Shown here: piece after piece, positions 1-64,000 of the stretch | Numbering within the stretch: position 1 is the stretch's first letter | How the letters are laid out: each line of letters opens with the position of its first letter | Origin: Gautieria morchelliformis | Taxonomy: Eukaryota > Basidiomycota > Agaricomycetes > Gomphales > Gomphaceae | DNA length: 64,000 nucleotides | Direction of reading: 5' to 3' | Assembly (NCBI GenBank): GCA_015179125.1 | Contig: WHVA01000136.1 | Location: forward strand, 168,268 to 232,267 | Made by a program: the position numbers and the translations under genes | Notes under the pieces: generated by a model | The model's database searches: none | What the model was told of the DNA's origin: nothing | What the model saw: the letters and a program-made list of their open reading frames with translations, nothing else

Positions 1-450
1 CACATTGTGTCTTGGGTATGACTTGCGGGAGCAGAATCTTCGCAGAATGCTGAACCTCCTTTTCACGCTCTGGTGCGCGGGTAGGCATGGGTAATGGTTC
101 TTCTGACGCTGTTTCGTCCAAGGCCCGGGTACCGATTTGCGGCGGCGAACGGAGACTGGGGGCGGAGCTGCTGAAGCCTGTCTTTGACAACCTGTTGCGC
201 TGCTGGAAAGGCAGCGTTGTAAATGTGTATGGTCGCAAGCAATGGATAGATCTTCTGGTGGTGGTGATGGTGATGGTAATGAACATGGTGGGATAGTGTT
301 CGCGGGTATGCGGTAGGACGAGTGACGAGGAGATACGGATGACACTGGCAAATAGGTGTGTCAGCGTACAAACGCAGAGGAATGAGATGGAGCATCCACG
401 CGTCAAGATGCGGGTTGTTCGTATTTCTTGATCAAGTGTTTATATTGGAA
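1..450. repeat. Rearranged duplicate of the MFS/arrestin 3' ends
   Basis: Bases 1-170 resemble the arrestin coding region near 12046-12206. Bases 170-445 resemble 11240-11545, which holds the MFS transporter end, the intergenic spacer and the arrestin stop region. The order of the two blocks is reversed relative to the intact locus, as expected if a tandem duplication junction was copied. Frames are broken, so no protein is predicted. Confidence 0.75.
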
Positions 451-947
451 GGTGAGGTGGAAATAGTACCACCGGTTAAGGTTACATAAGGCTTTGACTG
501 GCTGCCCCCTGCGCATGTTTCTTTTATTGCGAGGCCTTGACTGGTGACCAAAGCCTGTCAGGCGAAATTACTCGTGTCTTGGCTCTCGTCCAGCTCGCAG
601 GGCTTCGAGCGACTCAACTGTCCCGCCATCGTATGAGGCTCCTACTCCTGCTATGAATCCGATGGTTGCCGGTTTCACTAGCGCACTGCGCAAAAGCTGC
701 AAGTAAAGGTGGTACGTGTCGGCCATGCATATCAACCTGAAAAGTAGTCCACCCTTCAACCAATGATATCGGAGGGAGTCTTTGCCAGGCATGGAGGGCA
801 CTCGTCAGGAACTTCGACGCTGCTGATACTGGTTGGTCAACGGTTAGTCGATACGCTGGTCCAACGAGGTAAGCCTAAGTAATACCAATCTTAGACCTTT
901 CAACGAAGGAAGAAGGAAGCAAGTCTTCCGTCGATGTCTTGCACAGT
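451..947. other. No recognisable feature
   Basis: Only short open frames without domain similarity or splice-consistent structure. I see no gene, RNA or repeat here. Confidence 0.5.
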
Positions 948-1890
948 CACCCTATTTTTTCTTTGTCATTTTCATGGTAAATAATCTCTGCCGGTTTACG
1001 TCTCGCGGCGACTGCACAACTAGGTTGGCGATTGCACAATGTCCTAAGATCGTCACCGGTTGTCTCGCGTGTAGAGATCTATACTGTCGGTCAGGTACTC
1101 GGCGGACAATAGGTGAGACTAATTGACATACTTGTCTACTGATCATATCCCGGTGCCCCAATCAGCAAGTGCAGGACACTATGCCTATTTATTCCTTGTG
1201 ATTTTATGGCAAATAATCACTAAGGACGTCTCCGCCGGTTTACGTCTCCCATTGACGGCACAACTAGGATGGCCATTGCACAATGTCATGGGATCGTTAC
1301 TGGCTGTCTCGGGTGTAGAGATGTATCCTGTCGGTCAGATACTCGGCGGACTATAGGTGAAGCTAATTCACATACCTGTTTACTGATCATATCCCGCCGC
1401 CCGATCCTCATGTGCAGTACACTATGCCTATTTATTCCTTGTCCTTATCATGGCAAATAATCTCTCCCAACTTCCCAGCACGTCACCGCCAGTTTACGTC
1501 TCACGTAGACGTGATCCACAACTTGGTCGACCATTGCACACTATTCTGAGACCATGACCGGATGTCTCGCGCACAGAGATCTACTCTGTCGTCAGACTCG
1601 GCGGACAACAGGTGAAACTAATTGACATACCTGTCTACTGATCATATCCCGCCGCCCGATCATCATGTGCGGGACACTATGCCTATTTATTCCTTGTTAT
1701 TTTCATGACAAATAATCTCTCCCAACTTCCAAACCCATCCCTGCCAGTTCATATCTCACATTGACGGCATCCACAACTCGGTCGGCCATTGCACACTGTC
1801 CTGTGATCGTGACCGGCTGTCTCGCGCGCAGAGATCTATTCTGTCGTCAGCCACTCGACGGACAAAAGATGGAAGTAAGTTGACATACTA
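948..1890 (+). repeat. Tandem repeat, four units of about 240-260 bp
   Basis: The landmark 'aggtgaaactaattgacat' recurs (with changes) at about 1111, 1354, 1609 and 1868, giving periods of about 243, 255 and 259 bp. A partial first unit starts near 948. Each unit also carries 'actatgcctatttattcctt' and 'agagatctac' type landmarks. Units have diverged by substitutions and small indels. The short ORFs inside are products of the repeat and have no coding look. Confidence 0.85.
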
Positions 1891-2599
1891 TTTCATGTAG
1901 GTTTCCAATCGTGGATTGGACTACATACCTCCAACCCGTCATCGGCGAGGCCGTTTTGACCTAGACCCAAGGTGCGTCCGCTGTGTAAACACCTTGAGTA
2001 CGACGCACTCAGATTGCAGGCAAGCATCCCGTGTTATAGTCGTATGTATGTTCGGTTAGATGATATACGCGTTCCTCCAGCCATGGATTCAAGGCTGATG
2101 TGAGGCACATCATGAGCGTTTCAAACACTGTAAGGCAGCGGTATGTGAAACTTACTTTTCACTGTATTATCCTTGCAGAAAGCGGTGAGCGCTGTTCTAC
2201 ACCCAGTCTTTCCCAGGTCGAAATGTGCGCTGATAAACCGAAGTGATTAGGGGGAGATCATCACACTGTACTTGAAGCGCGTCCATTAATTTCTAAGCGA
2301 ATCGAGGTGGAAAGAGATTTGCGGTCGGTTTGTACCCGTGACACGACCGTGACTCTATGCGAACTTCAGTAACAATGAAAATAACGACCACAATTTGAGC
2401 CATTGTTAGTGCTATGTTTCGCACAAGTGCTTTACTCATCGGTGCCACTGTTTTTAAAGGCTGACGTTGCTAGCGATCGTACATCTCGGGGGATGGCTTG
2501 GAGCACCATATACACAAAAAATACGATTCACTTTCTTCCACAAATGTCGCATCTCAGAATGTATGGGGGAATGTACCTCAAGGCACTCGCGGCCGTGCA
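1891..2599. other. No recognisable feature
   Basis: Non-repetitive sequence with no ORF that resembles a known protein. It may hold upstream regulatory sequence of the forkhead-like locus that follows. Confidence 0.4.
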
Positions 2600-2734
2600 T
2601 CGGAATGTCTGTTGATCAACTCTAACCCAAATCAGGTCTCAAAATCGTTCTCCGATGCTTCCTGGAATGTGCGCATTCATTTACGCGATGGCTATCAGCG
2701 CTCTCAAAATTATAAGGTCCGTCAGTGCCGCCCA

Positions 2735-2821
2735 GATGGAATGTTATATAATTCGGCACCTTTCTTTCAGCCATCCATCCATACCCCACTCCCATTCCTC
2801 CACCTCTCCTCCTCCTCTAAA
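2735..2821 (+). promoter_or_regulatory. TATA box and pyrimidine-rich leader of the 2.8-kb forkhead locus
   Basis: A TTATATAAT element sits at 2744-2752. It is followed by a C/T-rich leader, and an ATG at 2822 is followed 15 bp later by a GTAAGT donor. A second copy of this TATA and leader, without the ATG, lies at 6385-6440. The arrangement of TATA, leader, ATG and first intron is typical of fungal core promoters. The call is an inference from layout. Confidence 0.5.
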
Positions 2822-4072
2822 ATGCTTCCAGCATCGGTAAGTATACACACTGATTACCTGTACATCTTGAACTCCAGCGTAGCCTGGTGCCTCCTGATGC
2901 AACACCTATGTGGCATCCATGGTCTATACTATGCTGCGGTCTCTGCACCTTCACTTTTTTATTTTCTGCGTTTTTGTGACGTTCAGAAACTTTCTAATCT
3001 ACTGCTTACTCGCACTAGACTCATCAGGACCTGCGTCCCCATCGGCCTTCGGTGAACGACAAATTGGATATCAGTTCACGATATCTGCCACCCCCACGTG
3101 GCTATGAAGCATTTTGTCACCACCCACATTTCCATCTGTACGAGACGACTCGTACATCACAGGAGATGCCTCATGTGGCACCCAACAGCCCAAGCGAGCT
3201 CCATGCTCGTGCTGAGGAAGGTGGGCTCCCTATGTGATTCATGATATTCATGCTCATCCCCTACCTGTTTGATAGCAGACCACGGTCCACATTTCGAAAA
3301 TCGGGTGTACTACCCAGAACACTACCAGGCGGGGGTCGTTCCTTTTGCTGCGGAAGGTAGGCTTCCTATGCGACCCATTGATTATATTCATGCTCATCCC
3401 CCTACCTGTTTGATAGCAGACCACCGACGTTTACAAAATCGGGTGTACTACCCGGAACATTGGCAGGCCGCATTCGATAGGATGGATCGTACGCGTACCA
3501 AGTATTCATGAGCTGACTACTACTCACGCTCCGCTTGTGTAGCCGCGGCCGTCGCTGAATGCGAACGACGGGGCCCAAACGCCTTGCATGATGCCACGAA
3601 CATCGTAACGGACAAATTGCCGTGTACATGGCCGGACGCCATCAAGGCGGCCATCTTGGGGTCTCCGTTCAACATGCTGACTTGCAGGGACATATTTACG
3701 GTGATCCAAGCACGGTTCCCACTGTGCACAAATGTTAAAATCGTGAGTTGTCTTCATCTTTGTTTCGGCCTTCGCTCGGCATGTGTGTCGTTTCTATCTG
3801 TTCCGATTGCAGAAGCTGGGTGACTCGGGATCACTAGTGTATTGATACTGATTGCTTGTTCTTGTTTCTAGGCGAGGGTCAGTAGCGTGTTGAGTACAAA
3901 CCCACAATTCGAGAAGCGAGAGTGGTGGCGGCTTGTGAATCGTGTATGCCTCCGAGAGTTAACCACTTTGTCTTGCTATGCTCATTTGGGCTGTGGACGT
4001 ATGTGGAGACGGAGACCCGGGTGCCGAGAGGATCTTAGAGGAAGAGGAAGGGCAAGCAACCAGAACATCTAG
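2822..4072 (+). pseudogene. Divergent forkhead-domain gene or pseudogene (copy 3)
   Basis: Coding segments that join in frame are 3019-3220, 3357-3488, 3543-3742 and 3872-4072 (245 codons including the stop). The two downstream introns (3489-3542, phase 1; 3743-3871, phase 0) are at the same places and phases as in the forkhead genes at 18977 and 23701. The second exon carries the forkhead core 'IKAAILGSP...LTCRDIF'. The third carries 'VLSTNPQFEKR', matching the end of helix 3 onward. Helix-3 contacts (N-S-x-R-H) are replaced, the 'EPGKGNYW' wing is missing, and the Trp before helix 3 is lost. The N-terminal part is uncertain: 'MLPAS' at 2822 and an exon from 2878 are possible, but no good phase-matched donor links them to 3019. 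An in-frame TGA at 3235 is removed only if 3221-3356 is spliced. It may be a neofunctionalised factor or a decaying copy. Confidence 0.65.
3211..3482 (+). repeat. 136-bp tandem duplication within the forkhead copy 3 coding region
   Basis: The unit starting 'gctgaggaaggtgggct' at 3211 recurs as 'gctgcggaaggtaggct' at 3347, an offset of 136 bp. Both units encode the pre-domain 'NRVYYPEH' motif. The length is not a multiple of three, so the duplication shifts the frame. Each copy begins with an AGGT, so 3221-3356 starts with GT and ends with AG. Confidence 0.85.
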
Positions 4073-4734
4073 TAAATGCCACGTAGCTCAATATGATCTC
4101 CTGCACGTTGGCAAGTTTTCCTCGAAGCAAACTTTAGTCATGACAAATGATCCAATTATCAGAGCAAAAAATGCGACTCGCAAGCTAACGGGCAGAGTTC
4201 TCATCATTGGCTCCCACGGAATAGTTCAGGGATAGCGGCCAAGACAACAACCATATGTAAGCAAGGGTAATAATGGCCCTTGACCACTCAGGAGGGGTCT
4301 GAGTGGTGTTGTGTCATCCGCTGTCCAGTCTTATCTTCTATGGTTTCGTGACATAGGGTCGAGTCTCCGTCATTCGCCAGTTCAAGGTCTGCATCTCCCG
4401 GTATTCACCATCTAGACAGCTCAGCCGTCGTGCATTCAAATATCCGGGAGTCTGAAAGGACGAAGAGTTCTCTCGACACAACTTTGTCAGGTTAATGAAT
4501 ACCAGACGTGTGGTCACTGACATTCGGCTGGTGTCCCGGAGTTTGTAGGTACCTGGTCGCCGATGCTACACCCGGGGTTGCCGCACAGAATTATCGGTTC
4601 TCCTTCATGGAAGCCTGGTTTACCTGCTCGATGTCAGCGTGAGATAGAGGCCTTGCCCAGTCAGATATCCTCGAGATGAGAAAGAGTTCATGAAAATTTA
4701 CTGTATTAATTAATTGATCTTTAAAATCAAATTT
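4073..4734. other. No supported gene
   Basis: Short frames only, including an 85-codon frame ending at 4235 that overlaps the forkhead tail. None shows a domain or convincing splice structure. Confidence 0.4.
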
Positions 4735-4869
4735 ATGCGGAATCCGACCCTAAAGAAGGAGGCGGAGGCTGTCCCGGTTTTATACCATGATCCACAAGCA
4801 TTAGTACTAGAGATCTATCTCAACTATGATTGGGATCGAGACGCGGCAGAGAATAGTTATGAGGTGTAA
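4735..4869 (+). pseudogene. Fragment resembling the SEC7/BIG Arf-GEF N-terminal region
   Basis: A 44-codon frame contains 'VLYHDPQALVLEIYLNYDWD'. This resembles the conserved 'LYLNYDCD' stretch of the HUS region of Sec7-type Arf guanine-nucleotide exchange factors, which act in Golgi traffic. The parent protein is well over 1,000 residues, so this is a small piece. A GT at 4864 could start an intron. About 75 bp downstream, another frame holds 'MGTSRLSAPKEKL' (from 4943), which may be the next part of the same protein. No catalytic Sec7 domain is present. Assignment rests on one short motif and remembered family sequence. Confidence 0.4.
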
Positions 4870-4979
4870 TTGTTACTCTCACCCTAGATCTGCACCAACC
4901 TCACGCGTGTCGGCCTTCAGTCTCATGAATATAATATAAAAAATGGGCACCTCGCGGCTTTCTGCCCCAAAGGAGAAGC

Positions 4980-5303
4980 TTGTTGATCACACAAGCCCTG
5001 ATCAACTCGGTCTACACTCCACCCATCACTCAGTACAAATGCGTATTGGGGACGCGACCAGGAGACCCGGATAGCAATTCTTATGGTCTATTTGAAGGCA
5101 AGCTGAAGCAGCAGAGTTTAGAGTGGTCCACCCCAAGAGACCCTAAATACGTGCTCTACCTGAGCTGGGATTTGACGAAAAGCGAAGCTTCTGTGCATTG
5201 GTCGAATAAAATAGGTTCCGTGGGCCGGCAGGGCATCATAGGTCGTGCGCCCAGCGAGCAGGAGCTTATAGACGCATTGAATAACAAACATCTTGTCATG
5301 TGA
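4980..5303 (+). CDS. Hypothetical ORF, unrecognised
   Basis: An open frame of about 107 codons begins at a TTG and has no convincing ATG, so the true start is unclear. It overlaps the possible Sec7-like frame from 4943. The protein is polar and looks soluble ('YVLYLSWDLTKSEASVHW', 'APSEQELIDAL'). An A/T-rich TATA-like run 'ataatataaaaaatggg' lies at about 4931-4946. I recognise no family. It could be a partial exon of a broken gene. Confidence 0.3.
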   Translation: MLITQALINSVYTPPITQYKCVLGTRPGDPDSNSYGLFEGKLKQQSLEWSTPRDPKYVLYLSWDLTKSEASVHWSNKIGSVGRQGIIGRAPSEQELIDALNNKHLVM

Positions 5304-5585
5304 GCTATCGGCGAATTTTTGCTGGTTCATATGGGTTATGGCCGATCGGTGCATAGATATATTGGATATGAAGGTGCAGAGCAGTATGTTCGGTCGAACA
5401 AGATAATTAAAACAACTCCGGCGGTGTGCAGCTACCATGCATTGGGGCGGCTCACTGGACTGATGCGGAACACGGGCGATTTTGACCGTGTGCATGTTGG
5501 GCTCCTGCCCCAACTGCTTCTCGGGAGAGGCTTGAGGAGAGTGTCGTGAACTGAGCGAAGGCCATGATCTATAATCTATACCAGG
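5304..5585. other. No supported gene
   Basis: Overlapping short frames on both strands with no recognisable domain. Confidence 0.4.
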
Positions 5586-5795
5586 GTGGACTGATTAGTC
5601 TCACATGCGCGTAGGGCGATTGAGAATCGCCATATGATGACGAACAGGGTGAAAATGGGCCATTCTTAGGGAGAATAGCCAGAACAGCGCGAGGCTGAGG
5701 GTTGAAATAACTCTAGTAAGCAGAAGCAGAGTGGGCGAGGTAGTGGTAGAGGCATCGTATGCTGGAGATTGGCTTGACTACTAGAGAAACCGGCG
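5586..5795 (+). repeat. Duplicated segment, copy 1 (partner at 7586-7785)
   Basis: Starts 'ctgattagtctcacatgcgc' and runs to 'gaaaccggcgacga', nearly identical to 7586-7785 except for small indels and substitutions. It lies immediately upstream of duplicated arrestin/MFS pieces. No ORF is conserved between the copies. Confidence 0.85.
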
Positions 5796-6280
5796 ACGAC
5801 TTGGGGCGGAGCCTTCGTCGACGCAGCAGGGGTGGCTGAAGTGTCTCTTGGAACAACCTGTTCAACTCATGCCTGCTGGGAAGGCAACGTTATAGATGTG
5901 TATGGCCATAAGCAATGATTAGATCATGTGGTGGTGGCGGTGATGATGATGATAATGAACATGGCGAGATAGCGTTAGCGATAGCTTGTGGTATGAGGTA
6001 GGACAAGCGATTAGGAGATACGTATGACACTGGGAGATAAGCGTGCAAGATGATGAGAGTACATATGCAGAGGAATGAGATGGAAGGTGCCCACGTGTTA
6101 CGATAAAGATTGTTATTTCTTGATCAAGTCTTTAAGCTTTAAGCCTAGCTTGCGCAAAAGCAATGTCTTCCGGCAAGACCGGGACTTATTGAACGAATCC
6201 TCTGAAAAGGGACGAGCTGGGTCGAGCCAAGAAACGCGGCTCCACTCTCAACAAAGGAGGGCGAGCAAGCGACGCATGTC
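5796..6280 (+). repeat. Second rearranged duplicate of the MFS/arrestin 3' ends
   Basis: A short arrestin-like piece (5800-5845, like 12190-12225) joins a segment like 11250-11690. That segment holds the last MFS codons ('gctgggaaggca...ttatag' near 5876), the spacer and the arrestin C-terminal coding end (to about 6275). The same unusual junction occurs near 170 in the copy at the window start, so both derive from one rearranged ancestor. The arrestin frame is broken. Confidence 0.75.
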
Positions 6281-6645
6281 TGCTGATCACGTCTAACCCA
6301 AATCAGGTCTCAAAATCGTTCTCCGATGCTTCCTGGAAATGTGCGCGATAGCTATCAGCGCTCTCAAAATTACAAGGCTATATAATCTGGCACCTTTCTT
6401 TCAGCAGTTCATCCATACCCACTCCCACTCCTCCACCATTCGTGAGTATGCATACCGATTACCTGTGTATCTCAAACTCCAGCGTAGCCTGGTGCCTCCG
6501 GATGCGACACCTGTGTGGCATCCATGTTCTATACTATGCTGCGGTCTCTCACTGCTTACTCGCATTAGACTCATCACGACAAACTGGATATTGGTTCACG
6601 ATATCTGTGGCACCCCCACGTGGCTATATAGCCACACTTGCATGG
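6281..6645 (+). repeat. Dispersed copy of the forkhead copy 3 promoter/leader region
   Basis: Closely matches 2612-3100: 'tctaacccaaatcaggtctc', a TATATAAT at about 6385, the pyrimidine-rich leader, and the stretch encoding 'RSLVPPDATP'. The ATG found at 2822 is missing here and several deletions are present. It is fused directly to the arrestin fragment at about 6275. Confidence 0.8.
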
Positions 6646-6650
6646 AAAGT

Positions 6651-6824
6651 TCCGGGTAGTACACCCGATTGTCGAAACGTGGTCTGTTGTCTGCTATCAA
6701 ACAGGTAGGATGGGCTTCCTATGCGAATCATTGATGATATTCATGCTCACCCTACCTGTTTGATAGCAGACCACGGACCACGTATCGACAATCGGGTGTA
6801 CTACCCAGAACTTTGCCAGGCCCT
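6651..6824. repeat. Inverted repeat of the 'YYP' motif segment
   Basis: The left arm, 6651-6707, reads 'ccgggtagtacacccgattg...ctatcaaacaggtag'. The right arm, 6756-6822, is its reverse complement ('ctacctgtttgatagcag...cgggtgtactacccag'). Both match the motif-coding segment at 3262-3330 of the forkhead copy 3 locus. About 50 bp separate the arms. Confidence 0.8.
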
Positions 6825-7375
6825 ACCTGCTTTTTTTTTTTCTTTTTCTATTTCCATTTATATCCATTGAGTCTGCTCATGTAGGATAATACATGTCATG
6901 TAACTACCAGACCATGATCAGGGTGACTCAACATTAGCCCTAAGGTGGGTGGTCCCAGGTTGGACTAACACCCCAAAGAAATTAGCGACTGTAAGGTATG
7001 AGAAGTTAATAATGTAAATGGGTGGGCAAGTCCCGTAACACAGCCGAAAGCGTCCTTGCATGTCATGACTACATACGAAAGAGACCTTTGTCAAGAGTGA
7101 AAGGGAACAGGACGGGCAAACGAGGCGGGCGCGGCAAGCGGATGGGTAAGGCGTGTGGGACGAGCGGGCGCGTGGGACAACCGAGCGTGCATGCGGAACG
7201 GGGTGTGCGGAACGGGCAGAGCTTATGGGACATGCAAAAGGTGGGTGCGACGAGCGATGCGTGTGGGCGGTGTTGGCTTGATGTTTTCCTGTGAAAATAT
7301 CTGTTGTGTGTCAGCTGTCAATTCTGCTGTGGGGGAAGGTCAGTTCTAGTTCATGGGCTGGGAGGAAGGGGGAGT
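6825..7375. other. Homopyrimidine tract and G-rich low-complexity stretch
   Basis: A poly-T/C run occupies about 6829-6856. A G-rich region (7090-7290) has loosely repeated 'gcgtgtgggac' words. The overlapping frames there are products of composition. No gene is supported. Confidence 0.5.
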
Positions 7376-7587
7376 CGGTGGGGGGCGGGTGGGTGAAAAC
7401 ACCTCATTGCGTCGACGTAGTCGAGTGTGTATTCGATGCAGTTTGGGCCGGAGAGCAGTTTTGATATGTCTAGTGCGTCGCACCTCAACGCTGCGAGCAT
7501 ACCTTGGCGATGTCTTGCGTGTGCGATACAGGAGAGGAGGAAGTGCCGGACCGACTCTTCTTTCCGGTTGCAGCACGGGCATAAAGC
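7376..7587 (-). mobile_element. Non-LTR retrotransposon relic: zinc-binding tail of the reverse transcriptase
   Basis: Read from 7587 downward, one frame gives 'CPCCNRKEESVRHFLLSC' followed by 'HARHRQGML'. This Cys-Cys-His-Cys pattern is the zf-RVT-like tail at the C-terminus of fungal LINE polyproteins. Only about 70 codons remain and no RT or endonuclease is nearby. It abuts the 7586 end of the duplicated segment. Confidence 0.65.
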
Positions 7588-7785
7588 TGATTAGTCTCAC
7601 ATGCGCGTAGGGCGATTGAGAGTCGCCATATGATGACGAACGGGGTGAAAATGAGCCATTCTTAGGGGGAATAGCCAGAACAGCGCGAGTCTGAGGGTTG
7701 AACTCACTCTAGTAAGCAGAGTGGGCGAGGTGGTGGTCGAGGCATCGTATGCTGGAGATTGGCTTGACTAGAGAAACCGGCGACG
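7586..7785 (+). repeat. Duplicated segment, copy 2 (partner at 5586-5795)
   Basis: Near-identical partner of the 5586 copy. It ends at 'gaaaccggcgacga', after which the sequence leads to the MFS upstream region. Confidence 0.85.
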
Positions 7786-8435
7786 AAAGATATAGGCTTG
7801 TGTTGTGATGGGGCGCGGATGTGGTGTTGTGGCAATGGACAAGGGAAAGGAAGAGGCGCGATATACGGCCTTGTTCTCGTGGGGAAACCCCGAAGCTGCA
7901 CTCGAGCGTGTTCAGCGAAATTCACTCGCGTTCGAGTGCACATAGATTGTTTGCCAATATTACATAATCCCACCGCAACGACCGCTTTTGGAATGTACAG
8001 TGCTGAGCGCTGAAGCGCTGATAGCTGCTGATAGCTGACATCGGTTCTAGCAAGCTTGTGGATTCAACTATCGGCTACCTCTGTTCTTGGGATTCGTGGG
8101 TGAATCAGACATGAAATAGACCCTGTGGTCACGGCAACCGATTCAATATCAACTGAAGAAGACCAGGATAAGCCTCATACTTAGTGGCGTGGATAACCAA
8201 TGACTATAGCAAGCTGGACATTAATGCAGCCTATCTGCCTTAAAAGACGACTCTCGATTGATCACTTTACATCTTATATGCTCATCTGTGCTTCTGAGCT
8301 GAGTCCAAAGTCGTTTCTTCAACCGTTAACACCCGCCTCGAGCTTGAGATACTAGTCTAGTAGCAGGTGCGCAAGACAAACAACGCATGGCATGGCCGCT
8401 TCATGTGACGATCTTCTTCTGCGCAGCCTTTCCAT
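7786..8435. promoter_or_regulatory. Upstream region of the MFS transporter
   Basis: No gene seen. A short direct repeat 'gctgatagctgctgatagct' lies near 8014-8036. It presumably holds the promoter of the downstream transporter; no clear TATA box close to the start codon was identified. Confidence 0.3.
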
Positions 8436-11305
8436 ATGACAGAGAAATTCAGCGCAGAAAAACCGGCCGGTGCAGGCTCGCTAGAGCGCCGTGATGCTAC
8501 CTTCGTCCGCGAAGAACACGAGGGTGTCGACAAGATTTACGAGCTGAAGAGCGAGTTGGGTCAGTCCCTTTGTGTCGAGTCCGCATGTCATATGCACTAA
8601 TCTGAGGCGCACCAGTGAACCACTGTTTGCAGACTGAGTAACTTCGGTATTCTGGCCGAAAGTGGATTGTCCCATTGAACTGCATGTATGTAGAATTGGA
8701 TGGGGGAGATACCAGACGGAATTATTCATCGTTTCTGGCCTCGGGTGGGCGGCTGACAGTCGGTCCTCACTTGTTCTCTCGTTTCTCCGATGTCCCTGAC
8801 CATCATCGTCCACTACGCAGATATGTGGTTCCAAGGTATTTCCAGTAATTCAACCCAATGCTATGATGTTTAACATCTACACGCCTTATGACTAGGTGTC
8901 GCCATAATTCTTCCCCAAATCACGTTGGAAATGAACCCACCTCACGTCGTGTTCGCGACTCTTGCGCTTTATGTGGGCCTAATCTGCGGTGCCACAACTT
9001 GGGTATTCCCCTTTGATTCGCCGCACCAAGATCTACATACTGACATCTTGCTTTCCCTCGGTCTACTAGGGCGTTCTAGCCGATATCATTGGCCGGAAGT
9101 TGTCTTGGACTGTCCGTAAACTCAACCAGCAGTTGTCGCACTCTTTTACTCAAATTATTATATGTAGATCACCCTATTCATTGCTGGGGTATTTGGTATC
9201 GCAGCAGGCGGGGCACCCAATTTTGCAGCTCTTGGTGCTCTCATCGCATGCTGTGGCCTTGGTGTTGGTGGAAAGTGAGCAACTATATACTTAAGAGCCT
9301 TTAGTATATATGAATTCTAATCAATGTTAGCTTACCAGTAGATGGTATGCAATGATATGTCCAGACCTTTCTTTTCCTTGTCTGCTAAGTTAATGGCAGG
9401 CGCCTTGTACTTGGAACACATTCCTCAGCGATACCAGGTGGGTTGTACTATGATTTACCATCAGAATCGTGCTGAAGACCGATATAGTGGACACTCACCC
9501 TACTCTCTGTATGGTGGGCTGTTGGTCAGCTCATCGCTTCTCTTGTTGGCTGGGTATTCATCGCCAACTTTTCGTGTCCCGACACGACTATACCTGGCAC
9601 TTGTCCGCGAGCGCAGAACAATGGCTGGAGGTATACCTCGTACGTATCCCAAGATTCGAATAGTCGTGTGAATATAACTTCTTGGTCGTCCTACTAATGC
9701 TGCCTACAGTTTCACTCTGTATGTGCTTACATATGCTGTTGTACAGATAACGATATTCACATAATAATCGTTGGATCTGCAGCGGGGGGATCACACTTCT
9801 TATGTTTATATGTCGTTATTTCATCTTTAATCTTCAGGAGTCATCCAAGTACCTCCTTGCCAAAGGTCGGGACGAAGAGGCAATCGCTGTGCGTTCTGTC
9901 GTTCGCAGTACAGGGTCTCCTAGTCAGCCCTTTGTATAATTTGTCCGCAACAGGTTCTGCAGCACATAGCAAAGAAGAACGGCAAGACAATCACGCTCAC
10001 GCTTGAGAAACTTCAGGCTATATCCGGTGGAACATCGCCTGTGCCGTTGAGCCCCGTTCAGTTACTCAGGCGCGCCCTGGATGGGATATCGCTGTATGGA
10101 CAATCTCCTTGCTAGTTTCATGTTTTTCGTTGGCAGCTAAAAAAATCGTAGTTCGCATGTTAAGCCATTATTCGCAACGAGACGCCTCGCGGTTAATTCT
10201 ACCATTACCATCTGGATTTGGGGGTGAGCTTGCACGAGCTGCTAGTCTAGGATGGAAGTTGATGACTACTCAAGGTTGATTGGACTCGCATCTCCGCTGT
10301 TTAATGCATTTTTACCCATTTATTTGAGCCACCACTCCGTTTCGTTCGGATTGGGCGTGAATGTAACTTATCGGTATGTTCGATCGGAGCGGTTATCAAA
10401 GATTAAATATTGTCACCCACACCCCGCATCTAGTAACTATGCCATCATTTCTGTACTTGGCATACCAGGCTCGCTCATAGCATGCTGGATGGTGGATTGG
10501 ACACCCAAAGGCCGATTCTCCTTCGGAGGTCACAAGTTTGCTATGGCGACCTCTACAGCATTGACAGGAGTTTTCCTGTTTCTTTTCACTACTGCAAAAA
10601 ATCAGGCTGGGGTCCTAGCATATTCCTGTGTAACAGGTTTAACACAGTGCGTAGAGACATTCCTCCTGCTCTTTACTGCACTGCGTATACTAACTTCTTT
10701 CGGTAGGAATGCCGTGTGTTGCTCTTTAAGTTGATGTACCACAGTTAAAACTAAACAATAGCGACACAGATGTTCGGTGTGGTTAGTAATTGGTTGCGCA
10801 TCATTGCTCAATTTCAAATGTTAGTTTTTTGTTGCCAAATGTAGCTGTATGCATACACGCCCGCAGTATTTCCCGCTCCTCACCGGTACGCATATATGTA
10901 GACTGCACGGGCATGTTCTTGCGAATAACAAATCACTAGTGGTACCGCTGATGCAGTCTGCTCTGCTTTTAACCGGTGAGTTATTTCATGATCAAATCCC
11001 TCAGTGTTCGTCGTTCAAATTCAAGACACCTTACAGGTTTGCCGGACTCATGGCACCAATCAGTTCGTGCTTTGGGATAGCTTCCACTGTTTTCTTCTTC
11101 TCACTGGTTAACATCGCAGTTGCTACCTATGGAAATCTCAATACTTCCGTACCTGTCTTTGTGGCAGCATCATTGTTCTTCGTTGCAGCTTCATTGATGC
11201 TCTTCTTACCCATTGAAGCAAGTATCTATCTCCTAAGTCTCTTTTTGACAACCTGTCCAACTCATGCCTGACATTTTCTAGACAGCTGGAAAGGCAGCAT
11301 TATAG
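8436..11305 (+). CDS. Major facilitator superfamily transporter, SV2/SVOP-like fungal type
   Basis: A plasma-membrane secondary transporter; substrate unknown. The spliced protein contains 'GWGRYQTELFIVSGLGWAAD', 'MWFQGVAIILPQ', 'GVLADIIGRKLSW' (the loop 2-3 motif), 'LPVDGALYLEHIPQRYQ', 'HRGTADAVCSAFNR', and ends near 'LPIEATAGKAAL'. It should have 12 membrane spans. ATG 8436 opens 'MTEKFSAEKP'. Exons I can phase: 8436-8559, 8616-8637, 8694-8758, 8821-8835, 8896-9002, 9070-9111, 9168-9274, 9331-9344, 9400-9437, 9488-9630, 9710-9718, 9783-9888, 9954-10093, 10152-10223, 10275-10373, 10434-10646, then exons near 10847-10888, 10940-10975, 11037-11061 and 11119-11233. Several are micro-exons (9-22 bp). 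One junction (about 10650-10846) is unresolved. The last splice is one base off from giving the family-type end. It is convergent with the arrestin gene. Confidence 0.85.
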
Positions 11306-11505
11306 ATGTGTGTGGCCGTAACCAATGTATAGATCATGGGAGTCGTAAGGGTCATTATGATAATGAACATGTCGAGATAGTGTTAGCGATAACTTGTGGT
11401 ATGTGGTAGAACAAGTGACTAGGAGCTACGTATGAGACTGGAATACAAGTATGCAAGATGATGAGAGTACAAATGCAGAGAAATGAGATGGAAGGCGTTC
11501 AAGTG

Positions 11506-14500
11506 TCACGATGCAGATTGTTGATATTTCTTGATCAATTCTTTAAGCCTAGCTTGCCCAAAAGCCATGTCTTGGGGCAAAACTGGGGTAACTTTATTGG
11601 ATGAATCCTCTGAAACGGACGAGCTGAGGGTTGAGCTAAGAAAAGGCGGCTCCACTCTTGACAAAGGTGTTGAAGGAGGGCGAGCAAGCGACGCAGTACT
11701 CGACAGGTAAGGTCTAGCGTGAGACGGAACAATGGCGGCAGGGACCGATGTTGACTTGACCAAATTTGCAGGCTGGCGAGGCTCCGACCTTAAATGTACA
11801 CGTGTGGCCGCGTTTTCGTTTGTAGGTGTCGGTCTTTCTCCAGTGCATGGAGCCCTAGGGTTTAGCTTTGCCCCACCTAAGAACCCAGGGGTTGTAACAG
11901 CCGTCCTAGTGACTGGTCTTGCCGGAGGCTTAAACTGGTCACATTTATCCTCTTTTTGAGCCATGGAAGCCCATAATGCTGCTACAGAAGTCGTGATTCC
12001 ACCCCTGCCTCCCCGTGCTGAACGCACGTCATATTTTGTCTCGGAGTTGCCTTGCGGACGCAGAAACTTGGAAGATTGCTGTGCCTCCTTTTCAGGCTCT
12101 GGTGCAGGGGGAGGCATGGATAGTGTTTCCTCTGACGCTGTTTCGTCCAAGGGCGGTACCGGTTTGCGGCGGCGAAAGGAGACTGGGGACGGAGCCTTCG
12201 GTGACGCAGCAGGAGTGGCTGACAAAATCGGAGTGTCCACCACAGATTTGGACAACGGCCTGCCTTGTAAGACATCTGGCTTGTGTGGCTTTGGCGGAGA
12301 TACGGATTCTGGAGGTGGACTGAAGGATTTCGCAATCGAAACGGGGTCACTTGGCGCCCTTGCTGTCTTGGTCTTTGGGGGCGAAACGGGAGTTCCTGAT
12401 GATGCAGGTACAAGTACATCACCCGGTGTCTTCTCGCTCGACGGTCCCTGAACTGGAGATATGCCTTCTGTCCCGCTATTCCTTCTTAGTGGTCGGGCAG
12501 TAGGGTCTGGTCGAGGAGCTACGTCACCCAACCAATCAGCGACTCTACCCTTAGCAGCCTTCTTCAGTCTAATCGCCTCCAGTTCCTTGGCCTTCTCCTC
12601 TCTCAAGCGTTCCTTCGGTGTCGCAGGTGCTTTATCAGCGGCAACCGCTCGCGCTGAAATTCCATCCTTGACATTCCCTTCACTCTCCACGCGTGAGATT
12701 TCGGAGACAAGAACGGGTGTAGAGGGCGAGGCCATTTCCTGGAAAGCCTTGCGTTGACTGAAACCTGTCGAACGGGTAGGTGCCAATGCCAAGCTTGAGA
12801 TCTCCAATTCTCCGGCGTCCGGGTGTGTAGATGCACTTAGATGTGGGATGACGGGTGAAGTCGCGGTAAGCCCTAGTTCAAAAACGGATGGGCGGTAAGG
12901 TGCATTAGGTTTGCGAGTTCCAACCTCAAGCAAAAGTCGCTTTTCGAGCGCGTCCAACCCATTGGAATGTTGCTCAGGGCTCAATTTTAGGGCATCTATA
13001 CTTACAATCTCCTCATCCCGGCCCCTGCCAGTCCATTCCTGGCCCTTGCCATCTGTGCTGATCCGCCGGGCCATAGGACTGGGTCTCAAAATTGACTTAT
13101 TGGGTTTGTCCTCTTTGGCCTTTTCAAACATTTGTTGGACTGGTTGCAACCCAAAGACTTCACTCGCCTTTGGGATGCTCGCCACCTTTGTCAACACCTT
13201 TGCTTTGCCGCTAGGGACGGGCGGCTTCGGCAGAGTCTTGTCCGTCTCCATCTCCTTCTCGGCTCTCTCCAAATATTTCAATACATCCTTGACGCTCTGT
13301 CCTTCCCCACCAGGTGCAAGATCGACCAACTTCTCCAACAGATCAACCCTCTCGCTTCTTCCAGTTCCATGGTCGGTGTGCTTGACCACAGCATCGGCTG
13401 TGAACGAGTGCCGTGGGGATAGAAGCGGTCGTGGAGACAGTACAGGCGGGCCGTCCTGGTGCCGTGGACTTGTTGCATGCACCATAGCCGCCGGGGGAGG
13501 CGCCGATGATGTGGTGGGAAATCGGTGTGACGTAGGGGACATGGACCTTGCGCGTGTTGACATCCGCAAGTGATGAGAGATTCTTGAAGCACGCTCGCCT
13601 TTGCCTTCTTCTCCTCCTGCGTCTGTGAGCAACTCTACGTCGGGGATGGAATGTGATTTTGGATCGAATGAGAGGTCAGTTTGCTGCTGGCGGTGATGGA
13701 CAGCAGGGTATACCGTCCCCACAGCCTCGACACCTGGAAGCCCAGTCGGAAGACCGCTAAGTGCTGGGGAGGCATTGTGTAGTTGCCCGGTACCAGCGCT
13801 GTTGGGTCTTGCTGGATACGCGAATGGAATGAGTGCCATAGGTTGGAGGGGGTAGTAGTAAGCTACTTGTGAATCAGGGGCATAATATGGGACAGGTGAC
13901 ACAGCAGCTGGTGGCGGGGGAGACCATAGATGTCGGGTTGGAGATGCGACGTGTGCATATGGAGGGATATGCGAAGAGAATGGATGGTGCTGGTGCGGTG
14001 GGGAAGCAGATGACGACGGAATTGGAGGTGAAACATAAGGATACGATGGCGAGGATGTTCCCGAGTCTGGACCCGGTGAGTGCGTGAAGTACGGATGTGG
14101 AGGATGGAAGATAGGAGACATCGAACGTGGACTTCGGTGGCCATACAACGCATCCGGCGCGACTGCATGGGCCTGTGCATCTGGGGATAAAGAGGGTTCA
14201 AAACTTGGGGTGGGGTCGGGAAGTGTAGCAGGATGGCTGAGCTGAACCGGCATCTCAAACACCATATCCTTACTACAAGATCATCGAGTATGAGAGGATG
14301 ATGAAAAGAAAGTTTAAATAACCACGTACTGTCCCAGGCCCATCCCAATCTTTACGCCTAACAGGCACTGTATCTCGAATAACGGCTCCGTGCGTCTGCG
14401 GCCCCCTTCAGCATCATCGGAACCTTCACGAACCCCGCCCTTGACTACACGTGCTGCTTTGGGTACATCAAAGACGAGGTTTGCAACACCCTCTGTGCCC

Positions 14501-15391
14501 GCTTGAACGCAATACTCAGCACCACGGAAGCTCTGAGAAAAGAGTGTATCAGAGAGCTGTAAAGGAGCCTGAGTAGTTGTAACAGCATTGTGTAGATGCA
14601 AGTTCCGCGTGAGCGTGAGCGAAAGGCCCGTGGTCTAAAAGTAGAATTAATATGGGGGAATGCAGAAGGTACGTCCATTGACCTTCTTTGACGAATGATT
14701 CTTGACGCGCAACTCAACACATGCCTGCTGACCTGAAACAATTCTTCCACCGATTATCCGTCCGTGGACGTATAATTTACCGTTCTCGCCCACGACAACG
14801 TGTTCAGTGGCTACGCCATCCATGTCTTCACACTGCACAACGTCGGTTTCAATGATGTCTGTGACCACACGCTTCTCGCCTCTGTGAGCGACTCCGACGC
14901 TGGCTCGAACTTCATAACGAAGTGTTGCAAGGCCTGATGCAAATGAAATTGAAGACGGTGAGGACAAGGGAAGGGGAAACCGGAAGAAGAATGTAGTGAT
15001 GCCGCGGCGTGCAGAGAAGTAACCTTGTGGAAGTGGTAGTTCCCCAGGAGTGGGGTGTGACTCGACAGCGTTAGACGGTGGAAGGCCAGGTCCTTGAAAT
15101 AAACGGCGGGTATGCAGGAATGTCGAACTAGCCGAATGGTCCCGAGAATTGAGCTCTAATAAAATAATTTAAACCAATATAACTACAAGCCCATGTGATA
15201 TGCGTACCTTGTATTGCAAACAACTCAACCATTATGAGGCCTACACCGACACTTTTGTCCGCTCTGCACTCCATCTCCATCTTCCCAGTGATATCTTGGC
15301 CGGCGATGAACAGCGCCGAGGAAAGAGCTAGGGACACCTTGACCTTTGAGTGATGCGGTGTGGCATTCATGTACACCGGCCCAGTCGCCAT
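11506..15391 (-). CDS. Arrestin-domain protein with long disordered tail
   Basis: Exons on the minus strand are 15391-15208, 15155-14683, 14634-14330 and 14272-11506. They join in frame to 1,242 residues. Residues 1 to about 330 look like arrestin N and C lobes: 'VKVSLALSSALFIAGQDITG', 'VELFAIQ', 'ITTFFFRFPLPL', 'VHGRIIGGRIVSGQQACVEL', then 'KDMVFEMPVQLSHP'. The remaining 900 or so residues are Pro/Ser-rich and likely disordered, ending in a Lys-rich helix 'RLKELIKKYQQ'. Fungal alpha-arrestins recruit Rsp5/Nedd4 ligases to membrane transporters, so a role in transporter turnover is likely. No obvious PPxY motif was confirmed. It is convergent with the MFS gene; pieces of its 3' end are duplicated at 1-450 and 5796-6280. 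Start ATG 15391 ('MATGPVYMN') fits the lobe start. Confidence 0.85.
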
Positions 15392-15608
15392 CGCGGACGA
15401 CGTCCTGTAAGGAGGGTGGGTGCTTGTAGGCCCACTTTGTAACTTCTACAGTACGCCGGTGGCCCCTTACCCCTTCCGCTAACCTTCCCGCTAACCTTCC
15501 AAACCTCCTATGGTAATAGAGAATGGACTATTAAACACATGTAGTCTAGGCTTTCTGTGACCAAGTACTATAACTAGCTACGGCTATCTGTTTGGGAATA
15601 TCGACATC
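15392..15608. promoter_or_regulatory. Divergent intergenic promoter region (arrestin / aspartic protease-like)
   Basis: A 217-bp spacer between divergent start codons. It contains a short duplicated run 'cgctaaccttcc' at about 15477-15500. It must serve both genes; no defined box was recognised. Confidence 0.4.
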
Positions 15609-17154
15609 ATGTTTTACCATCTTTCAGCACAAGCTTTACTTGCCTCGACTGTTTTGGGTGCTTCTATTCCTCAGACTCTCCACCTCATTCAGCGAACGGG
15701 CACCAAAAATACACAAGACCGCTCCACTAACACCTCCAGGGGTGCTGAAGAACCGTTGCAGAACGTGTTTGCTGGAACAGACCTCCAGTGCGCCTACTTT
15801 CACTTCTCGTGTGAGTTTACTAACACAACAGGAATAACTGGAAGATGGTTCGGGAAAATAGGATTTGGTACACCACCTCAAACATTCCAGGCAGTGTTTG
15901 ACACTGGCTCGTTTGACACTGAAATCCCCGGCATCATGTGTGCGCTTCCATGCCTCAAGCAGCAACAGTTTGATTACACCTTGAGTTCTACATTCGTGAA
16001 CATGAATGAAACGGGAACAATGCATTTTACAGGGAGGGGTGTGCAAGCTAGTGAGTCGACTTGATCAAAGTTCATTAAGCATTGCTAACGCATCTCAGAT
16101 GTACGTTCTGCTACCCAACACGGCTGTCTGTTTGGCTGCTACATTTGTTCAGGACACTGAGTCAGTGGATGTCCTGAAAGTGGTAGACACCATGATGCTA
16201 CTTGGGATGCCCGTACCAGAGACTACTTTCTATCTTATCACAAATCAGACAGTCGGATTTGTCAGTGATGCAACCAAAATATCGTGTTCTTCGACGCCCT
16301 GATTCTTATTTTCAGTTTAATAATCCATACGATGGTATTGTCGGTCAGTTGCGTTGCCATCAACGGGCTTCATCAACCAGTTGAATAGCAATATCACAGG
16401 TCTAGGATTCGAACCAAATTCTAGTATTTATACCGTATTGAGACATAATAGTCTTCCAGGTACGTGCGTTCCATATCAATAGGAATTCTATCCGATGGCC
16501 ACGGCCTCAGCATTATTCAGCTTGTACTTGACTCCTCGCCGCATCGGCAATGCTCAACTCACCCTTGGTGGCATCAACGACACCATACTGAACGGCTCCG
16601 ACCTTCTTTGGGCTCCTATTCTGAAGTCGAACAATAAGCGTGACACCTGGTCGCTCTCACCCTCCGGGATGATGGTGAACGGCCACGCTTTAAAAGAAAA
16701 CCTTTTTGCGAAGCAGCCGATGGACTTTAACTCGCGTACAAGCAACATCGTCATGTCCCATACATTGGCGACTGTGAGTCAGCACCTGTACTCTCCATAG
16801 GGGTAATGCTGACGATATGGCGGCCGCCTATAGGCTATGAACGCTCTCATTTCGCCGGAGATTCAGCCCATCGGGCCAAGCGGAGCGTTCGGCATGCCAT
16901 GTGCTAGGATACCTGGTATTCATGCTGAAATCACTTTCACGTTTCATTCCACAGCGGGAAAGCCATTCAATCTCACCATCCCGTCGGAAGAACTTAGCGT
17001 AGGGCCCTTTGTCGACAATCCAAGCATTTGCCAAACTTTGATTAACAGTATGAATATTGAAGGCGGTATCATCGGGGCCTCTCTACTAAAGCATTATTAT
17101 TCGGTGTGGGATATCGACCATGCGAGGATGGGCTTCAAACACAATAACTTCTGA
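15609..17154 (+). pseudogene. A1-family aspartic protease-like protein, second catalytic Asp lost
   Basis: The N-terminus 'MFYHLSAQALLASTVLGAS' is a plausible signal peptide. The first active-site motif 'FDTGS' is present. The expected second motif (F-D-S-G-T-S) reads 'FNSRTSNIVMS' at about 16731-16756, so the Asp is Asn and the Gly is Arg. A canonical pepsin fold needs both Asp residues, so proteolysis is not expected. The C-terminal end is intact: 'GGIIGASLLKHYYSVWDID' and 'ARMGFK'. Exon 1 is 15609-16050, and introns are visible near 16051-16098, 16345-16401, 16461-16481 and 16771-16834. The frame after 16098 is broken: the spliced frame meets a stop, while the family-like frame ('VPETTFYLITNQTVGF') is shifted. 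It may be a pseudogene or a non-catalytic secreted homologue with an unresolved splice. Confidence 0.75.
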
Positions 17155-18976
17155 GTGTGTCACGGACTAATTCTAACTCGGACCATGTATGCATTCTGTA
17201 TTTTTACCATTTCCCGATATATCAATATATCTTTTCGTGCCTTTTTTGTGCGTGCATCCATGTAAGATGGCGTGCAAAACACGTGGATCCAGGGCTAGGG
17301 AAATCTATTGGCAGTACTGCGCTTCAGCTTCCTGACGGCTACCATGATTGCGTCGAGGAAACTGCGAGGTCACCAATACAATCTTACGCTACCGTTTGCT
17401 TTCCGTGATCCTTCGGGTTTATCAAAAACGGGTGTGCTGAAGAGAATCCCTTCGTTTCACATGCGTCACAAGGCCAAAAAAAGTCTGTACTAATGTCCAG
17501 CTTTCATGGCAAGTTGAATTGGTAAGATTGATAGATATATCCGTACAGCTCATGAAAGACTGACGTACACTTTCGAATCTCAGTCCTGGTATACTACATG
17601 CACTTATCTGTCTAGGAGGCTTGATGGATAGCCGTGTGCCACAGTTGAAAGAGCTTTCTCTAGGATCAAAGGGGAGGGGGCATTGGCTGTTACGAAAGGA
17701 TAGAGAGGTATTTCATGCTTTCTGGGTACACTGCCCTCCCACTTTCAGCGCTTAGCTACAGCATCACTCGTGCTTAAGGTCCAGGAACCAGCGTGGGCTG
17801 AAACATAGCGACCCTTCAAAATCAAAACTAAGTCAGATGTTAAAGATAAGTTCGTGGGCAGTAAACTACTGAAGCAGTAAAGCCTGGACCGTCCTGACTA
17901 TGAGCGAGCCACGGTAACTATGGTAATACCTTGAAGAATGGCTGAAAACTGTATTGAACGGATGTGAACTACAGAGAAGAAGTTTCATTTGGGACTGACC
18001 GTAACATTGACCTTGTCTCGGTGCCAATAAGATGTCGATCGTTTAAGCTTCAAGATGATGTCGAGTTTGTGGCGCACTGCCAGTATGCGGCTTCTCCGAC
18101 GTCCATTTGCCGACGACCCTTTGGCTACGTGCCCTCCATCATCCGAAGAGAGAAGAAAGCTATTGCGGGAATACTTATCTTGGGCGTAAGATTACGGGAG
18201 AAACCTAGCGCCAGCCAGTGACTCGGAAGACTCGCATAGCTCAGGCTGTTCAAATTTCATGCATTCGGCGGAGCTAAACTTTCGGACCACTTGACCACTT
18301 CACAGCCAGGGCCTGACAGTGGTATCTCCCTTATAAAGTTTGGTCTTCTCCGTTCCTAAACATTAACTTGGATACTTTTAATTGTTGACCTTGTGGCGCG
18401 GCGGGGCCCCGGGATGCAGTTCATTCATTGACGCAACGTCTACCATTGCAACGCTCCAAAGGACCTTGATAAGGTTCACACTGATTCACAGGCTTAAATA
18501 TTTGCGGAGATCAATGGACAGAAGATCAACATGTTGCCGCGCCCTTTGAGCCCAATCTAGAGCACATGATCTGCCTGCTGCCGGAATTACTTCCCGCGAT
18601 ACTTACAGATTCTGTCCCTTTTCAGGAGACATTAGCAGCCCAGTATACTAAGGTTGTGACCCTGCTGGCCCGCCTGTCAATGTGATCGTTCTTTGACAAC
18701 AACCCCTGCTACAGCGCTATAATTGGATGACTAAATAACACGTTGTTCCCTCGCCCCCTCACCCCACTGCACTGCCAGAAGCAGGCTAGCCTTGGATTCC
18801 TCGACACTTGTTAGGGTTGTCATCGATCGGCGCAAAGCCAGCAGGGTTACACGCGTTCAAGCTGCTGTCGGCCATTCAAACAACCCTATTCGGGCATCAA
18901 AAAGAATCGGTGTGTACACCCAATTCAATGCTCACAGTAGCTATAATGATTTCTAGTCCAGTGTCTAAAAGGCTTG
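17155..18976. other. Long intergenic region without supported gene
   Basis: Frames such as 17964-18221 (85 codons) show no domain and no splice context. The region separates the protease-like locus from the first forkhead gene and presumably contains its promoter. Confidence 0.4.
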
Positions 18977-20698
18977 ATGTCTCTCCCGTATCGTTCTTCC
19001 ATCGTTGAACCACAGCATCTAAGCCACCGACCAAGCCAATCGCCCTCCATGCTCTTCAGTAGTGACTCAGCTTCGTCAACGCGGCGGGTGCCGCATTCTC
19101 ATGCCACCCCCGTCGCCAAGGCTTCTCTTCAAGAGCAGTTTCATTCTTTCCGCTCCACTGCCATTTCTGCTCCTCCCGTCTCCGAGGCTCAAACAAACCC
19201 CATTTTCGACTCAACTCACCGTGAAAATCGTCATCACCGTCTCCCCTCGCTGCCTTTCACCGTTTCTCCTGTCTCAGATTGCTCCTCTACGGGACACCGC
19301 CACCGCTCGCCAGTGGGTTATCCGACGTCAGTGGCACGCCGTCTGACTCCAGCTATCAACCTTCCCACCCCGTTACGCATGCCATACCAGGACTATGAAC
19401 GAGAAGCACGGAACTCGACTAATGGGACGGATTCTGATAGGTTCCCATCCAATCACGACGAATCTTATGCCAAAGCACCGCATAGACATGCCAATGGCGC
19501 TTTCTCGCGACGATGTGACCCGGGTGGTGCCACGTTAACAGCATCAACGCCGATAATTTCACACCGTGTCGCTTGGGAGGACTCCCATCTGATGACCCCT
19601 AGCGAGCTTCCGCTTCTTGGAACAAGAACCGCCGACCGATGTGGTGACTTATATCGACAAAAGTCACCCGCTGACTCACTGGGTGAACATTGGCTCCCGG
19701 AAACTGATGGAACCAGGACATCCTTTCAACCAGTTCATAGGCTCCCGTTGAGGCTAACAACTGGGATGTTACCTAATAGAGAGTATTATCCATCACCACA
19801 TCACCAAAATCAATTCGACGCGCTTTACTTGCAAGACGGTTAGTAACTCTTCTCCGATGTTTATGATACTCGCGTGACCCACTCAACCACATCCAGCTTC
19901 CATCTTGCAGGAACGCGAGAACCTAGGACTCAATACGCTCGACTGTGAGTTTGGGCGACCTCCGCAACACTCAATGCCCATTATCATCGAGTGTGCGATT
20001 CTTGGGTCCCCACAACAAAAACTTACCCTTTCGGAACTACGCCTGACACTCAAGCGACGGTTCCGATATTATGAACAGGAGGAAGAGAAAGGTATTAAAT
20101 CATGGGAGGTGAGTCGCTCCATCCTCGATTTTCGGCCTTGTTTTCTCGTATGTTCTATGAGGCATGAGGGTTTTAATCGTCCCCTTGTTCAATAATGTCT
20201 ACCTCTAGTGCTGTGCACATTTCGCTTCACCGGAAACCATTTTACCGACCTTCGCTATTCGTCCCCAGCTACCCTTTACCAGCTGCTAACCCTGCTTAAC
20301 AATAGCGGACTCTTCTACAAAACTTATCAAAGAAAACACGTTTTATTAATACGGAACGTTCGATGTCCGAGCCAGGACAAGGTGGTTATTGGCAGGTGAA
20401 TCACAATGCTCCGCCGCCCAATCGTGCACGCAAGCGCAACATCAGGCGCCTTGCGTCGCCTCTACAAGCTAGTACATCGGCCTCTCCTATTGACCAGACA
20501 CATTCTGCTAACCCACCCACGCTTGATGGTCCATCGAGCCTCTTTCGCTCTGTCCCCGCTGAACTCTTGCCCGGTGGACGTGCCAATGGGATGAACGATC
20601 GATGTATTGTCCTCCCGAGAGTACAGGAGAAGCCCACTGAAGTAACACCATCGAGTCCAAGACGATGGATATTTACTACTATGGTGAATAATATCTAA
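18977..20698 (+). CDS. Forkhead-domain protein with altered recognition helix (copy 1)
   Basis: Exons 18977-19838, 19897-20108 and 20306-20698 join in frame to 488 residues. The N-terminal 280 residues are Ser/Pro-rich, ending with '[13 protein letters not shown]'. Exon 2 carries forkhead helices 1-2: 'IIECAILGSP', 'KLTLSELRLTLKRRFRYY', 'KSWE'. Exon 3 starts with helix 3 as 'RTLLQNLSKKTRF' in place of the canonical '[13 protein letters not shown]', then wing 1 'MSEPGQGGYWQV' and a basic stretch 'RARKRNIRR'. Residues that normally read DNA bases (Asn, Arg, His of N-S-x-R-H) are replaced by Arg, Leu and Gln; only N-L-S is kept. ATG 18977 was chosen as the first in-frame Met. Introns have phases 1 and 0, as in the copies at 2822 and 23701. 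The C-terminus could extend by another exon near 20795. Confidence 0.8.
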
Positions 20699-21010
20699 TA
20701 TGAACCCGTCACAACACGAATTGGAAACAAATTCGTCAATGGGAGATGTATTAATGTAGCGATCCAGTGGCTGATCACCTTCCTTTCTTACAGGACAGAC
20801 TACGAGACTGACGATATGCTCAACCCACGATCATGCAACGACGAGAGCACACGAGATCCCAAGCCACGAAGAGGGATATGACAAGCACACCCTCCACGAC
20901 GAGCGGGGAACATCGTATCCGACCGGTTGACTCCCTGCAATCAAAATACGCCATTTCTCTGGACCCCGGGCAGGAAGTCTGGAGGAAAGGGGCGTTGAAA
21001 TGGGTCACAG

Positions 21011-21134
21011 GGAGGTTGGCAGGACGTGACTCTCAGACGTTGCAAGAGAATGGAGGTTGGGCAGGACGTGACTCTCAGACGTTGCAAGAGAATGGAGGTT
21101 GGGCAGGACGTGACTCTCGGACGTTGTAAGAGAA
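21011..21134 (+). repeat. Minisatellite, three units of 41-42 bp
   Basis: Units begin 'ggaggttgg(g)caggacgtga' at 21011, 21052 and 21094 and end 'caagagaat'. The first two are almost identical. It lies 300 bp downstream of forkhead copy 1. Confidence 0.95.
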
Positions 21135-23700
21135 TGAGTGAGCGGGCGATGTGTAACTTGAGCGACGAATGGCCTCCTTTATAGCATTTCATCCTACCGG
21201 CTTCGTCAGTACGGTAACTCATTGCCACAATCTTGCTGGCAGAACCTGCAAGGGTGAGAACCTCGAGTGTCTCCAGACGCTCATCTCCTACCAAGACGCC
21301 ACGTGTTTCTTCTTCTAATTGAGTGCACCCGGTAGCTCACCATAGCCATTTATGTATACATGCCTTAGAAATTACTTGCTCATGGTGTGATAGGACCGAT
21401 GTGATGAGGTGTAGTCTCGTGATATGGTGTGGACCCCTTCCTTCTGAGGTCCGGGCGTGCTGAATGCCGTAAGGGTAAGGGTATGCAAGCGCAGTAACAC
21501 GATGCAGAAGCGAATCCGTGAATGTCCACGGTGGGAGATACCATAGGCAGACGAGTCTTGGCGCATGATGCCGGTAACCGACACCGATTAGCAGCATTAA
21601 ACGACCATGATGGCTGCGTACATACAAGCGTTGAGAAAGGAAACCACCTCTCGTGTGGTAGGGCGGGCGAATGACCAGGTAGCAGGACATGCTTGGGCTG
21701 TTCCCGAGAACCCTCGTCTCGACAGATCTTCCATGTATGACGTGTGTTCAAGCCGGGATGAAGATTTGATTTGTCGAGAGAAGTTGTGATTTGCTTGATA
21801 ATATCGACAAATGAACACTCTTGGCCTTAGTCCTCGGACGAAGCATGTCATTGGCGAAGTCAAACGATATTCGCGAGTCTCCTGGCGATCCCCATCCGTC
21901 AGTCCTCTCGATATGGCTGAATAGTCATGATGCTTCAATCCGTCTCGCATCGATGTGTGGTGAGCTGGGGCTTTGGTGGACATTGGGATGTGTAAGCAGA
22001 GGGAACCATTACCGGCAGCATCCACCTACGGCGTCACTGACAGGACCACTCACATCCTATAGGCCCTATAAGCCTGGAAATAACTTTTCGATAGTTGCGA
22101 CAGAGCCGCCTTTGTGGAGGTTGTGTGGTAGACCACGATGGGCGGAGGTGGAATTTGGGGACGATGGCCATTGTATTAGTTTGTTTGTCTTTCTCTCCCC
22201 CATGCCCCTTTGAAACCTGTGGCTTCTGCCTCACCTGCAAATGCAATTACCATCGTCTGTTCTACCTCTCATATTTTTGCAATTTTCCGTAGGATAAGAC
22301 ATCCCATGTTTTCCTGCTGTGCCGCGGTCCTTCTTAGATTTCCGTCTGGTCTACTGGGTCTCCCACGGCCAGCACCGGAAGGCAACTGCCAGCCAGACTA
22401 TTGCGTTCACTGGAGTGTTCTTTCGTCTATCTCCAACAACAACTGGTCGCGGAGAGGGCAATTGTCAGCACAAATAATAGCATATCTATCGATGCTGCTG
22501 CGCCCACTCCCGCGCGTCTTTGCAAGCTTTCTGGGCGACAGTGGACTGTAGCCAATCTGGGGGTGTGACCGGATCGTTGCCGAACACAAACTTGTTTCTG
22601 GATGCGCGTGTAGGTCCCTGTTAGCTACCCGTAGGAAAACCCATCGACGCTGCCGCGCTGGAGATTTGGTAAGTCCGATCACGTAAAATTAAGTTTTTTT
22701 CTCAACGAGTTGATATCCCGCGCCCCCACAGTACGGTTGTCCAGCAGTAGAATCCGGTGTTCTTTGTCGACTACTGAGCCAGCTCTGTGAAGGATGCTCG
22801 CTCAGATGTCGTGAACTGAGGAATGAGAGGAATAAATTGCTGCGAAAGGCTGAGCCACTGAACCTACCATGGTGGACTGGCGACCACAATGGGCTCGGCA
22901 GACCCCGCACGTTAGGCATTCAGTCCACATAATCCGGGGCCGTCTTTGTCCCTACAACTCTAAATTCTTTTTCACCTCCACCCAACACCACACACCACAC
23001 CACACACCACACTTTCAACGACTGGTCCAGTGGACACTTCCCGACAAGCGCCTCTCGGAGTCAACACGTCCACATTGCCCTTTGATCTTCGCTTCAGTTC
23101 GCTTCTGGCGTTCTTGTGTCCCGCTTGCGCTCCACCTGCCACCATCGACCCGCTCTGCGTTCCCCCTTCCTATCACAAGCCATTGCACCACAGTAATATC
23201 AGCAACGACTCGTGGGCACGTCACACGTACACAAAGCCATCCAAACGCCATCTCCCACGCCATCATATATTCGGGGCCCTACATTGAAGTTACCTGTGGA
23301 GACTTATTTTGGATTCACCTGTGGAGATTTATCTTGGATTCGTGAGTGTGCTACTTTGACACCCTCTTCGTTCTCGTTGTGGCTGCTGGGGCAATGTGGG
23401 GCATGAGGGTAGGGTGGTGCGATGTCGTGACGCGTTTCCGGCACTGGTGCTGTGCTTGTACGTTCTGCTTGCGTGTTTCTTGCAACATGGCTATAGATTT
23501 CTAGTGTACGCTCTCACTTGACGCGAGATGTATCGGTTCAGAATTCTTCTTCCATTACGACGAGCACCGTCGTCAACTTCACACGAGATGCTCATATCTG
23601 TCTCCCAGCTTAACTTAGGTTCACTCTCGACACGCGCGATCTTAAGATATCTTGCTCCCCATCTCGGCCAGCTCCACCAACGTACATCGGATCTACGACG
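21135..23700. other. Intergenic region between two forkhead genes
   Basis: Several frames of 60-158 codons occur on both strands and overlap each other; none shows a recognisable domain or paired splice sites. A short CA-rich run ('caccacacaccacaccacac') lies near 22985-23010, within the presumed promoter or leader of the second forkhead gene. Confidence 0.45.
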
Positions 23701-26196
23701 ATGCATCCTTACCCTAGTGTACCACCGACCGGCCATTACGCACCCCGCCCTTACCCACGCATCTCGCCTCATCGTCAGCCATATCTCCCGACTGGCCCTC
23801 CTTCCTCGGCATACACCCACATCGGCCGTGATCATTATCTTCGACCTCCGCACGGGAGAGACACCTACCGCCCTGCGTATCATCCTTATGCGCCCCCTTA
23901 CAAACAAGATTACCACCATCTCCACCACCGTTTACCTCCGTTGCCCCATCCGCCTGCGCCCCCTGCGCCTCCTGCACCATATCGCCAAAAACGTGTGCTT
24001 CCTCGCGCTCAGTCTTCCCCTATGCCTACAAACATGTACTATCGCGTACCAGCTCAGGACGACGGCCAGCGCGTACCGCCGCGTCCGCGTTCGTCGTTGG
24101 GCTCCACCGAGGCGTCGCAGAATGATGAAGACTATCCATGCTCGGGTCGGATACGTCTCGAAGGCGAGCCCCGGGCGCGGTCAGATAGCCTGCGTAGCAC
24201 GTATAGTTCGGACGTGCAAGAGAACACGCCCTCCCCTCTCGACCCCGAGGGCATCCGGCTGTGGGAGGAGCAGCACGCTGAGACGCGGTCACGCACCGAG
24301 TCGTCTGGATCAGGTTCGTACCGGGACGATGACAGCGTCGAGAATGGCCGGGACAAGGTTGTGATCGATCCCTCCTTAATGAGCACCTCGCAACTGTCCC
24401 ACTCATACTCGTCGTACGGGTATGATGCCAGTGGTGGATCGCGGTGGGAGGAGCAGCGCACTGCGACGCGGTCACGTACCGAGTCGTCTGGATCTGGTCC
24501 GTACCGTGATAATGATGACTGCGTCGAGAACGGACAAGGCAACGTTGTGATCGATCCTGCCTTAATGAGTGCCTCGCGATCGTCCTTGTCATCTTCGTCT
24601 TACGGGTATGATGTCAATGATTCACCAGTGGATGATGGGTCTGTGGGATGTGACGGAGCTGGAGATGCTGATGATGGAGCTGGAGATGCTGATGATGGAG
24701 CTGACGATGGAGCTGAAGATGTTGACCGCGGAACTGAAGACGTCGACCATGAAGTTGCACAAACTGAGATGCCATACTCGGAGAAACGATCCAATTCGGA
24801 GTACTACCCTAGTCCGCATCATCAGGCGCAGTTCGCTGATCTAGCATCACAGAGAGGTACGTAGATCATCCGTACCTCTGTATACTTTTTACGCATTCTC
24901 GTTATTGCATCATTTGTCAACGTTTGCTCATGGTCACGCTTTTGCCAATAGACAAGCAGGGGCGCATAGGCCTCAATTCCCTTGTGGACGGAGAGCGAGG
25001 AGACCGTCCCTCTTATCCAATACCAACTATCATCAAATGCGCCATCCTGGGCTCGCCGCGCGAACGGCTCACCCTTTCGGAGATATATGCGGCAATGGAG
25101 GAGCGTTTCCTCTATTACAAACACTCGAATAAAAATTCCTGGAGGGTAAGAGGGTTCTGTTTGCTGTCCCCTAATCCCATCATTGGCAATGGCATGTCGA
25201 CCACGGACGCATGTTCATGCGCCATTTCAACTCTTAACTTTCCATGCATATACTGATGTCACGATCTAGAATTCAGTCCGTCATAATTTATCATTAAACA
25301 ATCAGTTTGAGAAGAAACCGCGGCCTATGACGGAGCCTGGTAAGGGCAACTACTGGGTCGTCGTTCCGGACATGCCACTGGGCAACAAGCGGGTCCGAAA
25401 GCGCAACAAGAAGCCGGGGAAACGGGCATTGGCTGCGGCGAGGGCGGCTGAGGAGGCGCGGTCTGCAGGGGAGGAGCCAGAGGCGAGTGCTGATACCAGC
25501 ACTGATTTGGACAAGAGTGGTGATTCAGAAGTGGCTGTCCAACCGCCCGTAATGCCGGTGCACCCGGCTGCCAGGCCAGGGACACGGATAGCTACCACAT
25601 TGCCGGCTAATGCAGGGAGCTATGCTGCCGTGACGGGCGTTATCAAGATGCCGGAGATCGACCGGGAATCGTACCGGCCATGGCCGGGCGACCATTCTTC
25701 TGCCACCTCCTCTATTCGTGAGGACAGCAGCCACGAGTCGTCGAGGTCTTCATCTGTACCCGGCCAGGACGCGCAGAACCAGCCACAGCACAGTCCCTCT
25801 ACGGCTGACCGACCTCCAGGCGAATCACTTTTAACATCTGGGAACGCCTTGCCACGCCCGGCCTCTCTATCCTCCGAGTCCCCACGCCAGCAACCAAGGG
25901 ATGAACCTGCACCCGAGGGCGGCTCAAGCGTTGGGCCACAACGCACATCTCCATCCAGAGGGTCTCGTCTTTACAACCCAATCGCAGCGAAACCAAGCCC
26001 GCGAAGTGCATTTGACACGCTGGCTGACCAACTTGCGCGTGAGGGGACCGGCGCTCAAGGTAGTGGTGGCCCAGCATCGAGGACGCATAAGGCCCTTAAC
26101 CGCAGGCGAAGACCCGTGACCGACGGTAACGAGTCTAGTGGTAGTGGCCCGAGTGGTGATGAGGAGTACCTGCGCAGCAGAATTAGGGGGCGATGA
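23701..26196 (+). CDS. Forkhead (FOX) transcription factor with canonical DNA-binding domain (copy 2)
   Basis: Exons 23701-24856, 24952-25145 and 25270-26196 join in frame to 758 residues. Layout: Pro/Tyr/His-rich N-terminus; two 61-residue repeats (about residues 188-309); acidic Asp/Gly/Ala repeats; '[13 protein letters not shown]'; then the forkhead domain. The domain reads '[10 protein letters not shown]', '[18 protein letters not shown]', 'SW', helix 3 '[13 protein letters not shown]', and wing '[13 protein letters not shown]'. A basic stretch 'KRVRKRNKK' follows as a likely nuclear signal, then a long Ser/Pro/Glu-rich tail. All canonical base-contacting residues are kept, so this copy should bind forkhead sites in the nucleus and regulate transcription. 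Introns are phase 1 (24857-24951) and phase 0 (25146-25269). It is the probable ancestral-like member of the local trio. Confidence 0.9.
24262..24627 (+). repeat. In-frame duplication of 183 bp (61 codons) in forkhead copy 2
   Basis: A unit beginning with 'tgggaggagcag' (encoding 'WEEQ...[11 protein letters not shown]...YRD') starts at 24262 and again at 24445. Each unit contains 'VENG', 'VVIDP' and 'SYGYD'. Length is exactly three times 61, so the frame is kept. The copies differ at about a quarter of residues, so the duplication is not very recent. Confidence 0.9.
24656..24730 (+). repeat. Short acidic repeat within forkhead copy 2
   Basis: The 21-bp word 'gctggagatgctgatgatgg' repeats in tandem and then degenerates, encoding Gly-Ala-Gly-Asp-Ala-Asp-Asp type runs. 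This is a likely site of length variation. Confidence 0.8.
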
Positions 26197-27414
26197 TGAG
26201 CTTTCACTGGTGGGTTCAAACAGTTTTGTGATCTGTGTTCGAGACATCTTATACTTTATCGGAATCAGATTTCGCACAGGCACAAGATCGATGACCGATC
26301 TACTTGTCATTGTGCCACAGCAAATTTTTTTTCTTTATCGCACTAACCATCATCCTTTTGCATATATCATCCCATATCATCTTCAGGCCATTCTTCTTGT
26401 ATTCAAGCACTGCAATGTATACAGCTGTTGTAATTCGATCGTACTGTCGTGTGTTGTTATCCTTTGTCTCAGGATGCTGAAGACAATAGACAAAAGCCAG
26501 GTTTTTTTGGGTCCACACCAGGGATTTTATTTTCGAGCGCCATTCAAAAATGGCAATTGGCGCCAGGAACACCGAGCACTCCCCTTTGGGACTTGGACGG
26601 ACGAGATTTTGCAATTTGTCTGAGTCCTTCGTTGTCCCGACGACACGGACAGGATCGTCTCTGCATCTCAACGCGCCCCGTGCTTTCTGTCCATTATTCA
26701 CCGTGGCATGAAGTGCGAAAGGTTTCACTGTGGGAAAAATCCCCACCAGAAATACCAGGGGAGCCCACAATATAATCCATCCAAGTCATCATATCCCGGT
26801 CCACGTCTTTCTCCACGTATTTTTTTGTGCATGTCCAACGTTATCCATACTGAGCTTGAAATAGGGTTCCCTGTCGGACTTTGAACCACACTCCAGTTAT
26901 CATCAACAAAATGTACCAAGACTGCAACCGAGTTCTTCTTGAGGCGATTGAGAGGCAATGCAATGCCGTGCGTAGAACTTTGATTTATGCAGAGAGAAGT
27001 GATTTCGAACCACAACAGGTGGACTGGTTACTGTATATAACTCAACTCTCGGAATAGCACGCGGAGAAAGCTCGGAAAACGTGTCGGTCGGCCATTGAGC
27101 CCGCTTTATCCTATAACCAGCGGCTGAGTCAGCGATCCTTCGGCATAGGCCGCGTCGGCTTACGTCATCAGGCGACATGGGCATCCCTAAACGGGGATCC
27201 CCTTAGTCGCCGCCATGTAAAAGCAGCGTAAACTCTCTTTCCACTCCGGCGCCCCGCGATTGGCAATTCAGTTTAGTGAATAATCAACTCTTTTCTTGAT
27301 CGGCAGCATGCAGGTTCCGCTTATGCCGGTCCCGCTCCCCGCTCTTCCTCGCTGAAGCCTACCCCCATCACCCTCGAGGGCCACTGAGCTCAGAGTCAGG
27401 ATAAGTGGCTCCAC
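26197..27414. other. Intergenic region
   Basis: Frames on both strands (for example 26300-26770 minus, 156 codons) overlap one another and have no recognised domain. No repeat seen. Confidence 0.4.
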
Positions 27415-29046
27415 ATGGAATTTAGCCTTGCGACACTGGTTTCTGCAGGTGCCCGACTCGTCTTGGACACTAGTTTGCACCGTGTCACTGACCATCTGTC
27501 TGCAGGACGGATTGTCAACTCTACCACCTTTGCCTCGCTTGCCTTTCTTCTCTATGACCACGGTGAAATCCTTGCAACATGGTCCTGACAACACCACTGA
27601 CGTTTATGCAAGCTCTCACCTTTGACGCAGAGGTTCGTTCACAAGGCGACTGTCATCGATCTGTTAAGCACATTATGCCCAGGTACGACTTGTATGGAGT
27701 CACCCAGGTCGATGGACATTTGGAAAAGTCCTGTTCCTATTCGTACAACTTTCTACTTTCTCAGCTGCATCAGGACGAGGCTGACCCCTCCTTTCCTAGA
27801 ACCGTTATTTTGGACCGTTTACCCTTATCCTCAATATCATAGGTGCATACGCTTTTTTCAGAACTGTTCATATTTTTAATCCCTTGCAAAAGTCTACACA
27901 AGCCCTTCTGTTTCGTTGAAGGTGCGCTCGTATCAACATGTCACACGAATGCGCTACTGATTTCCCGCAGTTGTACGTCTCCACTACTGCCATACAACGA
28001 CTCTTTATTCACGGATCCTCCCTTTCGGCAGCTGCGACGGTTTTCACTGGTGGGAAACGACGTCGTAAGTTCAAGCAGTGTTGATCATCAGTTGCCTTGC
28101 CTGACATCTCTCCAGCGAAGCTATCGCTGTCTTGAGTGTGGAACGTGATTACACATCTCGCCCTTACACATGATCTTACAATGTTGATAATTGATGAGCA
28201 GTGATTCTTATGACTCGCGTACACCTATTCTTTTCTTTCATTATCGGTCATTCTTACATTACGCCACAGATATATGCTGTCTATGACCGCAACAGAAAAT
28301 TGCTATTTTGTTTTGGCGCCATTTTTGTGGCTGAAATTGCAGGCACCCTTGTTATTGTAGATACAGGCTTGCCACGAGGTATATTTCAACCCCAGATTAT
28401 GGCCCTTTTACGCTACTGACCGACTATCCAGGTATCCCTAGGCCTCAGGGGTTCCTCGCCGGTTGTTTCGTTTCTGCCCAGCCGCCACTATACTTCCTTA
28501 CCTGGGTCCCGGCACTCGTCTGTGAAAGTATTCTGTGTCTTTTCATGTTATACAAGGCGTGGACAATGTATATGAACAAGCACAACTCAGTGCTGCTCAG
28601 CCTGATTATACGCGATAGGTATGTTAATGGCGTTCCATCCCTGTGGGTGGTAAAGAAACTAATATTACCCAGTGTACTCTATTTTTTGACGTAAGTGCTG
28701 TGAGGCACCTCGATGGACACGAACTATGTTGAACGAGGTCTGCAGTGTGTTTGCCACTTTGCTCATAAATTGTCTGGTTTGGGCCTTTGCCTCTCAAAAT
28801 TTCCTCGAGGTTGCTCTCAGGTGTGTCAGGATTTTGACATAGCACCGGGTACGATACCAACCCCTTGGTTGCAGTTGGGCGGTTGCCATTCCGTGCTCAC
28901 TGGGCAGCCGACTTTTGTTTAACATGCAAGAACGTATGGCTCGTCCAGAGACTTCCCAGAGAGTCTCGACCTTTGTAGAAATGGAGACTTTCAGAGTGGA
29001 GGCGCCGCCTGGACTCTCTGTAGGATCAACACGAAGTTCTGTATAG
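27415..29046 (+). CDS. DUF6533-type basidiomycete membrane protein
   Basis: Spliced pieces match the agaricomycete DUF6533 family, seven-helix membrane proteins of unknown function. Exon 1 (27415-27562) encodes 'TTFASLAFLLYDH'; exon 2 begins at 27613 with 'ALTFDAEVR'. Later pieces: 'RWTFGKVLFLFVQ' (about 27690-27755), 'ILMTRV' then, after an intron, 'IYAVYDRNRKLLF' and 'TGLPR' (28204-28377), 'PALVCESILCLFMLYKAW', 'VFATLLINCLVWAFASQNFL', and 'WAVAIPCSLGSRLLFNMQER' before a Ser/Glu-rich tail ending at TAG 29044-29046. Alternating hydrophobic segments support a polytopic membrane protein. At least eight introns are needed; borders around 27620-28150 are unresolved, so damage there cannot be excluded. 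The start ATG gives a family-like leader. Confidence 0.75.
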
Positions 29047-29635
29047 GTTCCGGTGCTGTGAGTGAATTTCGGCTGGACAATGATGGCGTGGCTGAACTCT
29101 AACCAATGACGTTTTTTTTCTGACGTGCAGGTGGCGCGTTGTAGGATGTCGAGGATCTTGGAAGGGTTGGACTCAGGACGTTCCGACCGGTTGAATAGTT
29201 GAATTTTTGAAGAAGACTCGGCATCGTAAGTCACGATTGGACTTTCTACACTACATATGTATCCCTAGTCAACATGGATCGCCAAGTTACCTGATTGGGG
29301 AGATCACTTCTTACATCTGACACGTCTACCGAGAAAGAGGGGCGATCTATCTTGGTGACGAGCCGTCTGCCGGCGCCGGAAGCACTTCACCACCCCGCGT
29401 GACATGACACATAACGTTTACATAAACTGTTGATCTTACAAATTATGCGTAAACTCAATTTGAGTTTCGACACGGCCCGACGCTGAGTAATCTAAGAGCA
29501 GGTAAGTAGAGCTGGGAGCCTGGACTGATGAAAGATAAGCGTGAGTAGTTTTGATGCCGGAGACATGGAAGCATTGGAAGGGATCGTGGCGTGGCAATCC
29601 GGTATAAGACGTTCAAGTCTACCGGTTCGATGGTG

Positions 29636-29643
29636 TATAAATA
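29636..29643 (+). promoter_or_regulatory. TATA box of the adenylate-forming reductase gene
   Basis: TATAAATA lies 78 bp upstream of the ATG at 29721, a usual distance for fungal TATA boxes plus a short leader. Confidence 0.55.
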
Positions 29644-29720
29644 CCAAGTTGTTCCACCCTCCCAAGGCTCGCTATCGTGTCCAGCATTGCTTCAAGTTGA
29701 CTATTTTCCTTTGATATCAT

Positions 29721-32700
29721 ATGGCTGGCCCGAATTTCAAGGTCCCCACTGCTCTATTTGACAAACCATTCCCGGACCTCTTCACCCTCAGTGCACAGGC
29801 AAACCCCGATCGTGACCTCGTACAAATCATACAAGAGCACCCCGATGCGCCTGTCGACGCCACTCGATACACCTGGGGGCAGACTTTGCGGCATGCCCAG
29901 AATGCGGCCGTCGACATCAGGGCGCGATGGGCATCTCGCCTCAAAGACGCAGGTGCAGAGCGGAGCGCCCCGCCGCCTAGAGAACCCGGTTCAGCACCCA
30001 TTGCCGTCGGCATTCTGTCTAATACCAGTGGATATGAGCTGTATATCAACATCCTAGCCTGTACATTGCATCGGTGGACCGTGCGTGTGTGACCTGCGCG
30101 TGGAGTGATATTCTGATGGTTTGCATTGGCAGGCGCTCCTTATCTCGCCCAGAAACAGCCCGGCCGCGATAGAGCACCTGCTTGTAACATCCGCCTCGTT
30201 GCTCCTTCTCGTAGATGCCCCCAACATGCCCATCGGCAGCGAAATGGAACGGAATATATCTATTCTCACGGCCACACGTACGGCCACTCTCGATACGCTG
30301 GCGAGTGATGCTTTTGCATCCCCCCTCTCCCCTTTCTCCCCTGCACAGCTCAGGGCGGAGATGGACTCGCCCGCCCTTCTCTTGCACACGTCTGGGTCTA
30401 CTGGTCTGTGACTCCACGGTCTCTGCCTTTAAAGCTATGGCTCAGCTGCATCCAGGTCATCCCAAGATAATCCCGTGGACACACAATTTCATGCTTGGTC
30501 CTGTTAGGGTACATCATAAAGCGGGACAGCATCTAGTCGGACTTCCATTCTACTGCGTTGCGCCGCTCAGCCACGCCCTAACCCTATTCGCTTGCGTTCA
30601 GAATGTTCTAGCTGATGGCTTCCTCATCACCTTCGTCGCCACTCCCACCCCGAAACCGCCCTCTGCCCAGGCGCTTCTCCGACACCTTCCTTTCATCGGG
30701 GACGGTGTCGTCAGTCTCCCACCTTCAATCCTCGAGGAACTGCATGCCTTAGGCCCTGAGGCCGTCAAGACGGCAGCAGAAAGTCTGCAATACGTAGGGT
30801 ATGGCGGGGCACCGCTGAAGAAAGAAATCGGCGACGCGTTGGTCGCGGCTGGGATGCGACTCCGCAATGGATACGGGTCGTGCGTATTTGACGATAGGCA
30901 GACGCCTATGCATGCTCACAGGCTAGTTACAGCACAGAAACCAGTGCGATATCTGCGTTTGGTCGGCGGGGACACCACAGAGATTGGGAATATATCGAGC
31001 CCAGTAACTTATATAACATCGTATGGCTTCCTGTTGACGGGTATACAAATGCGAAACATATGCTGCTTACGGTCGGTCTTTTTCTCGCATTTGACCCCAC
31101 TAATCTCCTACACGCTCCGACAGCCTAGCTCCATAGGTAGTCCTGCCGTGATTAATCACGAAAATCCCAAGGGGTATGCTACAAACGATCTCTGGGAGCC
31201 GCATCCAAGTGTTCCAAATATGTGGAGATTCCATTCTCGTATGGGTAATGTCGTGCGTGGTATAGTTTTTCCAATTTGGCGGCAGTCGCAGAACTTACGT
31301 GGACCGCAGACTGTGCTCAGTAATGGTGAAAAGACGGACAATAAGCAAATAGGCACGTATTACCATCTCCACGGGGACAGCATCTGTTGACCAGTGTGGT
31401 GTGACATGTAGAGGAGCTTCTCCTCGCCGACAAACGAATTCTTTACGTACAGGTTTTTGGCGCAGGTCGCCCCATGAATGGCATTGTTCTGCAGCCGAGA
31501 GACAACGCCGTATCTGCCTCTGATTTTCTCTCGCAGGTCCAACCCACCATCGAGCATGCTAACACCATCATCCCCAAGCATTCGCGGCTCGTACGGGAAC
31601 TTATCATCGTCGCACCATCCGATAAGCCGTTTGCGTTAACTGATAAATCGACTGTCAAGAAAAAGGAGACGCTCGACAGATTCCAGGAAGAGATTGTAGC
31701 TGCCTATATGATTCTGGATGAAGGAGGGGGCGGTGAGGACTGGGCATTTGAAGGCAGTGTAACAGATGAAAAGGATCTGAGGAGGTTTGTGCGAAGCGCG
31801 ATATATCAAGTGCTTGGAGCAGGTGTCGCTGACGATGACGATTTGTTTGAGCATGGTAATATATCTTGACCCGACAAGCCTTTGTTCTAAGCAACCTCAC
31901 TCATCGTTGATAGGTTTCGACTCTTTACTATCTCTACGGCTTCGTTCGGCCCTCCTCTCGGTAACCAAGAAGACGGTGACCACCACAAAACCGACGCCAA
32001 GGAATGTGGTCTATACCAACCCGAGCGTGAACGCTCTCACAGTATACCTCCTCTCGCGATCTGTGCCGGACACTCTTGACGCTTTGAGTGCCGCTTCAGA
32101 ACGTATTCGTTCCTCAATTGCCAAGTATTCCAGTAATTTTTCCCGCCACCAACCTGGCTCGACATTGGTCGACGGCAAGGTGATCGCACTGACTGGCTCG
32201 ACCGGGAGCGCGGGTAGTTCGATCCTGGCGTTGCTTTTGGATAGGAGTGACGTAAAGAGGATTTATTTATTGAATCGCAAGGGGAACGAACGCCAGGACA
32301 TTCGCCAGGCGAAAGGATTCAAGGAACGAGGACTGAATCCAACTAAACTGGAGGCGAAGAAAGGGAGCCTAATCTATCTGGACATTGACTTGGCTAGGTC
32401 CGACCTTGGGCTCAAGGGTGCGGATTACACCGATGTGAGCTTCCAACCGGCATTACTCGCAGAAAATTCTGAACGCGTGTTCGCCAGCTACGGGACAACG
32501 TAACGCACATCATCCACGCCGCTTGGCACCTCAATTTCAACCTCATCCTCGAAAGCTACGAACGCGTACACATCGCGGGCGTCCGACACCTGATCGACCT
32601 CGCCCTGGCCTCTCCGCACGCACGCCCCCCCCGGCTCACGTTCCTCTCCTCAATCGCAGCAGCCGCGAGGTATCAAGGCCCGTCACAAGAGCCCCCCTCG

Positions 32701-33412
32701 GCGGGCGAGTCGGCAGGCCGCGTACTTGTCCCTGAAGAACCAATCGACGACCCCTCGATTCCGCTGCACCAGGGGTACGGACAGGGAAAGTACGTCAGCG
32801 AGCGCATACTCGTGCACGGAGTCGATGCAGGGCTGAGGACGACCATCGTGCGGGTCGGCCAGCTGAGCGGTATGACAACCAATGGCGCATGGTCGTCTAG
32901 CGAGCACGTGCCGATCCTGTTCAAGTCAAGCGTTGCCCTAGGAATGGTTCCCGTGGATCTTCCGGTAGGGTCCACTTCTTCCCTCACCGCGCTTAACCTT
33001 GCATATCGACGCTGAGATACTCCAGCCGGTTAGATGGGTTCCTACCGACATTGCAGCATCCGTGATCATCAAAGAGGCCTTCCAAGATGACACGCCCCTC
33101 CAATACTTTGCCGTCGAGAACCCGACGCCTACGCCTTGGTCCACCATAGTCGGCGCCCTCTCTTCGGAGTCTCCCAAGCCCTTGAAGCACGTCTCAATGG
33201 CGGCATGGGTCGAGTACATCCACAAGAGCAACCCAGATCCAGAAACTGTGCCAGCCGTTCGGCTGCTGGAGTTTTATCAAGGAATGACAGGTGGCGAGCG
33301 TTCCCCCTCGATTCTCGGATGGGCGAAGAGTGTACGTGCTGCCCCAGAGTTGGCGGTGGGGAGGCTTGACGAGAACTTGGTCGCCAAATATGTGAAGTGG
33401 CAACTTGAGTAG
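29721..33412 (+). CDS. NRPS-like adenylate-forming reductase (A-T-R)
   Basis: A single-module enzyme of the alpha-aminoadipate-reductase-like class, which activates a carboxylic acid as AMP ester, loads it on a carrier Ser and reduces it to an aldehyde with NAD(P)H. Adenylation part: 'LLHTSGSTG' joined by an intron to 'HPKIIPWTHNFM', 'GYGGAPLKKEIGDAL', 'GYATNDL', 'VLSNGEKT'. Carrier: 'GFDSLLSLRLRSAL'. Reductase: 'VIALTGSTGSAGSSILALLL' (nucleotide-binding GxTGxxG), 'VTHIIHAAWHLNFNLILE', 'YGQGKYVSE' (catalytic Tyr-x3-Lys). The end is 'KYVKWQLE'. Clear introns: 30081-30132, 30404-30455, 31857-31913, about 32435-32498 and about 32967-33028. There is no condensation domain, so it is not a peptide synthetase. 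A stretch of about 30 codons interrupts the expected 'GYGSTE' motif near 30885-30985. The sequence around 31345-31450 is not fully resolved. Substrate cannot be predicted. Confidence 0.85.
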
Positions 33413-33673
33413 CGAGCAGCCCTTAGAGCGATGGGTCCAAGTGTTTACACGTATTTATTAACGTAGAAATTCACTGCACGTTGAAGTGCATACTCGTCGC
33501 AATCAGTAAGTATCTCTGACATGCGACACCAGGAGTTTGAAATCACCATGAGTTTGACACACCCTTTCTAGCTAGCCACACCACACCTGTTGTCATTCTC
33601 AGTAGCTAGAATTGAAGGCGCCATCAACAACATTTGATCAGTTGGTTGGGAAGATTGAGGACAACCTGTCTTT
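33413..33673. other. 3' flank of the reductase gene
   Basis: No feature identified. The boundary to the transposon-rich zone lies here. Confidence 0.4.
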
Positions 33674-33862
33674 ATGAGTACAGGGAGGGTGCCACGGATG
33701 CCAGTGGGTGAACAGTTTGCTATCGCACTGTTTCGGTTTGGGTGCTTCAGTAATAGTGCATTGATAGAATCTGTTGCCCAATGGGAAGGGGTTGCTGCCG
33801 GACTTGTTACCAAGTGCACATACTGTGTTATGACAACTTTTGCAGGCTTAGGCAATCCCTGA
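33674..33862 (+). mobile_element. PIF/Harbinger-like transposase fragment
   Basis: The frame reads 'MPVGEQFAIALFRFGCFSN', 'LIESVAQWEGVAAGLV', 'CTYCVMTTF'. This resembles the helix-turn-helix part that precedes the DDE nuclease in fungal HARBI1-like transposases (P-V-E-x-Q-L-A-x-x-L-x-R-x-G, then a Ser/Val-Ala-x-W-x-G-V-S-x-G-T stretch). The DDE domain is absent, and a 62-codon relic remains. Confidence 0.6.
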
Positions 33863-33914
33863 TTGTTTCACTCCATATCTCCCTTTGTTCCATTTACACA
33901 CCATATTCTCTTCC

Positions 33915-34030
33915 CCAGGCTTGATGAAGCCCTCTGGCTGATGCATATATATGGTGTCCTCAAGCTTCCTGTTGAGGTACACACCTTTCACATCTATGTA
34001 TATGCCTCAGCTCCAGATCATACTTGCATG
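33915..34030 (-). mobile_element. Ty1/copia reverse-transcriptase relic
   Basis: Minus-strand frames read 'KYDLELRHI' and, after a one-base shift, 'DVKGVYLNRKLEDTIYMHQP' plus 'EGFIKP'. This is the copia RT block 'D-V-x-x-A-Y-L-N-x-x-L-x-E-x-I-Y-M-x-Q-P'. Frameshifted and isolated. Confidence 0.7.
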
Positions 34031-34281
34031 TGAGTGCAAGAATGGGTTGAACTGAGGTGAGTCTGATGGTGGGGGAATATGTTTCTTGGAATCAACTCAT
34101 GGGATCTGTGAGTAGCCCTGTGTGATGACTTGGTGATTCGATTTTATCAACTTCCCCCAGGTTATCTCTGTTTAGTCAAGAAATCCATCTACTCCCCATG
34201 ATATTTGTGTCCGCTGGTCTCTCCACCAGTTTCCACATGTGATATCCCATCAAGGTGTCATATTCATCTTGGCAAGTCAAG

Positions 34282-34900
34282 ATTGGATTTTTGGGTGTTT
34301 AGTCTCATGTGCCAGCAAATCATGGAGACGTGAACACAGTGAATCCCTGAATGCCTTGTGCGGTGGAGGGTGTAGTTCAGTGAAGACCACTGATTCAGCT
34401 GAACCAGTAAAGATTACAAGGTATAGGGTAATGCAAGTAAGGCCCCTAATCTACAGTTGAAGTGAATAGCTCACATTGCTCAACAATGTAACATGTGAGG
34501 CTCCATGGAAAGTAACAATGTAACATGTGAGGCTCCATGGAAAGTCTGTTTGGGGATGAACAATCCTTCCATCGGCGAAGGCTCTCCTTTGGAGACCTTT
34601 GCCAACAGGATGGTGAAGGCCAGAAGGGTGAAGTGGTGGAAATGAGAGGTGAAGACTCATGTGTGAAGTCCTAGTCCTTTCTCAGAGGTAGCGGTCTAGA
34701 AGGGGAGGTTCAGGATGATGATATGACATGGAAAGGTAGTGCACAAGGTAGATATGATAATTGAACTAGGGAATATACATGCAAATACAAGCTACATATA
34801 CCAAAGTTATGTACACTATTAGCAAATGGGACGGAGGCTGTGAGGGATTGGGATAATACATGGGGTACACAGCTGAGATAAAAACCCACCAAGTCCAGGT
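34282..34900 (+). repeat. Repeat family A, copy 1
   Basis: Begins 'gtcaagattggattttt' and carries 'ctcctttggag' near 34584. It aligns along its length with 36559-37105 and 40507-41055. It holds a tandem duplication of about 38 bp ('aacaatgtaacatgtgaggc', at about 34480-34545). Probably a decayed LTR. Confidence 0.7.
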
Positions 34901-35104
34901 TTGGCCATCGGAATGGTGCAGGTGACCTGTGGACCTGCTGGAGTATCCTGGGCCAGGTCACATGACCTGTCTGGATGCTGCCACTTCCCTCCACCCCCAC
35001 AGGCTGGCTACCACCATGGCATGCAACACTGCTGGCTGCTCCCACACACCCACCACCTCCTCATCCACCACCAACACACATGGTCCTTGTGCACAGGTGC
35101 AGCA
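34901..35104. other. Unclassified sequence between repeats
   Basis: Contains a short 'aggtcacatgacct' palindrome near 34953 and C/A-rich text. No coding feature. Confidence 0.35.
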
Positions 35105-35245
35105 GCGCTCAGAACAGGAGACAATGCAAGGGAATTCACGTATCGAAGTTGATTATCTGATTGCAGAAATGGAGAGCATACATGAGCGGGTTTTATACAA
35201 AGAGCTGGGTCAACAAGTAATGGGGTGGGACTAAGCAAATCTGAG
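35105..35245 (-). mobile_element. Gypsy-type LTR fragment (family C), minus orientation
   Basis: The reverse complement gives 'gtataaaacccgctcatgta' followed by 'ctgcaatcagataatcaac', matching the plus-strand copy at 35845-35960 and the minus copy at 60300-60420. It contains the LTR TATA box on the minus strand. Confidence 0.7.
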
Positions 35246-35285
35246 GAAAGCAGAAGTAACTATGATAAACAAAGTCACCACAGCA

Positions 35286-35410
35286 CGTGCCTCCTTGTGT
35301 GCACACATGCCATACCATGCAAACACACACATTGCCCCACTCCCATGCCATTGTGGCTGCTGCATGGGAGTTGAGTGGGGCAGGCAAGTGTGCACAAGGA
35401 GGCATGAGCA
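35286..35410. repeat. Imperfect palindrome with two nested arm pairs
   Basis: The outer arms 'cctccttgtgtgcacac' and 'gtgtgcacaaggagg' and the inner arms 'ccccactcccatgc' and 'gcatgggagttgagtgggg' are reverse complements centred near 35355. It could extrude as a cruciform. It lies between two inverted LTR pieces. Confidence 0.75.
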
Positions 35411-35509
35411 GTGGTGGCTGCTGGGTCTGCGCATGAGAGCACATGTTGGGGATGAGGAGAACGGGGACAGTGGGTGGTGGACAGATGGGAGTGTGACGAG
35501 GTGTGTGGG

Positions 35510-36235
35510 TGCAGCATGCATGTGTATTGTTATGACCAAGCTGCCTAACCATCTCTGCCACCTCCAGAACACTTTCCACACCACCTCCGACTCTATTTGG
35601 CAGCCGCTGCATCCCCTGACCTCAACCCTTTGTTCTTCAACACCCCTGACCAGTCTATTCATCAGCCCCCATACTCAACCCTTAGCACAGGTTTTCCGTT
35701 TGTTCCGCTGTCTATTAGACTTATGCACCACTTGCTCTTTTGCCCATTGTTCTTGACTCTACCCTGCACCCCCTTGTAGTCCCCTTGTTCTGAATTAGAT
35801 ACTTTCTCTGCTTATCATTCTTACTTCTGCTTTCCATGGGTTTGCTTAGTACTGCCCCATTACTTGTTGTCTCAGCTCTTTGTATAAAACCCCCTCATGT
35901 ATGCCCTCTGTACTGCAATCAGATAATCGACTTTGATACGTGAATCTCCTTGCATTTCCTCCTGTTCTTAGCACAGCGAGTCTTGCAAGTACTCTGCTTC
36001 TCTGTTTCTTACGATACTGTCTTCTGCCTCTTCTGACCTCCATTCTCTGACCTCCCGACTCTCGACACTCTAGCCAAGATCAACTTCCGAATCTTCTCGA
36101 CCTCTGCCTCATCCATTCTCTGAAACTCAAGTCTGAAATACCTAAGATAGTGGCCATCCAAACTCAGCTACCCTTAAGCGCCCATTCTGGCTGCCTTGGT
36201 AGGCTGCCTACTGCTTTGTGCACTTGGACAAATAA
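35510..36235 (+). mobile_element. Gypsy-type LTR (family C), plus orientation
   Basis: Contains 'tgcacccccttgtagtcccc' and a TATA box 'tgtataaaaccccc' at about 35881. It is followed by 'ctgcaatcagataatcgac' and 'gttcttagcacagcgagtct', all shared with the minus-strand copy at 60130-60880. No internal domain follows, so it is probably a solo or truncated LTR. Its left border is not certain. Confidence 0.65.
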
Positions 36236-36558
36236 ATAAATCAGTAACCATAGAATCATTTCTAGCATACATACAAAGAACTTGGTGGTTTTATTTAACT
36301 AAAATACATGACCATTGTCACACAGAAGAGAAAAACTTTTTTTATTCTTGAAACCGTCTTTAAATGTTGTTTTAGACCCATAGAATGGGTTGACCATTTC
36401 TGACCTGACAGATATTGGCTGCCTGGAAGTTCCCGGCAGAGTTTATAAAGTTGCGTGTGGGGTCCTTGTGGGTGTTTTATGTAATATATTTACATAATTT
36501 GCATGGCACCGGTACCCGGCAGTCTAACCCCCACTGAGTTTCAACCCAACCATGGGTC

Positions 36559-37105
36559 CTGTCAAGATTGGATTTTGGGCGTTAATATCGCGTGTTAGTG
36601 GTGAATGCCCGAATAGCATGTGCGATCTAGCGAATCGCCCAGCGAACAGTACCGAAGAGGTAAGGGTTAAGAAGTAAGAGGGTTACTCGAAAGGAATTCG
36701 CCCTGATCTACAGTCATAGTGAAATGGCCCATGGCACTTGACAATGTAATGTGCAAGGTGTCACGGAAAGGTTGTCTAAGTAGCGACAATCCTTTCGCCG
36801 GCAAAGGCACTCCTTCGGAGCCCTTCGTTGACAGCACAGAAAATAACTCGAAGGCTAAGGTAACGAAGATGAAGTATGAGAACTCACCAGTGATGCCTAA
36901 GTCCTCTTCTGGTCGAAGATAGAAATCTACAGGAGAAGGCTCAAGACAATGATCACAGTGAGGTCAAGTTTGCACAAGATGGACATATGATAATTAAACT
37001 GGAGAATATACATGCGAATGTAGACTACTTATATCGAATGCTCATATGGTGCTAGCGAATAGGAAAGAGGCCGTCTGGAGTCAGGATTGGATAGGGGTGC
37101 GCGGT
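36559..37105 (+). repeat. Repeat family A, copy 2
   Basis: Full-length-looking copy from 'gtcaagattggattttgggc' to 'ataggggtgcgcgg'. Contains 'gttgtctaagtagcgacaat' and 'gtcgaagatagaaatctaca'. About 550 bp, noncoding. Immediately followed by family B copy 1. Confidence 0.75.
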
Positions 37106-38052
37106 TGTTTTGGAACCCTTCAAGACTTTGGTGTTAGAGCTAATGTCTTGGTCTATCAGAACGTGTCGTATACGAAACTGCAAGAATATTAGACACTACT
37201 GGCATAATGAATAACAGACTATTAGTTTGTAGGTTCGAGGATGACTATCGGGGTCCAAGTATTCCAAAAAAGAGAGGAATGGCTTTCGCAGGAGAGTTTG
37301 TAAGTGGGCTGACCCGATTAACGTCAACGCACTGCAATAAACGAGTGACTGGTTTTTGGGTAGTGACTTGTGAAAGTCTCTGAACAGGAAAATCGACTGA
37401 TCAGATCGTCTCGGGTATTGGAGTGCTAATTGGCAAGAAAATCGATTGACAACCTCACTCTGCAGAATTTCACCTAGAGGGTTAGTCTGGGTGGCTAAGT
37501 AGAAAAGCAACTACTTAACTGAGAATTAATACACTAAGCAAGTGTAATAACCCTAGCTGGGGTCAGCAGCCTGGTAGGCTGTGCAAGCTTGGCAAGTCAC
37601 GCAAGGTGCATTGGATAGAAGATGGTAGATTGGCTGATGAAAAGGCAGGCAAAAGGGCCTCCTTTTATATTGTAATGTACATGAGCTTAGTAAGCAGGTA
37701 CAACCTTCTATCTATTAATGGAATGGGGGGAGCAGCTTGTGGAAGCTGGAAGAAAGTATAGGAAGGTTCTGGGTGGTTCCAGATGACTCACAGTGTTTCC
37801 TACCAATCACAGCTTGATTTGTCAGGAATGACTCACTGATCAGAGTCATGTGACTTGGCACAGCTTGGTTGAGTTATGTACTCCTGACTCTCCAAGATGT
37901 GCCTGGTTTGGTTGAGTCACTGAGGCTGTACCTTCAGTTATGACTTTGGCACTCAGAGGCTTAGTAAGCAAACCTGAGCCAATTAGTGCTCTGTAGCCAC
38001 AATAACCAAGGGCACTGCTTAGCACTGCCTTGAACAGCCTGATACAGCCTTG
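37106..38052 (-). repeat. Repeat family B, copy 1 (LTR-like)
   Basis: On the plus strand it starts 'tgttttggaacccttcaaga' and runs past 'aagtgtaataaccctagctg' and 'ggcctccttttatattgta'. Read on the minus strand it would end '...ttccaaaaca' and carry a TATA box 'caatataaaagg', so an LTR in minus orientation is likely. Other copies are at 41919 and 57144. Confidence 0.7.
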
Positions 38053-38489
38053 TTGTCATGACCGACCAAGATCCCCACTGTTTGGTTCAGCCAAACAGGC
38101 TGCATAGATGCTATGGCTGCATATAGCAACAGATGGAGGCTCAGCTGGAATTACTGGGGGAGCCATCCTGCCGGACTTGTGGGCGCTTGAGTGACCGTCC
38201 GAAATTAAGGTACCGCCGAGGTGGCTGGCGGAGTTTGAAATGGAAAGTCCGTGACAGAGTTGTGGGTGCAAATGGACACACAACTCTGCAATAGCAGAAA
38301 TAAGGCAGTTTGGGCCAAATAAATTGCGGAAAAATATGGAAAAATGGGGGAACGATGGAGGGATGTTTGAAATACTCCCACAATTTCTTATAGCTTCGTG
38401 TATATGCTATAACTTGTGAAAAAGCGGAAATACACCAGTATGAGCCCTTTGTAGCTGGTTGAACAGCTGATTCCCCAACAGCGGCCAGG
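38053..38489 (-). repeat. LTR-like sequence with TGTCATGACC end
   Basis: Starts 'tgtcatgaccgaccaagatc'. It contains 'gagttgtgggtgcaaatgga' and 'caactctgcaatagcagaa', which resemble 58740-58820. No coding. Confidence 0.5.
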
Positions 38490-39432
38490 ATACATAATAG
38501 ATGAAATAGACATACAATAGAATGGAAGAGGGGTGCGAACATGAAACGATGGAGAGGAAAGAGGGCGAAGGCCCCTATGTACGAAAACACGCCTTGGGAC
38601 CTGCATATACACCACCCTGCACGGACTCTTTGTCTGCTGGGTTGGTCCCACATGACCTACGGGTAGGATGCCCCACGAATGCATTCTGGCCATAGGAACA
38701 CCCAAAGGGGGTTGAGTTGAGAAGATGATGGGACCAGTGATGAACCATCAACCCGGGTAAAGGATGTCGATCGTGTTTGATGGCGTGCCTGCTGGCGAAT
38801 GATGCAAGTAGCGAATGGTCATATGGCAAATGTGGCGAATAGCGAATGGAGCGAGGAGTGAATGGAGCGAAGACGAGCGAACATGGAAGAGTGGTGAAAG
38901 GGACAACAGGGATAGCTGGGTACAAGAAATAAATGAGTCATGACAGCCTGCACCTCCTTGAAATTCATGATAGGACCAGTGATGAACCATCAATCCAGGT
39001 AAAGGATGTTGATCCTTTTTGATGGCATGGCTACTGGCAAATGATGCAAGTAGCGAATGGCCATTTGGCGAATGTGGCGAATAGTAAATGGGGCAAGGAG
39101 TGAATGGAGCGAAGCCGAGCAAACATGGAAGAGTGGTGAAAGGGAAAACAGGGATAGCTTGATACAAGAAATAAATGAGTCATGACAGCCTGCACCTCCT
39201 TGTAATTCATGATAGGACCAGTGATGAACCATCAATCCAGGTAAAGGATGTCGATCGTGTTTGATGGCATGGCTACTGGTGAATGATGCAAGTAGCAAAT
39301 GGTCATTTGGTGAATGTGGTGAATAGTGAATCGAGCAAGGAGTGAATGGAGCGAAGCCGAGCGAACATGGAAGAGTGGTGAAAGGGAAAACAGGGATAGC
39401 TTGATACAAGAAATGAATGGGTCATGACAACT
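38490..39432 (-). repeat. Repeat family D, copy 1, with a 242-bp tandem triplication
   Basis: Units starting 'gaccagtgatgaaccatcaa' recur at about 38730, 38972 and 39214, spaced 242 bp. Each ends with '...aatgagtcatgacagcctgc' or a variant. The plus-strand 'gggtcatgaca' ends read 'TGTCATGACCC' on the minus strand, as for an LTR start. A single-unit copy is at 41060-41905. Confidence 0.85.
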
Positions 39433-40195
39433 GTGTAGTGAAAACTTCAGCGAAGCTAATTCGTCCTGCCCTGCAGTGGTACAAGTCCCATTGAGTCCAA
39501 CCTGCACGGAGGCTGCAACTGACACTATCTGAATGCATCCTGAGCATGTGGGTCTGTCATGGAGTGGGAGTTTAACAGATGATGGGTCCTATGATGGATG
39601 AGGGCCCCAACACCTGGCGTCCTGGCAGGAATGATGCGAATAGCAGATGCGAAAGCAGTATGGCGGCGAATATTTTGGCAAGATATTCGCTGGTTCGGGA
39701 AGCCGTTCGCTGGTTGAGGAGGTCATTCGCTGTGTGTTGAGGGATGATTCACACAATAAACAAATCATGACAGGTCCCCAGCGGTCTCTACCCAGCACTG
39801 TACCCAACCCAGGCTTATCCCAGTGGGAAAGCATGGGTCTAGACCCCTAGTTACACTTAAATACCTAAACCCCAAATCTGAACTACCAATTTTGGCCTGG
39901 ATGGCTGCTATCTTAGGACGATAGTTCATCAGAGGTGCAACACATAAGTTGAAGCTGCTGTCCTTTCCAGATCTGTTCTTCAGGATTTCTGATATGTAAC
40001 ATGTGTGGTGCCTGACTGACAGGTGTGGCAGCAGCAGTGGGAGTGCAGAAGCATGCGTAGAGCTTGAGTGTGTCAGAGGGGGAAGTGCGGTGGGAAATGG
40101 GTTGCTACTGGTGAAGCAGAAGTGGCTGTTAGCAGCACAGTGGGGGTTGTTGTGGCTGCAGGTGGGGCATGCTTGGGACTGTACTGGCAGGCGGT
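39433..40195. other. Decayed transposon sequence, unclassified
   Basis: A long minus-strand frame (39765-40436) is open but Ser/His/Pro/Cys-rich with no domain, as expected from repeat-derived sequence. The segment 'gcgaatattttggcaagatattcgctggttcgggaagccgttcgctgg' region (39665-39735) repeats the word 'ttcgctgg'. Confidence 0.4.
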
Positions 40196-40392
40196 TTATG
40201 GTTCCTGTGCACCATAAGTGAAGGCAGGGGATGGTGCATGTGCACTGTGAGCCAGGAGGTGACGGATGGTGCATGTGTGCCATGAGCTGGGAGGTGACCG
40301 ATGGTGCATGTACATCATGAGCCAGAGGCGACAGACAGTGCATGTGCACTATGAGCTGAGAGTTAACCTGTGGTGCCTGTGTACCATATTCC
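40196..40392 (+). repeat. Minisatellite of 35-bp units
   Basis: The word 'atggtgcatgtgcac' and variants recur at 40231, 40266, 40301 and 40335, with weaker outer units at about 40196 and 40369. It is embedded in decayed retroelement sequence. Confidence 0.8.
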
Positions 40393-40506
40393 CCAGCATG
40401 GAGGCATAGGAATTGGCATATGAATTGAACAGGCATGTATTTTACAACAGGTTATACATGTAATTTAAAACAGCCGGTGTCTGACTGCTATCTGAGGAGC
40501 CAGGTG

Positions 40507-41055
40507 TCAAGATTGGTTTTTAGGTGTTAATATTGTGTATTAGTGAACACAGCGAATGCCCGAATAACTTGTGCAAAGAGGTATGCCATTCGGCGAATAG
40601 AGTGAACCAATAAATGTTCAGAAGATAAGAGGGCTACCCGATCGGGGTTTGCCCTATCTACAGTCGTAGCGAAATATCCCATGGCACTTGACGATGTAAC
40701 ATGCAAGGTGTCACAGAAAGGTTGTTTAAGTAGCAACAATCCTTTTGCCGGCGAAGGCGCTCCTTTGGAGCCCTTCGCTGACAGCACAGATAATAGTTCG
40801 GAGGTTAAGGTAACGAAGATGAAGTATGAAAACTCACCAGTGATGCCTAAGCCTTCCTCTGGTCGAAGATAGAAATCTACAGGAGAGGGCTCAAGACGAT
40901 AGTCACAGTGAGGTCAAGTTTTGCACAAGATGGATGTATGATAATTGAACTGGAGAATATACATGCGAATGTAGACTACTTATATCGAATGCTCATATGA
41001 TGCTAGCAAATAGGAAAGAGGCTGTCTGGAGTCAAGGTTGGATAGGGGTGCGCAG
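40507..41055 (+). repeat. Repeat family A, copy 3
   Basis: From 'gtcaagattggtttttaggt' to 'ataggggtgcgcag'; aligns with 36559-37105 over the full length. Directly followed by family D copy 2, whereas copy 2 of A is followed by B. Confidence 0.75.
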
Positions 41056-41059
41056 TCAT

Positions 41060-41905
41060 GATACAAATAGATGAAACACAGATACAATAGAATGAAAGGG
41101 GAGTGCGAACATGAAATGACAGGAAGGAAAGGGGACGAAGGAGTTTATGTACGAAAACACGCCATATATGCCACCCTGCACGGACTCTTTGTCTGCTGGG
41201 TTGATCCCACATGACATACGGGTAGGATGTCCCGCGAATGCATTCCGGCCATATGAACACCTAAAGGGGTTGGGTCGGGAAGATGATGGGGCCAGCACTA
41301 GGTGCAAGTCACTGTTGGTTTCCATAACCTATGACAACAAATAGTGAAAAGAGAGGAAATCTTGTAATAATTTGAAACTATGGTAAATAGTGAAGAATAC
41401 TTTCTTTTTGTTTACAATTTAAAACATCAATAAAATCTGAATAAACACAGGTGAACATTTATAAGAAATAAATTGTGACAAAATAAATCCTATTCACTGC
41501 ATAAGATGCAAGAAATTATTAGTTGCCTTTGTTCAGATTTTCTTGATGTTTTAAATTGTAAACAAAAAGAAAGTATTCTTCACCATTTGTCATAGTTTCA
41601 AATTATTACAAGATTTCCTCTCTTTTCACTATTTGTTGCCATAGGTTATGGTAAACAAACAGTCCCTTGCACCTAGTGCAGTGATGAACCATCACGCCGG
41701 GTAGAGGATGTTGATCGTGTTTGATGGTGTGCCTGTTGGCGAATGATACGAGCAGCGAATGGTCATTTGGTGAATGGGACGAAGAACGAATGGAGTGAAC
41801 ATAGAGGAGGAGTGGTCGAAGGGTAGGGCAAATTCAGGCGAAGATGCAGGGGGAGTGATGAGGGGGAACGTAGAGACAGTGAGGTAAGGGAAATAGACGG
41901 GTCAT
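41060..41905 (-). repeat. Repeat family D, copy 2, split by a foldback element
   Basis: Segments 41060-41295 and 41679-41905 match 38510-38732 and 38733-38965. The split is exactly at the insertion of the 383-bp element. Ends 'gacgggtcatgacacc'. Confidence 0.85.
41296..41678. mobile_element. Foldback MITE with CACTA ends, 3-bp TSD
   Basis: The ends are 'CACTAGGTGCAAG' and 'CTTGCACCTAGTG'. The terminal inverted repeats extend about 140 bp each ('aacaaatagtgaaaagagag' against 'ctctcttttcactatttgtt'), leaving a short A/T-rich centre. Flanking 'cag' occurs on both sides (41293-41295 and 41679-41681). The related site at 38730 reads 'gggaccagtgatgaacc' with a single 'cag', which is the empty site. 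No ORF. CACTA-type termini and a 3-bp TSD suggest mobilisation by an EnSpm/CACTA-like transposase elsewhere. Confidence 0.88.
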
Positions 41906-41918
41906 GACACCAGGTTGC

Positions 41919-42860
41919 TGTTTTGGAACCCTTCAAGACTTTGGTGTTATTGCTAACACTTCAATCTATCAGAACATGTCGTTTAGGAGACTCAAAGAAT
42001 ATCAAACAATGCTGCAGCACAACTCCAGAAATAATTTAATATTTGTACCTTGGTTGCAATCTGTGTAAAAACTAGCCCAAGTTAATACAGCTGGAAGGCA
42101 ATGCGTTTCTTAGCAGCACTGAACAATAAACTAAAAGAATGTAGGTTCGAGGGCACTATCGGGGTCCCAGCATATTCCAAAATATGAGGGAATGTGCTTA
42201 GAAGGCGAGTTTATAAATGGACTGACCTGATAATCTACCAATGCACTGCAATTAAACAAGAGGCAAAGAATAGAATCTAAAGCGGCTTTTACAAGCAACA
42301 GGAATTGACTTGTGAAAGATATTAACCAGGAAAATCAACTGATCAACTCTCTCAGGTATTGGAGTGCGAATGGCAAGACTATCAATTGACAGACTCACTC
42401 TGTAGAATTTCACCTGGAGGATTAGTCTAGGTGGCTAAGCAGTAAAGTAACTACTTAACTGAGAATTAGACAATAAAGTAAGTGAATAACCCTAGCTGGG
42501 GTTAGCAGCTTAGTAATGGACAAGTCACATGAGTCATGTGTAGGACAGAAGCAGTAGATTGCTAGATTGGATGATGATCCTAGGGGGTCAGAATGGCCTC
42601 CTTTTATATTGTAAATTACACAGGCTTATGTAAAATGGGGAGCTTCTATCTATTAGGTGAGTAATGTCATAAGTAAATATTTGCACAGCTAAAACACACC
42701 CTTGTAACTATTATGGTGTGTTTGTGCAAGGAAATTAAGAATAGATAGCCAATCACCTTCCCTGATTTGCACTGCTCAGCATAGCCTTACACAACCCTGC
42801 ATAGCCTTGCATAGCCCTGCATAGCCCTGCACAGCCCTATGACATCAAGGGTCCTAGTTC
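41919..42860 (-). repeat. Repeat family B, copy 2
   Basis: Starts 'tgttttggaacccttcaaga'. It includes 'gaataaccctagctggggtt' and 'ggcctccttttatattgta', and ends in a run of 'catagccctg' words (42790-42835). Relative to copy 1 it has an extra segment near 42010-42110. Confidence 0.7.
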
Positions 42861-42869
42861 AGGGGCTAT

Positions 42870-43368
42870 AGCACTTTGCTTGGAGACTCAGTGTCTGTAA
42901 GGGCAACCCTAGCTGGTTGTGGAGGTCACACTACCACACAACTGACAAGGGGAAATCAGAAGTATATATAAATGAACTGAGTATACAAGAGAGGGGATTC
43001 TCACCTGACAAGGGGAAATCCGAAGAGAAAAGTCTAAGGACCCCCAATGTCAGCGAGCCTGTATTATACTATGCTCTGCAGCCAGGGATAACACTCGGCA
43101 CTTGCCATCAACCCTGCATCCCCCTGACCTCCCTGACCATTGATGCCACCTACTAGGCGAGTCGCTTGACTTCTGACACTGTTCTGAGAGTGGAAGTTGG
43201 AAAGTGGAGTGGAATTGGCAAGGCGAACAGAAGTGGTGGAAGTTCCCCCTGAAGCAGAACCATTTCCAAAAGCGGAGTTGGAAACTGAAGCGGAACTGGA
43301 AGTGGAGTCGGAAATGGAGTCGGAACTTGGCATGGTGTCGGAACTGGACAACAGGGTGTCCCCTGACA
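42870..43368 (-). mobile_element. Gypsy 3' LTR (partial)
   Basis: On the minus strand, a purine tract (43380-43369, 'GAGGGGGGGTGA') precedes 'TGTCAGGGGACACCC', the expected LTR start. The LTR then carries repeated 'TTCCGACTCC'-type words (43210-43345). The lower end is cut by family B. Confidence 0.7.
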
Positions 43369-43379
43369 TCACCCCCCCT

Positions 43380-43960
43380 CTAGCGTGCTGTGTCCTCGAA
43401 GCATGGGGCATGAGGGATTGAAAGGCCAGTGAATGGATTCAGCGAGGGGCACCAGGGTGTGTCCTATAGAACTCGTGGAGTTTGTCCAGAGTGGAGACAT
43501 CTTGCTCTGGGACCCACAAATTCTCCTCGTACCCATATCCTTCCCATTTCATGAGGAATTGGAGTCGTCCTCACATGAACTGGCTGTCCAGGATCCGTTC
43601 CACCACATAATGCTCTTCACCCTACAATTTTTGGTGGAGGTGGTGGATGAGCCTTCCAACCTGGAATGGGTCCTCAAGCGCAGGGAGTAACTTCACTATG
43701 TTGAAGATGGGGTAGAGGCGGGACATGGACATTGGAAGTCAGAGGCGGTATGTGTTCCGTCCAACCCTCTGCATCACTGTGAAGGGCCCCAGGTAGTGGT
43801 GTGCAAGCTTCGGTGAAGGGCATGTGGTGCGGATGTCACTTGTGTCTAAATACACCTTGTCTCTGACTTGGTACTCTGGGGCAGCAGAAAGACCTTGCCG
43901 CCGGAAGTTTGTCCACGGACCGGTCCCTGGACACACCCATGGACCCACTAACCCTATGAC
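43380..43960 (-). pseudogene. Gypsy Pol end: integrase C-terminus and chromodomain, stop-ridden
   Basis: One minus-strand frame reads 'SPKLAHHYLGPFTVMQRVGR', 'MSRLYPIFNIVKLLPALEDP', then a chromodomain-like 'RLQFLMKWEGYGYEENLWVP', then 'FYRTHP'. Four in-frame stops interrupt it. At least two sit where the family has Arg (CGA to TGA). It joins the PPT and LTR at 43380-43368 in the correct order for a chromoviral gypsy element. Upstream Pol is gone. Confidence 0.85.
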
Positions 43961-44339
43961 GCCCTCAAATTACCATAGTACCCACTAGGAGGCATGGTCG
44001 CCCACAGCACCCACAATGATTATGTGATGTTATATTTCCTAATATAGTATAATTAAGAGTAGCAGAAAAAACAAGTGGCGTTAGCGGGCATATGCAGGTT
44101 GACGCTGCTGTTATACCTTGTGTCCTGGAAAAGGACACACGGGTGTTGTCTGCAAGTGATCCACTGTGCCAAATCACAGCAAGATTGTACTGCGTTCGAT
44201 ACGCATGCACGGCCGAGTACGATATTCCCTCTATTGTCAAGACCTCAACGAGTAGAAACTTTAGGAAAGCATATCAAAAGGTTTGGTGTTAAGTTTCTCT
44301 CAGAGCATCATGGTAATACTGATATCATAACACTCCACA
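43961..44339. other. Junction region upstream of the Cys-rich locus
   Basis: Overlapping frames, no domain. May contain the promoter or first exon of the next gene. Confidence 0.35.
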
Positions 44340-46226
44340 GTGCCAGGGCTGTGGCATCCCATTCATTCATCATCGCATGGCCAAAGATCCCCATGCACTA
44401 CCCGGGTCGATATCGGCAATACCGTAGCCACTCCCCAGGCACATGGCCCATATGTTGCCAGTTCAAATTGCACCAAATGCCTTCGTGTGCGAGGCAACCG
44501 GAACTGCTACCCTAACCATCTGTGTGTGAAATGCTGCTGCCATGAAGCACTACATAATCCTGCATGCCCGCTGTGCAATGTAAGGACACACCACGTTCGC
44601 TCAAACACTCAGCCAAATCCCTCTGCTTTTTCTGCCCCTCCAACAGCTGCTACTCCTCTGACCGCTGCTACTCTTCCGATCGCTGCTACTCCTCCGATTG
44701 CTGCTGTTCCTCTGTCCACTGCTTCTGCTTCTGCCTCTACACCATCTGCCCCTACCCCCCCTTCAGCTCTGACTGCTCCTATACTTTCCAAAGCATCATC
44801 TATATCTACGTTGAGTCAGCCAACTCGGCCTGATTTGTCAAATAGCCTTCCTCCGGGCTGGGGACAACAACACACCAATGCATTGAGTAGGCGTGACAGA
44901 AGTGGAAACTACCGGGTTGACATACAGACCAGTCAAAATGTAATCCAGCTGACACATAATATGGTCTGGTATGCGGCTGTAAGTGAAATCTCAGATATCT
45001 ACAGCCAACCGTGGATATGTATGTCAAGGCCGATACTCCACCCGCTGTTATATCTATTCAGCTATTAAACTCTTTCATGGCCCTTGATATTGCCGCTGCA
45101 GGATTCCCTGCACTTGTACAGATCATGAACATTGATCCAACTTCCATATTCTGGGTTTATGTAAAAGGTGAATGGGTACTACATCAAGCGCACATGGGCA
45201 GCGGCTTTTGTACCGTGCTCTGGCTGTCGAAGCCACATCATGTCCAGGTCTTGATGACGAATTGCAAGCTCAACCATGAACAGATGGGACAAGGCTGAAG
45301 GGATTAGCATTGAAGAGAAAGGGGTCAGAGACAATGAGCTCCAAACACTCAAAGCTATTCAAATCATCGGCAGACGACGGTTATGAGATGTCAGCAAGTA
45401 GGGAACCCTCGACCCCAATCACAGCAAACAGTAATGAATCACACTTATCGTCTGGGTCATCTCTCTTTGTTACTACTTCTCCTACTGTCTCACGCTTTAG
45501 TAAAACACCAAGCACATTCACGACATCAAACGCAGCATCTCCCTCACCCTCACCACTCCCCGAAACTCTCAATGCTATTGCATACAATGGATCCCTGTCA
45601 AAAGATACAATGTCAAATACATCGTCGCATCCCCCTTCGAAGCCAACTATGGTCCACCTTCCCCCTTCCATGCTTCCTAGCGAACGACCTACTGCCGACC
45701 CGCTAGGCCCTCTCAAATGGCCACATGAATTCTTCTTTATTGATGTAGAAGGTCTCAAAAAATACGACATTCAAATGAAGACACGTAAAGGTGCTCAAAA
45801 GGAGGTGTTCCAGGGTATCTTTGGCGTTACCTGCATGCGTGAGACACTTCGACAAAAACGGCTATTCCTACAGGAGATTGAGCGTAAGCAGGATGACCTA
45901 TATGAAGAATTCTTATCAATGGGACAGGTTCATGAGGCGCGGTGGGCTCACTTTGAGAGCCGTGCAGCTGATACAAAGATACGATTTAAGGAATGTCTGG
46001 AGCTGCTTAGCAGAGCAGTGGCGCCTACAGCCAGCAGGTGCGTGCACCTGTCAATGTTCTTGATTCCTGGCTAATATATGATAGACAACAAACCGACGAT
46101 GCAGGCCCCAAAGTTGAAGAGCTGGAGTCAAATGCAGATGAAATTATCAAAGACCGTGTGGCTGAGGTATACAGTTCTGAAAAAATGACGAGGGACACTA
46201 CTGGTGCGTTGAATTGCCTATCATAA
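44340..46226 (+). pseudogene. Uncharacterised agaricomycete Cys-rich protein family locus, frame-broken
   Basis: The first part encodes a compact Cys cluster, 'CTKCLRVRGNRNC' then 'HLCVKCCCHEALHNPACPLC'. A Ser/Thr/Pro/Ala-rich linker follows, then 'ADTPPAVISIQLL' and 'IFWVYVKGEWVLHQ' (frame 2, from 45005). The second part (45310-46074) encodes a Ser/Thr-rich linker and 'KWPHEFFFIDVEGL' with a long charged region. A third piece (about 46111-46200) reads 'PKVEELESNADEIIKDRVAE'. This order (Cys cluster, linker, W-P-x-x-F block) recalls a recurrent, unnamed agaricomycete ORF family. Frames join at 44978/45005 only if a 26-nt GT-AG segment is removed. A stop (about 45296) separates parts one and two. 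It is either a degraded single gene or two genes. Confidence 0.5.
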
Positions 46227-46276
46227 CTTTACACTCAGCACTCATACTCGTTCAATTTGTATCAGAAACTGCTTAG

Positions 46277-47201
46277 TGTCCGGTCTGCCATGATCCGCTT
46301 CCTGCACAGCCTTCTCCCCGTCTGAAAATGCTCCTGGAGCTTAATGCATGGTACGAAGAAGACTATGCTCCAGGCTCAACATGTGAACTTGAGCATTGGG
46401 AGATTCTCTGTGCCCTACATTACTTGGAGTCTCATAGCTGGTACCATTTCGGTATTACATACAACTTCCCCACTATGCTCGACAAAACCTGGATTAGGTC
46501 TCATGTTCGCAGTTTACAAGAGCACTGTGCGTCAGTGATTATTCATGCACCAGCTCACGAGCGATTCCGCAACATCTGCGAAGTGTTTGAAACCAAGGAC
46601 GGGGACCTCATACACCCTACTTCAATAGACTGTTACTCGCGCAAGCGTGGATGGCTTAGGAGTGTGGGATAGTGTGTATAGACTAATCCTAGACTGAGAG
46701 GTAACTGACATGCTCTATCTTAGCTTTGGTGAACAAGGCCTCGAAATTATCGTGTAAGCTCTGGAATCTATGTTTCCAGAAGACAATGGAATTGTTCAAC
46801 ACATCAAGCCCTTGGACAGGCATACGTACCTTCGATATGTGCTTTCTCATGAGGTTACTGTGGAATTGGTCAAGAAACGTGAAGGGTGTCCTCATTCGGA
46901 GGCCAAAGCAATGGTTGATGCTAGTTGGGTATGGGGTGGCGCAATACATCCTCTTGCAATGGGTACCGCAGGTGAATATGTCAATGTGGAATACATGAAC
47001 ATGCTATGCTCTAAGCATCAGGACTCATTCGACATCCAAGCTGGCGCAACTAAAGGGAAAGGAATCCTCCCAGGTGAGCAATGTGACCATTGTTCATTCA
47101 CAATCAAGGAGGAGGAACAGGACTTTTCGATAGGGATGAAGGCCTTGTTCGACAACGTCATATTAAGTCCCGAAGGCAATGAAATCATTGTCATAGACTA
47201 A
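46277..47201 (+). pseudogene. RTC4-like domain gene with an in-frame stop
   Basis: The frame from 46277 gives 'CPVCHDPLPAQPSPRLKMLL', then 'WEILCALHYLESHSWYHFGI' and 'SVIIHAPAHERFRNICEVFE'. After an intron (to about 46723) come 'FGEQGLEIIV', a TAA at 46755-46757, 'ALESMFPEDNGIVQHIKPLD' and 'YLRYVLSHEVTVELVKKREG', and it ends 'IIVID'. The pattern is that of the fungal RTC4-like domain (named for yeast Restriction of Telomere Capping 4). In relatives the residues around the TAA are continuous coding, so the stop probably inactivates it unless 46752-46779 is spliced, which would remove conserved residues. It lies 50 bp after the Cys-rich locus and could be its continuation. Confidence 0.65.
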
Positions 47202-47235
47202 TCAATTGCGATGAGTTATAGCTACTGTACTTCAC

Positions 47236-47394
47236 CTTATTCTCGTCATCGTACGATCCTGCAATTCTTTATTTCTTGTGCATCCATTCATATCTCCATG
47301 CTTGCTCAGCCTTATTCTTGTCATCGTACGATCCTGCAATTCTTTATTTCTTGCATGTCCACTCATGCTTCCATGCTTGCTCATTATCAATCAG
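47236..47394 (+). repeat. 75-bp tandem duplication downstream of the RTC4-like locus
   Basis: The unit 'cttattctcgtcatcgtacg...' at 47236 recurs at 47311 with few changes. Noncoding, probably in a 3' UTR. Confidence 0.9.
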
Positions 47395-47494
47395 CTGTAT
47401 TTCTTGATGTGCTCTGCTCTACCTTTTGATACCTATCCTTAGATTGTATGCCTCGCTTTCTACCATCTGCCGATATATTCTTGATGCTGCTATG

Positions 47495-48970
47495 TCATTG
47501 CCATGCGATAGCGAGCACGACAGGCGGGCGCTGACTGCGTCTCCAGGGGCTTTCTGATCCGTGTACCTTAGTTGGATTGAATGCCTTCCAGAAATCCCTC
47601 AGCTCAGCAGTATTCGCATCCTTTCCAGGTGTCGCCCCCTCTCCAATCCCCACTCCGCCCACCCCCATGCTTAACCCCCCACTCACTCCACCCATCCTAT
47701 ACTCAAACGCAACACCCTCAGCCCCTGCACCTGCACTGCCTGGCAAGGCCCCTGGGGCAAAGAACGAAGCGCTCTTGTTCATCTCTGCAGCAACAACCGG
47801 GTCATCAAGACTCATGAGCCCAAACGCATTAGAGACACCTTTGGGCGGCGCGAGGGGCGCCGTTCCTGTGCTGAGGCTCGGGTTGTGGTGTTGTCCATGC
47901 TGTGATCCATGCAGCGTACTATGATTCTGCTGTGATCCCTCCGCGAACTGGAGCGTGTGCGCGAGGCCCAAAAACGTATACTCCCCCGCGCGCTGCTGTA
48001 GTTGGGCTTGGGGTGATGCACCAAACTGGAACATTCGGCTGGTGTCGAACGTGAAATCTGGAGCATGTGTGTGGACATTATTGTGCTGCTGCTCGTGTTG
48101 TTGCTGTTGCTCGTGCTGCTGCTGCTGCTCCCCCAGCTGACCGTGCGGTCCCTGATGCCCCTGATGCTGCTGTTGTCCCCCCATGACCCCATCATACAAG
48201 AACCCCGAGGTGCCGAAGGCTCCCGGATCTGGCCCCTCCCCAGTGAGAAATGCATCAAAGCCCTTATTAGGAGGGTCTGGGTATGGGGTCTGATGCATGT
48301 GGGGTCTGATGTAAGTGTGCATGATAATGGTCGTGCTTGGTGAAGGGTGCGTGAGGGTGCTGGGGCTGTAAAGTGCAAGTCGGTGAATAACAGCATAGTG
48401 AGGTAAGGTGCCAAAAAAAAAAAGTGAACAATCGAGTGAAAGAAGTGCAAAGTGGATAATATTGGCACTAAAAACCAAAAGTAATTCAAACTGAATTTTT
48501 CAAGGTTAGACCTACCGATCGATCCATTACTTCTCACATCCAACGCCTGTGGATACAGCGGTACAGTGAAATGAAGGCGCTCAGGAAACAGCGCAGCCTC
48601 GCTGCTCATGTCAGCACTCACAGATACCCCGATGCCTACACCCACACCATCACGACCAACTCCCCCGGAGCCCGCAGGAGCACCTGCCGTGGGGCAGGGG
48701 GCCATAGAAGGCACTGTGGGTGGCACAAACAAATTGTGGGTGTGCTGATGTGCGGGATATTGGGGATGTGGATGTGGATGTTGGGCATGGTGCTGCTGGG
48801 TGTGTGGGTGTGGGTGTGAACTGACAAATGATGTAGATGAGGGCGCCACTGGCATCGAGCTGATAGACGCAGGTATGGAAGAGATTGAGGAAGGTATGGC
48901 GGAAGTGGAGGCGCGACGTGCATCAGAGACCTTGGTGTACGTGCATTTGGAGTTGGGCTGGAGGCATTTG
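47495..48970 (-). CDS. Gln/His-rich putative transcriptional regulator, 5' end interrupted
   Basis: The last exon (about 48330-47495) encodes Gln/His runs, 'GFDAFLTGEGPDPG', 'FTFDTSRMFQFGA', 'FGLMSLDDPVVAAEMN', and near the end 'NTAELRDFWKAFNPTK'. An intron (about 48518-48340) separates it from an exon (48970-48519) rich in Ser/Pro/His ('HPHPHTQQHHAQHPHPH') that opens with 'CTYTKVSDARRAS'. The Cys-x-Tyr end recalls the last Cys of a Zn2Cys6 cluster, which would make this a fungal zinc-cluster factor, but only the tail of such a domain is present. Exactly upstream (48966-48970) is the target site of a 1,228-bp LTR element, so the 5' part is displaced or lost. Regulatory function is inferred from composition only. 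Confidence 0.5.
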
Positions 48971-49085
48971 TGTTTGAGAATCAAACGATATGATAGTTGG
49001 TTACAACTACATGAGGAGCTAGTGTACAACGTGAAAAAACTAATGAACCGTATGATGTCAACATAATGTCGCTTGCATTCCAACA
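48971..49085 (-). repeat. 3' LTR of the mini element
   Basis: 115 bp, bounded by TSD 'atttg' on the left. Differs from the 5' LTR at about ten positions, so the insertion is not brand new. Confidence 0.88.
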
Positions 49086-50083
49086 CCTCCTTGAGCGATG
49101 GCTTCTCGAGTGATGGAAAGTCGAAATGTAATCAGAACAAAGAAGCTGCGCTTCTATCGCCTGTTTCCTCTTTCTTCGGTTCGGGACAATTGGACTTGTA
49201 ATGACCTTTCTTGCCACAACTGTAGCAAGTGATCTCGGAAAGTTGTGTCTTGATTTTCTTGTTCTTGACATCTTGTACAGAATAGATAGGTCTTGAGAGT
49301 TCTACGACGTCTTCGTGGGCATTGTGTCACACCTCCTAATTCAAAAGACAGGTGATGACATTTGGAAGTGTGAGTTCATTCGGGGGCAGGCTGTCAAGCG
49401 TGATGATGAGCGTGGAATACGAATCTGGTAGTCCAGCTGTGAGTGCAAGAATGATGTCTTCATCGATAACCGTAACTCCAGCAGCGTCGAGACGGTACGC
49501 GGTATTTTTGACATTGGCAATCCATGAATTCATGACCTGGTCGTCCTGTTTCTTCATATACAGGAATTCACGGTGAAGGGCAAGGCAGGTCGCAAATCTG
49601 CGAGCATGATGGACTTGTTCAAGGTTCTCACTCTGTTGGGTTACTGAACTGAGCGTGAGGAAGCTGGGACGGTTTGATATGGAGTATGATTTTCACACAG
49701 GCCACTTGCTGCTTCTTGATGTAAGCATGAACGGCCTTAGAGCTGTCAGTGCCCACGGGGCGATGCTCAGTCCCATCAACCACATCCCAAAGGTCCTTCT
49801 CAATGAGCAGGGCCTCCATCATATAACACCAGTCCACATAATTTTTCTCATTCAACTTCTCAAACTGAGTCTCTGGCATGATTGCAAGTGATTTGAGCTT
49901 TCAGTAGGCTCAACAACAGTGCACGCTTTCGGTAGACGTGACTTTCAACAATTGAGCTTTCGGTAGGCTCAACAACAGTGCACACTTTCGGTAGGCGTGT
50001 CTTTCGATGAGTGAGCGTGCTTTCGGTAGGCGCGATTTTGAGTGTCGACTTCGGCCTCGACAGGCAAGGGGTGTACGTAGTTG

Positions 50084-50198
50084 TGTTAGAGAATCAAACG
50101 ATATGATAGTTGGTTACAACTACGTGAGGAGCTAGTGTACAACGCGGAAAAACTAATGAACTGTATGACGTCAACATGACGTCACTCGCATTCCAACA
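50084..50198 (-). repeat. 5' LTR of the mini element
   Basis: 115 bp, exactly the length of its partner. The TSD copy 'atttg' follows at 50199-50203. Confidence 0.88.
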
Positions 50199-50344
50199 AT
50201 TTGCTTAAGGGTGGAGATAGGGCATGTGTCCATGTCGGGCGACCGCGGGGGAGAAAAGGTAAAGCAGCGGAAAGAGATGAAAGCAAAAGAATGAAAATCA
50301 GGAACCAGGGACTCAAATAAGATGGAATGAACACCACGCACCAT

Positions 50345-50950
50345 GAGCATAGCGGTAGCAGTGGTATCAGCTTCTAGAAACTGAAGGAGGGGGACCTTAA
50401 CATGCAGAAGGTTTTTAAACGTGATCCTAACTTCGAAATGAGGACGAACAGACAGACCTGGTATATGATGCTTTTACCCGATGCCGTGCTCGTAGATACG
50501 ATTACGTTTCGTGACTGTCGTATCGCGTTAATGGCGACAGCTTGATGCGTATAGAGGGTAGAGATATTTTGGGCAGATTTGAGTGCATGGCTAATCATGG
50601 GAGACAGGGGAGCGTCAAGTGAACCTGAACTTGTGATTGGAGCATTCAAATATCAGAGAAGAACAGATGTAAAATTCACCTGAACTTCCTGGAAGGGACG
50701 GGAAGGTTTTCCTGTATGCGACTTGGCCCTTATACCATTCCAAACCAACATGTTTATTCAAGTCCTCAGACTCATAATCCTCCGACTGCCTCCCAGTGAT
50801 TTCTCTAAGTACCTGTTCTACCAAAGGCCGAGTTTGTGAATCCGGAATAGAAGTTACAGAACTCGATTCATCTAGAGCATAAGCCTCGACTCTGTGTGAT
50901 TTTGGATCCAAGGGTAGGTGATCCCATGACGCCGCCTTTAAAATCTCCAC
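50345..50950 (-). pseudogene. HRQ1: Truncated HRQ1-type RecQ4-like helicase (N-terminal part)
   Basis: Minus-strand exons 50950-50680, 50624-50458 and 50395 to about 50342 join in frame. They encode 'GLEWYKGQVAYRKTFPSLPG', 'GSLDAPLSPMISHAL', 'STLYTHQAVAINAIR', and the Walker A block 'VIVSTSTASGKSIIYQVPLL', then 'FLEADTTATAML'. This is the start of the DEAD/H core of Hrq1, a 3'-5' DNA helicase in genome maintenance. The next expected block ('YPTKALAQ') is absent. The sequence runs into a spacer and the Gln/His-rich locus interrupted by the mini LTR element. Helicase motifs II-VI and the C-terminal DUF1998 region are missing, so it cannot be an active helicase. Intron positions look intact, so the break may be recent. 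Confidence 0.8.
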
Positions 50951-51044
50951 CAGGGATTAATCTGCGGGGGTTGCTCCCAACAATCTGAATATAAACGCCA
51001 TTAATTCACACTCTCGTGTCAAGAGCAAAGAATCTGACTCATCC

Positions 51045-51258
51045 TGGCTCATCCACAGCCTTTACAAACCGATCATTTCGTGTGTGTGTCATCTCGAACC
51101 CACGGATGCTGCAGGGCTGCTTCCCGGCATTGTCAGCGATGAAGTTATCGAGATACTCTCTGCGGAGAATGTCAGTAAAATTTATGACATCAGTGCGAGT
51201 GCAGCTCACCTGGCGTCCGGTCCTTCAGCACAAAGTGAGCTGTGATCTGCTTATATAG
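51045..51258 (-). pseudogene. Two-exon coding-like fragment, unrecognised
   Basis: A GT-AG intron (about 51210-51160, minus) joins a short exon ending '...EGPDA' to 'REYLDNFIADNAGKQP' and 'IRGFEMTHTRNDRFVKAVDE', which ends in TGA. The protein-like composition and clean splice signals suggest a real exon pair. It could be upstream HRQ1 sequence or a different broken gene. No family recognised. Confidence 0.35.
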
Positions 51259-51259
51259 G

Positions 51260-51818
51260 CAATGTGGCCTGCGCAAGGCCATGGTTCAGCACGATGCCAG
51301 CCGCCCTTGGCAGAAAGTAGTATACTCATAGGAAGTAGATAATGCAGTCTAAGATACATGTTAGTGCTTAGTTAAACACAAACAGTGAGTGAGACGCCAA
51401 CAAGTCAAGTATTCAAAAGTGAGTGTAGTGCATTCAAAGTAAAATACTCATTAGGTAAATCATGACTTCTAACATACTGTTGAACTCCCAAGTAGCTCTT
51501 CTTGTGGAATTTGGTAGGGTGCATGTCCTCTATTCTCAAGCTTGGCAACCATAATAAGATTGCGACGCCGAATCATCTCATCAAGGAAGACATTGTATCG
51601 GTCGACTCGCATCTCACGCACCATTGGTAGAAACCCACCGATCCAGGCGTTGGTTTGCTCAGCAGTCGACGAATTGAATCACCACTTTCCGGTTTCAGTT
51701 GTAAGTTCAGGCCAAAGGAGTGGGTTACAGTTCTCGGCACACCACTGATCAGTTGCCTCGTGTTTGCATTTGTAATGAAACACATCGACCGGCAGTGCAC
51801 AGCGGTCAAAATATGTTG
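51260..51818. other. No supported gene
   Basis: Short frames only. Left flank of the copia insertion. Confidence 0.4.
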
Positions 51819-52312
51819 TGGAGGACAGGAATTATAGGCAGTAGGAATGGACTTCTTGCTCAAAGAATAGACTAGAAAACAATTCACTCTCTCAGTGAAT
51901 TTAGTTGTCACTGTAAATATATTATACACTACCTAGAAAACAATTCACTACAGAGGATTTCTAGGTTAATAAATCGAAAGAATGCTAGACTAATTTACTT
52001 GCCTCTCTCAGTGAATTTAGTTGTCACTGAGAGAGGGGGGAACTGTTTCACTGCGCATGTACTACTACCCGGCCCTTTAGCGCCCAAGAGCTCGCGCGTC
52101 GAAGTCATTTCAGACTCCGCTGGGTGCAGCCGCTTGTGAAAGTAGGAATAACAAAATGAAATAGAGAGACAGGGAGTGAGTGGAAAATTTTGAAAATAAC
52201 CAGAGAAATGGATGCATAATACAAGAACAAAATGAGAAGAAATTGAGAAACCACACAACAAATTGGATATATTATGCTTGATTTTGGTGCAGGAGCATAA
52301 ATGCACCCAACA
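51819..52312 (-). repeat. 3' LTR of the copia element
   Basis: Ends (minus) '...CTGTCCTCCA'. Contains two copies of 'ctctcagtgaatttagttgt' and the terminal 'TGTTGGGTGC'. Confidence 0.9.
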
Positions 52313-52325
52313 CGCCCCCTCAAGC

Positions 52326-55217
52326 TTAATATATTCCGATTTGTTCATTGAGGATCTTCACTCTAGGACTAGGAAGTCCTTTGGTGAGGATATCTGCCAA
52401 CATTTGTTCGGTTGGCAAATAAACGAGCTTGGCTTGTTGATTTTTGATTATATCTCGAAGGAAATACAATCTGATGTCGAAATGTTTGGTTCTCGTGTGT
52501 TGTTGAGTGCCATACGTGATGGCAATGGCTGATTGATTGTCTGAATAAATTTTGATGGGTCTGTTCAGTGGTTGGAATATTTCAGAAATAAAATGGCGCA
52601 TCCAAAGAGCCTCTTTGCCCGCATGGGTCAGGGCGACGAATTCGGCTTCAGTTGATGAGAGGGCTACTATCGACTGTTTCTGGCAACTCCATGAAACAGT
52701 GCCTCCATCAATCTGAAATAAGTATGCCGAATACGAACGCCTATGACTCTGTGAACCCCAATCCGCATCTGAATACCCCATCAAGCCGTCTCGATTTCTT
52801 CCAAGTGTGAGCTTGTAATGCTTCGTGCCTTTCAAATATTTGAAGACACGTTTGACTGCATTCCAATGTGTGCCACCTGGGTTTTCGAGGAATTGCGAAA
52901 GCAATGACACCGCAAATGCAATGTCAGGTCGAGTGGCCACAGCTGCCCACATCAGTGATCCTATAGCTTGCCTGTACGGGAACTTCGACATGGCTTTCTT
53001 GCCTCTCTCTGTAGAAGGACATTGGTCTTTAGATAATTTTACGGCTGGATCAAGAGGCGTAGCGTAAGTCTTTGCATCTTCGAGATTGAATTTTTTGATG
53101 ATCTTCTCGATGTATGCAGGTTGTGAAATTGCAATAGTTTTCTTCTGCCAGTCTCTTTCGATTTTGAGATTCAATAGCCAATGAATCTCGCCTAGATCTT
53201 TCATACTGAAGACCTGAGCAAGATCTCGTTTGACTTCGTCCAGGACTGACTGATTCTCAGCTGTGATGGTGAGATCATCCACAGCTGTTGCAATGATCAC
53301 ATGCCCCTTTCCGCCACGTCTATAAAATACAGCCCCATCTGTGGCTGACGTAGTGAATCCTAATTTGTGGAATTCACCACTTAGACGTTTGTACCATTCC
53401 CTTCCAGATTGTTTGAGGCCATAGAGTGCTTTCTTCAAAAGTAGCACTTCGTCTTTGTCTCCAGACTCATATCCATACGGCTGCTTCATGTAAATAGGTT
53501 CAGGTAGTGTAGCATTGAGGTATGCATAGTCCACGTCCATTTGATGGATAGGCCAGTCATTCCTAGCAGCAATGGCGCATATGATCCGTAGGGAGGATAA
53601 CCGAGCAACAGGTGAGTATGTCTCATCATAGTCGACTCCAAACTTCTGTGTGAAGCCTTGGGCGACCATTCTCGATTTAGGCATTATTGGTTTCCCTTCT
53701 GGATTACGCTTCCAAAGGTAGACCCATTTATTACCGACAATATTGGCTCCAGGAGGTGGTTTGGCTCGTTCCCACACTCCCTTGTCGATTAGGGCCTCAT
53801 ACTCTTTGTCCATTGATTTCTTCCATATAGGATTATTCAGAGCTTCGTCTGCATTGCTAGGTTCAATTTGACTCAAATCCGGCGCCTTGTTATTGTTTTG
53901 ACCGTCGGTTAGAAACGCACTGATGGCACACTCATAGCTACTGATGCCATCAATCTCGGAGGATAATTCTTGGTCGAATAAAACTTCTTTATGGTCCTCA
54001 ACGTCCTCGTAAGCTAGCGTAGTCATATGTGCGCCAGCTTGTCTCTGGGTTTGAGATCTTGTTACGGGACCTGATGGGGCCGGCTGCACTTGTTGTTGAC
54101 GGATCCTTTCGCTTCTCCTTATCGGTTCAGCTTCTCTAGGTCTGTCATCAACTCCCTGAATAGGTTGCAGCTTTTCAAGATATTCCTCTGGTGCATTTTC
54201 ATCAATTTCTTCGATCTTTGCCTCTTCGCTGACTAAGCGACCGGGCACAGGCACTGATGCCGGAATGGCCTTCTTCTCCTCTCTAGACGTAGGTAGCTTG
54301 GATTCCTCAATAGAAATGATTGGGACCTTTCCCTTCTTCATCTCTGAATCAAACACAACGTTCCGCTCGACAGAAACTTTGTGCGAGTCAGGCCAATAAA
54401 TATAATGACCATGGCTCTGCGCAGAAATTCCTATCCACCGAGCTCTCTTGGCACGAGCTTCCAATTTATCTCCCTGAGTGACCTTAACATAGACTTCAGT
54501 TCCCCACGCGTGAATGTCTTTGAGATTCGGTTTCTCATGGTGGATCATCTCGTAGGGCGTTTTATCCGGTAGAGCTCTTGTGTGCGTCCTGTTCCTAAGA
54601 TAATTGGCATGCTGTATTGCATAGCCCCATAATATCTTAGGAAGGCCTGATTCTAACAGCATGGCACGAGTTCTCTCAGTGAGAGTTCGGTTCAGACGTT
54701 CGGCAACACCATTAGACTCTGGTGTGTCGTGTACCGTCAACTGATGCTTCGTGCCTTGTTTGGCTAGATGCTGTTCGAATTCAGAGCTCGTATACTCGCC
54801 CCCTCGATCAGAAACAAGTGCCTTGATGTGCACATTTCTCTGTCGAAGCATTAAAGCCTCATAGAGCCTGTACTTTGAGAATGCTTCTGATTTGTTCGCC
54901 ATGAGATAGATCACCGATTCTCTTGAGTAATCATCGATAAAGGAGACATAATATGACTTCTTATCGATTGTGAGGTGCCTTGCAGGTCCCCAGACATCAG
55001 AATAAATTCTGTCACCGAATTTTGATGTTCGGTCTCTGGGTTCTCGAGGAAGAGGTTTGCGTGCAATCTTGGCCTGAATACATGCATCACAGACAATTCT
55101 ATCGCCTGTGGAGCTCAGTTCAATGCCCAATATCATGCCATGAGTTAATAGATGTTGTAGGGACTTCTGTGAGATGTGCCCCATTTTTTGATGAATTTCC
55201 ATGGCAGACAAACACAT
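52326..55217 (-). CDS. Copia Pol ORF: integrase, reverse transcriptase, RNase H
   Basis: 963 codons without stops. Integrase: the zinc-binding His/Cys motif starts at 'HQKMGHISQ' and ends 'CDACIQAKIA'; core 'YSDVWGP', 'SDRGGEYTSSEF' and 'ESNGVAERLNRTL' supply D, D and E. RT: 'NKWVYLWKRN', 'YDETYSPVARLSSLR', 'MDVDYAYLNATLPEPIYMKQ', catalytic 'TAVDDLTI' (an A-V-D-D form of Y-V-D-D), 'KDLGEIHWLLNLKI'. RNase H: 'GYSDADWGSQ', 'SCQKQSIVALSSTEAEFVAL', 'IYSDNQSAIAI'. All catalytic acids are visible, so pol may be functional if expressed. The ORF start is an overlap point with gag, not a typical ATG context. Confidence 0.93.
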   Translation of the reverse strand: MCLSAMEIHQKMGHISQKSLQHLLTHGMILGIELSSTGDRIVCDACIQAKIARKPLPREPRDRTSKFGDRIYSDVWGPARHLTIDKKSYYVSFIDDYSRESVIYLMANKSEAFSKYRLYEALMLRQRNVHIKALVSDRGGEYTSSEFEQHLAKQGTKHQLTVHDTPESNGVAERLNRTLTERTRAMLLESGLPKILWGYAIQHANYLRNRTHTRALPDKTPYEMIHHEKPNLKDIHAWGTEVYVKVTQGDKLEARAKRARWIGISAQSHGHYIYWPDSHKVSVERNVVFDSEMKKGKVPIISIEESKLPTSREEKKAIPASVPVPGRLVSEEAKIEEIDENAPEEYLEKLQPIQGVDDRPREAEPIRRSERIRQQQVQPAPSGPVTRSQTQRQAGAHMTTLAYEDVEDHKEVLFDQELSSEIDGISSYECAISAFLTDGQNNNKAPDLSQIEPSNADEALNNPIWKKSMDKEYEALIDKGVWERAKPPPGANIVGNKWVYLWKRNPEGKPIMPKSRMVAQGFTQKFGVDYDETYSPVARLSSLRIICAIAARNDWPIHQMDVDYAYLNATLPEPIYMKQPYGYESGDKDEVLLLKKALYGLKQSGREWYKRLSGEFHKLGFTTSATDGAVFYRRGGKGHVIIATAVDDLTITAENQSVLDEVKRDLAQVFSMKDLGEIHWLLNLKIERDWQKKTIAISQPAYIEKIIKKFNLEDAKTYATPLDPAVKLSKDQCPSTERGKKAMSKFPYRQAIGSLMWAAVATRPDIAFAVSLLSQFLENPGGTHWNAVKRVFKYLKGTKHYKLTLGRNRDGLMGYSDADWGSQSHRRSYSAYLFQIDGGTVSWSCQKQSIVALSSTEAEFVALTHAGKEALWMRHFISEIFQPLNRPIKIYSDNQSAIAITYGTQQHTRTKHFDIRLYFLRDIIKNQQAKLVYLPTEQMLADILTKGLPSPRVKILNEQIGIY

Positions 55218-56467
55218 ATGGGCTTGAGCACTTGGTGACTGGAGGCATCATCGCACCGACCGATCGAGACGAGGGTAGCAGCAATTTTTGGTGCATAAAA
55301 TGTATCTTGCAACGTGACTTCTACTGTTTTATCTCCAACCTTGTTGGATAATACAAGCAGTCCTGAACCGAAGGCATCAAAAGTGCCTTTGTTGGCTGCT
55401 CGGATAGTCCTCGGCTGTGAGAATTGACAGTAGTTCCTCAATAAATTTTTGTGAGGAGTCATATGCGATGTCGCTCCGGTGTCGAGTATAACTATAACTC
55501 CTGAGGATGTGCTCAGATTGAAATTAGAGCACTCGTCAAAATTGGTGAAGGCAAGAGGCCCATCACCACTTTCCTCAGAAGAGGACTCTTCTTCGGCAAC
55601 ATTCGCTTTTGCTTTACCCTTCTTCTTCTTCTTGCCTTTGGCTTTTTTCTTCTGACGTGGTCCTTGACCTTCTTTACCACCTCCTTTAGCCCAGCAATTT
55701 TCGATGGAATGTCCAGGCTTTTTGCAGTTGGTGCATATATGCGCCTTCTGCGCCTTCTGGTCCTTCTTAGTAGATGAACCAATAAACACCTGCTCTTCTT
55801 GCGGGAGTGTTTTCTTCCTGTCATACTGAGCCTTTAGTACCCTAATAATATTATCAGGGACCAGTGGCATCCCGCATTCTTCAAGCGAAGTGGTAAGGGC
55901 GTTCATGACTGCCTCATAGGATGGTGGAAGTGACGCAAGGATGATGTCCATGAATTCTTCTTCGGAAACTCTGGCTCCCATCTCATTAAGACGAGCATAT
56001 AGGTCTTGGGCCTTGTCCAAATGATCTCTCAAATCTCCATCCTCAGGACATCTCATACTGTGGAGTTGTCTCTGCAGGCTGGTGAGGACCATCTTGGGCT
56101 TTTTGGTCATTTCATTGACCAGTGCATCCCAAGTCTCTTTTGCTGTCTTCTGCTTCTGTAGCATCAGAGCTAATGACTCTGACACTGAGACGATGATTTG
56201 GGTCTTGGCTTGTCCTTCTCTAGCAAGGTATCTTTCCAGCTTCTCCTCAGCCTTATCCATCTGAGTTTCCTCAGCTTCTGTAAGAATATGGCCTGGGGGC
56301 ATAACTGGAGGATCAGGAGGTCGAGTGACTCTCCCTTCTACATGCTTGAGTAGATTTTTGGACTCGAAATAGCTGATGAGAGTGGCTCGCCACAATGGCC
56401 AATTACTTCCATCAGTAGCAAGCTTCTCAACATCCAATAGCTTCTCAGAAGTGTCTCCGGGGCCCAT
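55145..56467 (-). CDS. Copia Gag-protease ORF
   Basis: 440 codons. The N-terminal half is a UBN2-type Gag ('NWPLWRATLISYFESKNLLK', 'SMRCPEDGDLRDHLDKAQDL', 'ILASLPPSYEAVMNALTTSL'). A CCHC knuckle 'CTNCKKPGHSIENC' is followed by a Lys/Glu-rich linker. The protease motif is 'ILDTGATSHMTP'. Near the end the frame leaves the family pattern after 'TLVSIGRCDDA' and overlaps the pol ORF by 73 bp in another frame, consistent with a small deletion or a recoding site. ATG 56467 sits inside the PBS. Confidence 0.88.
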   Translation of the reverse strand: MGPGDTSEKLLDVEKLATDGSNWPLWRATLISYFESKNLLKHVEGRVTRPPDPPVMPPGHILTEAEETQMDKAEEKLERYLAREGQAKTQIIVSVSESLALMLQKQKTAKETWDALVNEMTKKPKMVLTSLQRQLHSMRCPEDGDLRDHLDKAQDLYARLNEMGARVSEEEFMDIILASLPPSYEAVMNALTTSLEECGMPLVPDNIIRVLKAQYDRKKTLPQEEQVFIGSSTKKDQKAQKAHICTNCKKPGHSIENCWAKGGGKEGQGPRQKKKAKGKKKKKGKAKANVAEEESSSEESGDGPLAFTNFDECSNFNLSTSSGVIVILDTGATSHMTPHKNLLRNYCQFSQPRTIRAANKGTFDAFGSGLLVLSNKVGDKTVEVTLQDTFYAPKIAATLVSIGRCDDASSHQVLKPICVCLPWKFIKKWGTSHRSPYNIY

Positions 56468-56472
56468 AACCC
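56460..56472 (-). promoter_or_regulatory. Copia primer-binding site matching the initiator tRNA-Met anticodon arm
   Basis: The minus strand reads 'GGGTTATGGGCCC', the exact complement of the eukaryotic initiator tRNA-Met anticodon stem-loop (GGGCCCAUAACCC). It starts two bases after the 5' LTR. This fits half-tRNA priming known for Drosophila copia. The Gag ATG (56467-56465) lies within it. Confidence 0.8.
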
Positions 56473-56474
56473 TA

Positions 56475-56969
56475 TAGAGGACAGGAATTATAGGCAGTAG
56501 GTATGGACTTGTTGCTCAAAAGAATAGACTAGAAAACAATTCACTCTCTCAGTGAATTTAGTTGTCACTATAAATATATTATACACTACCTAGAAAACAA
56601 TTCACTACAGAGGATTTCTAGGTTAATAAATCGAAAGAATGCTAGACTAATTTACTTGCCTCTCTCAGTGAATTTAGTTGTCACTGAGAGAGGGGGAAAA
56701 TGTTTCACTGCGCATGTACTACTACCCCGCCCTTTAGCGCCCAAGAGCTCGCGTGTCGAAGTCATTTCAGACTCCGCTGGGTGCAGCCGCTTGTGAAAAT
56801 AGAAATAACAAGATGAAATGGAGAGACAGGGAGTGAGTCGAAAATTTCGAAAATAACCAGAGAAATGGATGCATGATACAAGAACAATATGAGAAGAAAT
56901 TGAGAAACCACACAACAAATTGGATATATTATGCTTGATTTTGGTGCAGGAGCATAAATGCACCCAACA
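56475..56969 (-). repeat. 5' LTR of the copia element
   Basis: Ends (minus) '...CTGTCCTCTA', where the usual terminal CA has become TA. Followed after two bases by the primer-binding site. Confidence 0.9.
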
Positions 56970-57143
56970 GCTATGTTCACGTGAGACAGCAAAGTCACAC
57001 ATACCCACAACATGGCTATGTAATGTCAATGTCAAACACCTGCCAGGACAATTAGGGTCAGTACAAAGGGAGGGAATGTGAAATGTATGTATGATCTATG
57101 TTCAGGGTTGAAGATAATCACTGCTGGAATTGCCATAGCTGAT

Positions 57144-58590
57144 TGTTTTGGAACCCTTCGAGACTTTGGTGTCAGATCTAACACTTTGGTCTCTCAGAAT
57201 GTGTCATATATGAAACTGCAAGAATATTAAACACTACTGGCGTAATGAATAACAAACTATTAGTCTGTAGGTTTGAGGATGACTATTGGGGTCCAAGTAT
57301 TCCAAAAAGATAGGAATGGCTCCACAGGAGAGTTTGTAAGTGGACTGACCCAATTAACATCAAATGTACTGTAATAAATGAGCGACTAGGGTTTAAGAAG
57401 TGACTTGTGAAAGTCATTGAACAGGAAAGTCACTGATCAGTTCGTCTTGGTATTGTAGAGCTAATTGACAAGGAAATCAATTGTCAGACTCACTCTGCAG
57501 CATTTCACCTAAAGTATTAGTCTGGGTGGCTAAGTAGAAAAGCAACTACTCAACTGAGAATTAATACACTATGTAAGTGTAACACTGGAGGCATGGCAAA
57601 ATTTCCTGATTGTGGAAATCTACTGGGAATCTTGAGTATATTCCACATTTCTTCGACATTTCCCATCTTATAAAATTGAATGAACATTTCAAGTTTTCTC
57701 AGAGTTTTTGACTTCAGGAAATCCTTCAAAAATAGTAAAATTATCACATCAAAATCTTCTAGAAACTCTCAGGAAACATTGAATTCTATGACACTAAATA
57801 TTTAATCAAGTTTCCTCAGTTTGGAAATTCTATGAAAATGTTGGTTTCCTCATTATTTGCCAGGGAAAGTTTGTAGAAACCAGTGTTTTAGGTGATAATT
57901 TTACAATTTTTGAAGGATTTCCTGAAGTCAAAAAACTCTGACAAAATATTAAATTTTCATCCAATTTCCTGAGCTGGGAAATTTTGAAGAAATGTGGAAT
58001 ATCCTCATAAATCCTAGTTGATTTTCAAAGTCAGGACATTTTTCCATGTCTCCAGTGTAATAACCCTAGCTGGGGTTAGCAGCTTAGTAAGCTGTGCAAG
58101 CTTGGCAAGTCACATGAGGTACGTGGATAGAAGATGATGATGTATTAGCTGATGAAAGGTCAGTAAGGCCTCCTCTTATATTGTATCTACTATCTATTAA
58201 TAGACTACGATGAGTCACAAAGAAATAGGGTAGTGAGTCAGTGCATGTGTTGGCCAATCGCAGTTCACGATTAGGGAGTGAATCATGCACTGAGTCACAC
58301 AGAAATGGGGTAGTGAATCAGAGTGAAAAAGGGTAATGAGTTCAGAACTCATGTCAACCAATTGCAGCGTATGATCAGGGAGTGAGTCAGGCATGAGTCA
58401 TGTCTAAGAATAAGATACACCCTTATTCTTAAAGAGGATTAGCTTAACACAGCCTTTCATTTGGTAAGAGGACCCTCAACCAATGATACACCAGAGTCTG
58501 AGCATGAGTCACAGGCCAAGTCAGGCTCTGAGTCATGACCCTAATTCCACTTAGGAGTGGAGTCATGGGACAGCGCAGCCTAGCATAGCC
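57144..58590 (-). repeat. Repeat family B, copy 3, split by a foldback element
   Basis: Starts 'tgttttggaacccttcgaga', continues to 'atgtaagtgtaa' (57582), and resumes at 58058 with 'taataaccctagctggggtt'. CpG sites of copy 1 are often TpG or CpA here. Confidence 0.75.
57583..58057. mobile_element. Second foldback MITE (475 bp) with CACTGGAG ends, TSD taa
   Basis: The ends are 'CACTGGAGGCATGG' and 'CCATGTCTCCAGTG'. Inverted repeats extend over much of the length ('gacttcaggaaatccttcaa' against 'ttgaaggatttcctgaagtc'). Flanks are 'taa' at 57580-57582 and 58058-58060. The empty site is 'aagtgtaataaccctagct' in family B copy 1 (37550) and a similar form in copy 2. A/T-rich, no ORF. The CACT end and 3-bp TSD resemble the element at 41296, though the interiors differ. 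Confidence 0.88.
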
Positions 58591-58951
58591 TTGTTGCTAT
58601 GGTAGCTTTGGCTGTGCTGGGTTTGTGTTGCACAAAGAATGCTGCAGAGGCTTGGGAATAAATTACTATTTCCAGAGTGCTGAGTCTGAACTGGTAGGTT
58701 GGCCAGAGTTTGTGGGCGCCTAAGTGTCCTCTGACTTGCGCATGTCAGAGTTTGAATAAGCAGAGTTGTGGATACATGTGGATTCATAACTCTGCTGCAA
58801 CAGAATAGAAGGGTTTTGAGCCAAAGACTTCGTTAAAAATGGCCAAAAATGGTAGGAAATTAGAGGAAGTTTAAATAGTTCATTCCCCACAATGGCAATA
58901 CCTGTATGCTATATTTTAAGGTCACTATATTGAAAATACATTGAAAATATC
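58591..58951. repeat. LTR-like sequence resembling 38100-38320
   Basis: Shares 'ttgtgggcgcctaagtg', 'cagagttgtggatac' and 'aactctgctgcaacagaa' type blocks with the region after 38100. No coding. Confidence 0.5.
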
Positions 58952-59356
58952 CTATGGGCAGAAAGCTTTGTCTGGCAAAGCGGGACCCACACACTGGTTG
59001 AGAGTCTTTTTTACTTTGCCTTCTTTGAAAGGCCACATCAGTGCTTGCCTGTGATTATTAGTCTCCAACTTCTTCTTGAGACCATCCAGCTCGTCATGGC
59101 AACGATAAAGGCTGTCAGCAGCCATTATCAGTTTACTCAAAGCTGGTAAATGAGAGGATGCTCTGGATTCCTCATCACCTGGACAAGGGACAGATATATT
59201 GGGGTCCCTGTCCTTCACTAGCTCTACCACATCGCCCAGCACTTTCTGTAGTTTCCACAATTGATCTATAATCTTCTTTTTATCTCTAGATGCATTATTG
59301 ATGCCATTTCCATAGCTGTAACACATGGTGATAATGGCTCCAGTGACATGGGACAC
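58952..59356 (-). pseudogene. N-terminal fragment of a fungal NACHT-type NLR (STAND) protein
   Basis: 134 codons read 'GAIITMCYSYGNGINNASRD', 'KIIDQLWKLQKVLGDVVELV', 'SHLPALSKLIMAADSLYRCH', 'ELDGLKKKLE', 'LMWPFKEGKVKKTLNQ'. This matches the helical N-terminal domain found ahead of NACHT modules in basidiomycete STAND proteins (incompatibility / non-self recognition type). No NACHT Walker A or repeat domain follows. It is a relic next to the TAH18 fragment, in the same orientation. Confidence 0.6.
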
Positions 59357-59395
59357 AGTTTATATCAAGATATCTGGTGAATGCCTCATGTAATG

Positions 59396-59700
59396 TCAGT
59401 ACTGGGGGGATGTACTCGCCTCGCGGACATATTTCTCTGCCTCTGAGACTTTCCAGCCGTTGGGCGATTTTTTGGCAGCCCAACAGATCTTCTCATAGGC
59501 TGTATCTCCCAGCCCGAAAACAGCATATTCCATGCCCTCCAACAGATCCAAGGGCAGATCCGATCGAAGCAGTAAATTCCACATGGGCGTCATTGACCGT
59601 GGCTCAATGTGAGGTGGAAGGGAATGAAACCATGATCCACAGCTGATGTAAGTCTGTAGGGAAAATAGGCTAGCGTCGTCGGTGACGGGCGATGTTGGCC
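59396..59700 (-). pseudogene. Fragment of a TAH18/NDOR1-type NADPH diflavin reductase
   Basis: Minus-strand frames read 'DASLFSLQTYIS', 'IEPRSMTPMWNLLLRSDLPL', 'EYAVFGLGDTAYEKICWAAK', and in another frame 'KIAQRLESLRGREICPRGE'. This is the FMN-binding flavodoxin domain of Tah18, which with Dre2 feeds electrons to cytosolic Fe-S assembly. A frameshift at about 59470 separates 'CWAAKK' from 'KIAQRLES'. FAD and NADPH domains are absent, so this is a partial duplicate or relic. Confidence 0.75.
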
Positions 59701-59839
59701 AAAGATACAGGCATATCACATGACGTGTATTTTTGCTACAATAGATATTAGCCAACTGAATTGAAAATATTAGGCTAATGTATATTGGTTAGAACTGCCA
59801 CTGTTGAAACTGTTCAAGGGTACAAGCCTGGTGTAGATG

Positions 59840-60030
59840 CTGGACGTGTCATTTGCCAGTAGCAATCATATCCTTTTTTGTGACTGAAGATCTTGTATTT
59901 AGGTGCTCGCCAGGCCACAGCTTCCTGGCTTTGCTTTGGCCTGGAAAAACCTGAGCCGGGCCATAGAGAGGTTTGGCCTGGCTTGGCCCGGCCTATTGGT
60001 GGCTTGGCTGTAAAGATGTTGATCTTAGAG
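59840..60030. other. GGCC-rich low-complexity stretch
   Basis: Words such as 'ggcctgg', 'ggcccgg' and 'cttggc' recur between 59925 and 60005. No gene supported. Confidence 0.4.
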
Positions 60031-60129
60031 CCTTGTGTCACAAGAGCACAACAGAACTTGACCCATGTGTGGTATTCTGAATGCTTGTTACGTATCAAGA
60101 TTTCCGCTAAGTCGGAACTGGAAAGGACG

Positions 60130-60895
60130 GCGGCTTCAACTTATAGGTTGCGCCCCCAATGAACTATCGTCCTAAGTATTTCAGAACTGAGTTGGAATTC
60201 GGAAAGTACTGAACCAAAGGTTTGGTCGGAACTTGAGTCGGAACTGAGGCGGAAGGCGGAAGACGGAAAGCGGAGAGACTGAGATCTTGCTAGACTCGCT
60301 GTGCTAAGAACAGGAGATGGAGCGAAGGAAATCAAGTATCGAAGGCGATTATCTGATTGCAGAATAACAGACATACATGAGGGGTTTCATACAAAGAGCT
60401 GAGACAACAGGTAATGATATGGTACTAAGCAAATTCCGGGGGAAGCGGAAGTCGAGTAGACAATGCGTGGGAACTAACTATTGGGAACAATGGGACTACA
60501 AGGGGGGTTCAGGGTAAGGTAGAACAATGGCAAAGAACAAGGGGTCGGGAAAACATATCTGACAATGAATTACAAGGATGACCGGATATGTGGTTTTGAT
60601 GAACGATGAAACGGGTCCGGTGGGTCCGAGTAATAGAGTCGAAAGAACAAGGGAATAGAACAATGGGCGGAATGTCGGAAATATCGGAGGGGCGGAAAGT
60701 GTTGCGGAACTGAAGATCGGAAGTTGGAAATGAATGGTCGTAACAATGCTACGTAGTGACAGTGTAAGGTAAGATGCGATGGGGACCGCTGGCTGGTTCC
60801 CACGCATGAACTATACAGTGGGTCCCTAAGGGGCCCAGTGGGATTATGTAATAACTACTGTACATAGATAGGTTATTTACACCCTCCCCCTCTAT
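60130..60895 (-). mobile_element. Gypsy-type LTR (family C), minus orientation
   Basis: Matches the plus copy at 35700-36060: 'ccattgttct...ccccccttgtagtccc' and 'gtatgaaacccctcatgtat' then 'ctgcaatcagataatcgcc'. It contains the 'TTCCGACTC' word array (60200-60275), as in the LTR at 42870-43368. Confidence 0.7.
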
Positions 60896-60913
60896 AGACA
60901 ACTATAGATATCT

Positions 60914-62553
60914 TCAAGAGTTATAGAGGTCCTCCATGATGGAGTACTCTAGTGATTCCGATATGATGATGTCAGCATCATAAGGGGCCTGCGGAGCATG
61001 TGACTCCGCTGGGGGAACCCCCACGTCTGCAGGGGTGGTTGGGTGCGGTGGCTCTACCTCACCACTGGCAGGGGCTTCCACTTGGTCATCGAGGATGGTG
61101 TCCTCATGGAGTATGGCGTCGATGGCCGGGTCATCAGCCTGTGGGGGAGGCCGGATGCTCACAAGCTCTTGGTCAAGCTGAGTGTGAGTGAGTGGTAGTG
61201 GCACCGTGGCCCTCACATGGCTGGTCTCAACGATATCTTGTTGACCCTCCCTTGCGTCGGCACTCAATGCTGCGCCAGTGAGACTGCGTTGAACATAATG
61301 TTCAATGTGAGCCACACACTCGCGAGTGACGCCGGCGTAGCAGGCCAGCCATCGCGTGATCTCGGCGAGTGGGATGTCTGAGCCAGCCTGGCCTCTCATG
61401 GGATATGGACCCGTGATGGACAGCCGCAGGCTGGTGCTCTGCGGCGTCAGGCATTCCCTGGCATCAACGAAGCTCAACCATTGGTCGGTCGAGCCAAACA
61501 AGTCGAAGAGCCTCGACTTGAGAGGTGATGCAAGCCCCTTGACTTGGGGCGTGAGGGCCTTCAACCACATCCAGACATCCATGTCTGGGAGGTTGAGGGT
61601 TCCATCCGCGTTGTCACGGATGGTGGAAGGAATTCCTTCGGGATGTAACCTTCAGGATAGCCGCGATGTCGAGTGGGTACTGCTCACTATCACGAAACAA
61701 TCCCATTTGGGATTGCAAGTGCATTGCTTGTGCTTGATGTGCTTGAAAACGCCGATCATTTCGTGTGTGTGCAGGTACTGCAGCGTGTCCTTTGCGTGGA
61801 GTTGGAGCTCGATGAAGTGTGTGTCGTCGAGTGGGCAGATGTCGTACCATTGCATACGCCACTGCGGTGCCTTTCCTACTGGGCATGGTAGGAGACCCGT
61901 CTTGGAGATCGGCAGGTCTCCGAGTGGTATTATCACCCCTTCCCCCAGGTAGGGAGGGTGAACTGTCCCCAGGTCCACCTGAGGCCCGATGTACTGGGCC
62001 TCGACCAACGCTACCTGCCATTGTAGGGCAGGGTCGTTGATGGTGTGCAACGGTGACACCACCAGGTATGTGCTGATCGCACTTTCCCCGCAATGGCTAG
62101 GCCATTGTACATGTTGGGGGTGCCACGCAATTTCTTGCACTTCTTTTTAGGCTGCTCAGCCATATGCTGAGCCCTGTCCGCATCGTACATCTTCCAGATG
62201 GAGGAGTCGGAATCCCATCCAGCCAGGATGTCATATGCCATGTCAGACGGCATGCTCCTCCCCTCCGTTGATGTTGGGGTGGGAGCTGATATTCGGGAAG
62301 CCAGTCCCAAGGCTGCGCATGCTGGCAAGGGTGCTGTTGCATGAGGTGATGAAGGGCCGGCCACTGGGCCTGTGGCCAGGTAATGGTGTGGCCTTTTTGA
62401 GGCTGCATGTGTGAGCTGGAGCGCCTTCAGCTGCTCCTCAAGCTCTTTTACTTTGGCACGCTCAATTTCGAGCACATCATCACGGTCTTCGACTGCGCAT
62501 TCCAAGTCCTTGACCTCTTTTTTGAGGTCATGGATGTCCCACAAGGGTTCCAC
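60914..62553 (-). pseudogene. Decayed repeat-borne gene of an unnamed basidiomycete family
   Basis: Three minus-strand blocks in different frames follow one another. The first (62553-62011) starts with a coiled coil ('DLKKEVKDLECAVEDRDDVL', 'IERAKVKELEEQLKALQ') and a Pro/Ser linker. The second (62095-61650) has 'GEGVIIPLGDLPISKTGLLP' and 'QWYDICPLDDTHFIELQLHA'. The third (61640-60914) has 'PDMDVWMWLKAL', 'SLRLSITGPYPMRG' and 'PLAEITRWLACYAGVTRECV' with an acidic tail. Frames change near 62060-62100 and near 61660. Such coiled-coil plus unknown-domain ORFs are frequent in basidiomycete repeat regions; function unknown. Confidence 0.5.
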
Positions 62554-62839
62554 TCACACGTCACACGCTATGCCCCTTGGGAGCCATCCCCAGGCCACAT
62601 CGACAGTGTTGCTGATGTCCTCATCCTTCAGCTTTACCTTGCGGGTGCCCGTTGCGGCCCGTAAGTGCGTGGCGTAAGGCGCGCAGGTGTCGCAGTCGTC
62701 CGGGTGGACGATTGCCAGTGCGTCTTCCCATCCTATGATCATCCAGTGTTCCTGATCCACTGGAGCTTGTATGATGTCAGTGGCCCCTTGTCTCAGGGCC
62801 TTTGAGCGTGGTTCGGACGTTGACAGATCAATGTCCATT

Positions 62840-63895
62840 CCATCCTTGGATGGCATCATCTTTGTTAGCAGATGATGGTGGTGGTTTCTCCGGCAAGTCC
62901 CCACCTGGTGCATAACATCTTGTGGCTGAGTCATTTGGCCTTCCGCAGTTATTACATAAAAAACCTGTTCCTGCGTTATTCTGTATCTGTGGGCATCGGT
63001 TCTGATTCTGGTGAGTGAATTCCGGGTTGCTAGGTGATTTGTTGGAGACTTGTTTGTCTCGGTGTCGTAGATTGGGCAATGAAGGCTGTGGCTGCCTGTG
63101 TTGACATTTCGATGCCCCCAGATCCGCTCATGTGCTTCTACTCTCACTTCGATGTCGTCTGGATCCATGGCGATCATTTGTATTGTCTGGGTGATGGGTC
63201 TCCATGATTCTGGAACACTACCAAAGAATGGTAGCGGCATGAGTAGAAGCAGCTATAATTTCTCCATTTTAGCCAACTGATTTCTATATTCCTTCATCGT
63301 GGTGAGGTATGCCAAGACCAATTGTCCTCGGTCATGTGATAGGTTTTGTACCTTGTTCTGACTAGGTTCCTTTGATTCGAATTTCCTTGTGAGTATTTTC
63401 CATGCCTCTCGCATTGCTCCATGGAGTCGATTGCTGTTTGAAGCTCCAGCGATATGCATAGGAGTATCTGTCTGTAGGTGACATTGTTCTGTCGTCCCAT
63501 TTGTCCTGGAGCTGTTGTGGGTGGAGCCACCAGTTCCAGTGGTGACTAGAGTCTGTTGGTTAGCTGCAGTCAGGTAGGATCCATACCGGCAATAATTTTA
63601 TGCATCCTCTGTGTCTAGCCACTGCTAACAGTTCCATCTTCCAGGACATCCAATTATCTTTTCCAAGCTTGGGTTTGATATCACGGAACTTGTGGATCTC
63701 ATGTTTTGCATAATATGTGCCAGGCCATTGCTTGAGCCATGGTAAGTCAATGAGACTTTTAATCTGTGAAGAATAAAAGTTTCTAAAGACTACTTGTTGA
63801 ATAGGGATATGATTCAAACCTTTAAATGAAGTCGAATCGAGTACGAGTTTGTGTGAAAGAGAATAGTTTGCGCAATGATATGTGCATGTTAGCAA
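62840..63895 (-). pseudogene. Copia Gag relic (second copia element)
   Basis: Frames read 'KPKLGKDNWMSWKMELLAVA', 'AWKILTRKFESKEPSQNK', 'YLTTMKEYRNQLAKMEKL', 'VPESWRPITQTIQMIAMDPD', and a degenerate zinc knuckle 'CNNCGRPNDSATRC' (His replaced by Ser). This is a UBN2-type Gag with at least three frame changes. No protease or Pol follows; the downstream frame enters unrelated sequence (62554-62840). Confidence 0.75.
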
Positions 63896-63944
63896 CTAGG
63901 GGTTATGGCAGGGAAGGTTCGGTAGAGTTCTTAGAAAGCTAGAA

Positions 63945-64000
63945 TCAAATATACTCTCTCAGTGAATTTATTGTCACTGATAATAATATATACCTAGAAT
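63945..64000 (-). repeat. Partial copia LTR at the window edge
   Basis: Contains 'actctctcagtgaattta' and 'ttgtcactgataataatata', like the LTR interior at 51885-51950. Probably the 5' LTR of the gag relic, cut by the window end. Confidence 0.6.

Follow-up and report, generated by a model that had tools for sequence, protein, structure and literature searches.

A large family of forkhead-derived loci with a rewritten recognition helix is present in the genome of Gautieria morchelliformis. At the level of sequence, the forkhead origin of the family, the rewriting of helix 3 around a core that is kept, and the size of the family are evident, and the most likely reading is that of a fast-turnover family which has probably lost canonical DNA reading and which would include some working members. 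The window, i.e. the whole stretch of 64,000 nucleotides that was analysed, corresponds to positions 168268-232267 of contig C156 in a genome of 122 Mb and 1,113 contigs. A preliminary description had recognised two rewritten paralogues beside one canonical forkhead gene in this window, and thereby missed the scale, as at least 65 family loci are found in the same genome.

Forkhead loci in the window

Splicing at all loci was predicted from sequence. Gene C (23701..26196, forward strand; exons 23701-24856, 24952-25145 and 25270-26196) is an ordinary forkhead gene with a phase-1 intron followed by a phase-0 intron. The first half of the domain is encoded in 24952-25145, and helix 3, the wing (GNYW) and a basic tail in 25270-26196. 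After splicing, its product reaches 98.5 bits with the Pfam Forkhead model (cut-off 27 bits), and the N-S-x-R-H positions read NSVRH.

Locus B (18977..20698, forward strand; exons 18977-19838, 19927-20108 and 20306-20698) has helix 3 RTLLQNLSKKTRF and wing GGYW. It passes the Pfam cut-off with 52.6 bits, but RTLLQ stands at the N-S-x-R-H positions. Its phase-1 intron is in frame only with the acceptor CCTAG/GACTC at 19926/19927, 16 bases downstream of the homologous site, and with this shifted acceptor the predicted frame is open throughout all three exons.

Locus A, of the A type, extends over 2822..3943 of the forward strand (exons 2822-2836, 3019-3220, 3279-3356, 3420-3488, 3543-3742 and 3872-3943). 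Exons 3279-3356 and 3420-3488 are two copies of a YYP exon, exon 3543-3742 is entered in phase 1 and left in phase 0, and helix 3, ARVSSVLSTNPQF, lies in 3872-3943. The last intron (3944..4072, forward strand) has no acceptor, and the end at 4072 is an intron read-through; among eight aligned rows, seven retain this acceptor and only locus A has it deleted. The wing tryptophan is seen in A-type relatives (GPWW), while the wing exon of locus A is cut off by the lost acceptor. The spliced product scores 18.8 bits, under the Pfam cut-off, with an E-value of 0.0017. The loss in its last intron probably leaves locus A damaged; of the two, locus B is the better candidate for a functional gene.

The relic of another A-type gene, retaining the 5' flank, the first exons and a YYP exon, is located at 6276..6830 of the forward strand. 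A six-frame profile search of the window found no domain exon in this relic, and gave three first-half domain exons in the window and no fourth. A Copia element, an AMP-binding plus NAD-binding gene and short introns were also observed in the window.

For loci A, B and C, the previously reported coordinates, start and stop codons and helix-3 strings all hold. The common intron plan stands as regards the phase-1 and phase-0 introns, but locus A has extra exons and its reported end at 4072 is the read-through described above. Moreover, the phase-0 intron common to the three loci is little proof of their relationship, since ordinary forkheads of the genome (C726, C571, C440/C474 and C520) also carry an intron before helix 3. 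This intron is thus a marker of descent and not of recent kinship, and common introns were rejected as proof of recent paralogy.

The family in the genome

When the first-half exons of four subfamilies were used as queries against the genome, at least 24, 35, 40 and 37 matches were obtained. Grouping of matches within 2.5 kb resulted in at least 67 places, two of which are ordinary forkheads, leaving at least 65 family loci on 44 contigs, at least 57 of them at E≤0.001. The figure of 65 includes gene C and its copy on C164, as well as eight weaker, candidate loci, and is a lower bound because only the best candidates were scored in the search. The 5' half of an A-type copy, used as DNA query, matched many more places.

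The A type was found on C626 (six places), C969 and C156 (two), the C425 type on C425 (four) and C811, the D type on C180, C381, C647, C24, C271 and others, the E type on C392, C1059, C829 and others, and the F type on C675 and others, while the B type consists of locus B alone, a single copy in these searches. Four members lie within 44 kb on C156. The subfamilies read have in common their splice plan, a YYP-like motif upstream, the first half of the domain, the helix-3 core and the wing tryptophan; the phase-0 intron preceding helix 3 is kept in every one of them. In the tree, gene C and locus B group with the five canonical rows on a branch lacking firm support, and A, D, C425 and E+F form separate, well-supported groups. 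At least two changes of helix label are required. The deeper joins are unsure owing to long branches.

C164 was considered as the other haplotype of this region, an explanation that was rejected: the 8.7 kb upstream of the C164 copy match only stretches of the window at 34-42 kb and at 60 kb, and most of these also match each other. The copy is therefore treated here as a paralogue; it may be a rearranged allele. One scan for relatives in viral contigs gave 14 pattern matches, none of which was confirmed, and no published account of such a rewritten forkhead family was seen among the titles listed in the literature searches.

Helix 3 and the forkhead fold

In ten spliced rows the A-I-x-G-S-P blocks, one leucine and the wing tryptophan are invariant, and the leucine and phenylalanine of helix 3 are almost so. 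A profile built from seven rewritten rows (gene C, locus B and the E type excluded) matched forkheads in PDB, the best being FOXG1 (4.1e-10), whose alignment runs through helix 3 to the wing. The rewritten members, taken together, are thus related to forkheads across both helix 3 and wing. At E≤10 the same profile gave 46 PDB matches, of which one is labelled eIF3 subunit B and 45 bear names of forkheads. Among the nine spliced proteins besides gene C, only those of the B and E types (39.9 bits for the latter) exceed the Pfam cut-off; a C425-type row is just under it (26.9), and the remaining ones score 13 to 23, including all three A-type proteins (18.8, 17.2 and 13.1).

The core of helix 3 is kept throughout 17 non-canonical rows, with a hydrophobic residue at position 3, leucine or methionine at position 7 and phenylalanine or leucine at position 13 in 17/17 cases each. 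These 17 are related to one another, and the copies behind two of them (C626:223040 and C723) carry lesions. When each branch is represented by a single row, 8/8 retain all three positions (0.2 expected after shuffling within rows). The base readers were retained far less often: Asn in 2, Ser in 5, Arg in 9 and His in 1 of the 17 rows, or 1, 2, 2 and 0, respectively, of the eight branch representatives. The replacements differ between subfamilies, and the E type keeps N-S-x-R with His changed to Asp.

PMC7062188 describes the core helix-3 contact residues as strictly conserved among forkheads that differ in specificity, and it is from the replacement of such residues that we infer loss of canonical DNA reading. 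The earlier proposal, in which the paralogues keep their fold and splicing but have changed or lost DNA specificity, fits the retained helix-3 core and wing tryptophan and the mostly missing Asn, Ser, Arg and His. It also gains from the purifying selection that acts on the A-type first-half exon (omega 0.50, 2dlnL 9.57; see below). Locus A itself looks damaged at the last intron.

Selection on exons and introns

Gene C and its C164 copy, compared over 40 codons from helix 3, have dN 0.02 and dS 0.61, and the canonical helix is strongly constrained. In the paralogue subfamilies, the first half is moderately constrained and the helix-3 exon is not. The omega values for the first-half exon are 0.50 (A), 0.66 (C425) and 0.60 (E), with 2dlnL against omega 1 of 9.57, 3.53 and 2.16, so that purifying selection is clearly significant only in the A type; positive selection on the whole domain is not supported by these values. 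For the helix exon, omega is 0.83 (A), 25 (C425) and 1.94 (E), with 2dlnL of 0.15, 12.2 and 0.41. L038, L077 and L040 were left out of the fits and one codon of L058 was dropped. The value of 25, from 15 codons in five rows, is unstable, and recombination is likely; samples are small throughout. The C425-type helix exon shows amino-acid change in 13 of 15 codon columns and a synonymous difference in one, compared with 38 and 30, respectively, of 74 columns in the exon before it. Excess amino-acid change at recognition residues is accordingly significant in one of three subfamilies, and in a small sample.

Introns behave differently from exons. Between locus A and its nearest copy, the inverted C156:149794, the helix exon differs at 38/69 sites and the flanking introns at 12/128 and 0/44, in all 12/172 (Fisher 2e-15). 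C425-type introns differ by 4-10%, and in the rewritten copies introns are far less diverged than the synonymous sites of the first-half exon. Two canonical control pairs, C440/C474 (introns 21/196; dS 0.28-0.29 in the two longer exons) and C/C164 (introns 30/217; dS 0.24-0.61), show the same direction, which makes greater exon than intron divergence general in this genome, although the rewritten copies show it more strongly. Our guess at an explanation is that introns undergo a gene conversion which selection keeps away from exons. Hidden coding sequence in the conserved introns was rejected for the C425 type, where an in-frame stop follows soon after the donor and one copy has an 11-base deletion.

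Transposon capture and decay

A DNA search with an E-type copy gave near-full matches with common ends (query 820/822 to 2880/2881) in C426, C677 and C438, a left-shortened match in C355 and pieces in C719, while C392, C1059, C665 and C723 match inside only, from 1133 to about 2188. The element ends in 16-bp inverted repeats (L074), and perfect 8-bp target duplications, read by eye, flank three of the four copies in which the ends are reached (L074, L081 and L082; L080 is left-shortened). Inverted repeats with 8-bp duplications are what characterises a non-autonomous hAT-like element, and indicate that one subfamily, the E type, was spread by such an element. Other loci hold the gene without it.

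Lesions were seen in three of eight A-type rows (the acceptor in L036, a frameshift in L038 and one base lost after the acceptor in L035), in two of seven D-type rows (L065 and L068; others have uncertain exon ends) and in two of nine E-type rows (L077 and L040). L039 has two stops. No lesion was noticed in the five C425-type rows.

Interpretation

We consider that loci A and B are probably members of a large, fast-turnover family descended from a gene-C-like forkhead. The proteins would still fold as winged helices and would no longer read the usual RYAAAYA site, offering other DNA, or proteins, a changeable helix-3 surface instead. Copies arise by duplication, frequently within one contig, and for one subfamily through capture by a hAT-like element; many of them decay. 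Ranked second, and with a distinctly smaller though real chance of being right, is the explanation that the rewritten copies are mostly functionless, i.e. duplicated or transposed forkhead fragments in uneven decay whose helix core is kept because the decay is recent. The lesions in 3/8 A-type, 2/7 D-type and 2/9 E-type rows, the two stops in L039, the relic at 6276-6830, the E-type copies within a transposon, the lost acceptor of locus A and an A-type helix-exon omega close to 1 (0.83) are all in line with this. However, decay does not account well for five of five C425-type rows without a lesion seen, a locus B open over three exons, the A-type first-half omega of 0.50 (2dlnL 9.57), or a helix-3 core found in 17/17 rows despite far-diverged subfamilies. 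That the helices merely look rewritten through misread splice sites is barely credible: every junction is inferred and the first intron of locus B needs a shifted acceptor, but conserved donor and acceptor sequences at the helix-3 borders recur in independent subfamilies, and the same procedure yields NSFRDTLSKNKKF in the E type.

Two further explanations assign the rewritten helix a particular role. It is unlikely that the helix is under diversifying selection in new-specificity DNA-binding factors tracking targets such as transposons, or in another recognition system. The C425 helix codons (13/15 with amino-acid change and 1 synonymous; omega 25, 2dlnL 12.2) and the contrast between helix exon (38/69) and introns (12/172; Fisher 2e-15) of locus A and its nearest copy point in this direction. 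Yet the former is an unstable estimate from 15 codons of five rows, with one L058 codon out and likely recombination, and the helix-exon excess is not significant in the A and E types. The contrast, for its part, is no proof of diversifying selection by itself, since first-half synonymous sites are also far more diverged than introns and the control pairs go in the same direction. Less probable still is the idea that A- and B-type proteins have lost DNA binding and act as decoys or competitors of gene C via common partners; the upstream YYP motif and the fold outside the base readers are held in common, but forkheads bind DNA mostly as monomers.

Relation to known systems

Our preferred reading, a fast-turnover family derived from a forkhead, can be compared to several known systems. 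With FOX factors (PF00250) the family shares the first half of the domain, the helix-3 core, the wing tryptophan and, as in the ordinary forkheads of this genome, the intron before helix 3; it differs in that N-S-x-R-H is replaced, where PMC7062188 has it strictly conserved, and in that most members are under the Pfam cut-off. Forkheads of FHL specificity, such as FOXN1 and yeast Fhl1, have likewise changed specificity, but according to the same paper the contact residues are kept there, whereas here the residues themselves are changed. A histone H3 gene of Pseudocercospora fijiensis was captured by a hAT transposon, a host gene being multiplied within a hAT-type element as here; there it is reported to be inactivated by RIP (PMC6710886), while in our case one subfamily of an already large family is concerned and element-free loci exist.

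In this family a transcription-factor gene has been multiplied in two ways, through duplication and, for one branch, through capture by a transposon. Its members are natural variants for asking which helix-3 residues the fold requires, and whether a forkhead domain can gain new DNA or protein targets. KRAB zinc fingers, an arms-race family, are similar in their many copies, clusters, changeable recognition residues and fixed fold; they differ in the fold itself, and here excess amino-acid change is seen in one subfamily only. It is doubtful, though conceivable, that in this fungal lineage the forkhead domain has become a diversifying recognition scaffold, of which dozens of copies keep the fold while selection rewrites the helix. 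If true, this would be a forkhead counterpart of the zinc-finger arms-race families.

Other features of the window

Among the other coding features of the window, domain matches identified frames of a Copia-type retrotransposon with gag, integrase and reverse transcriptase domains on the minus strand (52326-56467), and adjacent frames with AMP-binding and NAD_binding_4 domains (30215-32503), a pair resembling an adenylate-forming reductase. An open frame of 919 codons on the minus strand (11506-14265) gave no match in a Pfam search at 1e-3. The stretch at 36560-42655 is rich in repeats and has a strong GC skew, with repeat copies spaced about 242 bases apart at approximately 38.5-39.4 kb, and parts of it are found again, at 91-95% identity, 5' of the forkhead copy on contig C164, probably a paralogue of the ordinary forkhead gene at 23701-26196.

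Copies of the forkhead-derived family in the genome

In the row alignments of the A-type (L031-L038) and C425-type (L055-L059) copies, the introns are far more similar to one another than the exons are, and the change in similarity is abrupt and falls at the predicted splice sites. A DNA search of the genome with the 5' half of an A-type gene also matched places on C870, C519, C113, C587, C424, C328, C512, C337, C674 and C202, which are absent from the matches listed by the domain searches; on C587 and C424 the match lies on either side of the first-half domain exon, that preceding helix 3, with none across it. Within the A-type relic of the window, the YYP exon and its surroundings make up a self-complementary stretch (6646-6814).

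Genome DNA searches also showed stretches on, e.g., C559, C696 and C281 bounded by the ends of a hAT-like element and shorter than the 2.06-kb non-autonomous form. The latter, with 16-bp terminal inverted repeats and 8-bp target duplications, encloses an E-type forkhead gene, introns included, in three copies (L074, L081 and L082, on C829, C438 and C426).
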